Below are positions 1-64,000 of a stretch of 64,000 nt of DNA, one piece after another (position 1 is the stretch's first letter; the number at the start of each line of letters is the position of its first letter). The notes beneath the pieces are model-generated. The model was given only the letters and a program-made list of their open reading frames with translations, was not told the DNA's origin and searched no databases. The DNA is taken from assembly GCF_023061185.1 (NCBI RefSeq), contig NZ_JAKGAK010000006.1, positions 1 through 64,000 of the forward strand, in the 5' to 3' direction. A program made the position numbers and the translations under genes. The DNA comes from Chromohalobacter beijerinckii. GTDB lineage: Bacteria > Pseudomonadota > Gammaproteobacteria > Pseudomonadales > Halomonadaceae.

Positions 1-597
1 CAGATACGCTACGCGCGCGAAGTCCTCGAGGTGTGCCGGCGCTTCGAGACCGCCTACGACGAGTGCTCGAGGATCCACCCGGCCTGGTTCTGGCAGGTGC
101 TGATGGAGACCTTCTTCTATACCGGGATCCGCCTTAACCAGCTGCTACATATCCAGGCCGGTGACGTCAATCTGAAGAAGCGTATCTTTCGCGCCTCGGC
201 CGTGGGCTCCAAGACGCACTCGGAAAGCGTGCTGCCGATTCCGGATGGCCTGTACCCACACCTCTATACCCTGATCGTCGCCGCCCACAACTCGGGCTTC
301 AAGCGTCAGGACCAGCTCTTCAACGTGAACCGGTTCAGTCACCGGCATCGGCGCACGGACATGGATACCTGGCAGGTCGAGCACTTCTTCCAGGTGTTGT
401 CGGAAATGACCGGCTACAAGCTGTCGCCGCACCGGTTCCGCCACTTCCTGGGAACCAGCCTGATGGAGAGTCCCGAACGCAATATCCACATTACCCAGAA
501 CATCCTCAATCACACCGACATCCGCACCACGATGGAGTACATCCATCCCGACATCGAAGCCATGCGGCGGGCGCTCAACGCCCGGCCACCGGTGTGA
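1..597 (+). CDS. Tyrosine recombinase/integrase, C-terminal part (5' end outside window)
   Basis: The frame is open from base 1, so the N-terminus lies upstream of the window. The visible part is the catalytic domain of a tyrosine recombinase, an enzyme that cuts and rejoins DNA at attachment sites. The catalytic set is visible: Arg in TGIRLNQLL, His-x-x-Arg in SPHRFRHFLG, and then LNHTDIRTTMEYIHPD, which carries the second His and the nucleophilic Tyr. The C-terminus is complete. It lies next to a tRNA-Thr-derived repeat at 825-888, so it probably belongs to a neighbouring element on the left that uses the same target. It is a different lineage from the integrase stump at 933-1124. Confidence 0.85.
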   Translation, partial: QIRYAREVLEVCRRFETAYDECSRIHPAWFWQVLMETFFYTGIRLNQLLHIQAGDVNLKKRIFRASAVGSKTHSESVLPIPDGLYPHLYTLIVAAHNSGFKRQDQLFNVNRFSHRHRRTDMDTWQVEHFFQVLSEMTGYKLSPHRFRHFLGTSLMESPERNIHITQNILNHTDIRTTMEYIHPDIEAMRRALNARPPV

Positions 598-676
598 GGA
601 CAGGGCTCGGCGGGGGAGATGACCTCCCTCGTCATACCAATACATTAGTGGGTTGACAACTACCGGGAGGTTGGCC

Positions 677-826
677 ATGATTCAAAGCGCCAATGCAGAG
701 CAGGGGGCAGTCAGGCACCGTCAAGCGGTCCCTCCCGCCATCACTGTCTTTTCCATGGTCCACACCGATCCGGTACAAGTCGGCTTTACATTTTGTTACA
801 AACTGCAATTGACTTGTAATCAGTAG
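677..826 (+). CDS. Possible small ORF, 49 aa, unrecognised
   Basis: An ATG is preceded by GGGAGG at good spacing and opens a 49-residue frame that ends in a TAG inside the tRNA-Thr-derived sequence. No domain is recognised. It may be the N-terminal remnant of a gene cut by integration, because its last codons are read through the tRNA fragment. Only the ribosome-binding site speaks for it. Confidence 0.2.
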   Translation: MIQSANAEQGAVRHRQAVPPAITVFSMVHTDPVQVGFTFCYKLQLTCNQ

Positions 827-857
827 GTCCCGGGTTCGACTCCTGGTGTCGGCACCA
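805..857 (+). pseudogene. tRNA-Thr(UGU) 3' fragment
   Basis: The stretch keeps an anticodon arm (ATTGA, loop CTTGTAA with anticodon TGT, TCAGT), a full T-arm (GGTTCGACTCC region) and an acceptor 3' strand ending GTCGGC-A-CCA. The matching 5' half (acceptor GCCGAC and D-arm) is absent upstream, so it is a tRNA fragment, not a gene. Such fragments are what site-specific integration into the 3' end of a tRNA gene leaves behind. The intact tRNA-Thr(UGU) gene should lie outside the window. Confidence 0.7.
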
Positions 858-888
858 TAGCTTAGCGACTGATTCTAAAGGCTTTTTT
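825..888 (+). repeat. Left direct repeat / attachment site of a 3.8-kb element
   Basis: These 64 bp match 4638-4701 with three differences (positions 828, 854 and 875). The repeat spans the tRNA-Thr T-arm and acceptor end plus about 30 bp of 3' flank, which is typical of att sites of tRNA-targeting integrases. The P2-like switch genes and the integrase stump lie between the two copies. Confidence 0.75.
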
Positions 889-900
889 AGCCTTGAAAGA

Positions 901-925
901 AACCGCCTCTCAGGGCGGTTTTTTT
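901..925. terminator. Hairpin terminator beside the left repeat
   Basis: AACCGCC (901-907) pairs with GGCGGTT (914-920), and a T-run follows to 925. The minus-strand side is also A/T-rich, so it could terminate in both directions, including transcription of the integrase stump ending at 933. Confidence 0.6.
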
Positions 926-932
926 GTGTGTG

Positions 933-1124
933 TCAACCAAGTGTCAACGACGCGAGCGGATTGAACCTCACGGCATCTTCCAAATGATTCGGCGCGAAGT
1001 ACGCGTAACGCATGGTCATGGTCAGTGACTGATGCCCCAAGATGCGTTGCAAGACAAGAATATTTCCCCCGTTCATCATGAAGTGACTGGCAAAGGTGTG
1101 TCGCAGCACATGGTGTAGCCGCGC
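933..1124 (-). pseudogene. Integrase remnant, C-terminal ~60 aa (P2-type)
   Basis: The C-terminal piece of a phage integrase is readable: HVLRHTFASHFMMNGGN, then LGHQSLTMTMRYAYFAP and HLEDAV. This gives the His-x-x-Arg, the second His and the nucleophilic Tyr, with a natural stop at 933. The wording is very close to integrases of P2-like phages. Upstream of codon HHVLRH the frame passes into unrelated sequence with repeated ATTTGGCAC motifs, so the N-terminal three quarters is gone. Its orientation towards the 825-888 repeat fits the element's own integrase. Integration or excision would need an intact integrase in trans. Confidence 0.75.
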
Positions 1125-1210
1125 GCGAAATTTGGCACTTTGTTGCGCGAGATTTGGCACCGCCTTGATTCGCCTAGCTCTAAACCGCTCGCAGCGGATT
1201 TGGCACTCTG
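1125..1210. mobile_element. Possible insertion-sequence end with repeated ATTTGGCAC motifs
   Basis: Three spaced copies of ATTTGGCAC occur (1130-1138, 1152-1160, 1198-1206), the first two preceded by GCGCGAAA or GCGCGAGA. Multiple short repeats of this sort are found at termini of IS21-family elements. They start exactly where the integrase homology stops, which suggests an IS inserted there and later decayed. No transposase is present, so the call rests on pattern only. Confidence 0.35.
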
Positions 1211-1318
1211 AAAACGTCATTGCCGTGCAGCATGCCCCCTCGTCCCTGAAGGGGTAAACGCACACTCTGATGCCCCCACCGCGTCTCGTTGAGATGTTTA
1301 TCATTCCTTCAGCGTGGG

Positions 1319-1882
1319 TTAGAGAATACTTCCTCTAACCGTGCGCCTTAAGCCGCCAAACCGGCGGCGAAGATCATTAGGATCTACGCGCCGCCCATGA
1401 CAGCACCAGAAAGCGCTCGTGATTTCCCAAAGGTCACAGTGCTGGCCATACTCTGCGAGCGTACAGCTGGCTACGGTATGGGCTGGCTCGCTCAATTGGC
1501 CTCGGTTAGTAACGCCATATCGCAAAAGAGTTCTTTTGCCGGTCTCAAGCTCCCTAGAGGCAAATATTGGTGCGCTAACGTCTTCACCATCTGGATTCGG
1601 ATATCCCACTGCCGCATCGAAGATAAGACCATTCACCTCAACCCATGAGTGATCGAATAATTTGCCACTCGGTGCCTCAACTATCCCAATTATCAATTCG
1701 GGGGCTAATTCGACACCATGCATAGCCATGAACATCCCCGCTGAGGTGTCATGGCAAGCTCCTGTCCAACCATTGTCCTGGATCAATCTCAGCCATGTCT
1801 CGTAGACCTCCAAGATAAGGTAGCCCTTGTTGATCCCGATCGAAATTTCTCTTGCCTTTTCCAACCAGTGCTCCACAGCCAT
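1319..1882 (-). CDS. Transglutaminase-like (papain-fold) hypothetical protein
   Basis: The 187-aa protein has a spaced Cys-His-Asp pattern: Cys in TGACHDTSAGMFMAMHG (about residue 43), His in FDHSWVEVNG (about 77) and Asp in LIFDAAVG (about 89). This spacing, with a Trp after the His, is typical of bacterial transglutaminase-like cysteine hydrolase folds. No signal peptide is visible, so it is probably cytoplasmic. ATG at 1882 follows GAGGAG closely. It sits inside the mobile element on the same strand as the Cox-like gene and is probably cargo. The substrate is unknown, and an immunity or defence role is only a guess. The last ~35 residues are Arg-rich and may be read-through after a rearrangement. 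Confidence 0.5.
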   Translation of the reverse strand: MAVEHWLEKAREISIGINKGYLILEVYETWLRLIQDNGWTGACHDTSAGMFMAMHGVELAPELIIGIVEAPSGKLFDHSWVEVNGLIFDAAVGYPNPDGEDVSAPIFASRELETGKRTLLRYGVTNRGQLSEPAHTVASCTLAEYGQHCDLWEITSAFWCCHGRRVDPNDLRRRFGGLRRTVRGSIL

Positions 1883-1905
1883 CTACTCCTCGTATTACCG
1901 CCTGT

Positions 1906-2094
1906 TCAAAACAGCCCCGCCGGCTCGGCTTCGACATCCCAACTGAAGATCAGCACCTCACGGGCTTCTTGGCCCTTGCCGCCGCCTACGGTGTAGCGGA
2001 TGTCGGTGGTTTCGATGTGGTAGCCGACGAAAGTTTGGCGGATGTTGGGGGCGTTGAGGCTAATGATGGCCTCTCTGTCAGTTCCTCGTGCTAC
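1906..2094 (-). pseudogene. Phage gene remnant, C-terminal ~60 aa, unrecognised
   Basis: Directly after the Cox-like stop codon, a frame with no start codon runs for 62 residues to a TGA at 1906. It has protein-like composition (NAPNIRQTFVGYHIETTDI, then EVLIFSWDVEAEPAGLF). It looks like the end of a gene joined to the Cox gene by deletion of the intervening phage genes. The family was not recognised. Confidence 0.35.
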
Positions 2095-2342
2095 TCAATG
2101 TCCAATCTGGCGCTATAGCCTTGAGTTTGCCAGCAAGATTGGTCCATGTAGAACAACGTGTGCGCCCGCTCGTAGCGGCTGAATGCATTCCTGCCGGCCA
2201 GCTCCAGCTTAATGGTGGGGAGGTGGCCACGGCGGATGTGGCTTTGAATGACGCCTTCCTCGAGGCCGGACATTTGGGCGAATCGCTCGATGGTCATGAC
2301 AGGCACGAAGGGCGGAATCTGGGGCGCTTTCGTTTCTTCCAT
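2091..2342 (-). CDS. Cox/excisionase-like phage regulatory protein
   Basis: This 83-aa protein has a helix-turn-helix-like core (TIERFAQMSGLEEGVIQSHI) followed by RGHLPTIKL, the pattern of P2 Cox/Apl-type proteins. These repress the lysogeny promoter and direct excision. The gene is divergent from the repressor at 2438, with 95 bp of shared control region, exactly the layout of a P2-like lysis-lysogeny switch. The rest of the phage genome is absent. Confidence 0.65.
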   Translation of the reverse strand: MEETKAPQIPPFVPVMTIERFAQMSGLEEGVIQSHIRRGHLPTIKLELAGRNAFSRYERAHTLFYMDQSCWQTQGYSARLDIE

Positions 2343-2393
2343 GCTGTCACCTGCCTTTGTTTGTCTGTGTTAGGCTCTGAATGTCAGTAGTGA

Positions 2394-2435
2394 GGTATCC
2401 ATATACCACGATCTTAATATAGTAGGATCTTGATA
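2394..2435. promoter_or_regulatory. Operator region of the phage switch
   Basis: Two features lie between the divergent regulators. GATCTTAATA (2410-2419) and GATCTTGATA (2426-2435) are direct repeats with one mismatch, starting 16 bp apart. GGTAT-CCAT-ATACC (2394-2407) is an inverted repeat. Directly repeated operators next to the start codon are the usual binding sites of P2-type repressors, while Cox proteins bind repeated short boxes nearby. Confidence 0.5.
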
Positions 2436-2437
2436 CA

Positions 2438-2722
2438 GTGTCAAAGAGTGATGGCGAAAAAATTCGCGAGATCCGTGAGGCGGAGGGCATGGGCCGCCAG
2501 GAGTTTGCCGATCTGACAGGCATCAAGAAGCAAACCCTCATCAGCACGGAACAGGGGCGCATGGCTTGCTCGCTCAAGACGGTGAAGCAAGTGCTAGCGG
2601 TGTTTCCCCATTACACGATGTGGCTGATGCACGATCAGGTAATTGAAGACGCAGGCCAGATAAGCCCCGCCATAGAGGAAAAGCGCAAAGAACTTAAGCA
2701 AACGGGAACGGATACCGAATAG
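2438..2722 (+). CDS. P2-type C repressor-like HTH protein
   Basis: This 94-aa XRE-type DNA-binding protein carries its helix-turn-helix at about residues 9-32 (IREIREAEGMGRQEFADLTG, followed by IKKQTLISTEQGR). It is the size of P2 C-type immunity repressors (about 99 aa), and its position opposite the Cox-like gene supports that role. It starts with GTG at 2438, immediately after the second direct repeat, so autoregulation is likely. The charged tail may be flexible. Confidence 0.7.
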   Translation: MSKSDGEKIREIREAEGMGRQEFADLTGIKKQTLISTEQGRMACSLKTVKQVLAVFPHYTMWLMHDQVIEDAGQISPAIEEKRKELKQTGTDTE

Positions 2723-2767
2723 CCAAGCGGGTTGTGGATAATTGGTAGGCGTAGAGGGAGAGGGGCA

Positions 2768-2938
2768 GTGCACGATATAGTATTAGTAAGTTTTAAAAAA
2801 TTAACTCATCATATTTATTGGCTCGTTGGGCTTTTCTTTGTTTTAAGCATTGGGTGGATTTGGTTGAAAAAAATAATAAAAAGTATAAATAAAAAAAGAG
2901 CAGAGGTAAGCTATGAGCAAAGTAGGAAATTTGGGTGA
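2768..2938 (+). CDS. Small single-pass membrane protein, cargo gene 1
   Basis: The chosen GTG at 2768 follows a strong GAGGGAGAGGGG site and gives 56 aa. A TTG at 2732 is an alternative without such a site. The protein has a single hydrophobic segment (IYWLVGLFFVLSIGWIWL, about residues 17-34) and a Lys-rich cytosolic-type tail (KKIIKSINKKRAE). Its 3' end overlaps the start of the nuclease-like gene by 26 bp, indicating co-translation. Composition is clearly AT-rich against the GC-rich host, a sign of recent transfer. No family was recognised. Confidence 0.5.
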   Translation: MHDIVLVSFKKLTHHIYWLVGLFFVLSIGWIWLKKIIKSINKKRAEVSYEQSRKFG

Positions 2939-4465
2939 GAGTTATTTCAGGCTTTTATGTGAGCAAGCTGGGCTGACAGTAAATGGCTCAAATATTGACG
3001 AGAATGGCTGGGATTTTTTAGTAGAGTTTCCGTATAGTAAAAAAGCAAGCTAGGCGAAGCGCATTTTTCTGCTGTTGAGTGTAAGATTCAGGTGAAGTCA
3101 ACAAATAATAAAGATAGAGAGCTGTCAGTTAAGCTGTCAAACTTAAGGCGCCTAGCCACAGCGCCATATCCGTCATTCTTTGTTTTTATGGAGTTTGATG
3201 GAAAAGCTGATGTGCAGGAAATCTTCATTTTACATGTGGGTGACGAGCTTGTTAGTAGAGTCGTAAAGAGAGTCTATGAGGAAGAAAATAAAGGTAATTC
3301 AGATAAGCTGCATAAAAAGAAAATTAAGCTAAAGTATAGAGAGGAAGAAAAGCTCGATGAGGTTACAGGAGTCGCCTTAAGAGATAGGTTGTTGTTTTTT
3401 ATTGGCGATAATTTTCATACATATGTGCAAAATAAAAAAGATCATCTAGAGTCAACGGGTTATGAAAGCGGACGGTATGAGCTCAACGTTGAGTTTTCTA
3501 AGGACGATCTGAAAAAACTTGTAGAAATGTCAGTGGGACTAGGCGGCAAACTTCGTGCTGAAAAGCTTAAAGCAGTTGAGAAACGGTTTGGTATTCTTGG
3601 TTCTGAGCCTATTATACCTGAAGGAGGGGGCGATTTTTCACTTGAAAACATAAAGCCCACCGGTGTTGGTAAGGTGACATATAAGAAGAGTGAATTTTCT
3701 CCGGGAATAAGCTTCGATGCAGAGCTGTACACTTCTCCCTTTAATGGATTTGTGCCAGAAAAATTTCAGTTAGTGAGAATAAGTTCAACTTTTTTCGATT
3801 TGCTTATATATCCCTTTGCGCAAAAGTTTCAGCAACATTTTTATATTAGAGGCGATGAGGCTTGCTATGCTAGTGAGGCTAGAAATATTTATTCGCTTTT
3901 GTCGATGGCTTCAAAACAAGATTTTCTATACTGTGAATATGAGTTCAATGGAAAGAAAAGTCAGGCTTTAAAGGTCAGATGTGATGGTGTTGGTTATGGT
4001 TATGAGAAAGAGCTTGAGGTCGCTGAGTGCTTGTGTGAAGTTGAGCACCGCTATGGAATAGCCGATAGTGAAAAGACTTCTTGCAAAGAGATTTCTAGTC
4101 AGGCTGATAGCATAAGCTTGTTAAGCAAATTGGTGAAAGGGGAGGATGCTAGTTTTGATGTGAAATTCGAGGCAAAGAAAGATGAGGTGGACGGTAAATC
4201 CGAGTGCGCTTTTGTGTTTTTTGTTTGGATTAAAATAGCTAGAAGGATGATAGGAGTTATAGCTTATTTTAAAAATGAGCTTGTTGGTGAAAATGGAAAT
4301 TATGAGGTGAATGGAGCAAAAATTGTTGTGGAGGATAATTTCTCTATAGATATTAATGATAGTGAGCAGAGAAAGAAATTGGATTTTGCTAGGAAAGATA
4401 TAGAGCTACGGTACGAAAAAGATAATAAGGTATTTATCCTTGAAGGTAGTGGTGAGTCTTTTTGA
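2913..4465 (+). pseudogene. PD-(D/E)XK nuclease-like protein, frameshifted, cargo gene 2
   Basis: ATG at 2913 follows GAGGTAAGCT and opens 46 codons to a TAG at 3051. The protein continues in the next frame from 3041 to 4465. Joining them by adding one base in the A6 run at 3039-3044 gives about 517 aa. The junction region reads GWDFLVEF ... AVECKIQVKST, i.e. an Asp and then Glu-x-Lys with QVKS, the catalytic pattern of PD-(D/E)XK nucleases (DUF4365/Mrr-like proteins share the QVKS end). The remaining ~440 residues were not recognised. A GTG at 3092 could start only the downstream piece, which lacks the catalytic motif. The DNA is AT-rich, and the gene follows a membrane-protein gene in a phage-derived element. 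Restriction or anti-phage function is inference. Confidence 0.6.
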
Positions 4466-4543
4466 TTTTTTGCTACTTACTTGAGGGTAACGTTGCTAAT
4501 TTGAAATATCAGTGACAACAAAGTGTCCACGCGGAAGACCGGC

Positions 4544-4571
4544 AAAGGCGCTCACAGTCCCAAGCGCCTTT
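4544..4571 (+). terminator. Stem-loop after the nuclease-like gene
   Basis: AAAGGCGCT (4544-4552) and AGCGCCTTT (4563-4571) form a perfect 9-bp stem around a 10-nt loop, 79 bp after the nuclease-like stop. There is no long T-tract, so it may be a weak terminator or an mRNA-end stabiliser. The remaining 170 bp up to the right repeat show no gene. Confidence 0.4.
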
Positions 4572-4637
4572 CATAACTATCTGTTTTGTAAGGCAAAGGC
4601 AGTCAGAGTAAAATATTAGCTAAATCTTTTGACAAGA

Positions 4638-4701
4638 AGGCCCCGGGTTCGACTCCTGGTGTCGGCGCCATAGCTTAGCGACTGATTATAAAGGCTTTTT
4701 T
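4638..4701 (+). repeat. Right direct repeat / attachment site of the element
   Basis: Second copy of the 64-bp repeat (see 825-888). It holds only the T-arm and acceptor end of the tRNA-Thr sequence, with the discriminator changed (GGCG-CCA), and is no functional tRNA. It defines the right end of the 3.8-kb element. Confidence 0.75.
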
Positions 4702-4883
4702 TGTGTGTCCACATTTTGTCCATAGCGCTCGAAATGTTCCGGCGTGAAGCCGGGTATCATGTGCCAGACCATTACCACCAGATTGCGCTCTGATTGGCAT
4801 TGCTAGCCCACCAGTACGATGAATCCGGTTTCCAGGTGACAGCGGTATTGATCGAGGGGGAAGTCGGTCTTGCGTGGTGTCAT
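4686..4883 (-). pseudogene. Flavin-reductase-like protein, N-terminal fragment
   Basis: ATG at 4883 follows AAGGAGAAGGT. The frame reads TDFPLDQYRCHLETGFIVLV, an amber codon (4805-4803), then NLVVMVWHMIPGFTPEHF, and stops inside the right repeat. The order FPL..R.LE.G..VLV followed by MxxWHM matches the start of flavin reductase-like (DIM6/NTAB, FMN-binding) proteins of about 190-220 aa. The gene is therefore dead twice: by an in-frame stop and by truncation at the attachment site. Its 3' part is not in this window. Confidence 0.55.
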
Positions 4884-4956
4884 ACCTTCTCCTTGCACGA
4901 TGGCACTCCGACTAAAATAGACCATTGCGACAGAGAAAGGCGTTGGCGGGGACCAG

Positions 4957-4985
4957 ACATAAATAAGCCCGGCCGAGGCCGGGCT
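4957..4985 (-). terminator. Minus-strand rho-independent terminator
   Basis: AGCCCGGCC (4966-4974) and GGCCGGGCT (4977-4985) form a perfect 9-bp stem with a 2-nt turn. Read on the minus strand it is followed by TTATTTATG. It would end a minus-strand transcript coming from about 5110, where no convincing protein gene is seen. Confidence 0.55.
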
Positions 4986-5115
4986 GAGGACGTTGCGTCA
5001 CTGCATGTCCTGTCGAGCTCCTTGCGACCTTTCCACACTTCCTTGTGCGCAGTGCTGAGCACCGAGGTCGTCTCCCTGCTCGACGGCGCCCACGGTGTCA
5101 TAGTGAGCAGGTGGC
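4966..5115 (-). ncRNA. Possible GGA-rich small RNA (minus strand)
   Basis: Read on the minus strand, this interval has five GGA motifs (CAGGGAG, AAGGAAG, TGGAAAGG, AAGGAGC, CAGGACA) in about 90 nt. A GTCGAG/CTCGAC pair can enclose most of them, and it ends in the terminator at 4966-4985. Clusters of GGA in a terminated noncoding unit are the mark of CsrA/RsmA-sequestering RNAs. No clear promoter is seen, so this is weaker than the candidate at 8373. Confidence 0.3.
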
Positions 5116-5123
5116 TGGATTGA

Positions 5124-5155
5124 TCTGAGTTAAATACCTGACAATTTTACTCAGA
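5124..5155. promoter_or_regulatory. Inverted repeat between two possible sRNA genes
   Basis: TCTGAGT (5124-5130) and ACTCAGA (5149-5155) are perfect 7-bp arms around an AT-rich 18-bp spacer. The site lies between the minus-strand and plus-strand GGA-rich candidates and could bind a dimeric regulator serving both. No named family is matched. Confidence 0.35.
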
Positions 5156-5244
5156 TATTATCTGCCTCATTCTTTCGGGATAGTGCCAATGCTGACCCAT
5201 TGTGTCGGCATTGGCTTACTAAAAAGACATCGGATATAGGTAAA

Positions 5245-5383
5245 CGAGGCGTCTCTAATGTGTTATGTTTTGTAAACGTGAGCCATGGACGGCGAGGAAC
5301 CTTCAAGGACGTCGCGATTCCATCGCGTAGTGGCTCACACTGCGTACGACGTTTTAGCCCTCCCATTGCGGAGGGCTTTTTTC
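5245..5383 (+). ncRNA. Possible Csr/Rsm-type small RNA (plus strand)
   Basis: A promoter-like pair, TTGGCT (5211-5216) and GATATA (5233-5238) with a 16-bp spacer, precedes a noncoding stretch that ends in a strong terminator. Inside, GTGAGCCA (about 5278) pairs with TGGCTCAC (about 5331). The enclosed loop carries TGGACG, AGGAAC and AAGGAC, three GGA motifs within 30 nt. No ORF with a ribosome-binding site is seen. Upstream, 5185-5192 and 5208-5215 form another perfect 8-bp hairpin. Confidence 0.4.
5356..5383 (+). terminator. Rho-independent terminator of the plus-strand noncoding unit
   Basis: AGCCCTCC (5356-5363) pairs with GGAGGGCT (5370-5377), loop CATTGC, followed by a run of T. It is a textbook plus-strand terminator although no plus-strand protein gene precedes it, which is the main reason to suspect an RNA gene here. 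Confidence 0.75.
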
Positions 5384-5434
5384 TGCCTGGAAGGTGGTGA
5401 GCAGAGTCTTCCCACGCTTTTCTGCCTCTAAACG

Positions 5435-5467
5435 AAACAGGCCCATGCACGGGGCATGGGCCTGTTT
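5435..5467. terminator. Terminator after icd (bidirectional)
   Basis: A 14-bp perfect stem (5435-5448 with 5454-5467) with loop ACGGG is flanked by AAA and TTT. It lies 28 bp beyond the icd stop codon and can terminate icd and transcripts from the left. Confidence 0.75.
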
Positions 5468-5494
5468 TGACGCCTTTACTGCGCGGGAAAGCAT

Positions 5495-7903
<2,409 letters not shown>

Positions 7904-8082
7904 TTATGGTGCCGGCGACCCAGCGGTCGTGCCAGATTGTACCAGTGCAGTGTTTGTTGCGCATATAGACTGTCGACAATCTTGTCATCCGAAGGCAGGC
8001 GCTTGTCGAGCCTGGCGACCGCTGCGAGACTCGCGGGCGTTGCGTCATGATAGTCGGGCATGGCTGGAAAGAGGGAGGCGAT

Positions 8083-8283
8083 ATGACATTTCTGATCGGC
8101 GTGGGCATACCATTGCTGGTGCTGGTAGGCGTTTGGTGGGGCGCACGGATAGCGCTCAAGCACCTTGTCGCTCGCGATCAAGCGACGCGAGAGCGCATGG
8201 CTTGGGCCATCGCTGCGGTCATCGCGGCACTGATTGCGGTGTATTTGTGGTTGCTGCTGACCATGCCGGTATTGCCTGAATAG
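8083..8283 (+). CDS. Small inner-membrane protein, two predicted helices
   Basis: ATG at 8083 follows GAGGGAGGCG and gives 66 aa. Two hydrophobic segments (about residues 2-20 and 40-61) flank a charged loop with KHLVARDQATRERM, so a hairpin in the inner membrane is likely. A longer start at 8047 lacks a ribosome-binding site. No family was recognised. It stands alone between icd and the sRNA-like locus. Confidence 0.55.
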   Translation: MTFLIGVGIPLLVLVGVWWGARIALKHLVARDQATRERMAWAIAAVIAALIAVYLWLLLTMPVLPE

Positions 8284-8338
8284 GGCGGTTAGGGCAGTCG
8301 GAAAAAAAGACCCTATTGGTTCAAAACATGCCGGCGAT

Positions 8339-8367
8339 TTGACAGAACGTTAAGTCTTGTCTAACTT
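8339..8367 (+). promoter_or_regulatory. Promoter of the CsrB/RsmZ-like RNA
   Basis: A consensus -35 TTGACA (8339-8344) is followed after 17 bp by TAACTT (8362-8367). Transcription would start near 8374, at GTCGACGAGGAC, which resembles the 5' end of enterobacterial CsrB. Confidence 0.5.
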
Positions 8368-8372
8368 TTAGA

Positions 8373-8610
8373 TGTCGACGAGGACAACGGCCACCGGGAT
8401 GTGGCGTCAGGGACTAAAGTTGTTCTCAACCGGCAGGAAGCCGGATGACGGTATTCATTGCGCCAGGAAAGGCAACGTGAATATCTGCGCTTTAGCGCTA
8501 ATCCATAGGCATGGATGCTAACAAAAACGCTCATAAAGAATTTGAGCGTGCTATACAGATCAAATTCTGTACAAGTTATAAGGGCGAGGCTTCAGGGTCG
8601 CGCCCTTATT
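8373..8610 (+). ncRNA. CsrB/RsmZ-like regulatory small RNA (candidate)
   Basis: Seven GGA motifs fall in the first ~150 nt: GAGGAC, CGGGAT, AGGGAC, CAGGAA, CCGGAT, CAGGAA, TGGATG. Three lie in hairpin loops: CCAC-CGGGAT-GTGG, CCGGC-AGGAA-GCCGG and GCC-AGGAAA-GGC. Exposed GGA in hairpin loops is the binding site of CsrA/RsmA, and RNAs with many copies titrate that translational repressor. Further hairpins follow (CGCTCA/TGAGCG, ACAGA/TCTGT), and the unit closes with ATAAGGGCG/CGCCCTTAT (8578-8586, 8601-8609). A good promoter precedes it and no ORF fits. The exact 3' end is uncertain. Confidence 0.55.
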
Positions 8611-8697
8611 GCGTTTGAGGGCTGAACGGTACGGTAAGTACTTGCTGCCCATGAGGCTTGTTTGGCCACGCTATCCTGACTATCATCACGCGCCGTT

Positions 8698-8773
8698 GCC
8701 GGTGTAGCTCAGTTGGAAGAGCAACGCACTCGTAATGCGTAGGTCGGTGGTTCGAGTCCACTCACCGGCACCA
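8698..8773 (+). tRNA. tRNA-Thr(CGU)
   Basis: The cloverleaf is complete: acceptor GCCGGTG/CACCGGC, D-arm with AGCTCAGTTGGAAGAGC, anticodon stem ACGCA/TGCGT around CTCGTAA (anticodon CGT), T-arm GGTTCGAGTCC, and an encoded CCA end. It reads ACG threonine codons. Confidence 0.95.
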
Positions 8774-8788
8774 GCCAGATATCTGCAG

Positions 8789-8821
8789 ACCGCCGCCACG
8801 GTGTTTCCGGGCGGCGGTTTT
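8789..8821 (+). terminator. Terminator after tRNA-Thr
   Basis: ACCGCCGCC (8789-8797) pairs with GGCGGCGGT (8810-8818), followed by TTTT. The 250 bp from here to 9075 hold no recognisable gene and presumably contain the paoABC promoter. Confidence 0.7.
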
Positions 8822-9074
8822 GCGTCCTCGCCCCACGTGCTCGGCATTTCATGCCTGATCCTCTGGCATCCTGCCGGATTCCTCTGAAGTTTTTACCGCA
8901 CGCTTTGCGGCACCTTCCGTCCTCTCCTAACGTTAAGGTTGGTCGAGCTGCCTGACACGGCTCGGCCCCACACGATGTTTCCTGATGGCGAGCGCCTGCC
9001 AGCGCCAAATGGCGTGCCTCGAGCGTCGCCCAAGAACGATGCCAGCCTTGACTAGTGAATGGTGAGGACAAGAC

Positions 9075-9758
9075 ATGGATGACCGTGAGCGCCTCAAGAC
9101 TGAGGTTTCGTATTATGACCCCCAGCGACACCCCGAATCGCCGTCGCGGCGCCGCTTCCTGAAGACAGCGGGCGCCTCCGGGTTGGCGGTGGCCGCGGCG
9201 CCGGCATTGTCGTCGGTGAGCTACGCCGGCTCGCCGGACGACCCCGATACGCAGACCGATGCACCGCCCGCCGAGGGGAAACGGCGCATCACCCTGACCG
9301 TCAATGGACGTCGCCATCAGCTCGATGTCACACCCAATGTGATTCTGCTCGATGCGTTGCGTCACGGCCTGCAATTGACCGGCACCAAGAAAGGCTGCGA
9401 TCACGGTCAGTGCGGCGCCTGCACGATCCTGGTCAACGGCACGTCCATCAATTCCTGCTTGAGCCTCGCCGTGACCCATGACGGCGATGAGATCACGACC
9501 GTCGAAGGGTTGGAGAAGAACGGCCAGCAGCATCCGTTGCAGCAGGCGTTTCTTGAGCATGACGCCTATCAGTGCGGTTACTGCACGGCGGGTCAGATGA
9601 TGAGCGCGCTGGCAGTCCTGCAGGATGACGACATCGGTACCCGCGATGCCGACGTGCGCGAGGCGATGAGCGGCAATATCTGCCGTTGCGGCGCCTACAA
9701 GAACATCGTCGCGGCGATTCAGTCAGCTCGAGGCGCCGTGAAGGGAGGCCAGGCATGA
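9075..9758 (+). CDS. paoA: Periplasmic aldehyde oxidoreductase, 2Fe-2S subunit
   Basis: This 227-aa subunit (E. coli PaoA 229 aa) starts with a Tat signal: SRRRFLKTAGASG followed by an Ala-rich stretch. Two [2Fe-2S] domains follow: plant-type CDHGQCGAC with the matching Cys in INSCLSL (about residues 112-134), and the helical domain CGYCTAGQ plus NICRCGAY. It passes electrons from the molybdenum site to FAD in the periplasmic xanthine-oxidase-family complex that oxidises aldehydes to acids. It is first of a three-gene operon; its TGA overlaps the ATG of paoB. Cofactor-insertion helpers lie 4 kb away (17168-18773). Confidence 0.9.
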   Translation: MDDRERLKTEVSYYDPQRHPESPSRRRFLKTAGASGLAVAAAPALSSVSYAGSPDDPDTQTDAPPAEGKRRITLTVNGRRHQLDVTPNVILLDALRHGLQLTGTKKGCDHGQCGACTILVNGTSINSCLSLAVTHDGDEITTVEGLEKNGQQHPLQQAFLEHDAYQCGYCTAGQMMSALAVLQDDDIGTRDADVREAMSGNICRCGAYKNIVAAIQSARGAVKGGQA

Positions 9759-10741
9759 GACATTTCGATTACGCCCGCGCCGAAAGCCCGCAACAAGCAG
9801 TCGCGGCGCATGGCAGCGATCGCGATGCCGCCTTTCTGGCAGGCGGCACCACGCTGTTGGACTTGGTCAAGCTCGATGTGATGCAGCCGCAGACGGTGGT
9901 CGACATCAACGGCGTCGATCTCGATACCATCGAGCGCCTCGACGACGGTCGGTTGCGCATCGGCGCGATGGTGACCAATACCGCGCTGGCGCGGGACGAG
10001 CGCGTGGTCGAGGATTATGCCGTGCTGTCCCAGGCCCTGCTGGCGGGCGCCTCGACACAACTGCGCAACAAGGCCACCACCGGCGGCAATATCATGCAGC
10101 GGGTACGCTGCCCCTATTTCCGCGATGGCGTCTCCGCCTGCAACAAGCGCGAACCCGGCAGCGGTTGTGCCGCTATCGAGGGCGTCAACCGCACCGTCCA
10201 CGCCGTGCTCGGCACCAGCGACAATTGCATCGCTACGCATCCCTCGGACATGTGCGTGGCGATGGCGGCGATCGGCGCCACGGTCGAGGTTCAGGGGCCG
10301 GAAGGCACGCGCGAGATCGACTTCGGCGATTTCCACTTGCTGCCCGGTGACACGCCGGCCCGCGAGCATGCGCTCGAGCCGGGCGAGTTGATCACCCATG
10401 TGGTTCTCGACGCGCCGCTCGACGGCAACCGATCTGCCTATCTCAAGCTACGCGATCGTCAGTCCTATCAGTTTGCGCTCGCCTCCAGCGCGGTGATCGT
10501 GCGCATGGACGGCAACACCATTCGCGAGGCCCGGGTGGCCATGGGCGGTGTCGGCACCAAGCCGTGGCGGGCGCCGGAAGTGGAAGCGGCGCTCAAGGGC
10601 AAGACCGCCAGCGAAGCGCTCTTTACGGATGCCGCCAAGCTGGCCTTCGAGAAGGCCACGGCCTATTCACAGAACGGCTACAAGATTCCGCTCGGCCAGC
10701 AGGCCATCGTGCGCAACCTTTCCGATCTGACCGCCGCCTGA
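9755..10741 (+). CDS. paoB: Periplasmic aldehyde oxidoreductase, FAD subunit
   Basis: 328 aa from the ATG overlapping the paoA stop (ATGA). The FAD-binding fold of the CO dehydrogenase medium-subunit type shows AGGTTLLDLVKLDV near residue 29 and TGGNIMQRVRC near 115. The segment CPYFRDGVSACNKR with a later GSGC supplies cysteines for the extra [4Fe-4S] cluster characteristic of PaoB and absent from ordinary xanthine dehydrogenases. It has no signal of its own and is presumably exported with the Tat signal of PaoA as an assembled complex. Confidence 0.9.
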   Translation: MRHFDYARAESPQQAVAAHGSDRDAAFLAGGTTLLDLVKLDVMQPQTVVDINGVDLDTIERLDDGRLRIGAMVTNTALARDERVVEDYAVLSQALLAGASTQLRNKATTGGNIMQRVRCPYFRDGVSACNKREPGSGCAAIEGVNRTVHAVLGTSDNCIATHPSDMCVAMAAIGATVEVQGPEGTREIDFGDFHLLPGDTPAREHALEPGELITHVVLDAPLDGNRSAYLKLRDRQSYQFALASSAVIVRMDGNTIREARVAMGGVGTKPWRAPEVEAALKGKTASEALFTDAAKLAFEKATAYSQNGYKIPLGQQAIVRNLSDLTAA

Positions 10742-10763
10742 TCGCCCGCGAGGAGAACCGACC

Positions 10764-12986
10764 ATGAGCGACAAACAGCAAAGCATCATCGGCGCGGGCG
10801 TGCCGCGCATCGACGGGCCGGACAAGCTCGCCGGCCGCGCCAACTATGCCGCCGACAACCTGCCGCCCAACATGGCATACGGCTATGGCGTGTTCAGTAC
10901 CATCGCCAAGGGCAAGGTGACACGAATCAAGGTCGATGAGGCGAAGCGGATGCCGGGCGTCATCGATATTTTCCATCATGGGCATTTCCCGTCGCTGTAC
11001 CGGACGCCGTCGAGCTTCGTGCAGGGCAACAAGGTGGAAGAAACCCGGCTGCCGTTCGAGGACGAGCGTGTGTACTACGAGGGCCAGTTCGTGGCGCTCG
11101 TGGTCGCCGACAGCTTCGAGAACGCGCGTGCCGCCGCGCGCCACGTCGAGGTCGAATACGCCTCCGAATCGGCCGTCGCCAACCTCGCCCAGGGCCTCGA
11201 GGACAACGGCACGCAGGCGGGTGGCGGTCACTCGCGTGGCGATGCCGCCTCGGCCTTCGACAGCGCCGACACGACCATCGACGTCACTTACCACACGCCG
11301 GTGGAAACCCATAATCCGATGGAGATGCATGCCTCGGTGGCGTACTGGGACGCGCAGGGCAATCTGACCATCTATGATGCCTCGCAAGGGGTCGTGGTCG
11401 AGCGCAATGCACTGTCCAAGATCTTCGCCATTGCGCCCGAGCGCATCACGGTACATGCGCCGTATATCGGCTCAGGCTTCGGCAGCAAGTTGTGGACCTG
11501 GCCGCATGCGATTGCCACGGCGGCGGTTTCGCGTGAACTGGGCCGCCCGGTGCAACTCGTGGTGCCGCGTCAACAGATGTTCACCACCACCGGGCACCGT
11601 CCCGAAACCCGCCAGCGCATGCGCCTGGCGATCGACGGCAACGGCAAGTTGGTGTCGCTGCGTCACGAGGCGATCAACACGACCTCGTTCACCGATCAGT
11701 ACGTGGAAACCTGCGGCAGCGTGACCAAGAGCCTCTACAGCTGTCCCGATCTGACGGTGAGCCATGCCACGACGCAGGTGAATCGCGGCACGCCGACCTC
11801 GATGCGTGCGCCGGGTGCGGCGCCGGGGCTGTTCGCGCTGGAATCCGCCATCGACGAGATGGCGTTGGCGGCGGGCGTCGATCCGGTGCAGTTCCGGCTC
11901 GACAATTATGCCGAGCGCGACGAAAGCCAGGATCTGGATTTCTCCAGCAACCACATCGTCGAGGCCACGAAACAAGCCGCCGAGCGCTTCGGGTGGCACG
12001 ATCGCAATCCGCAGATCGGCAGCATGCGCGAGGGTCGTGAGATCGTCGGCTACGGCATGGCGGCCTGCAATTGGGAAGCGCTGAAGCGACCCTGCGATGC
12101 ACGCGTGTCGCTGCGTGCCGATGGCACCGCCTTTGCCTCCTGCGCGACACAGGACATCGGCACCGGCACCTACACCATCGTGGCGCAGGCGGTGAGCGAC
12201 GTGACCGGCATCCCGGTCGATCGCATCACCGTCAAGCTGGGGGATTCCTCCTACCCGGACGGCCCCATCTCCGGTGGCTCCTGGGCCACGGCGACGACCC
12301 TGCCGGCCATCGCCGGCGCGGCGCGCAATGCCCTCGACGAGTTGAAGCGCTACGCCACCGGCAGCAACGGTATTTTCGCCGAGGCCAGCGCGGACGATCT
12401 GAGTGTGGCCGATGGTGCTCTGCGTTATGACGGCAAGCAGGCGAGTTTTGCCGAGGTCCTCGATGCCGCGCGTTACGGCAGCGCCGATGGTGAAGCGCAT
12501 ACCGAGGCCGCCGACTCGAAATACTCCTATCGCTCCTTCGGTGCCCATTTCGTCGAGGTACGTTGGGACCCGGGCATCTCGCACCTGCGCGTGTCGCGCG
12601 TGGTCAGTGCCATCGATGTAGGCAAGGTGATCAACGAAACCACGGCGCGCAATCAGGTCGAGGGCGCCGTCGTCATGGGCGTGGGCATGGGGCTTTTCGA
12701 AGCCACCGAATACGACGAGCGCAACGGCCGTCCCGTGAACAACGACTACGCCGAGTACGTGGTGCCGGTACACGCCGACCAACCGGAGATCGACGTCATC
12801 CTGCTCGATTATCCGGACCTGGCGTTCAACGAGTACGGCGCGCGGGGTATCGGCGAGATCGGCATCACCGGGCTTGCCGCCGCCATCGGCAATGCGGTGC
12901 ACCATGCCACCGGCAAGCGCATTCGCGAACTGCCGATCACCCTCGACAAGCTGATGGACGACGTGCCCCAGGCGCAAAGCGCCTGA
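10764..12986 (+). CDS. paoC: Periplasmic aldehyde oxidoreductase, molybdenum-binding subunit
   Basis: The 740-aa protein (E. coli PaoC 732 aa) is the large catalytic subunit that binds molybdopterin cytosine dinucleotide. The N-terminal domain opens GVPRIDGPDKLAGRANYAAD. Cofactor-loop signatures include GSGFGSKLW and TSMRAPGAAPG, and the C-terminal GARGIGEIG holds the catalytic Glu. It starts 22 bp after paoB behind AGGAGAA. Dependence on MCD cofactor fits the MocA-like and XdhC-like genes in the window. Confidence 0.92.
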   Translation: MSDKQQSIIGAGVPRIDGPDKLAGRANYAADNLPPNMAYGYGVFSTIAKGKVTRIKVDEAKRMPGVIDIFHHGHFPSLYRTPSSFVQGNKVEETRLPFEDERVYYEGQFVALVVADSFENARAAARHVEVEYASESAVANLAQGLEDNGTQAGGGHSRGDAASAFDSADTTIDVTYHTPVETHNPMEMHASVAYWDAQGNLTIYDASQGVVVERNALSKIFAIAPERITVHAPYIGSGFGSKLWTWPHAIATAAVSRELGRPVQLVVPRQQMFTTTGHRPETRQRMRLAIDGNGKLVSLRHEAINTTSFTDQYVETCGSVTKSLYSCPDLTVSHATTQVNRGTPTSMRAPGAAPGLFALESAIDEMALAAGVDPVQFRLDNYAERDESQDLDFSSNHIVEATKQAAERFGWHDRNPQIGSMREGREIVGYGMAACNWEALKRPCDARVSLRADGTAFASCATQDIGTGTYTIVAQAVSDVTGIPVDRITVKLGDSSYPDGPISGGSWATATTLPAIAGAARNALDELKRYATGSNGIFAEASADDLSVADGALRYDGKQASFAEVLDAARYGSADGEAHTEAADSKYSYRSFGAHFVEVRWDPGISHLRVSRVVSAIDVGKVINETTARNQVEGAVVMGVGMGLFEATEYDERNGRPVNNDYAEYVVPVHADQPEIDVILLDYPDLAFNEYGARGIGEIGITGLAAAIGNAVHHATGKRIRELPITLDKLMDDVPQAQSA

Positions 12987-13069
12987 GGCGCGTCGGCTGA
13001 CCTCAGCGCCTCTGGGCTGCGTACCGTAATTTAATGATCTAAATGGAATATGGCTGGCTAGTATTGTGG

Positions 13070-14239
13070 TTACTTGCGGGCAGATTGATAGTCCGCTTCC
13101 TTTGGAGGAAAAACGAACTGGCTGGTAAGAGCGATGACTCCAATCGTTATTACCAGCACCATCAGAGCGAGGGGCAGCGTCAGGAAGTGGGTCAGGCCGC
13201 CGATGAAGGCTGGCCCCAGTAGGAATCCCGTATAGCCGAATGTAGCCGCCATGGCGATGCCCTGAGAAGTCTTCGCTGTAACCTGCCCTGCCATGCTAAA
13301 AGTCATCGGTACCACGTTGCTCATGCCCAGTCCGGTCAGTAGGAAACAGATGCAAGCCGTGCCAAGCGATGGTGCCCACAATACATAGGCCATGGCCAGA
13401 CCGGCGATGAGAGCACCAAGCGATCCCACCCTCAGCCGACCATAACGCGTCACCGCCCGGTCGCCGCCAAGCCGGCCGACCGACATGCCGGCGGAGAAGG
13501 CGAAGAAGCCGATGGCGAAGCCGCTTTCCAGTACGCCTTGTAGGTAAATGCTGCTCCAGTCGGCGATGGCGCCTTCGGTGAACAGGGCGCAGAACGCCAG
13601 CAGGCACAGCCCGGCGAGTCGGGGATCTAGCTGCCGCCGTTTGCCGCAAGATGACGAGCACTCGTTGGCCAGCGGCGCCGGTGGCTGGTAGGCGCCTGAC
13701 GAGGCGGCCAGCGATACGGCGACGAAGAGGGCGGCGATCGATAGCACTATGACTGGACCGAAACCGAAACCAGTGAGCACACCGGCCAACGCAGCGCCGG
13801 CGGCCCCACCGATACTCCAGGCGGCATGGAAGGACGACATTATCGGGCGATCATAGCGGTTTTCGATCAAGCTACCGCGGGTGTTCATAGCGACATCAAG
13901 GGCGCCGTTGGTGGCCCCCAGCAGGATCAGCGTGATCACCAACGTACCGATGTCCCGGGCTAGGCAGGGCAGGAACAAGGCCACAGCGAAGGCCAGCCCC
14001 AGAACTCCGCAGACCCGGTTAATCGGCCAGCGGTCACTCATGCGGGCTCCTACCCGCATCCCCAGCAGGGCGGCTGCCGCGAAACCAAACAGAGCCATTC
14101 CCAAGACGGCTTCTGAGATCCCGACGATCAGCCTTACCGGGGCGATTTCTATCGACCAGACGCCAATGCCAAAGCCGTTGCTGAGAAACGTTAGCGTGTT
14201 ACGAAAGCGCATCTGATGCAGGTGGGCTTCGGTGGCCAT
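13070..14239 (-). CDS. MFS transporter, YbjJ-like
   Basis: 389 aa from ATG 14239, which follows CCGGAGAGAT; an upstream in-frame start at 14299 would run through the operator. About twelve hydrophobic segments are visible, with the MFS loop-2/3 motif as GMRVGARMSDRWP. The stretch NGALDVAMNTRGSLIENRYDRPIMSSFHAAWSIGG is characteristic of the YbjJ/FucP-like branch. It is divergent from a DeoR regulator with a shared palindrome, so it probably exports or imports a sugar-derived compound under that regulator's control. The substrate is unknown. Confidence 0.8.
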   Translation of the reverse strand: MATEAHLHQMRFRNTLTFLSNGFGIGVWSIEIAPVRLIVGISEAVLGMALFGFAAAALLGMRVGARMSDRWPINRVCGVLGLAFAVALFLPCLARDIGTLVITLILLGATNGALDVAMNTRGSLIENRYDRPIMSSFHAAWSIGGAAGAALAGVLTGFGFGPVIVLSIAALFVAVSLAASSGAYQPPAPLANECSSSCGKRRQLDPRLAGLCLLAFCALFTEGAIADWSSIYLQGVLESGFAIGFFAFSAGMSVGRLGGDRAVTRYGRLRVGSLGALIAGLAMAYVLWAPSLGTACICFLLTGLGMSNVVPMTFSMAGQVTAKTSQGIAMAATFGYTGFLLGPAFIGGLTHFLTLPLALMVLVITIGVIALTSQFVFPPKEADYQSARK

Positions 14240-14279
14240 GGTATCTCTCCGGAGCGTTGCCAGTTGATATTGTTTTTCG

Positions 14280-14303
14280 TATTTTGCACGAACGTGCAAA
14301 ATA
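14280..14303. promoter_or_regulatory. Perfect palindromic operator between MFS and DeoR genes
   Basis: TATTTTGCACG (14280-14290) and CGTGCAAAATA (14293-14303) form perfect 11-bp arms around AA. The site is 41 bp before the MFS start and 38 bp before the DeoR start, so one bound dimer could control both. The DeoR-family protein is the natural candidate ligand. Confidence 0.7.
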
Positions 14304-14340
14304 GCGCATTATCAGGCAAAATATATTCGACGAGGGTCTT

Positions 14341-15099
14341 ATGCTAAAGGCTGAACGACATGCCTATCTCCTCCAACAGCTGAGTAAACACGGTCGGCTG
14401 AGTGCTATCGATGAGGCTGAGCAGCTGGGTATTTCCGAGGATACCTTGCGTCGGGACCTGCGCGAATTGGACGCTGCAGGAAGTTTGCAGCGTGTGCATG
14501 GTGGTGCAATTCCCAAGCCACCTGTTCCTGCAAGCTACGCTGAACGTCGAGGATGCGATCAGGCTCGAAAGTCGTCTCTTGCGCGTGTTGCGGCATCGCT
14601 CGTGAGTGATGGGGAAGTATTTTTCCTCGACGGGGGGACGACTGCCCTATGTATTGCTGAATCACTGCCTGTGAATCTTAGAGCTACCATCGTCACTAAT
14701 GCGCCGGCCATCGCTGCGGCGCTCACAGACCATCCCAGGGTGGACGTATACATGGCTGGTGGCGCGGTGGCCAAGCGATCTGCCGTCACTATCGGGGCCG
14801 AAGCTACGGACTTTCTGCGTCGTTTTCGGGCTAGCCTGAGCTTCATTGGTGTTTGTGCTTTGTCGGCGGATACTGGTCTGACTATCCCTTTTCCGGAGGA
14901 ATCGAGTACCAAGCGAGTGATGATCGAACAAGCGACGCGGGTCGTCGCGTTGGCCAGCAACGATAAGCTGGATATTGCCTATCCGTACATTGTGGCGCCG
15001 ACGACAGCCATCACTGACTTGGTGACAGACTGTGCGGCCACGGAAGACCGACTTGCTCCCTATAAGCTGCGTGGAATCGTGATCCATCGCGGTGCTTGA
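14341..15099 (+). CDS. DeoR-family transcriptional regulator
   Basis: This 252-aa regulator has a typical N-terminal winged helix (RHAYLLQQLSKHGRLSAIDE ... GISEDTLRRDLRELDAAG, then VHGGA) and a C-terminal DeoR sensor domain with GGTTALCIAESLP and a TNAP motif, the fold that binds phosphorylated sugars. It is divergent from the YbjJ-like transporter and has a perfect palindrome in front, so it probably represses both genes. The inducer cannot be read from sequence. Confidence 0.85.
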   Translation: MLKAERHAYLLQQLSKHGRLSAIDEAEQLGISEDTLRRDLRELDAAGSLQRVHGGAIPKPPVPASYAERRGCDQARKSSLARVAASLVSDGEVFFLDGGTTALCIAESLPVNLRATIVTNAPAIAAALTDHPRVDVYMAGGAVAKRSAVTIGAEATDFLRRFRASLSFIGVCALSADTGLTIPFPEESSTKRVMIEQATRVVALASNDKLDIAYPYIVAPTTAITDLVTDCAATEDRLAPYKLRGIVIHRGA

Positions 15100-15228
15100 G
15101 AGAAATTAGTATGTTGGATTCCGGCTCGGCGGGAGCCTGATGTCGATTCCGTCGCGTGACTGAGTTGGTCGCTTCGGGTACGGCAGAGCCTGTTGTGGGG
15201 TGTGGTTCTGAGCCAGGCGAGGCGATAT

Positions 15229-15238
15229 GGGGGGGGGG
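15229..15238. repeat. Poly-G tract (10 G) beside the AbiEii-like stop codon
   Basis: An uninterrupted run of ten G lies 6 bp beyond the 3' end of the toxin gene. It is outside the coding frame. Runs of this length are unstable in replication and difficult to sequence, so the count may vary. Confidence 0.5.
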
Positions 15239-15244
15239 TAGGGA

Positions 15245-16105
15245 TTATTGGCCGCTCTCGAGGCCACGTTTGAACATAGTTAGCCAGTATAGGCACTCGT
15301 CGACGCTTTCTGGGATGCTGCGGCTCATGTCGGTCGCCAGGTCTTCGAGAGTGAGACGGGGAAGGCTGTCGTTTAGCAACGCCGAGACGTGTGCGAGCGT
15401 ATCGGGCGCGGCAATCAGGCGAGCCCGCTCACCGAGTAGCTGCATGGCGGTAAGGATGATGTCGTAGCCATTTTCTTCGAGTATCGCTGTCCACTTGCCT
15501 TCATAGAGCGTCTCCATGTCCCAGTCCACACGACTGTAATGCTGGAAGAGATAGGCAATGTCCGCGGCATCCTTGCGACGGGTAGCGGGTATGCGTTCCG
15601 TCCAGGCGACGAGCTTCAATAGCGCTTGGCTCTCCAGGTTGGCCACTTTGACCTCAAGTGACGCTTGGCCGGTCAGGTGAACGCGATAGGCTGTGTGGCA
15701 GGCTTCTTCGAACCCCATTACCGACATTTCGATCACACCTTCGGGTGGCCAGCCGATGTTGACGTCCTCGTCAGTGACGCCACCAAAAGGGATGATATCG
15801 ACGACGCAGCCGTTGAGAGATCGCAATTCATGTGGGGCGCGTCCTTGCTGATAACCTCTGTCGAGCAGAGCCGCGTGGATCCGTCGAAACTCTTCCCAAC
15901 CCTGCACGTAGATGGCGAAGTCGATATCGGCGGTGGCACGACGTACTGGTGCCCCGTAATGGTGATGAAGGATGAGATCCCGAGCTTTGGCGCCGATCAA
16001 GACGTAATCGATGCCGAACTGCTTGGCCAGAGCACTGACATCGTTCAGCGCGGTATGAGCCACCTCATCAATAGGCGCTGAAATGGTCAGCGAGATAGCG
16101 TTCAT
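15245..16105 (-). CDS. AbiEii/AbiGii-like nucleotidyltransferase toxin
   Basis: 286 aa from ATG 16105 (AAGGATTCTGG upstream). The nucleotidyltransferase core reads YVLIGAKARDLIL, then TADIDFAIYV with the metal-binding Asp-x-Asp, as in AbiEii-type toxins, though the usual G-G/S before the Asp pair is changed to GAKA. Such enzymes add nucleotides to tRNA or other targets and halt growth in phage-infected cells. The start overlaps the partner gene by 38 bp, the usual antitoxin-then-toxin order. The activity here is inferred from the motif and the gene pairing. Confidence 0.7.
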   Translation of the reverse strand: MNAISLTISAPIDEVAHTALNDVSALAKQFGIDYVLIGAKARDLILHHHYGAPVRRATADIDFAIYVQGWEEFRRIHAALLDRGYQQGRAPHELRSLNGCVVDIIPFGGVTDEDVNIGWPPEGVIEMSVMGFEEACHTAYRVHLTGQASLEVKVANLESQALLKLVAWTERIPATRRKDAADIAYLFQHYSRVDWDMETLYEGKWTAILEENGYDIILTAMQLLGERARLIAAPDTLAHVSALLNDSLPRLTLEDLATDMSRSIPESVDECLYWLTMFKRGLESGQ

Positions 16106-17093
16106 CCAGAATCCTTGCGATTTCGGCATTGCGGGGATCGCCACTGCGGATCAAGTCCGCATAGGCGAGCAAAGGGTGGGCCATGGCGAGCTCTTCGTCG
16201 TCTGCCCTCCAAAAGCGTTCCATGATTCGAACATTGGCTTCGACACCTGCTGGGGGCTTCCTCAACCGATATTGTTGCATCAGCTGGGGTAGATTTTCTC
16301 TGGGCAGGAAGAGTGTGGCCACTTGCGGCGTCAAGTGACCACTGAAAAAGGCTCCGGCAATTTCCCCGCCCCACGCCGCGGCGAAACGATCTATGTCGCG
16401 CTCTCCCCACCAATCAGTGGTCTCGCCGTGGAATTCGCCGATCAGTATCTTGGGGGCGAGTTTTTCGCAGTAGCCGACGACCCAGCGCTCCATGAGCTTT
16501 CTTGGTTCGATGATCTTGCGTCTGCTACGACCCATCGTCGCCACTAAGCCCCCGGCTTCGAGTGCCTGGAGGACGTTGGCGACGGTGCCATGAGAAACGC
16601 CCGTTCGCTCGGCGATTGCGCGCACCGAGGCGTTCATCAGATCGGGAACGATCAGCAGATGATAGACAACGATGAGACCTTGGCGTTGAAAGGCTCGCTG
16701 GGCTGCATGCGATTCTTCCTCCCTTGCGAATATCGCTGGGCGATTGTTACCTCGAATCAAAATCTTAAAGTCAGGCCGGTCAATGAAGGCATTGCCAGCC
16801 GTATCGATGAATTGGATGCCTTGGGCTTGCAGCTTCTTGGCAGCGCTGGCGTTGAGGTAGTCGGCGATAAGGAGGCGACCGGGGTTGCCAGCTAAGTGGT
16901 ATGAAAGCGCCGGTATCAGGTGAGCCGCCCAGCGTTTTACCTCGCCGGGGAAGTGCTGGCCACCCAGTTCGACATTGAGGCCCTCTTCTTGTGGGCCGTT
17001 TGGGACGGAGCTGAGTGAGGCGCTCAGCCCTGTTTCGCGTTGGAAGGCGGCAGTGGCCGCTTCTGCGATCTCCCACTCCAATGAAGTTGTCAT
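16068..17093 (-). CDS. AbiEi-like antitoxin/regulator with winged helix
   Basis: 341 aa from ATG 17093; a TTG at 17102 is an alternative three codons earlier. The central winged helix (SVRAIAERTGVSHGTVANVL, about residues 159-178) fits a DNA-binding autoregulator. The N-terminal ~110 residues contain GEVKRW after a conserved hydrophobic strand and LLIADYLNASAAKKL, reminiscent of restriction-endonuclease-like folds without a clear catalytic Asp. The C-terminal half is typical of the large AbiEi-type or COG4861-type partner of nucleotidyltransferases. It is first in the pair and carries an inverted repeat over its start. Confidence 0.6.
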   Translation of the reverse strand: MTTSLEWEIAEAATAAFQRETGLSASLSSVPNGPQEEGLNVELGGQHFPGEVKRWAAHLIPALSYHLAGNPGRLLIADYLNASAAKKLQAQGIQFIDTAGNAFIDRPDFKILIRGNNRPAIFAREEESHAAQRAFQRQGLIVVYHLLIVPDLMNASVRAIAERTGVSHGTVANVLQALEAGGLVATMGRSRRKIIEPRKLMERWVVGYCEKLAPKILIGEFHGETTDWWGERDIDRFAAAWGGEIAGAFFSGHLTPQVATLFLPRENLPQLMQQYRLRKPPAGVEANVRIMERFWRADDEELAMAHPLLAYADLIRSGDPRNAEIARILDERYLADHFSAY

Positions 17094-17095
17094 TT

Positions 17096-17148
17096 TGTCC
17101 AATAATTTGCGATGTCTATTAATAATGTACGCTTGTAAAAATTGGACA
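17096..17148. promoter_or_regulatory. Inverted repeat in front of the AbiE-like pair
   Basis: TGTCCAAT (17096-17103) and ATTGGACA (17141-17148) are perfect inverted 8-mers 37 bp apart, flanking an AT-rich stretch that must hold the promoter. AbiEi antitoxins repress their own operon by binding inverted repeats, which suits this arrangement. Confidence 0.5.
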
Positions 17149-17167
17149 GCAAGACGCTTCTTATTGG

Positions 17168-17812
17168 TTAATACGGCACTTGGGCGTCAGTGTTGCGAAT
17201 CTCGAACTGCAGGTCTGCGGGCGTATCGATGTCCAGCAGGATGCCGGGGTCATCGACATCGATTTCTTGGTAGCGTTCGGGGTGCTGGTGGATGAGTTGC
17301 CGCGCCCCGCTATCCCCGTCCAGGCGCGTGAGCGCCGGCCAGAAATCGCGTCCGAACAGTACCGGGTGGCCGGGGCGGCCGGCATGCCGGGGGCGAATTA
17401 TGTGTTCGGTATCGGCCATGTGCTGCACGCGGCGCAGCGTGTCGGCGCGAATGGCGGGCATGTCGCCGAGCAGTATTGCGGCTGCCTGAACGTCGGCGAG
17501 TGACGGGTCCCCTGCGAGCGTCGCGAAGGCCTCGGCCAGGCTGGTGCCCAGCCCGCGCTCGGCGTGTGCGACACCGATCACGGGCGCGTGCTCGTCCAGG
17601 CCGAGATGCGCTGGCGTCTCGGTGTCGCGCAGCACCACGCGACAGTGAGTGAAGGCCTCGGCCGCATGCGCGAAGGAAGCGTTCAGCAGCGTCTCGCCCT
17701 CTGCGAGCAGGGCGCGGCGCTTGTCCTGCTCTCCGAAACGCCGCGAGCTTCCGGCGGCCATGATCACGGCGACTACGCGCTCACTCACGGTAACCACGCG
17801 CTTACAGGGCAT
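17168..17812 (-). CDS. MocA-like molybdenum cofactor cytidylyltransferase
   Basis: 214 aa. The N-terminal nucleotide-binding signature VVAVIMAAGSSRRFG with a following Lys, LLGDMPAI and RPGHPVLFG identify the MobA-like NTP transferase family, MocA branch, which joins CMP to molybdopterin for xanthine-oxidase-type enzymes. ATG 17812 overlaps the upstream XdhC-like gene by 11 bp, so they are co-expressed. The product is what PaoC needs, although paoABC is 4 kb away. Confidence 0.8.
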   Translation of the reverse strand: MPCKRVVTVSERVVAVIMAAGSSRRFGEQDKRRALLAEGETLLNASFAHAAEAFTHCRVVLRDTETPAHLGLDEHAPVIGVAHAERGLGTSLAEAFATLAGDPSLADVQAAAILLGDMPAIRADTLRRVQHMADTEHIIRPRHAGRPGHPVLFGRDFWPALTRLDGDSGARQLIHQHPERYQEIDVDDPGILLDIDTPADLQFEIRNTDAQVPY

Positions 17813-18773
17813 CGCGTGCCTTGCCGCGTCGCACGCGCACGATATCGGCCATCACCGCCAGCGCGATCTCGGCGGGTGTCTTGCTCCCGAGAGCCAGGCC
17901 GATGGGCATGTGCAGACGTGCGATCTCTTCCTCGCTGAGGCCACCGGTGCGTGCCAGGCGCTCGGCACGGGCCGTCGAGGTGCGTTGCGAGCCCATGACC
18001 CCGATGTAGAACGCCGGCGTGCGCACGGCCTCGATCATGGTCAGGTCATCCAGGCGCGGGTCGTGGGTCAGAGCGACGATGGCCGTCGCCGCGTGGCTCG
18101 CGCCCGAGGCAATGAAGGCGCTGGGCAGCTCGCGTCGCGTGCGTACCCCGGGAAGCGCCACGTCTTCCCATGCCTCTTCGCGCGGGTCGCAGACGATGAC
18201 CTCGAAGCCCAGCGAGCGCGCGAACTCGGCGCAAGCGATCGAGACCGGCGAGAGACCGGCCACGATCAAGCGCGCCACCGGCCCCAGGCGCATTTGGGCT
18301 TGGCGCTCATCACGCGTTACCCGCGGACCTTCGTTGTCGTCATTGGCAAGCGTTGCGAACCCAGTGACGAGATCGACCTCGCGAATGGCCGGGCGCTGTC
18401 CACGCAGAACGTCGTACAAGGCCTCGAGATGCGAGACATTTTCACGCGTCGGCGGCAGTCGCTCGATCAGGACGTCGAGAATGCCATCGCAGGGCAGCGT
18501 CACCGACGGTCCGTCGGCATGCCCGTCGCCGTAGCGCAGCGTGGTGATCGGCGCCCCGAAGGCGCCCTGGGTCAGGCGCTCGAGGAAATCCTCCTCGATG
18601 CAGCCGCCCGACAAGGAACCTGCATGGCGGCCGTCCCCGCGCGCGACGAATAGCGAGCCCGGCTCACGGGGCGACGAGCCGAACGTCGCCAACACCGTGC
18701 ACAGCCAGACCGTTTCACCGTCGCGGGCCCAATCAAGCGCTCGCTCGATGACCTGCAAATCCAAGTGTTGCAT
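17802..18773 (-). CDS. XdhC/PaoD-like molybdenum enzyme maturation factor
   Basis: 323 aa from ATG 18773 with GGTGAG upstream; a GTG at 18788 is five codons earlier. The XdhC N-terminal domain shows VLATFGSSPREPGSLFVA and GSLSGGCIEEDF with the conserved Cys; the C-terminal Rossmann-type domain includes IVCDPREEAW, VALTHDPRLDD and FYIGVMGSQRT. These proteins hold, sulphurate and insert the molybdenum cofactor in xanthine-oxidase-family enzymes. It precedes the MocA-like gene in one transcription unit. Together they probably service PaoABC. Confidence 0.85.
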   Translation of the reverse strand: MQHLDLQVIERALDWARDGETVWLCTVLATFGSSPREPGSLFVARGDGRHAGSLSGGCIEEDFLERLTQGAFGAPITTLRYGDGHADGPSVTLPCDGILDVLIERLPPTRENVSHLEALYDVLRGQRPAIREVDLVTGFATLANDDNEGPRVTRDERQAQMRLGPVARLIVAGLSPVSIACAEFARSLGFEVIVCDPREEAWEDVALPGVRTRRELPSAFIASGASHAATAIVALTHDPRLDDLTMIEAVRTPAFYIGVMGSQRTSTARAERLARTGGLSEEEIARLHMPIGLALGSKTPAEIALAVMADIVRVRRGKARDAL

Positions 18774-18984
18774 GCTCAGTACGCTCACCCGTTATCGTGT
18801 TGCCTCGCGCCGGAGTGTCGACGACGACTGACCGGTGCTTCGAGGCATTCGTGTCATGGGGCCACTATATCGTGCATGAAGTGTCATGTGGGGATGGACC
18901 TGCCGGCTAGCCAGGTAGCAGGCGTCATGCCATTGCATGAAAATGCCGCATGCGATGCGTGGTTCACCTGACGCCATGGCACTC

Positions 18985-20136
18985 TTACAGGATTCGGGCT
19001 TCCTCGAGATCGGCATGCACCATGACATTGGCGCCTTCCGGTAACAGATAACGTGCGCCGCGATTGAGCGCATCGACATGCAATGCGAACCCTTGGCATT
19101 CCACACGGTAGCGAATCACGTTGCCAAGCAATCGACGCTGGACGATGACACCGCCACAGCCGGGGCCGAGATTAGAAGTCATCGTCGGGTCGTTGATCTC
19201 GTCCGTCGTACTTTTCAAGTAGAGCGCCTCCGGTCGAAAGACGACCTGGGCGGCGTCCGCTTCATAGCCTAGTAGTGACGACGCTTGCTGTGCATCGAGG
19301 CAGTTGTAGGCGCCCATGAAACCGGCCACTTCTTGGCTCTCAGGGCGTGTGTAGAGTGCTTCTCCGTCGCCTTTTTGCAGGATGTTTCCCTTGCCCATCA
19401 GGAAGATGCGGTCCGACATCATCAGCGCCTCTTCCTGATCGTGGGTCACGAACAGCGTGGTGAGTCCCAGCTGTTGCTGAATATTGCGAAGCTGCTCGCG
19501 CAGGTGCTGGCGGATGCGCGCATCCAGTGCTGACAGTGGCTCATCCATCAGCAGAATGCGGGGCTCGAGGACCAGCGAACGTGCCAGCGCCACGCGCTGC
19601 CGCTGTCCACCCGACAGTTGATGCGGATGCTTGTGTGCGTGCGTCTCGAGTTCCACCAGCGACAGCGTTTCATCGACCCGCTGTTGGCGCTCGGCGCTCG
19701 GCACCTTGTGCATGCGCAGGCCGAAGGCGACGTTGTCGAAGACCGTCATGTTGGGGAACAAGGCATAGTGCTGAAATACCATGCCGATGCCGCGTTTCTG
19801 CGGCGGTAGATGGGTGATGGTTTCGCCATCTACTTCGACGTGACCGGCATCGACCGCCGTCAGTCCGGCGATCGCGCGCAGCAATGTGGACTTACCGCAG
19901 CCCGAGGGGCCGAGCAGCGTGACGAACTCGCCACGCGCGATGTCAGCCTCGATCCCTTCGAAGACCGATGTCGTACCGAAGCGCTTGGAGAGTCCCTGCA
20001 GGCGCAGGTAGCGCGAATCGGCGGAAGGGGGCTCGGCCACGAGGCTATCGGAAACGGTGGAACGCTCGGCCACGGCCGTTTCAGGTGAAGCGGGCGTTGC
20101 ATCGGGCGTGGAAAGGGGAGCAGGAGCGGAACTCAT
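18985..20136 (-). CDS. ABC importer ATPase (PotA/PhnT-like)
   Basis: 383 aa from ATG 20136, overlapping the permease stop. Walker A GPSGCGKSTLLRAIAGL, Q-loop FQHYALFP, signature LSGGQRQRVALARSL, Walker B ILLMDEPLSALDA and switch His FVTHDQEEA are intact; a TOBE-type domain follows. The first ~45 residues are a low-complexity Ala/Ser/Pro extension. It powers the importer encoded by the next genes. The family covers polyamine, ferric and 2-aminoethylphosphonate uptake. The preceding ~210 bp to the XdhC-like gene show no gene. Confidence 0.88.
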   Translation of the reverse strand: MSSAPAPLSTPDATPASPETAVAERSTVSDSLVAEPPSADSRYLRLQGLSKRFGTTSVFEGIEADIARGEFVTLLGPSGCGKSTLLRAIAGLTAVDAGHVEVDGETITHLPPQKRGIGMVFQHYALFPNMTVFDNVAFGLRMHKVPSAERQQRVDETLSLVELETHAHKHPHQLSGGQRQRVALARSLVLEPRILLMDEPLSALDARIRQHLREQLRNIQQQLGLTTLFVTHDQEEALMMSDRIFLMGKGNILQKGDGEALYTRPESQEVAGFMGAYNCLDAQQASSLLGYEADAAQVVFRPEALYLKSTTDEINDPTMTSNLGPGCGGVIVQRRLLGNVIRYRVECQGFALHVDALNRGARYLLPEGANVMVHADLEEARIL

Positions 20137-20996
20137 GTGTCGCCAGCCTCCGGAGCGGTGATTTCTCCCCGGCCGTTGCCCAGCCAGGTGAGAATCAGGA
20201 TGAACACGAACAAGGTGATGACCAGCGCGCTGGTGAAGTGCCCGCTTTCGCGACGCACGTTGAATAGATAGATCTGCAGCGTTTCGAAGCGCGTACCTAC
20301 CAGCATGTTGGCGAAGACGAACTCGCCGATCAGAAACGAGAACGACAGGAAGATCGCGATGCGAATGCCCAGGCGCATATTGGGCAGGATGACGTTGAAA
20401 AACGCTGTCAGCGGGCTGGCCCCCAGTAACTGTGCGGCTTCCATCAGCTCGTTGGCCTCGAAGCTTCTCAGACTGTTGATCAACGAGCGGTACATGAACG
20501 GCAGCGCAATCGAGACATAGGTCAGCATCAAAATCCACGGCGTGCCCACCAGCGGCAGCGGTCCGCCGGCATAGAGCTGTAGCAGACCCACCGAGGAGAC
20601 CACCGGTGGTACGGCGAATGGCGCCAGTATCAGCACGTTCATCCAGCGGTCCAGCCGCGGGTAACGGGTATGCGCCAGAAACGCCACGGGCAAGATCAAC
20701 ACCAGCGACAGCATTAGCGCGCCGGCCACCACGAACAGCGAGCGCCCGAATGCGGCGATAAAGCGCGGCGTCGACCACAGTCGGGCCAGCCATTCCAGCG
20801 TCAGCCCATCCGGTAGCAGCGTGGCGCCCCAGCGAGTGGAAACGGCGTAGAGCAGCGTAGCCAGCAGTGGCAGGGCCAGCGCCGTGAAGACGGGAATGGC
20901 GATCCAGACATGCAGGCGCAAACGACGCGCTGGCGATGTCGTGGGTCCGTCCCTGGCTGGCATGGCCGTGGACCGAGGCTCAGTGATCAGTGACAT
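20133..20996 (-). CDS. ABC importer permease (PhnV/PotC-like)
   Basis: 287 aa from ATG 20996. Six hydrophobic segments and the cytoplasmic coupling motif EANELMEAAQLLGASPLTAFFNVILPNMR (about residues 180-210) mark a binding-protein-dependent permease. Its stop overlaps the ATPase start (ATGA) and its start overlaps the partner permease by 17 bp, so the genes are translationally coupled. Confidence 0.85.
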   Translation of the reverse strand: MSLITEPRSTAMPARDGPTTSPARRLRLHVWIAIPVFTALALPLLATLLYAVSTRWGATLLPDGLTLEWLARLWSTPRFIAAFGRSLFVVAGALMLSLVLILPVAFLAHTRYPRLDRWMNVLILAPFAVPPVVSSVGLLQLYAGGPLPLVGTPWILMLTYVSIALPFMYRSLINSLRSFEANELMEAAQLLGASPLTAFFNVILPNMRLGIRIAIFLSFSFLIGEFVFANMLVGTRFETLQIYLFNVRRESGHFTSALVITLFVFILILTWLGNGRGEITAPEAGDT

Positions 20997-21822
20997 GATG
21001 GCTCCGGCGCAGCAGACGCTGTTGAACCAGTGTGATCGTTGCCAGCAATCCGACCAGCAGCAGTGACAGGGCACTTGCAAGCTCCGGCTGCAGGAAGAGG
21101 TCGCCCGCGACCAGGTTGGCGATGCGAATGGTCATCAGGTTGTAGTTGTTGCCGACCAGCGCAAAAACCGTAGCGTAGGTGCCCACGGCGTTGGCCAGCA
21201 GAATGGTCAGCGTGCCCGCGATGCTTGGCCAGAGCACCGGGAGGCCAATGTAGCGCCAGTAGTCGTGGCGCCCGGCACCGAGAAGGCTGGCCGACTCGCG
21301 CCACTCCGCACGCAACGCGCCGAAGGCGGGCAATAACAGCAACACCCCTAGCGGTACTTGGAACCAGGTGTAGATGATCATCAGGCCGGAGCGCGAGTAG
21401 AGGGAGAAGTCCTCGAACAGTCCTATACGCTGCAAGGCCAGCGTCAGCGCGCCATTGGCGCCCAGCAGGATGATGAAGGCGAAGGCCAATGGCACGCCGG
21501 CGAAATTGCTGGTCATGTTGGTAAACGCGATCAGCAAACGGCGCCAGCGTCCCCCGAGGCGGGTCAGGCTGTAGCAGGTGAGTACGGCGATCACGATGCC
21601 GACGAGGCTTGAAACGATGGCGATTTCCAGCGTGCGCCACATTGCCTGGCGGTAGAACGCCGAGGCGATGATTTCCTGAAAATGCGCCAGGCCCCAGCCG
21701 TCGCCGACGCGAAAGGCGTTGATCGCCACGAACACCAGCGGCGCCAGCTGAAACGCGGCGAACACGACGAAAAACGGCACCACGCACAGGATGGCCGGCG
21801 AGATGAACCGTCGCGCGGTCAT
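20980..21822 (-). CDS. ABC importer permease (PhnU/PotB-like)
   Basis: 280 aa with a signal-anchor-like first helix (ILCVVPFFVVFAAFQLAPLV), six segments and the coupling motif RAEWRESASLLGAGRHDYWRYIGLPVLWPS. It pairs with the permease downstream. Its ATG overlaps the stop of the phosphodiesterase-like gene, tying enzyme and transporter into one operon. Confidence 0.85.
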   Translation of the reverse strand: MTARRFISPAILCVVPFFVVFAAFQLAPLVFVAINAFRVGDGWGLAHFQEIIASAFYRQAMWRTLEIAIVSSLVGIVIAVLTCYSLTRLGGRWRRLLIAFTNMTSNFAGVPLAFAFIILLGANGALTLALQRIGLFEDFSLYSRSGLMIIYTWFQVPLGVLLLLPAFGALRAEWRESASLLGAGRHDYWRYIGLPVLWPSIAGTLTILLANAVGTYATVFALVGNNYNLMTIRIANLVAGDLFLQPELASALSLLLVGLLATITLVQQRLLRRSHHVTDH

Positions 21823-22697
21823 TGCTCGATGCCCTCATGATCGTACGGTGCGATATGCGCTGTCTGTACGTCAGGGCGTTCGAGTATCTCAGGAGCAAGC
21901 AATGCCTCATGGTACGCCTTGGTATGCTTGAGCCCCATCAGCGTGGCGAGCGTGCCGCAGAGTTCGGTCTGGCGCAGGCCGTCGAGGCGCTGATTGGTAA
22001 ATCCCTCACCCAGCGTCCACAGCGGAACATGGCGCTCTTCGGGCAGTGTGCCCGAGTGCGAGCGGTCGGCATTCATGCCGTGGTCGGCGGTGACCACGAT
22101 CTGGTAGCCGGCCTCCCGCCAGCGTGGCAGGTAATCGGCAAGTGCCACGTCGGCGTGACGGGCCGCGTTGCGATATTGCGATGAATCCGCACCGTGGCGA
22201 TGGCCGGCATCGTCGATGTTCATGCTGTGTACCAGCAGGAAGTCCGGGTCCTGCAGTTGACGCAGCATCTCGGCATCGCTGAACAGGTGATCATCGGGAT
22301 AATGATCGCGCCAGTAGAAAAGCCCGGCCTGAATGGCACTCTTCTCGTTTTGGTGAAAGCGGTGACGTGTGCGATCGAACGGCGCCTCGAGATACAGCTC
22401 ACTGACCCAATGATAGGCTGCCGCTGCGGTTCTTCGGCCCTGTCCGACGGCAAGGTCGAACAGGCTGACTTCGTGAGAGCGGCGCACGATCTCATTGTGG
22501 ACCACGCCGGAATCCACTGGACGACGCCCGGTCAGCAAACATTCGTAGAGTGGCCGCGACATGGCGGGCAGCTCGCAGTCTAGCGAGTGATAGGTGGCGC
22601 GGCCGGCTTCGCACAGCGCAGTGAGATACCCCATGGCGTGGTGGCCGACGGCATGGTTAAGGCCGTCGAGAACGACCAGGATGATGCGTTGGGACAT
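21819..22697 (-). CDS. Alkaline-phosphatase-superfamily phosphodiesterase/hydrolase
   Basis: 292 aa. Metal-ligand pattern of the nucleotide pyrophosphatase/phosphodiesterase branch: IILVVLDGLN (Asp), a short PAMSRPLYECLLTG segment where the Ser or Thr nucleophile should lie, DDAGHRHG, and VVTADHGMN. There is no signal peptide, so it acts in the cytoplasm, presumably on the imported compound. It lies between the binding protein and the permeases. Hydrolysis of a phosphate ester or phosphonate is likely; the substrate is unknown. Phosphonoacetate hydrolase belongs to the same superfamily. Confidence 0.75.
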   Translation of the reverse strand: MSQRIILVVLDGLNHAVGHHAMGYLTALCEAGRATYHSLDCELPAMSRPLYECLLTGRRPVDSGVVHNEIVRRSHEVSLFDLAVGQGRRTAAAAYHWVSELYLEAPFDRTRHRFHQNEKSAIQAGLFYWRDHYPDDHLFSDAEMLRQLQDPDFLLVHSMNIDDAGHRHGADSSQYRNAARHADVALADYLPRWREAGYQIVVTADHGMNADRSHSGTLPEERHVPLWTLGEGFTNQRLDGLRQTELCGTLATLMGLKHTKAYHEALLAPEILERPDVQTAHIAPYDHEGIEQ

Positions 22698-22713
22698 GTG
22701 ACGACTCCAGGCC

Positions 22714-22730
22714 GCCTCCGGGATGGAGGC
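22714..22730 (-). promoter_or_regulatory. Intercistronic hairpin after the binding-protein gene
   Basis: GCCTCC (22714-22719) and GGAGGC (22725-22730) form a stem between the binding-protein gene and the hydrolase gene. Hairpins at this place often stabilise the abundant binding-protein mRNA and reduce expression of the following genes. Confidence 0.4.
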
Positions 22731-22789
22731 AGCACGGGTTTCGGCCTAATCAGCGCTGAAAGAGCATCGCCCGAGGCGAGGGCTTGAGC

Positions 22790-23887
22790 TCAGTGCTGAC
22801 GCGTGAGGACTTCGGACTGCCAGAGCTGCGGCAGTTGGCGCGACGTCTGCTCCCAGGCCTCGAAATCTTCGATGGGGCGCGCGTTGGCGTACTCACTGTC
22901 GGGCAGCAGCTTGGCGGCGGTGGCGTCATCGAAGTCGAGGTGTTCGGCCCGGATCGGTCGCGCATAGCCCTTGGCCAGATTGGCCTGACCGGCATCGGAG
23001 AAGATGTATTCGCGGGCCAGCTTGGCGGCGTTAGGGTGCGGTGCGTACTTGTTGATGATCGTGGTATAGCCGGAGACGACCGAGGCATCCGACGGGATCG
23101 ATACCTCGAACCGGTCGCGGTCGATCTGGTCGCGATAGTTCAGGGCGTTGAAGTCCCATAGCAGGCCGACTTCGATCTCGCCTTTCTCCAGTGCGGCGAT
23201 GGTCAGATCGGTCAGCGACAGTCGGCCCTGTTCGGCTAGGTCGCCGAAGAGCTCCAGACCGGGTTGCAAATCGCTCTCGTCGCCACCGCGTGCGTAGGCG
23301 GCGGCCAGTACGGCGGCGTTGTTCTGCGCACCGGAGCCCACCGGGCCGACAGCAACGCTGTAGTCACCCTCGAGCAGGTCGGCGAACGCGTGGGGGCGCT
23401 CGTCTTCGGGCACTAGATCCTTGTTGATGATCATGGCGATGGTACCGGTGTAGGCGAGCGCCCAGTGGCCGTCTTCGTCTTTCGCCCAGTCGGGAATCTG
23501 GTCCCAGTGGGACGGCTTGTACGGCTGGGTCACACCCTGCTCGACGGCAATCGGCCCGAAGGCAATGCCCACATCGCCGATGTCGGCGCTGGCGTTCTCG
23601 CCTTCAGCACGGAACTTGGCGATTTCCTCGGCGGAACTCATGTCGGTGTCGGAATGTTCCAGGCCATACTCTGCTTTCAGGTCGGCCCAGGTATCTTTCC
23701 AATTGGCCCAGCTATCGGGCATGCCGAGGCTGTCGACGCGACCTTCCTGCTGGGCGGCCGCGATCAAGTCATCCATGTTGGGCTGTGCTGCGTTGGCGGC
23801 ACCGGTAAAAAGCGCAAGACTGGCAAGCACGGCCAGCGGCAGGCTGGCGAGTGGGAGACGGGGCGATTTCAAGGCAGCACTCCTCAT
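22790..23887 (-). CDS. Periplasmic binding protein of the phosphonate-type ABC importer
   Basis: 365 aa from ATG 23887, with a signal peptide (LPLASLPLAVLASLALFTGA, then ANA cleavage). It belongs to the family-1 solute-binding proteins (Fe3+/polyamine/AEP type): MDDLIAAAQQEGRVDSLGMP, then GDVGIAFG, ALAYTGTIAMIINKDLV and VSGYTTIINKYA. A TTG at 23872 with AGGAG seven bases upstream may be the real start; both keep the signal peptide. It is the first gene of the operon, reading away from the divergent GntR gene with a HutC-type site in between. Confidence 0.82.
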   Translation of the reverse strand: MRSAALKSPRLPLASLPLAVLASLALFTGAANAAQPNMDDLIAAAQQEGRVDSLGMPDSWANWKDTWADLKAEYGLEHSDTDMSSAEEIAKFRAEGENASADIGDVGIAFGPIAVEQGVTQPYKPSHWDQIPDWAKDEDGHWALAYTGTIAMIINKDLVPEDERPHAFADLLEGDYSVAVGPVGSGAQNNAAVLAAAYARGGDESDLQPGLELFGDLAEQGRLSLTDLTIAALEKGEIEVGLLWDFNALNYRDQIDRDRFEVSIPSDASVVSGYTTIINKYAPHPNAAKLAREYIFSDAGQANLAKGYARPIRAEHLDFDDATAAKLLPDSEYANARPIEDFEAWEQTSRQLPQLWQSEVLTRQH

Positions 23888-23930
23888 ATTGACAACGGAT
23901 CGGGGCACGGAAGCAGGCCGGGGCAACGTG

Positions 23931-23944
23931 TTGGTCTAGTCCAA
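23931..23944. promoter_or_regulatory. HutC-type operator, binding-protein side
   Basis: TTGGTCTAGTCCAA is nearly palindromic and matches the GT-N-TA-N-AC pattern bound by HutC-subfamily GntR regulators. It lies 44 bp upstream of the binding-protein ATG at 23887. A second copy sits before the GntR gene. Confidence 0.6.
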
Positions 23945-24075
23945 CAGCGCTGGAAAGTCAGATTAAGAGCGGCATGTGACTAAGGCGTGTCAGTGTCATA
24001 ACAGTACGGTGACGATGCCGGCGGGGGCGTGTCATACGATGGACACGCGAAGCGCTTAGATTGCAGGCAGTTTTC

Positions 24076-24087
24076 TGATCTAGACCA
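24076..24087. promoter_or_regulatory. HutC-type operator, regulator side
   Basis: TGATCTAGACCA differs by one base from the ideal TGGTCTAGACCA palindrome and shares TCTAG-N-CCAAC with the site at 23931. It ends 18 bp before the regulator ATG, so binding should block the regulator's own expression. Confidence 0.6.
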
Positions 24088-24105
24088 ACTGGCCATGGAT
24101 AGTCG

Positions 24106-24891
24106 ATGTCTGCACCCCGTACCCAGCCAATCGCCCTCGAATGTCACCACAGCACTCCCGGCAGCGTCTCGACGCCGACCTGGCATCGTCTGCGCGACGC
24201 CCTGCTCGCCCTGATCGACTCACTGGGTAATAACCGCAAACGGCCGTGCAGGTTACCCGCCGAACGAGAAATGATCGCGCGGTTCTCGACGACCCGAATC
24301 ACGCTGCGCGACGCGTTGACTCAATTGGAAGGCGAAGGGCGAATCTATCGCGAAAATCGGCGCGGCTGGTTTATCGCGCCATCGCGGCTTCACTACGATC
24401 TGCTGGCGGGGTTGGCCTTTCACGACATGGTCGAATCGCAGCAGCGTCAGGCCAGTACGCTGCTGCTCTCGGCGAGTACGGTGCCTGCCCCACTGCACAT
24501 CGCGCGTCGGTTGTGGCTGAGTGAAGGCAGTGCGGTGCAGCGCATCGTGCGGGTGAGGGCCATCGATGGTCGCCGGGTGCTTTACGTCGAGCATCATCTG
24601 CGCCCTGACTGCTTTCCCGGCATTCTGGATTTCGATCTGGCGCAGCACTCACTGACCGCACTCTATCGTCACGAATACTCGATTCGCATTGCGCGAGTCG
24701 ATTACGAACTGGGCTCCACGATCTTCGGAGGTCCGGCGGGAGAGGCGCTGCATGCGACGCCGGGCACGGCGGCCCAGCGGATCACGCGAATCAACCGCGA
24801 CCAGAACGGGCGCGTGGTCGACTGCGACGACGAATACTGGCGCCATGATGCGATCGAGCTCGCACTGAGCGCTGTTCCGCGCGGCGGCTAG
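24106..24891 (+). CDS. GntR/HutC-family regulator with UTRA domain (PhnR/PhnF-like)
   Basis: 261 aa. The N-terminal GntR helix-turn-helix is clear (RLPAEREMIARFSTTRITLRD, about residues 48-68, then LEGEGRIYRENRRGWF), followed by a UTRA ligand-binding domain (VQRIVRVRAIDGRRVLYVEH; LYRHEYSIRIARVDYELG). HutC-type proteins sense small molecules, in phosphonate operons the phosphonate itself. The divergent ABC operon and two HutC-type sites make it the local regulator. Its stop overlaps the end of the next, convergent operon by 4 bp, so no terminator separates them. Confidence 0.88.
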   Translation: MSAPRTQPIALECHHSTPGSVSTPTWHRLRDALLALIDSLGNNRKRPCRLPAEREMIARFSTTRITLRDALTQLEGEGRIYRENRRGWFIAPSRLHYDLLAGLAFHDMVESQQRQASTLLLSASTVPAPLHIARRLWLSEGSAVQRIVRVRAIDGRRVLYVEHHLRPDCFPGILDFDLAQHSLTALYRHEYSIRIARVDYELGSTIFGGPAGEALHATPGTAAQRITRINRDQNGRVVDCDDEYWRHDAIELALSAVPRGG

Positions 24892-25619
24892 CCGGGCAAC
24901 AGGCGTCGGCGTTTGGGAGCGGCGGGGCGAGCGCCGGGGAAGCGATGCTCTATGAGGCGCATCACGCTGGTGAGTACCAGGGTCAGGGCCAGGTAGATGC
25001 CGGCGATGAGCAAAAGCGGTTCGTAGACCAGGAAGGTTTCGTCGCGCACCATGTTGGCGGCCTTGAGCAGGTCCATCAGCGCGATGGTCGAGACCAGCGG
25101 CACCGACTTGAGCAGCAGGATCAGCTCGCCGGTCAGCGTGGGCAGACACATCTGGATGGCGCGCGGCAGCCATAGCCGGTAGAGAATCTGCCAGCGACTC
25201 AGGCCGAAGGCGCGTCCTGCGGCCAGTTCACCCTCGGGCACGCTCAAAAGTGCGCCGCGCAGAACTTCGCCCGTGTAGGCGCCGACGCTCAGCGTGAAAG
25301 TCAGCGCGCCATAGAAGAACGGGTCCCGCAGCAACGGCCAGATCAGGCTCTCCCGCAGGCCTGGAATTTCCGGCAGCAGGCGCCCGACCCCGTCGTAGAA
25401 AAAGAGCAATTGCACGAGCAAGGGCGTGCCGCGTACCACCGTGGTCAGGCCGGTGACCAGCATCGCCAGCGGGCGTGGGCCGCGCAGACGGATCATGGCG
25501 AAGGTCACTGCAAGCGCGAAACCGCAGACGGCCGACACGGCGACCAGCCACAGGGTATTGACGAAGCCTGTCCACAAGGCCTTTTGATAGAACGGATCGC
25601 TCAACCAGGAAAAGTCCAT
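24888..25619 (-). CDS. Polar amino-acid ABC permease (ArtM/HisM-like)
   Basis: 243 aa, last gene of a nine-gene operon. The HisM/ArtM-type coupling motif GRAFGLSRWQILYRLWLPRAIQ and the RGTPLLVQLLFFYDG segment mark a permease for basic or polar amino acids. It forms the membrane channel with the 25632 protein. Only 12 bp separate the two genes. Confidence 0.85.
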   Translation of the reverse strand: MDFSWLSDPFYQKALWTGFVNTLWLVAVSAVCGFALAVTFAMIRLRGPRPLAMLVTGLTTVVRGTPLLVQLLFFYDGVGRLLPEIPGLRESLIWPLLRDPFFYGALTFTLSVGAYTGEVLRGALLSVPEGELAAGRAFGLSRWQILYRLWLPRAIQMCLPTLTGELILLLKSVPLVSTIALMDLLKAANMVRDETFLVYEPLLLIAGIYLALTLVLTSVMRLIEHRFPGARPAAPKRRRLLPG

Positions 25620-25631
25620 GTCTGGGTGCTC

Positions 25632-26336
25632 CTAGGTGCTGGGTTGGCCGCGGCGAACGTGACGCTCCGCGCGGGCGAACAAGGCGTTGGAGCCCAGCGT
25701 CATGACCAGGTAAAGCGCCCCGGCGAGAGCGTAGAACAGGGCATAGTCGCGCGTGCTGGCGGCCGCTTGTTGGGCGGTGAAGAACAATTCTTCGAAGCCG
25801 ATCACGCTGATCAACGCGGTGTCCTTGACCAGGATCAGCCACAGGTTGGACATCCCGGGCAGGGCGTTGGGCAGCATGCCAGGGAGCACGATGCGGTAAA
25901 AACGTGCCGGGCGCGAAAAGCCATAGGCATCGGCGGCTTCCAGCTGCCCTTTGGGGATTGCCTGGATGGCCCCACGGAATACTTCGGTCATGTAGGCGCC
26001 CTGCACGAAGGCGAGCACACCCACGGCGGTGACGAAGCCGCTAATCTCGATGTGCGTATCGCCGCCGAATTCGGCGAGCAAGGCGTTGAGCGCCTGGCTG
26101 CCGGCGTAATACAGCAGGATGATCAACAGTAATTCGGGAATGGCGCGGACCAGCGTGGAATACGCCGTGCCCAGGGCGCGCAGAGGGCGCCAGGGGCTGA
26201 GTCGCGCGGTGGCGCCAATGAGCCCCAGGCCGAGCCCGATGGCATAAGCCAGCAAGGCGATTTCCAGTGTCACCAGGGCGCCTTGCAGGATCGGGCCGAG
26301 CCATTCCAGCAGGCCATCGCTATGATCGCTTGGCAT
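25632..26336 (-). CDS. Polar amino-acid ABC permease (ArtQ/HisQ-like)
   Basis: 234 aa. STLVRAIPELLLIILLYY and the coupling loop EAADAYGFSRPARFYRIVLPGMLPNALPG are typical of HisQ/ArtQ permeases. It is preceded by an intercistronic hairpin after the binding-protein gene and followed at once by its partner permease. Confidence 0.85.
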   Translation of the reverse strand: MPSDHSDGLLEWLGPILQGALVTLEIALLAYAIGLGLGLIGATARLSPWRPLRALGTAYSTLVRAIPELLLIILLYYAGSQALNALLAEFGGDTHIEISGFVTAVGVLAFVQGAYMTEVFRGAIQAIPKGQLEAADAYGFSRPARFYRIVLPGMLPNALPGMSNLWLILVKDTALISVIGFEELFFTAQQAAASTRDYALFYALAGALYLVMTLGSNALFARAERHVRRGQPST

Positions 26337-26364
26337 GGTCGAATCTCGCAGTGTCGGAACGGGA

Positions 26365-26386
26365 CCGGCCGGGCAGGTCCGGCCGG
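26365..26386 (-). promoter_or_regulatory. Intercistronic GC hairpin
   Basis: CCGGCCG (26365-26371) and CGGCCGG (26380-26386) form a strong stem in the 66-bp gap between the amino-acid binding protein and the first permease, a common place for mRNA-stabilising structures in ABC operons. Confidence 0.45.
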
Positions 26387-26402
26387 AGGATCGCGAGGCG
26401 GA

Positions 26403-27191
26403 TCAACCGCCGCAGATGTCGGTGCCGAAGTACTGCTGGGAGAGCTCGGCGCAGCGGCCGTTGTCGAGCACGCTGGCGATCGCGGCGTTGAGCTTGTCGC
26501 GCAGGGCGTCGTCTCTCTGGCGCAGACCGATGCCCACGCCGTCGCCGAAGGCGTCATCACGCGGTGCGGTGGCGCGGATCTCGAAGTCCTGTGCGGCGTC
26601 GCGCTCGACGAATTCCGTCATCGCGATCTTGTCGGCAAGGATGGCATCGACGCGTCCGGCGAGCAGGTCGCGGTTGGCCTGTTCCTGCTGATCGTAGACC
26701 TTGAGCTCGACGCCGGTATCGGCCAGCGAGCGACGTGCGAAGGTGGCGTTGGTGGTCGAGCCCTGAACCCCCAGGATCTTGCCGTCCAGGTCGTCGGGAA
26801 TTTGCATGTCGTTGGCCTTGGCGGTGACGTACGCCGAGGGCGTGAAGTAGTACGGGTCGCTGAAGGCGATGACCCGTTTGCGCTTCTCGGTGATCGACAG
26901 CGAATTCATGATCATGTCGATCTTACCGCTGTTGAGCGCCGGGAAAATCCCGCCCCACCCGGTGGGTGTAATTTCGCACGCGGCGTCCATTTCCTTGCAG
27001 AGCGCCTGGCCCAGTTCGACCTCGAAACCGGTCCAGCTACCATCGGCATCCTTGTAGGTGAACGGCGGGTAGGGCTCTGCCGAGATGCCGATCTTGAGCG
27101 GTTCGTCCGCCATCGCCGAGGTCGCGCTCAGCGCCAGCAGGACAACGCCCGCTGTCTGCATAAGGGTCGCTTTCAGTTGCTTGATCATCAT
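26403..27191 (-). CDS. Polar amino-acid binding protein (ArtJ/LAO-like)
   Basis: 262 aa with signal peptide (VVLLALSATSAMA). The family-3 binding-protein core reads LKIGISAEPYPPFTYKDADG, then GFEVELGQALC, CEITPTGWGGIFPALNSGKI and MNSLSITEKRKRVIAFSDPYY, which closely resembles lysine/arginine/ornithine and arginine-binding proteins. A second ATG three bases later is also possible. Arginine uptake would match the AruH/AruI-like enzymes of the operon, but ligand specificity is inferred. Confidence 0.85.
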   Translation of the reverse strand: MMIKQLKATLMQTAGVVLLALSATSAMADEPLKIGISAEPYPPFTYKDADGSWTGFEVELGQALCKEMDAACEITPTGWGGIFPALNSGKIDMIMNSLSITEKRKRVIAFSDPYYFTPSAYVTAKANDMQIPDDLDGKILGVQGSTTNATFARRSLADTGVELKVYDQQEQANRDLLAGRVDAILADKIAMTEFVERDAAQDFEIRATAPRDDAFGDGVGIGLRQRDDALRDKLNAAIASVLDNGRCAELSQQYFGTDICGG

Positions 27192-27267
27192 GGTTCCCCA
27201 TCGTTGTTGTGTCGGGCCGTGAGGGCCCGGGATGATATGGCGCCTTGGGTGGCGTCACGTGAAAGGC

Positions 27268-28035
27268 TCAGGCCACGCTCGAGACGAACTGACGGCAGCG
27301 CTCACTGGTCGCGGTCTCGAAAACATGCGCGGGGGTGCCAATTTCCTCGACGCAGCCTTGGTGCAGGAAGGCCACCTGGTGAGAGACGTCACGCGCAAAG
27401 CCCATCTCGTGGGTGACCAGCAGCATGGTGCGGCCCTCATCGGCGAGACCGTGGATGACGCCGAGGACCTCGTTGACGAGTTCCGGGTCGAGGGCTGAGG
27501 TGGGCTCGTCGAACAGCAGCACGCGTGGCTCCATGGCCAGGGCCCGGGCGATAGCGACGCGCTGTTGCTGACCGCCGGAAAGATAGGCGGGGTACTGGTC
27601 GCGCTTATCGGCCATGCCGACCCGTTCCAGATAATGCTCCCCCAGTGTGATGGCCTCGCGTTTGGATAGACCACGCACGCGCATGGGGGCCTCGATGACA
27701 TTGCCGAGCACGCTCAGATGCGGCCATAGATTGAATTGCTGGAAGACCATGCTGACCTGAGTGCGCAGGCGTTGTAGTTGGCGCCGGTCGGGCCGGTGGC
27801 GGCGAGCGTGCGAGAAGGCCAGCGACTCGCTGGCAATGGTCAGATCGCCGCTGTCGGGGGTTTCGAGAAGGTTCATGCAGCGCAGCAAGGTACTCTTGCC
27901 GGAGCCACTGGAGCCGATGATGGAGACCACATGGCCTTCATGTACGTCGAGCGAGACGTCCTTGAGGACCTCTAGCTCGGCGTAGCGCTTGACCAGGTGG
28001 CGGGCCTCGATGGCCAGGTTATTGTGATTAGCCAT
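27268..28035 (-). CDS. Polar amino-acid ABC ATPase (HisP/ArtP-like)
   Basis: 255 aa with Walker A GSSGSGKSTLLRCMNLLE, Q-loop VFQQFNLWPHLSVL, signature LSGGQQQRVAIARAL, Walker B VLLFDEPTSALDPEL and the switch His in LLVTHEMGFAR. The insert SFSHARRHRPDRRQLQRLR after the first strands is typical of HisP-type ATPases. It completes the importer with 24888-27191. Confidence 0.9.
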   Translation of the reverse strand: MANHNNLAIEARHLVKRYAELEVLKDVSLDVHEGHVVSIIGSSGSGKSTLLRCMNLLETPDSGDLTIASESLAFSHARRHRPDRRQLQRLRTQVSMVFQQFNLWPHLSVLGNVIEAPMRVRGLSKREAITLGEHYLERVGMADKRDQYPAYLSGGQQQRVAIARALAMEPRVLLFDEPTSALDPELVNEVLGVIHGLADEGRTMLLVTHEMGFARDVSHQVAFLHQGCVEEIGTPAHVFETATSERCRQFVSSVA

Positions 28036-28097
28036 ACCCCTCCTGCAATGAGTGGAAAGATAGCGGCCCGGGTACCGTCACCGGGCCGCGTGTGCGG

Positions 28098-29288
28098 TCA
28101 TGCCTCGGCCGTCGTGCGGCATTTGGCGGCGCAGCGTGCCAGGCGTCGGCAGGCCTCGCGCAGGCGATCGGCATCCACCGTCAAGCTCAAGCGCACGAAG
28201 CCGGACGCCGACGGGCCGAAGGCATCCCCCGCGAGTACCGAGACGCCCTGGGTATCGAGCAAGCGGTCGGCAAAGGCCTGTGCCGACAGCCCGGTGCGGC
28301 GAATGTCGACCATCATGAACATGCCGGCCGCGGGGCGCAGCGCCTCGACGGTATCGTCGTCGGCGAGGGCCTCAAGCACGCTGTCACGGCGCGTCCGGTA
28401 GGTGCGTCGCATCTCGTCGAGCGCTGCAGGCGGGTGGGCCAGGGCCTCGCAGGCGGCATCCTGGATGAAATCGGGGCTGCCATAGAGCATGCACAGCGCC
28501 AGGTGGGTCAGGTGCTGGATCAAGGGCGCAGGGCCGATCACCCAGCCCAGACGCCAGCCGGTCATGGCGTGCGACTTGGAGAGGCTGTTGACGATGGCGG
28601 TGCGCTCACGCATGCCCGCGAGACTATCCGGCGAGAGATGCTCGCCATCGTGGATCAACTCGGCATAGACCTCGTCGGAGAGCAGCCATAGATCATGCTC
28701 GCGGCACAACGCGGCCAGTGCCTCCCAGTGGTCGCGGCTCAGCACCTGACCGGTGGGGTTGTGCGGGCTGTTGAGCAGCAGCGCACGGGTGCGCGGCGTG
28801 ACCGCGGCGGCGAACTCTGCGGGGTCGGGCTGGAACGCATTCGCCGCACGCAACGGCACGCGCACCAGGGTCGCCCCCGCGGCCTGCAGGGCCGCTTCGT
28901 AGGTCACGTACATCGGCTCGGGCACGATCACCTCGTCGCCGGGGTCGAGCACGCACTGCGCCACTGCATACAGGCCGCACTGCGCGCCGGCCATGACCGC
29001 GACATTATCGGCCTGGGTATCCGGTGCGCCGCCGGTTTGGCGGTGCCGGCGCGCGATCAATTCGCGCAGCCGGGCCTTGCCCTGTACATCGGCATAGTGC
29101 GTGGCGCCGGCGCGCAGACTGTCGACCGCGCTGTCGACGATCGGCGTCGGCGTGGCGAAATCCGGATCGCCCACCGAGAGGATGATGACGTCGTCGCCCT
29201 TGGCCTGACGCGCCAGGGCCCGGTAGTGGATGTCCCAGGCGGCGGCACCTTCGCCGGCGATGCGCTGGGTCAGTCGGGAATACTGCAT
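28098..29288 (-). CDS. aruH: Arginine:pyruvate transaminase-like aminotransferase (AruH-like)
   Basis: 396 aa, fold-type I PLP enzyme: NSPHNPTG, DEVYAEL, and the PLP Lys in SLSKSHAMTGWRLGWV. The beginning (YSRLTQRIAGEGAAAWDIHY) and the end (GLSAQAFADRLLD, then GVSVLAGDAFGPSASG) closely follow my recollection of Pseudomonas AruH, which converts L-arginine and pyruvate to 5-guanidino-2-oxopentanoate and alanine. It lies in one operon with an AruI-like decarboxylase and an arginine-type importer. Other 2-amino acids as substrate remain possible. Confidence 0.75.
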   Translation of the reverse strand: MQYSRLTQRIAGEGAAAWDIHYRALARQAKGDDVIILSVGDPDFATPTPIVDSAVDSLRAGATHYADVQGKARLRELIARRHRQTGGAPDTQADNVAVMAGAQCGLYAVAQCVLDPGDEVIVPEPMYVTYEAALQAAGATLVRVPLRAANAFQPDPAEFAAAVTPRTRALLLNSPHNPTGQVLSRDHWEALAALCREHDLWLLSDEVYAELIHDGEHLSPDSLAGMRERTAIVNSLSKSHAMTGWRLGWVIGPAPLIQHLTHLALCMLYGSPDFIQDAACEALAHPPAALDEMRRTYRTRRDSVLEALADDDTVEALRPAAGMFMMVDIRRTGLSAQAFADRLLDTQGVSVLAGDAFGPSASGFVRLSLTVDADRLREACRRLARCAAKCRTTAEA

Positions 29289-29317
29289 GCAAACTCCTTG
29301 CTGGCGGTCGCCGTGCG

Positions 29318-30256
29318 TTACAGGCTGGCCTTGACGGCGGCCAGACCGGGCTTGCCGTCACGGGTGGTGACGCCGTCCAGGAATTCGGCCAGTTCATCGG
29401 GATGATTTTGCAGCCAGACGTGAGCCACCGTCTCGAGCTCGCGCTCTTCCAGGCCGTATTCGCGAATGAAATCGCTTTGTTGATCGGCGGTCAGCACGAA
29501 CTGATCCAGCAGGCGCATGAGGTTGGGGTTGGCCTCACTGAAAGGCTTGGCGACGATGGTGCGCACGTCGCTGCGGCCTTGGTTCTCGCCGTAGATGCCC
29601 TCTGGGTCGTCGAGGATATGCATGTCGAATTCCGGCACCATCCAATGCGGCGTCCAGCCGTAAAAGGCGACCCAGCGCTTCTCGTCGTAGGCGCTGCGCA
29701 CGGCGCTGAGCATGCCGGGTGTCGAAGACTCCAGCAGTTCCCAGTCGCCCAGGCCGTAGGTGTCGTTGCGTTTGGCGTCGTTGATGAAGTCGCTGACCGT
29801 CGAGCCGGACTCGATGGAATAGTAGCGGCCCTCGAAACGTTCGCGGTTCTCGGGATCGTCGAGCTGCTCGGCGCTGGTCACGCCGGCATCGTACACGTAG
29901 CCGGGGACCGCGAAGCCCATGCGTGCACCGGTGACGTTGTTGCCCAGGTCGACGATGCTGCCGTCATCCATCGCGGCGTCGTAGCTAGTCTGCTGAGCGG
30001 GGAGCCAGCCGGCGAGGAAGACGTCGCTGTCGCCGGTTTGCAATGTCTTGTAGCCCACCGTGCTGCTGAGCTCCTGGCGCTCGTTGGTATAGCCCAGCGG
30101 GGCCAGGATCTGCGCCATGATTTCGGTCTTGACCGTGACGCCAGGCCACGGCGGAGCGACGAAGGAGACCTGGGTGGCCTCGTCGGTGGCATGGGCGTGA
30201 GCTGCCAGGGGCAGCAAGGCAAGCGCGGCCATCAGCCGCGTGGTGGTGCGTCGCAT
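29318..30256 (-). CDS. Glycine-betaine/choline-type ABC binding protein (OpuAC/ProX family)
   Basis: 312 aa from ATG 30256 (AGGAGA upstream), with signal peptide (LMAALALLPLAAHAHA). Family signs: SFVAPPWPGVTVKTEIMAQI, DVFLAGWLPAQQ, YYSIESGSTVSDF and the quaternary-amine pocket segment FYGWTPHWMVPEFD. No matching ProV/ProW genes are next to it, so it must work with a transporter elsewhere or as a sensor component. Its presence after TmpA/TmpB-like genes fits uptake of a trimethylammonium compound. Confidence 0.8.
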   Translation of the reverse strand: MRRTTTRLMAALALLPLAAHAHATDEATQVSFVAPPWPGVTVKTEIMAQILAPLGYTNERQELSSTVGYKTLQTGDSDVFLAGWLPAQQTSYDAAMDDGSIVDLGNNVTGARMGFAVPGYVYDAGVTSAEQLDDPENRERFEGRYYSIESGSTVSDFINDAKRNDTYGLGDWELLESSTPGMLSAVRSAYDEKRWVAFYGWTPHWMVPEFDMHILDDPEGIYGENQGRSDVRTIVAKPFSEANPNLMRLLDQFVLTADQQSDFIREYGLEERELETVAHVWLQNHPDELAEFLDGVTTRDGKPGLAAVKASL

Positions 30257-30282
30257 GATGTCTCCTGGTGAATACGATGAAT

Positions 30283-31875
30283 TCAAGCGGACCATCTATC
30301 GGCCTCGACGTCGATCAGGGTCGGCCCCTGGGCTTGGCCCGAGGCCTGCAGCGCCTGGTGCAGCGCGGCACGCGTCGAGACGCGCACGCCGTGGCAGTCC
30401 ATCGACCGGGCCAGTGTCACGAAATCTGGCGCGGCAAGATCGACGCCGAGACGCGGCACGTCCTGGGCGTCCATGTAGCGGCGGATCTCGCCATACCCCG
30501 CGTTGTTCCAGATCACGATTGCCAGGGGCACGCCGGCCTCGCGCGCGGTGGCGATTTCACTGAGGGTGAACATGAGCCCGCCGTCTCCGACCAGCGCGAT
30601 CACCGGCCGCTCGGGCACGCCCAGGGCCGCACCCAGGGCGGCGGGCAGCCCGTAGCCGAGCGTGCCGTAGCCGGTGGCGGCGTTGAACCAGCGGCGTGGC
30701 GCCGGCATCTCGGCGATGAAGTTGCCGGCATATACCGGCCCGGTGGAGTCGCCGACGATGGTGGCGTCGGGCAATGCCTCGCGCAGAGTGTCGAGGAAGT
30801 CGGCGTAGGGGGCGACATCGTCGGCGTCACGCAGCGCCAGCGCCGCCCGGGTGTCGGCGACGCGTGCGGCGCCCTCGCGCGAGGCCTGATGGGGCAGGCG
30901 TTCGAGCAATCCCAGGGCCACTTCTCCGACGTCGGCCAGCAGGGCGAGGTCGGTGGCGTGATTGCGCGCCAGCTGCTGGGCATCGATGTCCACGCGGATC
31001 AGCCGGCCATCGAGCCGAAAGCCGCCATCGAAGGTCAGGTCATAGTCAGTCTCACCGAGTTCGGTGCCCAGCGCCAGTACCACATCGGCGTGGCGGGCGA
31101 GTTCACGGCCGGCGGGCAGGCTTGCGCAGGCGCCGAGGTCGAGCGGGTGATCGCATCCCAGCACGCCCTTGGCGTTGATGGTGGTCATGGCGGGAGCGTC
31201 GAGGCGTTCGACCAGGGTGCGTACCGCGTCGCCGGCAGCGACGCAGCCGCCCCCCAGCAGCACCAGCGGGCGTGCGGCGTCGGCTAGCCAGTCGGCGGCC
31301 CAGGCCAACGCAGCATCGGGGGCCGTCGGCGGAAAGACCTCGGCGATACGCGGCCGGGTCTCGGGCGCGGGCAAGGCCATCACGTCGAGCGGGATTTCGA
31401 TGTGCACGGGGCCGGGGCGGGCGCTCTTGAAGACGGCAAAGGCGCGTCCCAGTACCTCGGGCAGAGCCTCGGGCGTCTGTAGGGTATGGCTGAACACGCT
31501 GACCCCGGACAGGGTGTGTTGCTGATCGGGGAGTTCGTGCAGACGGCCCTGGCCACGACCCAGGGTGTCGCGTCGATTGACGCTGGAAATTACCAGCATG
31601 GGCACCGAGTCGGCGAGCGCCTGGCCCATGGCGGTGGCGATGTTGGTCATGCCCGGGCCGCTGATGATGAAGCAGGCGGCCGGCTTGCCGGTCGCGCGGG
31701 CGTAACCGTCGGCCATGAAGCCGGCTCCTTGCTCGTGGCGCGGCGTTACGTGGCGCAGACCGCTGTCGGGCAGACCGCGGTAAAGCTCGACGGTATGCAC
31801 GCCGGGGATGCCGAAGACGGTCTCGATGCCGTGAGCGACGAGCAACTCGAGCAGGCGATGGGCGCACTGGGTCAT
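30283..31875 (-). CDS. aruI: ThDP-dependent 2-oxoacid decarboxylase (AruI-like)
   Basis: 530 aa from ATG 31875, which overlaps the stop of the HD gene (ATGA). The acetolactate-synthase-like fold shows the catalytic Glu in PRHEQGAGFMADGYAR, FIISGPGMTNIATAMGQA, and the ThDP motif GDGGLMFTLSEIATAREAG ... NN. The opening VFGIPGVHTVELYRGLPDSG resembles 5-guanidino-2-oxopentanoate decarboxylase (AruI), which acts after AruH on arginine. Decarboxylation of another 2-oxoacid, such as a phosphonate-derived one, cannot be excluded given its overlap with the TmpB-like gene. Confidence 0.75.
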   Translation of the reverse strand: MTQCAHRLLELLVAHGIETVFGIPGVHTVELYRGLPDSGLRHVTPRHEQGAGFMADGYARATGKPAACFIISGPGMTNIATAMGQALADSVPMLVISSVNRRDTLGRGQGRLHELPDQQHTLSGVSVFSHTLQTPEALPEVLGRAFAVFKSARPGPVHIEIPLDVMALPAPETRPRIAEVFPPTAPDAALAWAADWLADAARPLVLLGGGCVAAGDAVRTLVERLDAPAMTTINAKGVLGCDHPLDLGACASLPAGRELARHADVVLALGTELGETDYDLTFDGGFRLDGRLIRVDIDAQQLARNHATDLALLADVGEVALGLLERLPHQASREGAARVADTRAALALRDADDVAPYADFLDTLREALPDATIVGDSTGPVYAGNFIAEMPAPRRWFNAATGYGTLGYGLPAALGAALGVPERPVIALVGDGGLMFTLSEIATAREAGVPLAIVIWNNAGYGEIRRYMDAQDVPRLGVDLAAPDFVTLARSMDCHGVRVSTRAALHQALQASGQAQGPTLIDVEADRWSA

Positions 31876-32450
31876 GCCGAGTCCTCGACGCTGGGAGTTT
31901 CGCCGAATGGCGAGCGTGACATGACACGCTCGACCATGGGGATGAAGTCCTCGAGAGGCCGCGTGGGGTAGTCGGGGTCGAAGGCGCACTGGTCCCACTC
32001 GTCGCAGAAGCGCACGGTGCGCGCATAGGCGGGATGATCGCGATAGGCCTCGCGCGCGTGGGGATCCATGCCGTAGAAGGCGCGGTAATGATAGCCCTGG
32101 AACAGCTCGTGATGGCGAATCATCCACACATTGAGCGGATCGATGAAGGGTTCGAGGATCGCCGCGGCAATTTCCGCATGATTGGCGGGCGCCAGGTCGT
32201 CGCCGATGTCGTGGAGCAGGGCGCAGACCACGGTCTCTTCGTCGGCGCCCGCCTCCAACGCGCGGGTGGCGGTTTGCAGGCAATGTTCGTAACGATCGAC
32301 GGGGTAGCCGTGGGTATCGCCCTTGAGCCGCAACAGGTGCTCGAGCACGCGGCGGCTGGCATCGTTCTGGTAGTGCTGGAAATGCGCGTCGATCAATGCC
32401 CAGTCGGCGCGGGTGCTTTCATCGAAACGGGTGAAGGTCGCCTGGTTCAT
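31872..32450 (-). CDS. tmpB: HD-domain diiron oxygenase, TmpB/PhnZ-like
   Basis: 192 aa. HD-type ligands appear in order: YEHCLQTAT, ALLHDIGDD, a later NHAEI, RHHELFQGYHY and an Asp in DEWDQC. This size and pattern match mixed-valent diiron oxygenases of the PhnZ/TmpB group, which cleave the C-P bond of 1-hydroxy-phosphonates. TmpB turns (R)-1-hydroxy-2-(trimethylamino)ethylphosphonate into glycine betaine and phosphate. The gene overlaps the TmpA-like gene (ATGA) upstream, the same pairing as in characterised tmpAB loci. Confidence 0.72.
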   Translation of the reverse strand: MNQATFTRFDESTRADWALIDAHFQHYQNDASRRVLEHLLRLKGDTHGYPVDRYEHCLQTATRALEAGADEETVVCALLHDIGDDLAPANHAEIAAAILEPFIDPLNVWMIRHHELFQGYHYRAFYGMDPHAREAYRDHPAYARTVRFCDEWDQCAFDPDYPTRPLEDFIPMVERVMSRSPFGETPSVEDSA

Positions 32451-33598
32451 GGGGTGACTCCTTGAGCGGTATGCGTTGCGCCATGCCGCGCGCTTCCACC
32501 GAGCACGCGGCGCCGGCTGGCGGTACTGTCGCGATCGACATAGCCCTGGCGCATGTGACGCACGCCTCCCTCGAGCTGGTACGCGGTGCGGCCGTGCAGC
32601 AGCCGATAGTTGTCCATGATCAGCATGTCTCCGGGGCCGAGCTTGAGATGCACGGTCAACGCTTCATCGGTGATCAAGCGATAGAACCGCTGCCGCGCGG
32701 CGTAGTAACGCTCGAGCAGCGCCGCGTCGTGGGCCGCGATGCGTTCCGTGCGGTTGGAGTAGCGCACGCGCGCCAGTTGCCCTCGACTGTCGAGTTCGAT
32801 CAGCGGCCCTTCGCTGGCTAGGTCGGTGGTGGCATCGGTATAGCGAAACTGTGTCGAGAGGTGCGTCAGGCAGTCGAAATCCTCGGGCGCTTCGGCTTTG
32901 AGGCGCTGCGCCGCCATGAAGCCATCGGTGAGCGTGCTGTCGCCCCCGGCGGCGGCATTGCTCAGGCAGTGCAGCCAGATATAGCCGGGAATCGGATCGC
33001 GATAGGGATTGTCGGTGTGCGGCTCGAGCCCGCGTTGCGTCATGGTGAGATCGTACGCGTTGGCCACCGATTTGACGTCGGCGATACCGCCCCAATTGGT
33101 GCGGCGCAGCGGACCGATACGGTCGATCAACGGCTGCATGCCCTCTTCCTCGCAGGGCACGCCGCTGACCTTGACGAAACCGTAACGATGCAGGTCCTCG
33201 AGCATCGCCAGCAGGGCGTCGTCGTCCTCGAGCGCCGAAGCGAAGCTGGCCTGGGGAAGCGTCTCGAGGTTGGCGTCCCATAAGCTGAGTCCGGGCGCGA
33301 CGTCGGCATTGTCGGGCGCAGCGTCGGTGAGCAGTGCATCCAGCGCATAGGTAGTGGTGTGATCGTCGCTGAAGCGTACGTGGAGGGCCTGCGCGTCGCA
33401 GCTTGCCGACTCGATCTGCAGTGTCAGGGGCAACTGGGCGGCCTCGATCAAGCGCTGCCCGGTGCGGGTGTCGAGCGTGGCTGCATCCGGTGCGCGCTCA
33501 CGCAGCCAGAGGGCGGCGAATTCACGCCGCTGGCCGGCGGCGTTCAGAATCAGACGGCGCCCTGCGTCCTGGAGTTCGACGTCGGCGGAAATGGACAT
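32447..33598 (-). CDS. tmpA: Fe(II)/2-oxoglutarate dioxygenase, TmpA / gamma-butyrobetaine-hydroxylase-like
   Basis: 383 aa from ATG 33598. The TauD/BBOX-type core has the His-x-Asp iron ligands in LEPHTDNPYRDPIPGYIWLH (about residues 188-207) and the distal His in NYRLLHGRTAY; the N-terminal ~90 residues (REFAALWLRERAPDAATLD) match the small DUF971-type domain of gamma-butyrobetaine hydroxylases. Of this family, TmpA hydroxylates 2-(trimethylamino)ethylphosphonate, and its constant partner is the HD oxygenase found here immediately downstream. It heads the operon, opposite an AraC regulator. Carnitine synthesis is the alternative, but the TmpB-like partner argues against it. Confidence 0.72.
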   Translation of the reverse strand: MSISADVELQDAGRRLILNAAGQRREFAALWLRERAPDAATLDTRTGQRLIEAAQLPLTLQIESASCDAQALHVRFSDDHTTTYALDALLTDAAPDNADVAPGLSLWDANLETLPQASFASALEDDDALLAMLEDLHRYGFVKVSGVPCEEEGMQPLIDRIGPLRRTNWGGIADVKSVANAYDLTMTQRGLEPHTDNPYRDPIPGYIWLHCLSNAAAGGDSTLTDGFMAAQRLKAEAPEDFDCLTHLSTQFRYTDATTDLASEGPLIELDSRGQLARVRYSNRTERIAAHDAALLERYYAARQRFYRLITDEALTVHLKLGPGDMLIMDNYRLLHGRTAYQLEGGVRHMRQGYVDRDSTASRRRVLGGSARHGATHTAQGVTP

Positions 33599-33726
33599 GA
33601 ACGATGCTCTCCACTGCTGGCATGGGATCGACTGCCCCGGCGTGCAAGCCAAGGCGTTTCCCTACCCTAGGCGGATTGAGCGAACGCGATTTGCACTAAT
33701 TCGCCATTTAATAGACGATTCTAGCC

Positions 33727-34740
33727 ATGAGCGAGAATGCTAGAACCGATTGGCCCTATCCCCGCCCTGAGCAACCGCCGGTGCCCAAGCCCGGCGACGC
33801 GGCGCATACCGTGAATGTCTGGCTGGTGCCCAATTTCTCGATGCTGACGCTCTTTTGCTTGCTCGAGCCGTTGCGCGTGGCCAACCGCTTCGGTCGCGAG
33901 TTGTTCGCTTGGCGGCTGCTCTCGGCGGATGGCGACCCTGTGGTGGCCAGCAACGGCGTGCGTATCGAGGTCGAGGGTGTTCTGGCGGAACACGCCCTCG
34001 GCGATTTGTTGATGGTGATTTCTTCGTATGAGGCGGAGGTCAGCGTGACCAGCGCCGAGCGCGCAGTGCTTCGGCACGTCGCGGCCCATGGCGGGCGTGT
34101 CGGTGGGCTCGATACCGCGCCCTTCATCCTCGCCCGGGCGGGCTTGCTCGATCAGCATCGCGTGGCGCTGCACTGGGAAAGCGTGCCGGCTTTCCGGGCG
34201 GAGTTTCCGCATATCAGCGTCAGCGAGGCGCGCTTCGAATTCGCCGGACAGCGTTTGACTGGCTCCGGCGGCGCGGCAGGCATCGACATGATGCTGCAAT
34301 GGATCGAACACGATTACGGGCCGGCGTTGGCCAATGCCGTGGGGCGGCAGCTCGTGCACCAGCGCGTTTCCGAGGAAGAAGCCTGGAAGGCCGGCGCGGC
34401 GCGTACCCTGGAGGATTTGCCGCGCAGCGTGGTGCGCGCGCTGGCGGTGATGGAAACCCACCTCGATCAGGTCTTGTCGATCCCCGAGATCTGTCGCCTG
34501 ATCGGCCAGTCCCAGCGCCAGTTGACGCGTCTTTTCATGGCACATTTCGGCGAGACGCCCAAGCAGTGCTATGTGGGAATGCGCCTCGATTATGCCCGGC
34601 GACTGCTCGCCGATAGTCGCTGCCGGGTGACCGAGGCTGCCTTGACCAGCGGCTTCGCGCATTTGGCACACTTCTCGCGCGTCTATCAGGCACGTTTCGG
34701 TGAGCGGCCAAGCGCGACGGCCGAGAGAGGCACCGTGTGA
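33727..34740 (+). CDS. AraC-family regulator with GATase1-like domain (GbdR/ArgR-type)
   Basis: 337 aa. The N-terminal class-I glutamine-amidotransferase-like sensor domain is seen in VNVWLVPNFSMLTLFCLLEP, followed by VISSYEAE and GGLDTAPFILARAG. The C-terminal AraC double helix-turn-helix shows SIPEICRLIGQSQRQLTRLF, then FGETPKQCYVGMRLDYARRL and ALTSGFAHLAHFSRVYQARFG. Regulators of this shape control glycine-betaine (GbdR), carnitine (CdhR) and arginine (Pseudomonas ArgR) catabolism. It is divergent from the tmpA operon by 128 bp and is its likely activator. Confidence 0.85.
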   Translation: MSENARTDWPYPRPEQPPVPKPGDAAHTVNVWLVPNFSMLTLFCLLEPLRVANRFGRELFAWRLLSADGDPVVASNGVRIEVEGVLAEHALGDLLMVISSYEAEVSVTSAERAVLRHVAAHGGRVGGLDTAPFILARAGLLDQHRVALHWESVPAFRAEFPHISVSEARFEFAGQRLTGSGGAAGIDMMLQWIEHDYGPALANAVGRQLVHQRVSEEEAWKAGAARTLEDLPRSVVRALAVMETHLDQVLSIPEICRLIGQSQRQLTRLFMAHFGETPKQCYVGMRLDYARRLLADSRCRVTEAALTSGFAHLAHFSRVYQARFGERPSATAERGTV

Positions 34741-34808
34741 AGCGCCGGCGGGCACGTTAGACTCGGGGCTTCGCCGTCGCGGTGCTTTATCATTTGTGAG
34801 GAGTCTGC

Positions 34809-35480
34809 ATGTCCACCCAACCTTTCGTGACTCGCCTGGCCGATGGCGGTGTCTTTCCCCATATGCTGGGCAAGATCGTCTGCGTGGGGCGCAACTACGC
34901 CGCGCACGCCCGTGAACTCGACAACCCGGTGCCTGGTGCACCGCTATTGTTCATCAAGCCTGCCACCAGCGCGGTCCCCATGGCACGCGACATCGCCGAG
35001 CAATTCACGCGTGGCGAGGTGCATTTCGAAACCGAATTGGCGCTGCTCATCGGCAAGCGGTTGAGCGGGGCCAGCGTCGAGCAAGCCCAGCGCGCCGTCG
35101 CCGGGCTTGGCTTGGCGCTGGATTTGACGCTGCGCGACGTGCAGTCGCAATTGAAGGAAAAGGGCCACCCCTGGGAAGTTGCCAAGGCCTTCGACGGCGC
35201 CTGCCCGTTGTCGCCGTTCGTGGCGTTGGATGAAGTGCCCGACTGGGCGGATTTGCGCTTCACGCTGGAGATCGACGGCGAACGCCGCCAGACCGGCGAG
35301 ACGCGTGACATGTTGTTCGCCATTCCTGAGCTATTGGCCGAGATGTCGCGGCATTTCACGTTGCAGCCCGGCGACGTGGTGCTCACCGGTACGCCAGCCG
35401 GGGTCGGGCCGTTACCCCGTAATGCACAGCTATCGCTGTGGGGCTCGTTCGGGCTGGAGGCGTCCACGCAGACGCGGTGA
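34809..35480 (+). CDS. Fumarylacetoacetate hydrolase family protein (acylpyruvase-like)
   Basis: 223 aa, the size of the small FAH members (YcgM, FAHD1). Metal and substrate residues fall in IVCVGRNYAAHARELDN, then VHFETELALLIGK (Glu-x-Glu), GLGLALDLTLRDVQ and LTGTPAGVGPL. Enzymes of this group hydrolyse acylpyruvates or decarboxylate oxaloacetate in the cytosol. AGGAG precedes the ATG. It follows the AraC gene by 68 bp on the same strand, and a functional link is not evident. Confidence 0.85.
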   Translation: MSTQPFVTRLADGGVFPHMLGKIVCVGRNYAAHARELDNPVPGAPLLFIKPATSAVPMARDIAEQFTRGEVHFETELALLIGKRLSGASVEQAQRAVAGLGLALDLTLRDVQSQLKEKGHPWEVAKAFDGACPLSPFVALDEVPDWADLRFTLEIDGERRQTGETRDMLFAIPELLAEMSRHFTLQPGDVVLTGTPAGVGPLPRNAQLSLWGSFGLEASTQTR

Positions 35481-35485
35481 CCTAA

Positions 35486-35518
35486 ATTCGGCGTCACTCC
35501 AGAGATTCGGCGTCACTC
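35486..35518. repeat. Short tandem duplication at the FAH/speA convergence
   Basis: ATTCGGCGTCACTC occurs at 35486-35499 and again at 35505-35518. The second copy includes the speA stop codon. It looks like a local duplication of the gene's last bases; no hairpin terminator is seen between the convergent genes. Confidence 0.5.
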
Positions 35519-37414
35519 AAGATAGGTGTAGCCTTCCAGGCCGGCGGCGAGATCGCGCATGAAGTCGTCGCGCTGGGCATCGCTCAGTGCGCTGTCCTGG
35601 AGCTGGCGCGATAGGCGCTGGCTGAGTTCGTCGGCATCGAAGTTCACGTAACGCAGCACGTCGGCGACGGTATCGCCCTGCTGGTGATTGCTGAGTCGCC
35701 ATTGGCCGTCGGCGTCCAGCGTGGCGTCCACGGCGTCGGTGTCGCCGAACAGGTTGTGCAGGTCGCCGAGGATTTCCTGGTAGGCGCCGACCAGAAATAG
35801 CCCCAGCAGCTTGTCCTCGCCGTCCTGCCATTCGGGCAGCGGCAACGTTGCTTCCAGGCCCTGGCCGTCGACGTAGCAGTCGATGCGCCCGTCGCTGTCG
35901 CAGGTGATGTCCTGGATCACGCCACGCCGCGTGGGCGGGCGGTCGAGGCCGGTGAGCGGCAGCACCGGGAATACCTGGTCGATGCCCCACACATCGGGCA
36001 CCGACTGGAACAGCGAGAAGTTGACGAACAACTTGTCGGCGAGCTTTTCGGCGAGTTCATCGGCGATTTCGCGATGGGCCCGGTTGCGCGGATCGAGCTG
36101 TGCGCTCAGGCGCCGGCAGGCGGCGAAGTAGACCGTCTCACCCTCGGCGCGTGCGTCGAGGGTAGCGAGCCCCAGTACGAAGCGATCCTGCAGTTCGCCG
36201 ATGGCCTGCACTACGTCGTGGTAGGCCTCGGCGAGGCCGCGCGGGTCCTGCGTGGTCTTCAGCTTGGCGTGCACGCGCCACAGTTCATCGAGTTCGGCAT
36301 CGCCGCCCAGGCGTTGCGTGGGCACCTCCTCGCTCAAGCGCTCCTCGCCGATGACGTTGGTAATCAGCACCGCGTGATGCGCGGTCAAGGCGCGCCCCGA
36401 TTCAGAAATCAGGTGCGGATGCGGCAAGCCTTCGGCGTCGCAGGCCTGACGGAAGGCCCACACCACGTTGCTGGCGTATTCGTGCATCGAGTAGTTGATC
36501 GAGCAAAAGCTGCGCGAGCGTGTGCCCTCGTAGTCGACACCAAGGCCGCCGCCGACGTCGACGGTATCCACCGGGGCGCCCAGGGCGCGCAGGCTTTGGT
36601 AGAAGCGGGCGCATTCGCGCAGGCCGCGCTGGATATCGCGGATGTTGGCGATCTGTGAGCCGAGGTGGAAATGCACCAGTTGCAGGCTGGCCAGGGCATC
36701 GGCGTCGCGCAGGCGCTCGACGACGTCGAGGATCTGGCTGGCGGTGAGCCCGAACTTGGACTTCTCGCCGCCCGAATTCTGCCACTTGCCCTTGCCCACC
36801 GAGGCCAGTCGTGCACGCAGACCGATGCGCGGCGTGACCTGCAGGCGCTCGGCTTCCTCGAGGATCAGGGTGAGCTCGGAGTGTTTTTCGACCACCAGAT
36901 AGACGCGGTGGCCGAGCTTCTCGCCCATCAGCGCCAGGCGCACGTACTCGCGATCCTTGTAGCCGTTGCAGACGATCAGCGAGGGACCGTCTCCCGAGAG
37001 CGCCAGCACCGCCAGCAGCTCCGGCTTGCTGCCGGCTTCGAGTCCGACCCGCCCATGGCCGCGTGCCTGGGTGGCGAGGATCTCCTCGACCACGCGGCGC
37101 TGCTGGTTGACCTTGATGGGATACACGGCGGTATAGCCGCCGGTATAGGTTTCATCCTGCATGGCGTTATCGAAAGCGGCGCACAGCTGCTCGACGCGGT
37201 CATGCAGGATGTCGGTGAAACGCACCAGCACCGGCAGACGCAATCCCGCGCGGCGCAACTCGTCGACCAGGGCGTTGAGTGGCAGGGCGGGGCCGTCGGT
37301 GTTGCCGCCCAGCGGGCACACGACGGCATGACCGGCGTCGTCGACGTCGAAGTAGCCGCTGCCCCACTGATCGATGTTGTAGGTGCGGCGGGCCTGTTCG
37401 GCGGGCGAGGTCAT
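35513..37414 (-). CDS. speA: Biosynthetic arginine decarboxylase
   Basis: 633 aa from ATG 37414 (AGGAG upstream); E. coli SpeA is 658 aa. It makes agmatine from arginine, the first step to putrescine. PLP Lys in the N-terminal TGGYTAVYPIKVNQQRRVVE, the HFHLGSQIANIRDI barrel strand, DVGGGLGVDYEG and the C-terminal CDSDGRIDCYV (catalytic Cys/Asp) are all present. It stands alone and is convergent with the FAH gene. It gives arginine a third fate next to the AruH/AruI route. Confidence 0.95.
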   Translation of the reverse strand: MTSPAEQARRTYNIDQWGSGYFDVDDAGHAVVCPLGGNTDGPALPLNALVDELRRAGLRLPVLVRFTDILHDRVEQLCAAFDNAMQDETYTGGYTAVYPIKVNQQRRVVEEILATQARGHGRVGLEAGSKPELLAVLALSGDGPSLIVCNGYKDREYVRLALMGEKLGHRVYLVVEKHSELTLILEEAERLQVTPRIGLRARLASVGKGKWQNSGGEKSKFGLTASQILDVVERLRDADALASLQLVHFHLGSQIANIRDIQRGLRECARFYQSLRALGAPVDTVDVGGGLGVDYEGTRSRSFCSINYSMHEYASNVVWAFRQACDAEGLPHPHLISESGRALTAHHAVLITNVIGEERLSEEVPTQRLGGDAELDELWRVHAKLKTTQDPRGLAEAYHDVVQAIGELQDRFVLGLATLDARAEGETVYFAACRRLSAQLDPRNRAHREIADELAEKLADKLFVNFSLFQSVPDVWGIDQVFPVLPLTGLDRPPTRRGVIQDITCDSDGRIDCYVDGQGLEATLPLPEWQDGEDKLLGLFLVGAYQEILGDLHNLFGDTDAVDATLDADGQWRLSNHQQGDTVADVLRYVNFDADELSQRLSRQLQDSALSDAQRDDFMRDLAAGLEGYTYLE

Positions 37415-37507
37415 GGCGCACTCCTGGACGGGCCGGCGCGGCCCAGTGAACGAACGGGCTGGCATTATGCCGCTCGCATGCAGGGCTGCAAAGAGTCGTC
37501 GGCGCGT

Positions 37508-37810
37508 TCATCGTAGAATAAACAGCACACCGAGAGTGGCGGCACTGGCCATGCCGAGATGCGTGAGTGCCTCACCGAATGCGGCATCCCGGCGCTCGGA
37601 AGCGCCTGTGCGCTGCATGGCGTCACCCAGTAGCGCGCTGCAAAGGCCGAAGGTGAGTAACAGGGCAGGTACCGTGCCTTGGGATTGCCAAGCCAGAGCC
37701 GTGAGTGCCAGGGCCAGCGACGCGCAGCCGAAGCGCAGGTAGCGATGCTGGGTGGCAGAGATGATGCGAAGGGGCCGTACGGTCGTGACGACGTGCGTGA
37801 AGGTGGGCAT
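37508..37810 (-). CDS. Small membrane protein, unrecognised
   Basis: 100 aa with two or three hydrophobic segments (FGCASLALALTALAW, then VPALLLTFGLCSALLGDA and LGMASAATLGVLFIL). ATG 37810 follows AGGAG-like GGGAGCTTCC. No family was recognised. It lies between speA and thrB on the same strand but with gaps on both sides. Confidence 0.55.
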   Translation of the reverse strand: MPTFTHVVTTVRPLRIISATQHRYLRFGCASLALALTALAWQSQGTVPALLLTFGLCSALLGDAMQRTGASERRDAAFGEALTHLGMASAATLGVLFILR

Positions 37811-37891
37811 AGGAAGCTCCCGTCCAGGGCGAAGCGTCGTGCTCCGCCGTCGATGACGTTTCCAGCCTATGCCGCGTTTCTTAAAGAAGTC

Positions 37892-38869
37892 TTACAGCGT
37901 GTGTGACGGAGCCGGATTGGCGGATGGCAAGGGCGGGGCGCCATGTTCGAGGCGCATCGCGAGCAGGTTGCGGTACTGGCTGGGGTCCTTGGGCGTGAGG
38001 TCGTGCGCGGGCGGGTCGACGTAGACGACCAGCAGCCGCGAGAGCCAGTAGCGTAATGCCGTCATGCGCAGCATCACCGGCCACAGCGTCTGCTCGGTTT
38101 CGGTCAGCGGACGGCGCGCCTGGTAGGCGCCGAGGAGCGCCGTGTAGCGGGCTTCGTCGAAACGGCCGTCGGCAGCGCTGGCCCAGTCGTTGACGACGAT
38201 GGCCAGGTCGAAGAGCAAATCGCCGGTGCAGCCATTGTAGAAGTCGATGATGCCACCCAGCCGGTCGCCGTCGAAGAGGGTGTTGTCGCGAAACAGGTCG
38301 CCGTGGATCGCACCCTGGGGAAGCGACGGGGCATCGCCGAAAATGCCTTGATAAGCGTCGATCTCGTCGCCCATCAGGCGCTGATCGGCCTCGGACAGGT
38401 AGCTCATGACCTTGTGTTGCGCGCTGGATAGCCAGTGCAGGTCGCGGGGGTTGGGGCGCTGGCCTTCGAAGCGCTGCGAGACCTTGTGCATGCGCCCCAG
38501 AGCATCGCCGAGTTCGCGGCACTGGGCGAGCGTCGGTGATTCGGGATGACGCCCCGGAAGGCGCGGGAACAGCAGCGCCGGACGCTCGGCGAGCTCTTGC
38601 AGGGCGACGCCATCACGATCGTGAACGGGCCCTGCTACAGGCAACCGGTGTTCGTCGAGATAGTCGAGCAACGCCACGAAGAAGGGCAGCTCGTCGCTTT
38701 CACCCTGCTCGAACAGGGTGAGCACGAAACGCCCTTGGTCGGTGGTGACGAAGAAGGTGGAGTTCTCCGTACCGCTGGGCACGCCTTCCAGCGTGGTCAA
38801 CGTGCCGATAGCGAAACGCTCGAGAAAGCGTTCGACCTGGGTCTCGGTCAAAGGAGTGAATACGGCCAT
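37892..38869 (-). CDS. thrB: Homoserine kinase (ThrB, APH-fold type)
   Basis: 325 aa of the aminoglycoside-phosphotransferase-like fold used for homoserine kinase in Pseudomonas and relatives (316 aa). It phosphorylates homoserine in threonine synthesis. The family start MAVFTPLTETQVERFLERF and GTENSTFFVTT are present, with the catalytic loop QGAIHGDLFRDNTLFDG and metal Asp in GGIIDFYNGC. Confidence 0.88.
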   Translation of the reverse strand: MAVFTPLTETQVERFLERFAIGTLTTLEGVPSGTENSTFFVTTDQGRFVLTLFEQGESDELPFFVALLDYLDEHRLPVAGPVHDRDGVALQELAERPALLFPRLPGRHPESPTLAQCRELGDALGRMHKVSQRFEGQRPNPRDLHWLSSAQHKVMSYLSEADQRLMGDEIDAYQGIFGDAPSLPQGAIHGDLFRDNTLFDGDRLGGIIDFYNGCTGDLLFDLAIVVNDWASAADGRFDEARYTALLGAYQARRPLTETEQTLWPVMLRMTALRYWLSRLLVVYVDPPAHDLTPKDPSQYRNLLAMRLEHGAPPLPSANPAPSHTL

Positions 38870-38965
38870 GTGTCTCTCGCCCGGGGTGCCAAGCGCGCAT
38901 TGTAGCGGCTTGTCGCGGGGAGTCCTACCGCCATGCGCGAGGTCGTTGATGTGCGGCAGGCAACA

Positions 38966-39244
38966 TCATTCGCCGCTGGAGACCCAGTCGGGCACCTCGA
39001 CACGTGTGGCGTCGCGGCGTTCGAAGTTGCCGTCGCCGTCGCCATCGTAGAGGAAGTAGCTGGCGCCTTGCCGGGGCACGATCTCGATGGCATAGAGCTC
39101 GCCGTTGACGCGGTATTCCTTGAGTGTGCGGTTGTCGTCCTGGCGCACGGTGATATCCGGGGACGGCTGCGCGACGGCAAGCGAGGCGCTGGCGCCGATA
39201 ATGAGGCCGAGCCCCAGGCAGAGAATAATAGGTAGGCGCTGCAT
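38966..39244 (-). CDS. DUF2782-family exported protein
   Basis: 92 aa from ATG 39244 with GGAGACCGCC upstream. A signal peptide (IILCLGLGLIIGASASLAVA) is followed by a short domain with VRQDDNRTLKEYRVNGELYA, then VPRQGASYFLYDGDGDG, the pattern of DUF2782. Members sit between thrB and polA in many Pseudomonas-like genomes, as here. Function unknown; probably periplasmic. Confidence 0.8.
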   Translation of the reverse strand: MQRLPIILCLGLGLIIGASASLAVAQPSPDITVRQDDNRTLKEYRVNGELYAIEIVPRQGASYFLYDGDGDGNFERRDATRVEVPDWVSSGE

Positions 39245-39424
39245 GGCGGTCTCCTCGGCTGGCGGGGCAAACACGGGGGTATTGCGCCTTGAGCCCATGA
39301 GGTAATGAAAGGCCATTATCCCACATCATGCGGGTTCGGCGCATGTTAAGAGGGTTTCGCCTGACGCTGCGCAATGCCTTGCGTATCATGGCAGCATCGC
39401 GAATTTCCAATGGATGCTGATGCC

Positions 39425-42196
<2,772 letters not shown>

Positions 42197-42250
42197 GGAC
42201 GGGCCCACGGCGATGCCGGGGCCCGGTGACGGCAGGTCGCGGCGCGGGTC

Positions 42251-43276
42251 TCAACGCCAGCCGACGCGATCGAAGATGCGGATTGCCTCGGGGTTGTGTT
42301 CGCCCAGGGCGTTGATATTGAGTGCGTCTCGCTTGAAGTCGCCCCATGTCGCGAGCGTGCCGTCGACCCCGATGCCGTCGACGACGGGGAACTCGTGATT
42401 GCCGGCGGCGAACAGGCGCTGGGCCTCGCCGGAAGCGAGGAACTCCAGGAAGCGGATGGCGTTGTCCCGATTGGGCGCGTCCGCCACCACGCCGGCGCCG
42501 CCGACGTTGACGTGGGCGCCGCGTCCGTCCTGGTTGGGTAGCAGGATCTCGACGCTTTCGGCGGCCTCACGGTCACTGGCGTCATCGGACTCGAGCAAGC
42601 GCACGTAATAGTAGTGGTTGGCGACGGCGATATCGCACTCGCCGCTGGCCACGCCGCGAATCTGATCGGTATCGCCGCCCTCGGGATCGCGCGCCATATT
42701 GTCGACGACGCCCTGGGCCCAGGCCTCGGCGTCGTCCATGTCGTGGTGGGCGATCATCGAGGCGAGCAGGGACTGGTTGTAGATGTTGTTCGACGAGCGA
42801 ATGCAGATATCGCCCTCGAAACGCGGGTCGGCGAGATCTTCGTAGCGCTTCAGGTTCGCCGGATCGACATCGTCGGGATCGTAGAAGATCGCTCGCACGC
42901 GCTGGCTGAAGCCGAACCACTTGCCTTCCGGATGACGCATGGCGTCGGGCAGACGCTCGTTCAGCACATCGGACTCGATGCCCTGGAAAACGCCTGCCTG
43001 CTCGGCGCGCCACAGGCGGCCGGCGTCGACGGTCAGCATGATGTCCGCGGGGCTGGCGGCGCCCTCGCGGCGAATCCGTTCGATGAGCTGGTCTGAATCC
43101 CCTTCGAGTATGTTGACGTCGATGCCGGTTTTCTCGGTAAAGGCATCGTAGAGCGTCTGGTCGGAATCGTAATGGCGTGCGGAGTAGATGTTGACCTCTT
43201 CGGCCAAGGCGTCCCCGGCGAAGATGGCGCCGGCGATCAGGGCAGTGGCCGGTAAGGCGAGTGGACGTTGCGGCAT
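42251..43276 (-). CDS. fbpA: Ferric-iron periplasmic binding protein (FbpA/IdiA-like)
   Basis: 341 aa from ATG 43276 (AAGGGGAT upstream), with signal peptide (ALPATALIAGAIFAGDALA). VNIYSARHYDSDQTLYDAF is the classic start of FbpA-type proteins, and the iron-ligand Tyr pair lies in ANHYYYVRLL. It captures Fe3+ in the periplasm. A Fur-box-like site is in front. The ATPase gene is divergent, and the permease is further on. Confidence 0.88.
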   Translation of the reverse strand: MPQRPLALPATALIAGAIFAGDALAEEVNIYSARHYDSDQTLYDAFTEKTGIDVNILEGDSDQLIERIRREGAASPADIMLTVDAGRLWRAEQAGVFQGIESDVLNERLPDAMRHPEGKWFGFSQRVRAIFYDPDDVDPANLKRYEDLADPRFEGDICIRSSNNIYNQSLLASMIAHHDMDDAEAWAQGVVDNMARDPEGGDTDQIRGVASGECDIAVANHYYYVRLLESDDASDREAAESVEILLPNQDGRGAHVNVGGAGVVADAPNRDNAIRFLEFLASGEAQRLFAAGNHEFPVVDGIGVDGTLATWGDFKRDALNINALGEHNPEAIRIFDRVGWR

Positions 43277-43300
43277 GCGATATCCCCTTGTGGTATGATT

Positions 43301-43319
43301 AGTAATGATAATAAGTCGT
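43301..43319. promoter_or_regulatory. Fur-box-like site between fbpA and fbpC
   Basis: AGTAATGATAATAAGTCGT matches the 19-bp Fur consensus at 11 positions, with an unbroken TAATGATAAT core. It lies 25 bp before the fbpA start, in the 186-bp divergent region shared with the ATPase gene, so iron repression of both is likely. Confidence 0.6.
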
Positions 43320-43462
43320 ATTAACGAGTGTATTGAAGCCCAGTCGGCTGGTGGCGTCAATTCACTGTGTTTAATCACCGTTTAACGGCATGCGGTGGCC
43401 GGTGGCGTCAGCCCCATGGGTTGCCGATCGCCTCATCGCTTGCCGTGCCTGGGCCCTTGACC

Positions 43463-44584
43463 ATGAATCAACCGTTCAATGCCTTCCGCACATGCACGGC
43501 CGCGTCGGTTTCTCCTCATCTGGACGTGCGCCGGTTGCGCCATCGTTATGCCGAGCATGTCGCCGTGGAAGAGGTCAGTCTCGAGGTGATGCCGGGCGAA
43601 GTGGTGTGCCTGCTGGGACCGTCGGGCTGCGGCAAGACAACGGTGTTACGCCTCGTGGCCGGTCTCGAACGTTTGCAGCATGGCGAACTCTACCTGGGAG
43701 GCGAGGCGCTCAGTACGTCCGGTGGCCGTCATGTGCCTCCCGAGAAGCGCAGCGTCGGCCTGGCGTTTCAGGAAGCGGCGCTGTTCCCTCACCTCAGTGT
43801 GCTGGACAACGTCGCCTTCGGCCTGGATGGCTTGCCGGCGTCGCAGCGGCGCGTCCGCGCCCGCCATTGGCTCGATCAGCTGGGCATGGCAGCCCGCGCC
43901 GAAAGCTATCCGCACCAGTTGTCGGGTGGCCAGCAGCAGCGCGTGGCCCTGGCCCGCGCCCTGGCGCCGTCGCCGCAGCTGATGCTGCTGGACGAGCCGT
44001 TCTCCAGTCTCGATGCGCGCCTGCGCGAACAGATTCGCGACGATACCCTGCATGCGCTCAAGCAGGGAGAAGCCGGGACGCTGCTGGTGACGCACGACCC
44101 CGAGGAGGCGATGTTCATGGCGGATCGCATCGCCCTGATGCGCGAGGGGCGCGTGGTGCAGTGGGGGACGCCCTATCAGTTGTACTGCCAGCCGCAGGAC
44201 CCTTTCGTGGTGACGTTTTTCGGTGCCGTCAACGAGTGGTCAGGCGACGTCCGCAACGGTGCCGTGGCGACACCGGCGGGTGCGGTGGCGGCGCCGACGC
44301 TTGCCGAGGGCGCGCGGGCGCGCGTGATGATTCGCCCGGAGGCGATCCGTGTGACGCCGCTCGCTCACGCCGCCAGCGCGGTGGAGACGTCTGCGCCCCG
44401 GCAGGCCCTCGTGGTCATGGCCAAGCTCCTGGGACGCAGCAGCCTGCTGCATCTGGCTGCGGCCGATGGCAGGGGTGGCGAGGTGCATCTGCACGCTCAG
44501 GTGCCCGGCGTTTTCCTGCCGGATGTCGGCACGTCGTTGGCCTTGGAACTGGATGCTTCACAGTGCTTCGCGTTTCCCGCCTGA
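43463..44584 (+). CDS. fbpC: Ferric-iron ABC ATPase (FbpC-like)
   Basis: 373 aa from ATG 43463. Walker A GPSGCGKTTVLRLVAGLE, Q-loop AFQEAALFPHLSVL, signature LSGGQQQRVALARAL, Walker B LMLLDEPFSSLDA and the switch His in LLVTHDPEEA are intact, with a TOBE-like C-terminal part. It is divergent from fbpA. Its last 27 bp overlap the end of the permease gene on the other strand, an unusual split of an fbpABC set. Confidence 0.88.
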   Translation: MNQPFNAFRTCTAASVSPHLDVRRLRHRYAEHVAVEEVSLEVMPGEVVCLLGPSGCGKTTVLRLVAGLERLQHGELYLGGEALSTSGGRHVPPEKRSVGLAFQEAALFPHLSVLDNVAFGLDGLPASQRRVRARHWLDQLGMAARAESYPHQLSGGQQQRVALARALAPSPQLMLLDEPFSSLDARLREQIRDDTLHALKQGEAGTLLVTHDPEEAMFMADRIALMREGRVVQWGTPYQLYCQPQDPFVVTFFGAVNEWSGDVRNGAVATPAGAVAAPTLAEGARARVMIRPEAIRVTPLAHAASAVETSAPRQALVVMAKLLGRSSLLHLAAADGRGGEVHLHAQVPGVFLPDVGTSLALELDASQCFAFPA

Positions 44585-46261
44585 GGCCCCGGGGCGCGCG
44601 TGGCGAATCGCTCGACTGAGCAGGATGACGGGAATGACGCCGACCAGGACGATGGCCAACGATGACGAGGCGGCCTCTGCCAGGCGCTCGTCGGCGGCCA
44701 GGTTGTGCGCGCGTACCGCCAGGGTGTCGAAATCGAAGGGGCGCAGGATCACCGTCGCGGGCAATTCCTTCATGACATCGACGAAGACCAGCAGCAGGGC
44801 CGCCCACAGGCTGCCTCTCATGAGCGGGGTATGAACGCGCCGGAGGGTGCCGCCGGCGGTCTGGCCCAGCGTGCGGGACGCCGCATCCATGCCGGGGGTG
44901 ACCTTGGCCAGGCTCGCTTCCACGGTATTGAACGATACCGCCAGAAAGCGCACGACATAGGCATATATCAAGACGAAGGCCGTCCCGCTCAGTATCAGAC
45001 CGGTCTCAATGCCGAGCTGACCGTTCAACCAGGCATAGAGGTGGCGGTCGACCCAGGTGAGAGGGATCAGAATCCCCACCGCGACGACCGAGCCGGGCAC
45101 GGCATAGCCCATGGCGGCGATGCGCGTGGCCGTCCGGGTGGTGCGGCCGGGATGCAGGCGCACGCCATAGCTGAGCACGAGCGCGAGGCCCACGGCGACC
45201 AGTGCCGCGAGGGCCGCGAGCATGAGGCTGTTGCCGGCGTAGTCCAGGAACCGGGCGCCGAGAACGTCATCGCCCGTCTCCAGGGCGAGGTCGGCGAGAA
45301 TGACGCCGGGCAGCACGAAGCCGATGCCGATGGGCAAGGCACAGGCGAGGCAGGCGCCCCAGGCATGCCAGCCGCGGAGGGTGAACTCCGGCAATTGGCG
45401 ATAGCGGCCGGTAGTGTGGAAGTATCGACGGCGGCCGCGCGAGAGGCGTTCCAGGGCGACCACGATGATCACGAAGGCCAGCAGGCAGGCAGCCAGTTGC
45501 GCGGCGGCGACGGGTTCGCCCATGCCGAACCAGGTGCGATAGATCCCCGTGGTGAAGGTGTCCACGCCGAAGTACTGCACCGCGCCGAACTCGTTGAGCG
45601 TTTCCATCAATACCAGAGAGACGCCGCCGATGATCGCCGGTCGCGCCAGTGGTACGGCGACCGTCGTGAACAGTCGCCAGGGACCACGCCCCAGCGTGCG
45701 CCCCACATCCAGCACGCAGGCCGACTGTTCGAGGAATGCCGCGCGGGTGAGCAGGTAGACGTAGGGGTAGAGCACCAGGGTGATCAGCAGCGTGGCGCCG
45801 CCCAGCGAGCGGATATTGGGAAAGACGTAGTCCCCGTGGTCCCAGCCGAAGAGCGCGCGCAGTTCGCTTTGCAGGGGGCCGGCGTACTGCAGGAAGTCGG
45901 TATAGGCGTAGGCGATGACGTAAGTGGGCACGGCCAGGGGCAACAGCAGCGCCCACTCGAAGACGCGGCGGCCCGGAAAGCGGCACATGGCGATCAGCCA
46001 GGCGGTGCCGGTTCCGATGACGGTCGTGCCGATGCCGACGCCCAGCGCCAGCCAGAGGGTGTTGGTGAGGTACCCGGTGAGCACGGTGTCCGCGAGATGC
46101 GCCCAGATCGCCCGCGAAGGGATCAGCACGTGCACGAGGACCGTGATGACCGGCAGGGCCACGCTCAGTGCAACGCCAAGCGTCACCAGGCTCCAGGGGT
46201 CGACATGCCGACGGTGTCGGGAACGGAAGAAGAAGGCCGGTCGGCTACCGAAGAGTGGCAT
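44558..46261 (-). CDS. fbpB: Ferric-iron ABC permease, fused double permease (FbpB-like)
   Basis: 567 aa from ATG 46261 (AAGGAACG upstream). Two homologous halves of about six helices each are visible, each with a coupling loop: SACVLDVGRTLGRGPWRLFTTVAVPLARP in the first, GMDAASRTLGQTAGGTLRRV in the second. This fused layout is typical of FbpB/SfuB permeases. It reads towards fbpC, overlapping its 3' end, so expression must come from its own promoter. Confidence 0.87.
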   Translation of the reverse strand: MPLFGSRPAFFFRSRHRRHVDPWSLVTLGVALSVALPVITVLVHVLIPSRAIWAHLADTVLTGYLTNTLWLALGVGIGTTVIGTGTAWLIAMCRFPGRRVFEWALLLPLAVPTYVIAYAYTDFLQYAGPLQSELRALFGWDHGDYVFPNIRSLGGATLLITLVLYPYVYLLTRAAFLEQSACVLDVGRTLGRGPWRLFTTVAVPLARPAIIGGVSLVLMETLNEFGAVQYFGVDTFTTGIYRTWFGMGEPVAAAQLAACLLAFVIIVVALERLSRGRRRYFHTTGRYRQLPEFTLRGWHAWGACLACALPIGIGFVLPGVILADLALETGDDVLGARFLDYAGNSLMLAALAALVAVGLALVLSYGVRLHPGRTTRTATRIAAMGYAVPGSVVAVGILIPLTWVDRHLYAWLNGQLGIETGLILSGTAFVLIYAYVVRFLAVSFNTVEASLAKVTPGMDAASRTLGQTAGGTLRRVHTPLMRGSLWAALLLVFVDVMKELPATVILRPFDFDTLAVRAHNLAADERLAEAASSSLAIVLVGVIPVILLSRAIRHARPGASGGKREAL

Positions 46262-46455
46262 GTCACGTTCCTTTGGCGGGCGGCGATGAGATGCGGGTGA
46301 GACGCGCTGGCAACTGCGAATGCTATCATCTTCGCCGTATAGCGACATCGCCCATCGGGCGCGGAGGCGTCGTTTCGTCGGTGTGTCCTCAAGCGTCGTG
46401 GGGGCAAATTAGTGTATCCTACTCGCCCCTGTAGACCGTCCGGTGAACGCGAGTT

Positions 46456-47508
46456 ATGAAAATCAAGAAGCGACTTTATACGGCGCTGGCATTGGTCGTG
46501 TTGGTGCTGGCGGCCCTCGCTTGGGGGATACATTGGTGGCAGACCGGCCGCTTCTTCGAAGAGACCGATAACGCTTACGTGCATGCCGACAGTGTGGCGG
46601 TGCGCGCCGAGGTCAGCGGGCGTGTCGACGAGGTCGCAGTGTCCGACAACCAGCGCGTCGAGGCCGGCGATATTCTGGTGAAGCTCGACCCCAGCGATGC
46701 CAAGTCTCAACTTGCCCAAGCCCAGGCGGCGTTGGCCGTGGCCCAAGCCAACGCTGTCAGTGCCGATCGCCAAGTCGAGCAGCAACGTGCGTCGATCGAC
46801 GAAGCCAAGGCCCAGGTGACGTCGGCGCAGGCGGATCTCGAGCAGGCACGCTTGCATCTCGAACGCTCGAAGCGCCTGGCCGAGAAGAACTATGCTTCTC
46901 AGCAAGAGTATCAGGACGACCAAGCGGCGGTTCAGGTTGCGGAAGCGACGCTCGCGGCGCGGCGTGCCACGTTGTCGTCGTCACGCAAGCAGCTCGACGT
47001 GCTCGAGGCCGAAAGCGACAGTGCCAAGGCCAACATCGAGTCCGCCCGGGCCGATGTCGATAACGCTCGCCACCAACTCGACAAGACGCGTCTGACGGCG
47101 CCGGTGGATGGCGTGATCGGCAACAAGACGGTCGAGGTCGGCACGCTGGCCCAGCCGTCGTTGACCTTGATGCAATTGGTGCCGATTCGCTCGGCCTACG
47201 TCATTGCCAATTACAAGGAAACCCAGACCGCACGCATGCGGCCGGGGCAGTCGGTGTCGTTGCACGTCGATGCCTATCCCGATACCGAGTTCGAGGGCGT
47301 CGTCGATAGCTTGGCGCCTGCCACGGGCTCGCGCTTCAGTCTGTTGCCACAAGATAACGCCACCGGCAACTTCAACAAGATCGTCCAGCGAGTGCCGGTG
47401 CGTATTCGCGTGACGGGGCCGGATGATGCCCTGGAGCGCTTGCGCGATGGCCTCTCGGTGGTGCCGTCGGTGGATACGCGCGACCTCGACCCCGAGGGCG
47501 ACGACTAA
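46456..47508 (+). CDS. emrA: Membrane-fusion protein of a multidrug efflux pump (EmrA/HlyD-like)
   Basis: 350 aa. A single N-terminal membrane helix (LALVVLVLAALAWGIHWW) is followed by the lipoyl half-motif VRAEVSGRVDEVAVSDNQRVEAGD, a long coiled coil rich in Gln/Ala (about residues 85-215, e.g. QAQAALAVAQANAVSAD) and the second half TAPVDGVIGNKTVEVGTLAQ. It bridges the inner-membrane EmrB-like pump to an outer-membrane channel. The stop codon touches the ATG of emrB. Confidence 0.88.
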   Translation: MKIKKRLYTALALVVLVLAALAWGIHWWQTGRFFEETDNAYVHADSVAVRAEVSGRVDEVAVSDNQRVEAGDILVKLDPSDAKSQLAQAQAALAVAQANAVSADRQVEQQRASIDEAKAQVTSAQADLEQARLHLERSKRLAEKNYASQQEYQDDQAAVQVAEATLAARRATLSSSRKQLDVLEAESDSAKANIESARADVDNARHQLDKTRLTAPVDGVIGNKTVEVGTLAQPSLTLMQLVPIRSAYVIANYKETQTARMRPGQSVSLHVDAYPDTEFEGVVDSLAPATGSRFSLLPQDNATGNFNKIVQRVPVRIRVTGPDDALERLRDGLSVVPSVDTRDLDPEGDD

Positions 47509-49059
47509 ATGGCCGAGGCGACCGCAACCGACTCGTCGGGCCCGCAGGAAGCCCCGTCACGACGCACCCAACTGGCCTTCGTGGCGGCGGTGTTCGGTAT
47601 GTTCATGGCGATTCTGGATATCCAGATCGTCGCCAGTTCCCTCAACGAGATCCAGGCCGGCGTTTCGGCCAGCGCCGATGAAATCTCTTGGGTTCAGACC
47701 TCTTATCTGATCGCCGAGATCATCATGATTCCGCTGTCGGGCATGCTGACGCGGATTCTGTCCACCCGAGTCGCGCTCGTGACCTCGTGCCTGGGCTTCA
47801 CGCTGGCGAGCCTCGGCTGCGCCATGGCGAATTCCATCGAATCGCTGATCGTGCTGCGCGCCATTCAAGGCTTCATGGGCGGGGCGATGATCCCTATCGC
47901 CTATGCCATTAGCTTCAGTGTCTTTCCGCGGCGCATGATGGGAACGGTGCAGGGTGTGATGGGCCTGGTGGCGACTCTGGCCCCGTCGATCGGGCCCACC
48001 GTGGGCGGTTACATCACCGAGTTCGCGAGCTGGCATTGGCTGTTTCTCGCCAATCTCGTGCCTGGCGTGCTGGTCTCGCTGGCGGTGTGGCGGTTGCTGG
48101 ATATCGACCGTCCCGACCATCGGGCGCTGCGCCATCTCGATCTCATCGGCCTGGCGCTTTTGGCCCTGTTTCTAGGCACGCTGGAGTTTTCGCTGGAAGA
48201 AGGCCCTGGCGATGACTGGTTCGCCAGCCGTACGATCCTCATCGCCGCCATCGTCTGCGCGCTCACCTCGGTGGGGTTCTTCTGGCGCGCTCTACGCCAC
48301 CGTCATCCCATCGTCGACTTGCGTGCCTTCGTCAATCTCAACTTCGCCGTGGGGGCGTGGCTAGGGTTCGTGGTGGGGATCGGCTTGTATGGCCTTGTGT
48401 ATCTGCTGCCGCTGTTTCTGGGTAACGTGCGTGGCTATTCGGCCTTACAGATCGGCGAGGTCATGATCGTGACCGGGGTGGCGATGTTTTTGACCGCGCC
48501 GCTAGTGGGGCGTGCCTCGGACAAGGTCGACCTGCGTGCCTTGCTGTTGCTGGGTATGCTGTTGACCGGTATCGGCACGGTAATGAATGCCAACCTGACC
48601 GCCGAATCGGGCTTCGACACGTTCTTCTGGCCGCAGGTGGTGCGCGGCGTGGGATTGGTGATGTGCTTGATCCCGACCTCGCGCATTGCTTTCGGCACCT
48701 TGCCGCCGAGCGAGGTCGGCAATGCCAGCGGTCTGTTCAACGTGATGCGCAATCTTGGCGGGGCGGTGGGCCTGGCGCTGCTGGATACGATTCGCGACTG
48801 GCGGGAAGACTACCACTGGAATCAGCTGATTCCTGCCATCGATCAAGGCCGCGAGGTGGTCAACGCGACCCAGGCGCAGTATCAGCAGCTGCTGGCGTCG
48901 ACCGGCGACCCACAGACGGCCTCGGTCGAGATGATGGCGCGGACCCTGCTCGAGCAGAGCATGGTCATGGCCTACAACGATATCTTCTTGTGGCTGGGCG
49001 CGTTGTACCTGTTGGTGGCGCCGTTGATTCTGCTACTGAAAAAGCCCCAGCACGCTTGA
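47509..49059 (+). CDS. emrB: DHA2-family MFS multidrug transporter (EmrB-like)
   Basis: 516 aa with about fourteen hydrophobic segments, typical of drug:H+ antiporters of the DHA2 family. The motif-C-like stretch GLVATLAPSIGPTVGGYI and MAILDIQIVASSLNEIQAG in helix 1 are diagnostic. It begins one base after the emrA stop, so the two form an operon exporting hydrophobic compounds. Confidence 0.9.
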   Translation: MAEATATDSSGPQEAPSRRTQLAFVAAVFGMFMAILDIQIVASSLNEIQAGVSASADEISWVQTSYLIAEIIMIPLSGMLTRILSTRVALVTSCLGFTLASLGCAMANSIESLIVLRAIQGFMGGAMIPIAYAISFSVFPRRMMGTVQGVMGLVATLAPSIGPTVGGYITEFASWHWLFLANLVPGVLVSLAVWRLLDIDRPDHRALRHLDLIGLALLALFLGTLEFSLEEGPGDDWFASRTILIAAIVCALTSVGFFWRALRHRHPIVDLRAFVNLNFAVGAWLGFVVGIGLYGLVYLLPLFLGNVRGYSALQIGEVMIVTGVAMFLTAPLVGRASDKVDLRALLLLGMLLTGIGTVMNANLTAESGFDTFFWPQVVRGVGLVMCLIPTSRIAFGTLPPSEVGNASGLFNVMRNLGGAVGLALLDTIRDWREDYHWNQLIPAIDQGREVVNATQAQYQQLLASTGDPQTASVEMMARTLLEQSMVMAYNDIFLWLGALYLLVAPLILLLKKPQHA

Positions 49060-49106
49060 TTCATGTACCAGCGGCCGAGGCAACAGTCGTCCAGCAAAGC
49101 AGTCGC

Positions 49107-49376
49107 TCAGTAATGTGGAGGAATCTCGTCGCTAGGCGTCGGGGCGTCGTCATCGCTCATATGATCGACGCTTTGACGCAGGTTCCGCAGGCGTTCACGC
49201 AGCATGTCATTGGTGCGTTCGAGCTGGGCCACGCGGCGGTCCTGCGCAGCCAGCGCTTGGTCGAGCGTGTCCAGCCAGTCTTCCTGGTAGGCGAGTCGGG
49301 ACTCCAGTGCGTCGAGGCGGTCGCGCGTGGCGTCCTCGGTCATGCTAGAATCTTTCGACGGTGTGTCACCGTTCAT
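49107..49376 (-). CDS. slyX: SlyX protein
   Basis: 89 aa from ATG 49376, chosen for the well-placed AAGGTG; a second ATG at 49343 would give 78 aa, closer to E. coli SlyX (72 aa). The coiled-coil core ([20 protein letters not shown], then [18 protein letters not shown]) and the C-terminal DEIPPHY are diagnostic of SlyX. The molecular function is not known. Confidence 0.88.
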
Positions 49377-49525
49377 TTCTGGCACCTTATACAATGCGTT
49401 CAAGAGCATTGTGTTCAAAAGTTGTGTTCATCACGTCGCGTAGTTACTGCGCAACTCATGTCGGCTCTGGACGCGCTCAGGCGCCAAGGAGCATTTCCAT
49501 CGGACAACAAGAGATATCGAGGTCC

Positions 49526-49993
49526 ATGAATCGTAAGATATTCCTACGTTGTAGTCTCATCAGTGTTCTGTTGGCCATTCCTTCTCCACTGTTGATCGCA
49601 CTGTTCGTGACGCTGACCGGCAGCGTACTGGAGTTTTCCTTGCTGCTGGAGGCCGATGGCATCGCCATCGCCTATAGCGCCACGGCCTTGGCCGTGTTCG
49701 TGCTGCTGTTGCTGGGAACGCTGAGTACGCAAGCCTTGGCTCCGCAGTCGCGGCAGCTGGCGCATCTCGCTGAGTTGGAAAACGACGACCGCGAGATTGG
49801 CGAAGTGAAGTGGTTCAACGTCAACAAAGGGTACGGTTTCATCACCCGCGATAGCGGCGAGGACGTGTTCGTGCATTTTCGCGCCATCCGCGGCAAGGGA
49901 CATCGCACGCTCGCGGAAGGTCAGAAGGTCCGCTATCACGTCATCGAAAACGAGCGTGGCCTGCAGGCCGATGATGTGACCGTTATTTCCTGA
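49526..49993 (+). CDS. Membrane-anchored cold-shock-domain protein
   Basis: 155 aa from ATG 49526. Two hydrophobic helices (about residues 9-32 and 43-65) are followed by a complete cold-shock domain ([20 protein letters not shown], then DVFVHFRAI and [20 protein letters not shown]) with RNP1 (KGYGFI) and RNP2 (VFVHF). Free CspA-type proteins are ~70 aa and soluble; here the nucleic-acid-binding domain is tethered to the inner membrane facing the cytosol. Similar fusions exist in relatives, but their role is unclear. Confidence 0.85.
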
Positions 49994-50019
49994 CCGCAGA
50001 CCTGCTACGCAGGCATGAC

Positions 50020-50056
50020 AACGCCCCGTCCGGCTGGTATCGGACGGGGCGTTTCA
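50020..50056 (+). terminator. Terminator after the cold-shock-domain gene
   Basis: A 13-bp perfect stem (50020-50032 with 50041-50053) around an 8-nt loop, followed by TTT. It lies 27 bp beyond the stop codon and separates this gene from the convergent dapE cluster. Confidence 0.75.
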
Positions 50057-50134
50057 CGTTGGCGGCTACGTATCGTCATGGGGCGGTGGGTCATCCACAT
50101 CGGCACGCGCCTATGCCTCGCCAATCGGTATTGT

Positions 50135-50524
50135 TTATTGTCCCGAGTCTGGCCAGTCGATGGCGCCTTCCTCGCCGTCCGCGCGGACGCGCCAGAAACG
50201 GTCCGGCTCGTCGCCGGGCTGCCACCCGCCCAATGAGCAACGCACCTCGCAGCCGAGTGCCCGCGCCGCATCACGTGCGCAGTCCACATCACGCGGCCAG
50301 GGGGTATGCGAACTGTCGAACCACAGACTGGCGAAGCCATCGGCGGCATGGGTGACCAGCAGAATGGGGACCTCACTATCGGCATGGCGCGCCTGGGTTC
50401 GCCACTGGCGCTTGCCGCGCTTGACCAGCGTGGGTAGTTCGTCGAAGTGTACGGCGAGCCAGCGTTGCACGGTCTCGATGTCGGCCTCGGCCAGATAGAT
50501 CTCGATGTCGGGGTAGCGCTCCAC
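50135..50524 (-). CDS. Conserved-type hypothetical protein, 129 aa
   Basis: A soluble, acidic protein with Trp-rich segments (TVQRWLAVHFDELP, then GFASLWFDSSHTPWP and LGGWQPGDEPDRFWRV). It begins 8 bp after dapE in the same direction, so it shares that operon. No family was recognised. Composition and codon use match the neighbours, so it is a real gene. Confidence 0.65.
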   Translation of the reverse strand: MERYPDIEIYLAEADIETVQRWLAVHFDELPTLVKRGKRQWRTQARHADSEVPILLVTHAADGFASLWFDSSHTPWPRDVDCARDAARALGCEVRCSLGGWQPGDEPDRFWRVRADGEEGAIDWPDSGQ

Positions 50525-50532
50525 GGCGGACC

Positions 50533-51690
50533 TCAGGTAAGCAAGCGTTGCATGATGGTCGTATAGAGACGGCTTAGCGTCTCCAGATCGGCGGCGCGTA
50601 TGCGTTCGTCGACCTTGTGTATCGTGGCGTTGGTCGGGCCCAGCTCGATGACTTGCGCGCCCAGCGTGGCGACGAATCGGCCATCCGAGGTGCCGCCGCC
50701 GGTCGACAGCTGCGGCCGATAGCCGAGCATGTCTTCCACGCTGGCCACGGTGGCATCGACCAGGGCGCCCCCGGTGGTGAGGAAGGGGTCACCGTTGAGC
50801 GTCCAGTCGAGCGTGTAGTCGAGCGCAAAATCATCCAGGATCTCGGCGGTGCGCGTCTTCAACGCCTCGGCGGTGACCTCCGTGGAGAAGCGGAAATTGA
50901 AGACCACTTCCAGTTGACCGGGAATCACATTGGTCGCCCCTGTACCGGCCTGGAGGTTGGATATCTGGAAGCTGGTCGCGGGGAAGAAGTCGTTGCCGGT
51001 ATCCCAATGCTCGGCAGCTAGCGCGGCTAATGCCGGGGTCGCCTCGTGCACGGGATTGCGTGCCAGATGCGGGTAGGCGACATGGCCCTGGACGCCCTTG
51101 ACGCGCAGCACGCCACCCAGCGAACCGCGGCGCCCATTCTTTAAGGTATCGCCCACGCGTTCGCTGGACGAGGGTTCGCCGACGATGCAGTAATCCGGGG
51201 CGATGCCGCGTTCGCGCAAGTGCTCGACCACCGCTCGGGTCCCGTGAACGGCGGGGCCTTCCTCGTCGGCGGTGATCAGAAAGCCGATGCGACCGGGATG
51301 CGCCGGGTGCGCGGCGAGGAAGTCTTCCACGGCGGTGATCATTGCCGCCAGGCTGCCTTTCATGTCCGCCGCGCCACGTCCGCAAAGCATGCCTGTGGCG
51401 TCGATGCACGGCTCGAAGGGCGGATATTCCCAATCGCTTTCGGGGCCGGTGGGTACTACATCGGTATGCCCGGCGAACACCAGCATGGGGCCGCTATCGC
51501 CGCGGGTGGCCCAGAAGTTGTCGACCTCGCCGATACGCAAGCGTTCGACATGAAATCCCAGCTGCTCCAGACGCGCGATCATCAGCGCCTGGCAGCCGGC
51601 GTCGTCCGGGGTCACCGAACGACGACGCAGCAACTCGAAGGCCAGCGCCAGGGTCGGCGACGCTGGCGTAGTGCGATCAGTTGTGGGCAT
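50533..51690 (-). CDS. dapE: Succinyl-diaminopimelate desuccinylase
   Basis: 385 aa from ATG 51690 (E. coli 375). It releases L,L-diaminopimelate from its succinyl form. Zinc ligands and catalytic residues are visible in [45 protein letters not shown] and [14 protein letters not shown]. It overlaps the end of dapD by 14 bp, so the two are coupled. Confidence 0.93.
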
Positions 51691-52702
51691 GCAGTGCCTC
51701 GTTGAGCGCCACGGCACTCTTGTTGGTCAGGCACTCGATGCGGCCGTTTTGCGAGTTGCGACGCAGCAGCAGATCGCTCTGGTTGGCCAGATCGCGACCG
51801 CTGACGGTCTGCACCAGCTCGCCCTGATCGTCGAGCACGGCGATCTTGGCACCGGCAGTGACGTAAAGACCGGCCTCCACCGTGCAGCGGTCGCCCAGCG
51901 GGATGCCGATGCCGGCGTTGGCGCCGATCAGGCAACCCTCACCGATGGAGATGATGATGTTGCCGCCGCCCGAGAGGGTGCCCATGGTCGAGCAGCCGCC
52001 GCCGAGATCCGAACCCTTGCCGATCACCACACCGGCGGAAATACGTCCCTCGACCATGCCCGGGCCTTCGGTGCCGGCATTGAAGTTGCAGAAGCCTTCA
52101 TGCATGACCGTGGTGCCCTCGCCGAGGTAAGCGCCCAGGCGCACGCGGGCGGTATCGCCGATGCGCACGCCCTTGGGCACTACGTAATCGGCCATCTTGG
52201 GGAACTTGTCGACGCAGTCGACCGTGAGCGGGCGGCCTTCGAGGCGCGCCTTGAGGCGCCGTGCACCAATTTCGTCGACATCGATGGGACCCTCGTTGGT
52301 CCAGGCGATGTTCTTGAGCAGGCCGAACATGCCGTCGAGCTTGATGCCGTGAGGCTTGACCAGACGATGCGAGAGTAGGTGCAGCTTGAGGTAGACCTCG
52401 GGCACGCTGGCCGGCGCATTATCTTCGTCGAGGAAGACGGCGACGAGCGGCCGCTGGCCAGCGGCGAAGGCGTCGGCCAATTCGGCTTGTTCGGTACCGC
52501 CGGCCTGACGCAGTGCCTCGGCGAGCGCCTGGCAGTGCTCGGGCAAGAAGCTGACCACGGCGTTGCCTGCCGGCGCGTTCAGCGCCTTGCGCGCCGCTGC
52601 GACCATGGCGTCATCGGGGTTGAGCAGCGGCGTCGGGTAGTAGACGTCCAGCCATTCACCTTGGGTGTTCTGATGGCCGATTCCGAGAGCGAAGCTCAGC
52701 AT
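51677..52702 (-). CDS. dapD: Tetrahydrodipicolinate N-succinyltransferase, long type
   Basis: 341 aa, the longer DapD of Pseudomonas/Halomonas type, not the 274-aa E. coli enzyme. The left-handed beta-helix repeats are clear ([20 protein letters not shown], then [20 protein letters not shown] and [20 protein letters not shown]). It succinylates tetrahydrodipicolinate in lysine and peptidoglycan-precursor synthesis. dapE follows with overlapping reading frames. Confidence 0.93.
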
Positions 52703-52761
52703 GGGAAATCCTCGAAGGTTTGATGAAAAAGGTCAGTGATACGTGTAATGCCGGTGGGCAC

Positions 52762-53109
52762 CTAGGTCGACTGAAGAGCGCGATAAGCGTCGGCCTTGAA
52801 GCCCACCAGGAAATGATCCGGCGTTTCCAGCACGGGGCGCTTGAGCAGCGTCGGGTGCGCCAGCAGCAATGCACGGGCCCGATCGGCGTCGAGATCGCGC
52901 TTGTCGGCATCGTCCAGTCCGCGCCAGGTAGTGCTGCGCGTGTTGAGGAGCGTGTTCCAGTCGCTGCGGGCCAGAAAGGCATCGAGGCGCGCGGCGTCGA
53001 GGCCGCCCTCGCGCAGGTCATGATAACGATACGCGATGCCCAGGTCGTCGAGTGTGCGGCGTGCCTTGCGGCAGGTGTCGCAGGTCTTGATGCCGTAGAG
53101 CGTAACCAT
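52762..53109 (-). CDS. ArsC/Spx-fold protein (YffB-like)
   Basis: 115 aa from ATG 53109 (AGGAGG upstream). The thioredoxin-like ArsC family start MVTLYGIKTCDTCRKARRTL carries the Cys-x-x-Cys, and LKRPVLETPDHFLVGFK is the family's cis-Pro and substrate region. YffB-type proteins next to dap genes are common and are thought to be glutathione-dependent reductases; arsenate is not the proven substrate. Confidence 0.85.
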   Translation of the reverse strand: MVTLYGIKTCDTCRKARRTLDDLGIAYRYHDLREGGLDAARLDAFLARSDWNTLLNTRSTTWRGLDDADKRDLDADRARALLLAHPTLLKRPVLETPDHFLVGFKADAYRALQST

Positions 53110-53149
53110 GACGGCCTCCTCATGAGTGGTTGTAGTGTGGCGCGATGGA

Positions 53150-54349
53150 TCAGGCGCGGCGCTCGATGGAGCGTCGGATGCGCTGTGCCGCTTCGATGGT
53201 GGCGTCGAGCTCGGCGACCAGCGCCAGGCGCACGCGCCCCGCACCGGGGTTGCTGTGGGCACCGTCACGCGACATGTAGCGCCCAGGCAGCACGGTGACG
53301 TGTTCCTCGGCAAACAGGTCGCGGGCGAAGGCTTCATCGTTGCCGCTGGGCACCGCCGGCCACAGATAGAAGCTAGCGCGCGGCGTGGGGAAATCCATCA
53401 CCGGTGCCAGAATCTTTCCCACCGCGCTGAATTTTTCGCGATAGGCATCGCGGTTGGCCTGCACGTGCGCTTCGTCCTCCCAGGCGACGATCGAGGCATG
53501 CTGGGTGGTCAGCGGCATCGCGCAGCCGTGATAGGTGCGATAGCGCTTGAAGGGGGCGATCAACTCGGCATCGCCAGCCACGAAGCCCGAACGCAACCCA
53601 GGCAGGTTGGAGCGCTTGGACAGCGAATGAAACACCAGACAGCGGCGGTAGTCGTCGCGCCCCAGCGAGCGGCAGGCCTCGAGTAGCCCCGGCGGCGGTG
53701 CACTTTCGTCGAGATAGAGCTCGGAATAGCATTCGTCGGAGGCGATGAGGAAGTCGTGTTCGTCGGCCAGGGCGATCAGTTTTTGATACTCGGCCAGCGG
53801 CGTTACGGCACCGGTGGGGTTGCCCGGTGAACAGACGAAGACCAATTGCACGTCGCGCCAGGTAGCGGCGGGTACGGCGTCGAGATCGGGCAGGCAGCCG
53901 TTTTCTGGGGCGCAATCGAGATACAGCGGCGCGCCGCCGGCCAATAAGGTCGCCCCTTCGTAGATCTGATAAAACGGGTTGGGCATCGCCACCTTGGCGG
54001 GGCGCGTGCGATCCAGTGTGGCTTGGACGAAGGCGAAGATCGCCTCGCGGGTGCCGGTGACCGGCAGCACGTGGCGCTCGGGGTCGAGCGAGCCGGGTGT
54101 CAGCGCGTAACGTTGCGTCGCCCACCGGGCGATGGCGTCGCGCAATTCGGGCAGCCCCGCCGTGGCCGGATAGCGCGCGACCTCGCCCTCAAAGCGACGC
54201 AGTGCCTCGAGCACGGCCGCCGGCGGCGCATGACGTGGCTCGCCGATGGACAGCGCGATAGGCGATAGCGCGGGCGGCGTTACCTCGGCCTTGAGGGCGG
54301 CAAGCTTCTCGAAGGGATACGGCTTGAGGGCGTCGAGATCGGGATTCAT
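53150..54349 (-). CDS. dapC: Succinyldiaminopimelate transaminase
   Basis: 399 aa, fold-type I PLP enzyme. NPTGAVTPL, SDECYSELY and the PLP Lys in LVFHSLSKRSNLPGLRSGFV mark the DapC/DapL-like group. The start DALKPYPFEKLAALKAEV is typical of DapC. It aminates the succinylated intermediate between DapD and DapE, and the three genes are clustered here with yffB-like between them. Confidence 0.9.
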   Translation of the reverse strand: MNPDLDALKPYPFEKLAALKAEVTPPALSPIALSIGEPRHAPPAAVLEALRRFEGEVARYPATAGLPELRDAIARWATQRYALTPGSLDPERHVLPVTGTREAIFAFVQATLDRTRPAKVAMPNPFYQIYEGATLLAGGAPLYLDCAPENGCLPDLDAVPAATWRDVQLVFVCSPGNPTGAVTPLAEYQKLIALADEHDFLIASDECYSELYLDESAPPPGLLEACRSLGRDDYRRCLVFHSLSKRSNLPGLRSGFVAGDAELIAPFKRYRTYHGCAMPLTTQHASIVAWEDEAHVQANRDAYREKFSAVGKILAPVMDFPTPRASFYLWPAVPSGNDEAFARDLFAEEHVTVLPGRYMSRDGAHSNPGAGRVRLALVAELDATIEAAQRIRRSIERRA

Positions 54350-54465
54350 CAGTAATCCAGCAGCGAGTCCGGCGTCGCGGACATGGCGTTATTATGAAGG
54401 CGCGCGGCGCCATCGGCAGGGCCCGATTATAGGCAAGCCGGCCAAGGGCCTCAAATGAGGCTGGT

Positions 54466-57141
54466 TCAGACGTCGAGCGTCTCGCACAGGCTTTCGCGTA
54501 GCTGCGACTGGCGCTCGGGGTCGGTGAGTGGCTCGCCAGTTTTATCGGTGATGAAGAATACGTCCTCGACGCGTTCGCCCAGGGTGGCGATCTTGGCCGC
54601 CGAGAGGGCGATGTTCTGCTCCATGAAGATACGTCCCACGCGGGCCAGCAGGCCAGGGCGGTCGGGGGCAATGAGCTCGACGATGGTACGGGCGTTGGCT
54701 TCGTCTTGTTCGATCGTTACCCGGGTGGGTACCTTGAAGTGCTTGAGCTGGCGCGAGGTGTGGCGTGTGACGATACGCGGATAGTCGGCCGGGTCGTCGA
54801 GCTCTTCCACCAGATGGTGGCGGATTTCCTCGAGGCGCTGCGGGTCGCGAATCGGTTCGCCTTCGTCGTCGAGCACGATGAAGGTGTTGAGCGTCCAGTC
54901 GTTGCTTGACGTGGCGATGCGCGCGTCATGGATCGACAGTCCTAGCTGCTCCATGGCGGCGGCGGTGGCAGCGAACAGGTCGTTGACCGAGCGGGTATGG
55001 ATGAACACCTTGGTGCCGCCCTCGGCCATGTCCTCGGTGGGCGCGTTGGCGAGGATCAGCGGCAGCTCCGAGGGCTGGTGCTCGAGGATTCCTTGAGTCT
55101 GCCAGATGATCTCGCTGGGCGCGTACTGCAGGAAATAATCGTCGCCGAAAGACGCCCACAAGGCGTCTGCGCTGGCGGTATCGATGCCCACCGTGCCGAG
55201 CAGGCCACGGGCTTCTTCGCGTGACTCACGGGCCCATTCGTCGCGGTCGATGGCATGGTCGAGGCCACGCCGTAGGGCGCGCTTGGTTTCGGTATGCAAC
55301 TGACGCAGCAAGGCGGCGCGCCAGCCGTTCCACAACGAAGGATTGGTGGCGGTGATGTCGGCCACGGTGAGCACGTATAGGTAATCGAGGTGGACCTCGT
55401 CACGCATCGCCAACGCGAATTCATGAATGACGTCGGGGTCGGAAATATCGCGTTTCTGGGCGGTCTTGGACATCAGCAGGTGATGTTCGACCAGCCAAGC
55501 TACGAGGCGCGTATCGCGCGCCGAGAGGCCATGACGCTCACAGAAGGCGGTGGCATCGATGGCCCCGAGTTGGGAATGATCGCCACCGCGCCCCTTGCCG
55601 ATATCGTGATAGAGCCCGGCGATCCATAGCAGTTCGAGCTTGGGTAATTGATGCACCAGGGTCGCGGCGACGGGGAAGTCCTCGTGACCTTCGGGTTCGC
55701 GGAAGCGTTGCACGAACTTCAGCAGGCGCAATGTGTGGGCGTCGACGGTATAGAGGTGGAACAGGTCGTGCTGCATCAGTCCCACGGCCTGACCGAACTC
55801 GGGCAGGTACTTGCCGAGGATGCCGTAACGGTTCATGCGCCGCAGTTGGCGCGGAATGTTGCCTCCGCTACGCAGCAGTTCCATGAATAGGCTCTGGTGG
55901 CGCAGGTCGTCGCGAAAGCTCTCGTCAATCAAGTGGCGATGATCGCGGATCAGACGAATGGTCTCGGCACGTACACCCTCGATCTCGGGATGCTGAGCCA
56001 TCAACAAGAAGAGCTCGAGCAAGGCGCCGGGGCGGTGGCGAAATACGTTGGCGTGTCGCACCTGGATATAGCCGCCGCGAATCTCGAAGCGCGCGTTGAG
56101 GGGGGTGATATCCGGCGTCTCGTGGGCGCGCAGGATGACCTCGTCGAAATGCTGAAGCAGCATGTCATTGAGTCCCGCCAGTGCGGTGACATGGCGGTAG
56201 TAGCGCTTCATGAATTGTTCGACGGCGAGACGCTCTGGCGTGTTTCGATAGCCGAACAGCTCGGCGATGGCGCGCTGATGGTCGAACAACAGGCGGTCTT
56301 CGGCCCGGCCGTTGAGCATGTGCAGCGCATAGCGCACCTGCCACAAGAAGGACTGGCCCTGGCTGAGAATGCGCAACTCGGCGTCGTTCATGAAGCCCTG
56401 GGCGACGACGTCCTCGTAGCGCAACTCACCGAAGTGGCGCTTGGCCACCCAGCCGATCATCTGGATGTCGCGTAGCCCACCTGGCGAGCTCTTGATGTTG
56501 GGCTCGAGGTGGTACTCGGAGTTGTTGTAGCGGTAGTGTCGGGCGATCTGCTCCTGCCACTTGGCCTCGAAGAAAGCATCGCTTGGCCACATCGCTTCGT
56601 TGGAGAGGCGCCCGCGCATCGTTTCGCGTAGGTGCTCGGGGCCGGCGAGCGTGCGTGATTCCAGTAGGTTGGTGATGACCGTGAGGTCCGCACGCGCCTC
56701 GCGCTCGCAATCGGCCAGTGAGCGCACGCTATGGCCGATTTCCAGGCCGATGTCCCACAAGAAGGTGATGAAACCGGTCAACCCCTCGCGGTAGGGGGTA
56801 TCGTCATCGTGTTCGAGCAGCAGCAACAAGTCGATGTCGGAATGCGGGTGCAGCTCGCCGCGACCATAACCGCCGACGGCAAGCAGGGCGATGCCATCGT
56901 CGGGCCAGTCATAGCGCTCCCAGGCGATGCCCAGCAGCTGGTCCAGGCACCAGGCACGGCCATGGACCAGGTCGCGAATGTCGCTGCCGGCATGAAAGCG
57001 TGCGTCCAGGCGCGCTTGCAACTCGCGTAGCGCGTCCTTGAACACGACGATCGGCGTGCGACTGGCGGCTAGCGCTTCGCGGAAGGCGGACGCATCGAAC
57101 AGCGTCTCGTCGGGCACGAAGCGATAGTGATGAAGCAGCAT
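54466..57141 (-). CDS. glnD: [Protein-PII] uridylyltransferase/uridylyl-removing enzyme
   Basis: 891 aa (E. coli 890). Domains in order: nucleotidyltransferase (AVGGYGRGELHPHSDIDLLL, about residues 87-106), HD hydrolase (LYHDIGKGRGGDHSQLGA, about 515-532) and two C-terminal ACT domains (KVFIHTRSVNDLFAATAAAM and IELIAPDRPGLLARVG). It senses glutamine and modifies PII, setting nitrogen control. The active-site motifs are intact. Confidence 0.95.
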   Translation of the reverse strand: MLLHHYRFVPDETLFDASAFREALAASRTPIVVFKDALRELQARLDARFHAGSDIRDLVHGRAWCLDQLLGIAWERYDWPDDGIALLAVGGYGRGELHPHSDIDLLLLLEHDDDTPYREGLTGFITFLWDIGLEIGHSVRSLADCEREARADLTVITNLLESRTLAGPEHLRETMRGRLSNEAMWPSDAFFEAKWQEQIARHYRYNNSEYHLEPNIKSSPGGLRDIQMIGWVAKRHFGELRYEDVVAQGFMNDAELRILSQGQSFLWQVRYALHMLNGRAEDRLLFDHQRAIAELFGYRNTPERLAVEQFMKRYYRHVTALAGLNDMLLQHFDEVILRAHETPDITPLNARFEIRGGYIQVRHANVFRHRPGALLELFLLMAQHPEIEGVRAETIRLIRDHRHLIDESFRDDLRHQSLFMELLRSGGNIPRQLRRMNRYGILGKYLPEFGQAVGLMQHDLFHLYTVDAHTLRLLKFVQRFREPEGHEDFPVAATLVHQLPKLELLWIAGLYHDIGKGRGGDHSQLGAIDATAFCERHGLSARDTRLVAWLVEHHLLMSKTAQKRDISDPDVIHEFALAMRDEVHLDYLYVLTVADITATNPSLWNGWRAALLRQLHTETKRALRRGLDHAIDRDEWARESREEARGLLGTVGIDTASADALWASFGDDYFLQYAPSEIIWQTQGILEHQPSELPLILANAPTEDMAEGGTKVFIHTRSVNDLFAATAAAMEQLGLSIHDARIATSSNDWTLNTFIVLDDEGEPIRDPQRLEEIRHHLVEELDDPADYPRIVTRHTSRQLKHFKVPTRVTIEQDEANARTIVELIAPDRPGLLARVGRIFMEQNIALSAAKIATLGERVEDVFFITDKTGEPLTDPERQSQLRESLCETLDV

Positions 57142-57196
57142 TCGCGTGGCACTCCTGTTCGCGCGTTACGTCGGGTGACCGGTTGAACGGTGGCAC

Positions 57197-57988
57197 TTAC
57201 GCCTCGAGGAAGCTGAGGTCCTCGTCACTGCGCGCGGTGAGTACCTCGACGCCGGTCGCGGTGACCAGCAGCGTGTGTTCCCACTGGGCCGATAGGCTTT
57301 TGTCCTTGGTCACTGCCGTCCAGCCGTCGCGCAGTACCTTGGTGCGATAGTCGCCGACGTTGATCATGGGCTCGATGGTAAAGCACATGCCTTCGGCCAG
57401 CGCGATATCGGCATTGGGTTCGTAACCGTCGTAATGCAAGAACTGCGGGTCTTCGTGGAAGCCGGCGCCGATGCCGTGGCCGCAGAAATCGCGCACCACC
57501 GAATAGCCGTTGCTTTCGGCATGCTGCTGGATCGTGCGCGCCAGTTCGGAGAGATGTACGCCAGGGCGCACCTGGGCGATGCTCTTGTACAGGCATTCTT
57601 GGGTAATGCGGGCCAGGCGGCCGCCCTGGATGCTGTCGCCGACCACGAACATCATGCTGGAATCGCCGTGATAGCCATCGGCGGTCTTGACCGTGATGTC
57701 CAGATTCATGATATCGCCCTTTTTGAGCTTCTTGGCGAAATCCGGCATGCCATGGCAGACGACATGATTGATCGAGGTGCAGGTGGCGTAAGGAAAGCCA
57801 TGATAGTTGAGCGGCGCGGGCGTGGAGCCCAGCTCGTCCACGATGTATTCGTGGCACAGCCGGTCGATCTCGCCGGTGGTCACGCCGGCCACCACGTGGG
57901 GCGTGATCATTTCCAGTACCGAAGCGGCCTGGCGGCCGGCTTCGCGCATTTTTTCGATTTCGTCGGCGGTTTTGATAGGAATGTTCAT
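57197..57988 (-). CDS. map: Methionine aminopeptidase, type I
   Basis: 263 aa from ATG 57988 (E. coli 264). It removes the initiator Met from new proteins. Metal ligands and catalytic His lie in GDIMNLDITVKTADGYHGD, FCGHGIGAGFHEDP and CFTIEPMINVG, with the last Glu in SAQWEHTLLV. It is divergent from rpsB, a widespread arrangement. Confidence 0.95.
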   Translation of the reverse strand: MNIPIKTADEIEKMREAGRQAASVLEMITPHVVAGVTTGEIDRLCHEYIVDELGSTPAPLNYHGFPYATCTSINHVVCHGMPDFAKKLKKGDIMNLDITVKTADGYHGDSSMMFVVGDSIQGGRLARITQECLYKSIAQVRPGVHLSELARTIQQHAESNGYSVVRDFCGHGIGAGFHEDPQFLHYDGYEPNADIALAEGMCFTIEPMINVGDYRTKVLRDGWTAVTKDKSLSAQWEHTLLVTATGVEVLTARSDEDLSFLEA

Positions 57989-58136
57989 GCGATCTCGAAT
58001 TCGGAGGGTTCGGGTCTGGCGTCGGGGTGGCTCCTGGCCTATAGTCTCGGCGCCCGACGAGGGCGTGCGAGATGCCCCATACGGGCGTCTCGTCAAGCGT
58101 GGCGACCAGGGACGACTTCATCTTGGAATCGATCTA

Positions 58137-58145
58137 TGGTATAAA
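58137..58145 (+). promoter_or_regulatory. Extended -10 promoter of rpsB-tsf, with 200-nt leader
   Basis: TGG-TATAAA (58137-58145) is an extended -10 element without a strong -35. Transcription from here would leave a leader of about 200 nt before rpsB. In gammaproteobacteria the rpsB leader is a structured binding site for S2-mediated feedback, and a leader of this length fits. The 360 bp between map and rpsB show no gene. Confidence 0.45.
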
Positions 58146-58348
58146 GCCGCGCGCCTTACTGCAATCGCCGCCTAGCGCGTTCAGTTCGATCGACGCATTG
58201 GCGTGGCGCGGCAAGCAGGCGAGAAATGATAACGCCTTGAAAACACACATGCACCGTCACATGGTCCCGGGTGCCGGGGCGACGTTCGTTGTCGTCGTGG
58301 TCGGATCCATGGGGTGCATGGAGGCCTAACCCGATTCAGGAGTCATCC

Positions 58349-59095
58349 ATGGCACAAGTCAATATGCGTGACCTGCTCAAGGCAGGCGCTCACTTCGGTC
58401 ACCAGACCCGCTACTGGAACCCGAAGATGAGCAAGTACATCTTCGGTGCACGCAACAAGATCCACATCATCAACCTCGAGCACACGCTGCCGGCGCTGAA
58501 CGACGCGCTCGCCGTAGTCGAGAAGATGGTGGCTTCCAACAACAAGGTCTTGTTCGTCGGCACCAAGCGTGCGGCCAGCAAGATCGTCAAGGAAGAGGCC
58601 CGTCGTGCTGGTCAGCCGTTCGTCAACCATCGCTGGTTGGGCGGCATGCTGACGAACTTCAAGACCATTCGCGTGTCGATCAAGCGTCTGCGCGAGCTTG
58701 AAGCCATGCACGAAGATGGCACGTTCGAGAAGCTGACCAAGAAAGAAGTCCTGATGGCGACCCGCGAGCAAGACAAGCTCGAGCGTAGCGTCGGTGGTAT
58801 CAAGGACATGGGCGGTCTTCCGGACGCGCTGTTCGTGATCGACGTCGATCACGAGCGCATCGCGATCAACGAAGCCAACAAGTTGGGCATCCCGGTCATC
58901 GGTGTGGTCGATACCAACTCCAATCCGGACGGTGTCGACTACGTGATCCCGGGGAACGACGACTCCATTCGCGCCCTTCAGATCTACACTCAGGCCGTCG
59001 CCGACGCCTGTGTGCAGGCCAAGGGCAACAGCGCTAGCGAGTTCGTCGAAGTGACGGATGAGGCAAGCGAAGCGAACGAAGCCGCCGCCGAGTAA
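58349..59095 (+). CDS. rpsB: 30S ribosomal protein S2
   Basis: 248 aa (E. coli 241) from ATG 58349 after CAGGAG. The N-terminus [20 protein letters not shown] and internal [26 protein letters not shown] and [12 protein letters not shown] are diagnostic. It is the head of the rpsB-tsf operon. Confidence 0.98.
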
Positions 59096-59173
59096 TGGTG
59101 GTGGGTCCGTGCTGACGCTCGCACGCGAGCGATGAGACACTAGGCAGCCCGTGAAGGCGGCGCGGCACGGACT

Positions 59174-59198
59174 AAAAGGGGGCTATAAGCCCCCTTTT
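59174..59198 (+). terminator. Terminator/attenuator between rpsB and tsf
   Basis: An 11-bp perfect stem (59174-59184 with 59188-59198) with a 3-nt loop and TTTT at the end of the stem. In the rpsB-tsf operon a partial terminator here lowers tsf relative to rpsB. Confidence 0.75.
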
Positions 59199-59367
59199 CA
59201 CCGTCCGGATGCAAGGGCGGTGAACCCTGAAGGAATTCTTCATTCAAAGGAGATGCTGGTCGCGCGTCGCGCGTGCGCGTGCATGTCACGCCAAGTCACG
59301 CTCAAACCGTGCCGGCGACGAGGCAGTGTTTCCACCAGACGTCGAACCACATTCAGAGGTATTTACC

Positions 59368-60237
59368 ATGGCAGCTATCAGCGCATCTCTGGTCAAGGAA
59401 CTGCGCGAGCGCACGGGTCTCGGCATGATGGAGTGCAAGAAAGCGCTTACCGAAGCCGACGGTGACATCGAAACCGCCATCGAAAATCTGCGCAAGAACT
59501 CCGGCCTCAAAGCGGCCAAGAAAGCTGATCGTACGGCAGCCGAAGGGGCCGTGGTGACGCGTGTCGCCGACGACGGTTCTTACGGTGTGATGCTCGAGGT
59601 CAACTCCGAGACCGATTTCGTGGCGCGCGATGATAACTTCACCGCTTTCGCCGACCAGGTCATCGCCAAGGTGTTCGAAACCAAGAGCGAAGACGTGGCG
59701 AGCCTGATGGAAGGCGGGCTGGAAGACGCGCGTCAACAGCTGGTGCAGAAGATCGGCGAAAACATCAGCGTGCGTCGCGCGGTGGTCGTCGATGCGCCGG
59801 AAGGTGGTGTCGTGGGGGCTTATGTGCACGGTAGCCGCATCGGCGTGCTGACCGTTCTCAGTGCTGGCAGTGCCGACGTGGCCAAGGATATTGCCATGCA
59901 CGTGGCGGCAATCAACCCGAGTGCTGCCCACCCCGAAGACATGCCCCAGGCGGAACTGGACAGCGAAAAGGCGATCATCCTGGCGCAGCCGGACATGGCC
60001 GGCAAGCCGGCGGAAATCGCTGAGAAGATGGTTCAGGGGCGCTTGAAGAAGTACCTGGCCGAAAATAGTCTGACTCAGCAGCCTTTCGTCAAGGACCCCA
60101 ATCAGACCGTGGCCGAATACGTGAAGGCTGCGGGTGGCGAAGTGGTCAGCTTCACTCGCTTCGAAGTGGGTGAGGGCATCGAGAAGGAAGAAGTCGACTT
60201 CGCTCAGGAAGTCATGGATCAGGCGCGTCGCAGCTAA
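59368..60237 (+). CDS. tsf: Elongation factor Ts
   Basis: 289 aa (E. coli 283). It releases GDP from EF-Tu. The N-terminal UBA-like module with [20 protein letters not shown], the core [15 protein letters not shown] (EF-Tu-contacting TDFV) and [20 protein letters not shown] are present. It is separated from rpsB by the attenuator and from pyrH by 124 bp. Confidence 0.98.
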
Positions 60238-60361
60238 GCTGCCATGTGTCTGTGCTGTCGTTGGCGTGCGCAGTTGCGCACGCCTTCGCGTATCCGGCCG
60301 TTGCCTGGCCGAGCCGTTCCTACCCACGCCGATACAGTCCGCTGAGACGAGGAGAGTCCGA

Positions 60362-61123
60362 ATGTCTGTTCCCACCGATCGTAACGCCGCTTCCCCAGAG
60401 CGTAACGAGAAGTCGAAGTACAAGCGCATTCTGTTGAAACTGTCCGGCGAAGCCCTGACGGGCGAGCACGAGTTCGGAATCGATCCCAAGGTGCTCGACC
60501 GCATGGCGCTGGAAATCGGTCAACTGGTCGGGATCGGGGTCCAGGTGGGGATCGTGGTCGGCGGCGGCAACTTGTTTCGTGGGGCGGCGCTCCACGCGGC
60601 GGGCATGGAACGTGTCACCGGCGATCACATGGGCATGCTGGCGACTGTGATGAACGCTTTGGCGATGCGTGACGCGCTGGAGCGTTCCAATATTCGTTCG
60701 CGGGTGATGTCGGCGATTCCCATGAGCGGCGTCGTCGAGCATTACGACCGGCGTACCGCCATCCGTTACCTGACGTCGGGCGACGTGGTGATTTTCTCCG
60801 CGGGGACCGGTAACCCATTCTTCACTACCGACTCGGCGGCCTGCCTGCGCGGCATCGAAATCGATGCCAATGTGGTGCTCAAGGCCACCAAGGTGGATGG
60901 CGTTTATAACAAGGATCCGGTCAAGCACAGCGATGCTGCCAAGTACGAACGTCTCTCCTACGACGACGTGCTCGATCAGAAGCTCGGCGTGATGGATTTG
61001 ACCGCTATCTGCTTGGTGCGGGACCATGACATGCCGGTGCGCGTGTTCGATATGACCAAGCCGGGGGCCTTGCTCAACCTCGTGGTTGGGGGCAAGGAAG
61101 GAACGCTTGTAGATAGAGGCTGA
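60362..61123 (+). CDS. pyrH: UMP kinase
   Basis: 253 aa from ATG 60362 behind GAGGAGA; E. coli PyrH has 241 aa, the difference being a ~12-residue charged N-terminal extension. [39 protein letters not shown] and [13 protein letters not shown] are amino-acid-kinase-fold signatures of UMP kinase, which makes UDP from UMP and ATP. Confidence 0.96.
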
Positions 61124-61127
61124 AACA

Positions 61128-61685
61128 GTGATCAAAGATATCAAGAAAGACGCCGACGCGCGCATGAAGAAAAGCGTCGAGGCGCTAAACGCCAATTTCC
61201 ACAAGATCCGTACCGGGCGCGCGCATCCTAGCCTGTTGGATGCGGTGCACGTGGATTACTATGGCGCTGACATGCCGCTCAACCAGGTGGCGAGCGTCAA
61301 TGTGGAAGACGCACGAACGCTGGCGGTCGTGCCGTGGGAAAAGAGCATGGTGCCTAAGGTCGAGAAGGCCATCATGACTTCCGATCTGGGCCTCAATCCC
61401 GCCGCTGCGGGTAACGTGATTCGCGTGCCTTTGCCGCCACTGACCGAGGAAACGCGCCGCAATTATATCAAGCAGGCGCGTGGCGAGGCGGAAAACGCGC
61501 GCGTCGCGATCCGCAACGTACGGCGTGATGCCAACGGTGACCTCAAGGCACTCCTCAAGGAGAAAGAGATCACCGAAGACGATGAACATCACGCCATCGA
61601 TGAGATCCAGAAGATGACCGACAAGTATGTCGCCGAAATCGACAAGCTTCTGGAAACCAAGGAACACGACCTCCTGCAGGTCTGA
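61128..61685 (+). CDS. frr: Ribosome recycling factor
   Basis: 185 aa, exactly the E. coli length, from a GTG start at 61128, four bases after pyrH. Typical segments: [40 protein letters not shown] and [20 protein letters not shown]. It splits the post-termination ribosome together with EF-G. Confidence 0.97.
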
Positions 61686-61736
61686 GAGGTGACCGTCGGG
61701 ACGCCGCTCCCGTCGATCTCCATGATACGGGATCCC

Positions 61737-62495
61737 ATGACCTCACAGCCGTTTTCTCCCTCCCGTGCGGGCGAGCTGCCGCGCCACGTGGCGGTCATCA
61801 TGGATGGTAACAATCGCTGGGCGCGCGCGCGCGGACTGTCTGGCATCCGTGGGCACCGCGCGGGTGTCGAGTCGGTGCGCGCGGTGATTCGTCGCGCTGC
61901 CGAGCGAGGCATCGACACGCTAACCTTGTTCGCCTTTTCCAGCGAGAACTGGAAGCGCCCTGCCTCCGAGGTTGACGCGCTGATGGAACTTTTCCTGATC
62001 GCGCTCAAACGCGAGGTGAAGAAGCTCCATGGTCACGGTATCCGCCTGTCGGTGATAGGCCAGCGCGAGGAGTTTTCCACGTCCATCCAGCAATACATCG
62101 AACGTGCCGAGACCATGACCCGCGACAATCAGGGGCTTCATCTGGTGGTCGCCGCCAATTACGGCGGCCGTTGGGATATTACCAGCGCCGCTCGACGGTT
62201 AGCGCAGCGGGTCTCGGCGGGTGAGTTGTCGCCCGAGTCTATTGACGAGGAAACGCTGGGAGCCGAAATCAGCCTGGCCGACGAAGCCCCGGTCGACCTG
62301 TGTATCCGCACCAGTGGCGAGCAGCGGATTTCCAACTTCTTGTTGTGGCAGCTGGCCTACGCGGAATTCTATTTCACGCCTGAGCTGTGGCCGGATTTCG
62401 GAGCCGAGGCGTTCGATGCCGCGTTGGATGCTTACAAAGAACGTCAGCGCCGTTTCGGCATGTCCCAAGAACAAGTCGAGGCGCATGGTGCTTAG
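61737..62495 (+). CDS. uppS: Undecaprenyl diphosphate synthase
   Basis: 252 aa from ATG 61737, chosen by length (E. coli 253) and since the conserved part HVAVIMDGNNRWARARGLSG begins shortly after. It makes the C55 lipid carrier for cell-wall sugars. Other signatures: TLFAFSSENWKRPASEV and DLCIRTSGEQRISNFLLWQ. It overlaps cdsA by 11 bp. Confidence 0.95.
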   Translation: MTSQPFSPSRAGELPRHVAVIMDGNNRWARARGLSGIRGHRAGVESVRAVIRRAAERGIDTLTLFAFSSENWKRPASEVDALMELFLIALKREVKKLHGHGIRLSVIGQREEFSTSIQQYIERAETMTRDNQGLHLVVAANYGGRWDITSAARRLAQRVSAGELSPESIDEETLGAEISLADEAPVDLCIRTSGEQRISNFLLWQLAYAEFYFTPELWPDFGAEAFDAALDAYKERQRRFGMSQEQVEAHGA

Positions 62496-63288
62496 GCAAC
62501 GTATCCTCACGGCGCTGGTCCTGGCGCCCTTGGCACTGCTCGGCTTGTTTGGGCTCACCGGCCTGCCTTTTGCCTTGTTCACGGGCGCGATCGTGCTGAT
62601 CGGTGCCTGGGAGTGGGCCAACCTGGCTGGTTTCGAGCGCCAGATGCCGCGTTTTGTCTTCGCAGCCTCATGCGCCGTGGCGATGCTTCTTCTATGGCTG
62701 AGCGGTGCTGTGCATCAGCCCTGGCCGTTGTGGCTGGGAATGCTGGGTTGGCTGGCCAACCTCTATTGGGTCGTTAGTTATCCCCAGCAACACGCGCAAT
62801 GGCAAGGTCGCGCGGTGCGCCTGGGCATGGGCTTGTGGGTGCTGCTACCGTGCTGGATCGGTTTCGTGCAATTGCGCGGCGATGGCGCGGAGTGGCTGCT
62901 GTTCGTGCTTTTACTGGTCTGGGTGGCGGATATCGGTGCTTACTTCGCGGGTCGTGCGTTCGGGCGCCGCAAGCTGGCTATACACGTTAGCCCCGGGAAG
63001 TCCTGGGAAGGTGTTTATGGCGGTATGGTGGCGGTGGCAGTCCTGGCCCTGATCTTCGCGCAGTGGCAGGAAGAGGCTGGCAGTAACGCATTGTGGCTGA
63101 TGATTCTGGCGCTGCCAGTGGTGTTGATATCGGTGCTGGGCGATTTGTTCGAAAGCATGCTCAAGCGCCAACGCGGCTTGAAAGATTCAAGCCACCTGCT
63201 GCCTGGACATGGCGGTGTGCTCGATCGCATCGACAGCTTGACCGCCGCGATTCCGCTTTTCGTATTGTTGCGCCCATGGTTGGGCTGA
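62485..63288 (+). CDS. cdsA: Phosphatidate cytidylyltransferase
   Basis: 267 aa with seven or eight hydrophobic segments. The C-terminal signature KDSSHLLPGHGGVLDRIDSL and VWVADIGAYFAGRAFGRRKL with SPGKSWEG identify CdsA, which forms CDP-diacylglycerol for phospholipid synthesis at the inner membrane. ATG 62485 overlaps the uppS end. Confidence 0.95.
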   Translation: MVLRQRILTALVLAPLALLGLFGLTGLPFALFTGAIVLIGAWEWANLAGFERQMPRFVFAASCAVAMLLLWLSGAVHQPWPLWLGMLGWLANLYWVVSYPQQHAQWQGRAVRLGMGLWVLLPCWIGFVQLRGDGAEWLLFVLLLVWVADIGAYFAGRAFGRRKLAIHVSPGKSWEGVYGGMVAVAVLALIFAQWQEEAGSNALWLMILALPVVLISVLGDLFESMLKRQRGLKDSSHLLPGHGGVLDRIDSLTAAIPLFVLLRPWLG

Positions 63289-63296
63289 GGTGACAC

Positions 63297-64000
63297 ATGG
63301 AATATGCCGATTGTGCTCGGATACAACGTGTGACCGTGCTTGGAGCCACCGGCTCCATCGGCAAGAGCACCCTCGATGTCATTGCCCGCCACCCCCAGCG
63401 TTATCGGCTGCATGCCTTGACCGCCTACCGTTCGCGCGAAACGCTGCGCGATCAATGCTTGGTTCATCGCCCTGAGGTCGCGGTGCTCGGCGAGGAGCGC
63501 GACGCCGCCTGGTTACGCGATGCTCTCACTGAGGCCGGTATCAACACCCAAGTGCGCGCTGGCGAGGCGGCGCTATCGGAGGTTGCCGGGAGCGCCGACA
63601 GCGATGTGGTAATGGCCGCCATCATGGGGGCGGCCGGCTTGATGCCAACGTTGGCTGCGGTGCGTGCCGGCAAGCGCGTGCTGCTCGCCAACAAGGAAGC
63701 CCTGGTGATGTCCGGCGCGCTGTTCATGGACGCCGTCGAACAGCATGGCGCGATATTGTTGCCCATCGATTCTGAACATAATGCCATTTATCAGTGTCTA
63801 CCCACCGAGCACCGTGGTGGGTTGGTGCGGCATGGCGTGACTCAGTTATTGTTGACCGCTTCCGGAGGGCCCTTTCGTGATTGGTCACAGGCGCAACTGA
63901 AGGCGGTGACGCCGGAGCAGGCGTGTGCGCATCCCAACTGGTCAATGGGTCGCAAGATCTCGGTAGATAGCGCCACCCTGATGAACAAAGGGCTCGAGCT
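63297..64000 (+). CDS. dxr: 1-deoxy-D-xylulose 5-phosphate reductoisomerase, 5' part
   Basis: ATG 63297 starts 8 bp after cdsA behind GAGGTGAC and the frame is open to the window end, giving 234 of about 400 residues. The NADPH-binding start [42 protein letters not shown] and the substrate loop ASGGPFRDW are present. It commits to the MEP isoprenoid pathway, logically next to uppS. The 3' end lies outside the window. Confidence 0.96.

Follow-up and report, generated by a model that had tools for sequence, protein, structure and literature searches.

Organization of the gene cluster

Inspection of a 64,000-nucleotide stretch of DNA from the salt-loving bacterium Chromohalobacter beijerinckii (contig NZ_JAKGAK010000006.1; hereafter the window) confirmed the presence of all nine minus-strand open reading frames that the earlier note had described between positions 24888 and 33598. 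They are separated by -4 to 76 bp (in transcription order -4, -4, 23, 29, 62, 76, 66 and 12 bp). The two 4-bp overlaps join the TmpA-like gene to the HD gene and the HD gene to the AruI-like gene. The genes are listed below in transcription order, followed by a divergent regulatory gene.

32447..33598, minus strand: TmpA-like 2-oxoglutarate/Fe oxygenase, 383 aa; NCBIfam TmpA, 449 bits; proposed delta-valerobetaine 2-hydroxylase
31872..32450, minus strand: HD-domain di-iron oxygenase-like protein, 192 aa; ligands and predicted fold; proposed C1-C2 cleavage of a 2-hydroxy betaine
30283..31875, minus strand: AruI-like ThDP 2-oxo-acid decarboxylase, 530 aa; NCBIfam PRK07524, 802 bits
29318..30259, minus strand: ChoX/OpuAC-type betaine-binding protein; choline SBP model, 244 bits, and shared Trp
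28098..29288, minus strand: fold-type I PLP aminotransferase, 396 aa; ORF and family scan
27268..28035, minus strand: polar amino-acid ABC importer, ATPase; HisP, 313 bits, cut-off 466
26403..27191, minus strand: the same importer, LAO/HisJ-type binding protein; TIGR01096, 232 bits, cut-off 256
25632..26336, minus strand: the same importer, HisQ-type permease; HEQRo_perm_3TM, 66 bits, cut-off 42
24888..25619, minus strand: the same importer, HisM-type permease; HEQRo_perm_3TM, 51 bits, cut-off 42
33727..34740, plus strand: GlxA/AraC-type regulator, nearest GbdR, proposed regulator; GbdR model, 216 bits, cut-off 480

The GbdR-like regulator was also found in 76 of 78 relative loci, which were selected by an HD protein of the type present here (A-type). 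HisJ is a phmmer match of the importer binding protein (5e-46); alignment at the aspartate-11 position of this protein is ambiguous and does not discriminate. A promoter scan found 0 sites against 1.5 expected and a terminator scan 6 against 5.5 expected. Some ORF maps follow a crude longest-ORF rule, and boxes without a match in them may be wrong frames. Next to the operon, the window also contains an AEP-type ABC cluster and a PhnR-like regulator.

The TmpA-like and HD-domain oxygenases

TmpA and TmpB convert trimethylaminoethylphosphonate (TMAEP) to glycine betaine and phosphate. The first two products of the operon resemble this pair in being a tandem of a BBOX-family 2-oxoglutarate oxygenase and an HD di-iron oxygenase with the same metal ligands and the same predicted fold, and a trimethylammonium substrate is probable for them as well.

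The TmpA-like protein passes NCBIfam model NF049936 (TmpA) with 449 bits against a cut-off of 400, and its Fe ligands H194, D196 and H335 are present in 79 of 79 A-type sequences. The active site, however, differs from that of TmpA: W169, A173, D183 and M186 occur in all 79 A-type sequences and in none of nine true TmpA, which have Y, F, N and Y or F, respectively, at these positions. Residues N187, N287 and R288 are given as the phosphonate contacts of TmpA in PMC9296572. One of the three is lost, N187 being replaced by D in 79/79 A-type sequences, while the equivalents of N287 and R288 are kept in 79/79; in true TmpA (n=9) the three are found in 9, 7 and 9 sequences. At four positions, which we take from BBOX to form the aromatic cage for trimethylammonium, the nine true TmpA have Y, F, Y (six) or F (three), and Y, versus W, A, M and Y in 79/79 A-type sequences. 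The ring is thus lost at two of four positions, and the TmpA cage is not preserved. Judged from sequence only, the exchanges F to A and Y to M would leave room for a longer chain in the widened cage. D183 at the TmpA Asn position is unexpected for a carboxylate site; R283 is kept. The NCBIfam TmpA model also gives this name to proteins with an active site unlike that of TmpA.

The HD protein had been called TmpB-like, a label that it did not retain. It scores 43.5 bits with the TmpB model NCBIfam NF049941 (cut-off 300) and 46.3 bits with the Phn-HD model (cut-off 214.6), and passes Pfam HD (40 against 22). The di-iron ligands H56, H80, D81, H91, H114 and D153 are invariant in 18 HD sequences and align with those of TmpB, giving the H...HD...H...H...D pattern of the HD-domain mixed-valent di-iron oxygenases (MIOX, PhnZ, TmpB). 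YxxE, described as the substrate loop of TmpB in PMC8177086, is absent from all 18 HD sequences together with the Lys and RxxD, versus 7/7 TmpB sequences that have them (two of nine TmpB loci were dropped by filters). An acidic residue takes the place of the TmpB Arg.

The AF2 model of the HD protein has a pLDDT of 89. Its best Foldseek match is PhnZ 4n6w (TM 0.67/0.72), TmpB 6npa gives a TM of 0.62-0.64 on the query, and all ten PDB chains that match at E<=0.001 are PhnZ or TmpB. The protein is thus predicted to share the fold of the HD-domain mixed-valent di-iron oxygenases. PhnZ is its nearest solved fold; the operon differs from the PhnY/PhnZ pair for 2-aminoethylphosphonate, however, in that the partner oxygenase belongs to the TmpA/BBOX family and in the absence of YxxE and RxxD.

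These data bear on the original reading, in which TMAEP use by TmpA/TmpB is co-transcribed with arginine degradation. The passed TmpA model and the adjoining PhnR-like regulator and AEP-type ABC cluster speak for it, but Asn187 is found in 0/79 TmpA-like sequences, the HD protein lacks the TmpB motifs, and phosphonate-like neighbours (PhnR-like, AEP-type ABC) were found beside 0/78 named loci and in 1/26 mapped loci, L031 alone. We consider this reading highly improbable. A phosphonate role was rejected on the HD and TmpA residues and because no phosphonate genes are conserved by the operon.

The decarboxylase, aminotransferase and betaine-binding protein

The AruI-like protein passes the subfamily model NCBIfam PRK07524/NF005712 with 802 bits (cut-off 500). 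Arginine degradation is not supported as its main role. The same genome has a second AruI (G000:C23) adjoining a ureohydrolase, which likely represents the arginine route, so the operon AruI is a paralogue and the arginine reading is lowered. A ureohydrolase was found in 0/78 operon loci, whereas 12/12 arginine-type AruI loci have both a ureohydrolase and an ALDH and none has HD, TmpA-like or aminotransferase genes. The AruI sequence itself does not appear to separate the two contexts: operon AruI is 60-67% identical to arginine-context copies and shows eight fixed differences from them, and of the eight positions three distant copies agree with operon AruI at two, with the arginine-context copies at two and with neither at four (8/44 near-copies were dropped before the tree was built).

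All genes might instead serve one pathway for arginine, homoarginine or methyl-arginine, in which the TmpA-like and HD enzymes act on the guanidino acid. Such a guanidino route would fit the passed 5-guanidino-2-oxopentanoate decarboxylase model, the identity to arginine-context copies and the acidic residues at TmpA Asn187 and, in A-type HD, at the TmpB Arg. We regard it as quite improbable in view of the separate AruI and ureohydrolase, with 12/12 further loci alike, the lack of a ureohydrolase in the 78 operon loci, and linked regulators, binding protein and neighbours of betaine/carnitine type.

Among the best 25 of 83 models matched by the aminotransferase none is passed (the best listed, GntC, gives 303.5 of 415) and no AruH model is included. 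The name AruH is thus a guess. The betaine-binding protein scores 244 bits with choline SBP model TIGR03414, below the cut-off of 379. Three Trp are common to it, ChoX and OpuAC in alignments, and where the choline box of ChoX has its Tyr, this protein has Met, like OpuAC. The operon contains no permease that belongs to it. Its start may be at 30295.

Conservation of the gene arrangement in relatives

That the tmp-like and aru-like parts are linked was borne out by gene order in relatives. Beside the HD gene, AruI was found in 58 of the 78 loci, the aminotransferase in 70 and both in 55; in 77 loci HD follows immediately on the TmpA-like gene, and in the remaining locus (L107) the contig starts there. 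AruI is missing from 20 loci; the aminotransferase is retained in 15 of these and likewise missing from 5. Three loci have AruI and no aminotransferase within reach. One genome (G011) whose locus has the aminotransferase and not AruI contains no AruI at E<=1e-120. In a second family (L192 and L193) the order is rearranged to aminotransferase-AruI-HD-TmpA-importer in divergent transcripts, the importer being only partly on the contig in L193; both loci encode a repressor resembling BetI, which scores 110 and 107 bits against a cut-off of 118. The arrangement is not due to chance, because AruI and the aminotransferase are linked in 58/78 and 70/78 loci and the linkage recurs, rearranged, elsewhere.

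It could be argued that one promoter serves two modules with no shared intermediates, one for a betaine (TmpA-like, HD, ChoX-like) and one for an amino acid (aminotransferase, AruI, importer). Of the five loci without AruI and aminotransferase, two keep the importer, and ten others keep the aminotransferase without AruI and importer. The joint occurrence of AruI and aminotransferase in 55/78 loci and again in the rearranged cluster of another family makes such an explanation unlikely. We conclude that the nine genes probably serve one joint pathway. Of the two possibilities in the earlier note, two co-regulated nutrients or a new pathway for a different amine, linkage favours the latter. The phosphonate reading is not supported, nor is arginine as the main role, and the data do not bear out the two names that the earlier note gave to these parts.

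Association with carnitine genes

Genes of gamma-butyrobetaine/carnitine catabolism are near the operon in many relatives. BBOX2, a gamma-butyrobetaine-dioxygenase homologue, lies within 10 kb in 54/78 loci, in four placements; carnitine dehydrogenase (CdhA) and BKACE lie within this distance in 33/78 and 30/78. In this genome the three are together on C17, and its BBOX homologues score below the BBOX cut-off. With an identity of at least 66%, BBOX2 occurs in 18/19 genomes with A-type HD (at least 73%) and in 0/39 without, or by genus within the family in 9/9 versus 0/15, counts that are phylogenetically non-independent. Among the genomes that lack A-type HD, however, four have a 38-41% BBOX homologue and 8/39 have CdhA. 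A BADH-like ALDH (450 of 669 bits to the BADH model) is linked in 35/78 loci; none is linked in 43/78 and none was found in the 64-kb window. Arginine-type loci use the same ALDH type with a close AruI.

Two further lineages encode an A-type TmpA close to BKACE-CdhA, at a distance of 7 kb in L260 and 0.25 kb in L272, and neither has an HD gene linked to it. L272 also lacks AruI and aminotransferase, save for a 32% aminotransferase match 8 kb off. In L260 a 2-hydroxyacid dehydrogenase adjoins aminotransferase-AruI, which would allow a 2-hydroxy acid intermediate. The A-type TmpA genes without a linked HD in these two loci speak for another explanation, namely BBOX-like C3 hydroxylation of delta-valerobetaine or gamma-butyrobetaine by the TmpA-like enzyme, after which carnitine dehydrogenase and BKACE would take over the product; the HD protein would then have another role. 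Mammalian BBOX forms 3-hydroxy-valerobetaine, according to PMC11773067. Against C3 hydroxylation stand the 4-bp overlap of TmpA-like and HD genes, their TmpA/TmpB-type tandem layout in 77/78 loci, and other BBOX homologues in the same genomes that keep the aromatic cage positions. We find it rather unlikely.

The same logic of steps would also fit a sulfonium route, in which S-methylmethionine is converted by transamination and decarboxylation to DMSP, followed by one-carbon shortening, and a DddP-like protein (331 of 600, under the cut-off) is encoded near BBOX2 in this genome. That route leaves the BBOX2/CdhA/BKACE linkage unexplained, as well as a cage seemingly altered for a longer chain, and its probability is very low.

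Proposed pathway

The GbdR-like regulator, OpuAC-type binding protein and BADH-like ALDH point to a quaternary amine. The quaternary-ammonium link has good support, and a substrate of this kind feeding the carnitine route is likely. The explanation that we tentatively prefer, while stopping a little short of calling it probable, is a single catabolic operon for N6,N6,N6-trimethyl-lysine (TML) and delta-valerobetaine (5-trimethylammoniopentanoate). The analysis shows the gene content, the linkage, the co-occurrence and the altered active sites, and predicts the HD fold; we infer every substrate and the order of the steps as follows. TML would be taken up by the LAO-type ABC importer, converted by the aminotransferase to 2-oxo-6-trimethylammoniohexanoate and decarboxylated by the AruI-like ThDP enzyme to 5-trimethylammoniopentanal, which the BADH-like ALDH, absent from the window, would oxidize to delta-valerobetaine. 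This betaine may in addition enter the cell directly, by way of the ChoX/OpuAC-type protein. The TmpA-like enzyme would then hydroxylate C2, and the HD di-iron enzyme with O2 would cleave C1-C2 to give gamma-butyrobetaine and CO2, the carboxylate counterpart of phosphonate-betaine cleavage by TmpA/TmpB. Finally, BBOX2, carnitine dehydrogenase and BKACE would lead from gamma-butyrobetaine through carnitine to glycine betaine. That the chemistry is exactly this is slightly more tentative still.

The operon would thus act upstream of gamma-butyrobetaine, its product entering the known catabolic route. A TML start and a gamma-butyrobetaine intermediate are shared with eukaryotic carnitine synthesis. 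Eukaryotes, however, hydroxylate TML at C3 and then use aldolase cleavage, whereas the operon enzymes would deaminate, decarboxylate and shorten from the acid end. The genes that resemble those of phosphonate and arginine enzymes have probably changed their job.

A plasmid carries a B-type TmpA-like/HD pair together with genes for a choline dehydrogenase, a choline-binding protein and a BADH-like ALDH; a fragment and an outlier of 29% were left out of the B-type set. More speculatively, bacteria might have a general way of shortening betaines from the acid end, in which a 2-oxoglutarate oxygenase 2-hydroxylates and an HD enzyme removes CO2. The A-type pair would act on delta-valerobetaine from trimethyl-lysine as the bacterial trimethyl-lysine-to-carnitine route, the B-type pair on beta-alanine betaine from homocholine to give glycine betaine, and the TMAEP phosphonate pathway would be a side branch.

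Among the literature matches listed, mostly outside subscription journals, no aerobic bacterial valerobetaine or trimethyl-lysine pathway appears in titles or abstract openings. If the proposal is true, it would provide a substrate for a so far unassigned group of HD and TmpA-like oxygenases, explain the aerobic removal of delta-valerobetaine, and give bacteria a route from trimethyl-lysine, freed by the decay of methylated proteins, to carnitine and glycine betaine.

Organization and conservation of the operon

Nine genes, all on the minus strand, occupy positions 24888-33598 of the window, with intergenic gaps of -4 to 76 bp.

24888-33598, minus strand: TmpA-like oxygenase, HD protein, AruI-like protein, ChoX-like binding protein and aminotransferase (AT), then a polar amino-acid importer (ATPase, binding protein, two permeases)

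The divergent regulator is of the GlxA type and nearest to GbdR (216 bits against a cut-off of 480). The HD protein matches its C. moromii counterpart exactly, and the window most likely comes from a Chromohalobacter genome. To assess linkage, an HD alignment was scanned over the species-genome collection via two short conserved peptides, a procedure confined to close relatives; the best 80 of 82 relatives were kept and the scan yielded 78 loci. Of these, 77 are named as genera of Halomonadaceae, a family to which we take most of them to belong, and one as Saccharospirillum. The HD gene was accompanied by genes for the TmpA-like oxygenase in 77 loci, GlxA in 76, AT in 70, ChoX-like protein in 68, the full importer in 60, AruI in 58 (split in L115) and an aldehyde dehydrogenase (ALDH) in 35; no ALDH was found in the 64-kb window. 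AruI, missing in 20 of the 78 loci, occurred together with AT in 55 and alone in three, while 15 loci had AT only and five had neither.

In a second gammaproteobacterial family (genomes G212 and G322) the AT, AruI, HD, TmpA-like (51%) and importer genes are clustered in a different order, together with a BetI-like repressor scoring just under its cut-off. G417, from the genus of a second-family cluster, has no linked HD gene, its sole HD gene lying elsewhere; here a 2-hydroxyacid dehydrogenase adjoins AT-AruI, followed by BKACE and carnitine dehydrogenase (CdhA). At L260, where a linked HD gene is missing, PIN-domain and RNA-ligase ORFs (11642-13568) separate the TmpA-like gene from AruI, at the place occupied by the HD gene in same-genus relatives. 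In G714, a genome of a different class, the TmpA-like gene and BKACE-CdhA are divergently oriented; neither HD nor AruI was found near it, and the only HD gene of that genome is elsewhere.

Surroundings of the operon in the window

18985-23926, minus strand, and 24106-24891, plus strand: AEP-type ABC cluster adjoining the operon (PhnS-like binding protein, permease, ATPase ORFs, type I phosphodiesterase-like protein, PhnR-like GntR regulator)
15245-17102, minus strand: overlapping ORFs for an AbiEii-like nucleotidyltransferase and an AbiEi_2 antitoxin (Pfam)
9075-12986, plus strand, and 17168-18788, minus strand: subunits of a molybdenum hydroxylase (Fer2, MoCoBD); MobA-like and XdhC-like genes in the vicinity

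The PhnR-like regulator scored 225 bits against a cut-off of 297. None of the 78 loci had phosphonate-type neighbours of this kind, and among 26 mapped loci they were found at L031 only. The AbiEii-like/AbiEi_2 pair is likely to be a type IV toxin-antitoxin system. GC content falls to 0.437 at positions 2001-4000, compared with 0.50-0.69 in the other 2-kb steps, and an integrase-like ORF was noted by eye nearby, at 31-597; the low-GC stretch is possibly a mobile island.

Departure of the two oxygenase-like proteins from TmpA and TmpB

The HD protein fell below the NCBIfam cut-offs for TmpB (43.5 against 300) and Phn-HD (46.3 against 214.6). Its AlphaFold model (pLDDT 89) is nearest to PhnZ in predicted fold (TM 0.67/0.72; 0.62-0.64 on the query for TmpB), and all ten PDB chains matching at E<=0.001 are PhnZ or TmpB. 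The protein was aligned with TmpB from loci above the TmpB cut-off (nine found, seven used, two dropped by script filters), and the six metal ligands of TmpB proved to be retained. Three features present in 7/7 TmpB, namely YxxE, the Lys that follows the fourth His and the RxxD Arg, occurred in 0/18 HD sequences of the type studied here. The ligand motif and YxxE are both named in a review of HD enzymes (PMC8177086).

The TmpA-like protein scored above the NCBIfam TmpA cut-off (449 against 400). All 79 TmpA-like relatives (77 from named loci and two from the second-family clusters L192 and L193) carry W/A/D/M/R, compared with Y/F/N/(Y in six, F in three)/R in nine true TmpA. The phosphonate contacts of TmpA are N187, N287 and R288 according to the DfmD paper (PMC9296572); N287 is replaced by Ala in two of the nine true TmpA. 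Of 398 genomes in the phylum, four matched the TmpA-like profile at E<=1e-90, and the A-type, represented by the operon, is therefore rare.

TmpA-like partners of the related B-type HD proteins keep the aromatic cage and have the Asp in common with the A-type (6/6 used). One B-type pair lies on a plasmid of P. aeruginosa.

L266:6872-12829, plasmid pF045_1: TauD/HD pair, then choline-binding protein, choline dehydrogenase and ALDH

The choline-binding protein (458 bits, cut-off 379) and choline dehydrogenase (756, cut-off 605) passed their thresholds, and the ALDH is nearest to BADH (425 against 669). The position of the pair beside choline genes suggests that it converts beta-alanine betaine to glycine betaine. 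Since no TmpA-like match was found at 10 of 18 mapped loci with HD relatives, the HD/TmpA-like pairing is no rule for the wider HD group. At L043 a C-type HD gene lies between genes for an aldolase II family protein and a wax ester synthase (9215-12183), with no TmpA-like match within reach.

Two contexts of AruI

The genome of the window has two AruI genes, the second of which (at C23) adjoins a ureohydrolase and an ALDH; both types are present in all ten genomes of the genus examined. At 12/12 further arginine-type loci fetched, AruI was accompanied by an ALDH and a ureohydrolase 79-95% identical to that at C23, and no match to HD, TmpA-like, AT or BBOX2 (a gamma-butyrobetaine-dioxygenase homologue) was found there. 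A ureohydrolase was not seen at any of the 78 operon loci. A tree was built from 36 AruI sequences after removal of eight near-copies; it places the 12 arginine-context copies in a single group (support 93/97), and the HD-context copies require at least two changes, a count weakened by long branches. Residue comparison did not tell operon and arginine-context copies apart.

Association with carnitine genes

A carnitine operon yielding glycine betaine is described for P. aeruginosa and others (PMC5806209). Within 10 kb of the operon, BBOX2 was found at 54 of the 78 loci, CdhA at 33 and BKACE at 30. In these relatives BBOX2 scored 323 bits (cut-off 415) and CdhA 412, just under its cut-off of 414; BKACE passed Pfam PF05853. 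Among 58 relatives, BBOX2 (at least 66% identity) was present in 18 of 19 genomes with an A-type HD protein (at least 73%) and in none of the 39 others, four of which have a weaker homologue (38-41%). The sole A-type genome lacking it is G003, whose CdhA gene sits at the edge of a contig; BBOX2 would fall beyond that edge. Counted by genus within the family, BBOX2 occurred in 9/9 against 0/15 (Fisher, 8e-7), a figure weakened by shared ancestry. CdhA is distributed more broadly (18/19 A-type genomes against 8/39 others). In the genome of the window, BBOX2, CdhA and BKACE lie together at C17, along with an ORF that resembles carnitine 3-dehydrogenase in its C-terminal part. At L249:7096-9209 a second BBOX homologue of the genome (38% to BBOX2) adjoins a ChoX-like binding protein (45%).

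Proposed pathway

TmpA and TmpB remove the phosphonate of a trimethylammonium compound by hydroxylation of the adjacent carbon and subsequent cleavage. Chemistry of this type acting on a carboxylate betaine would result in the loss of one carbon. Transamination, decarboxylation and oxidation of trimethyl-lysine would produce a C5 betaine, which would have to shed exactly one carbon to become gamma-butyrobetaine. We infer a trimethyl-lysine mechanism of this kind for the operon; the one-carbon loss from the C5 betaine to gamma-butyrobetaine would give every operon gene a use.
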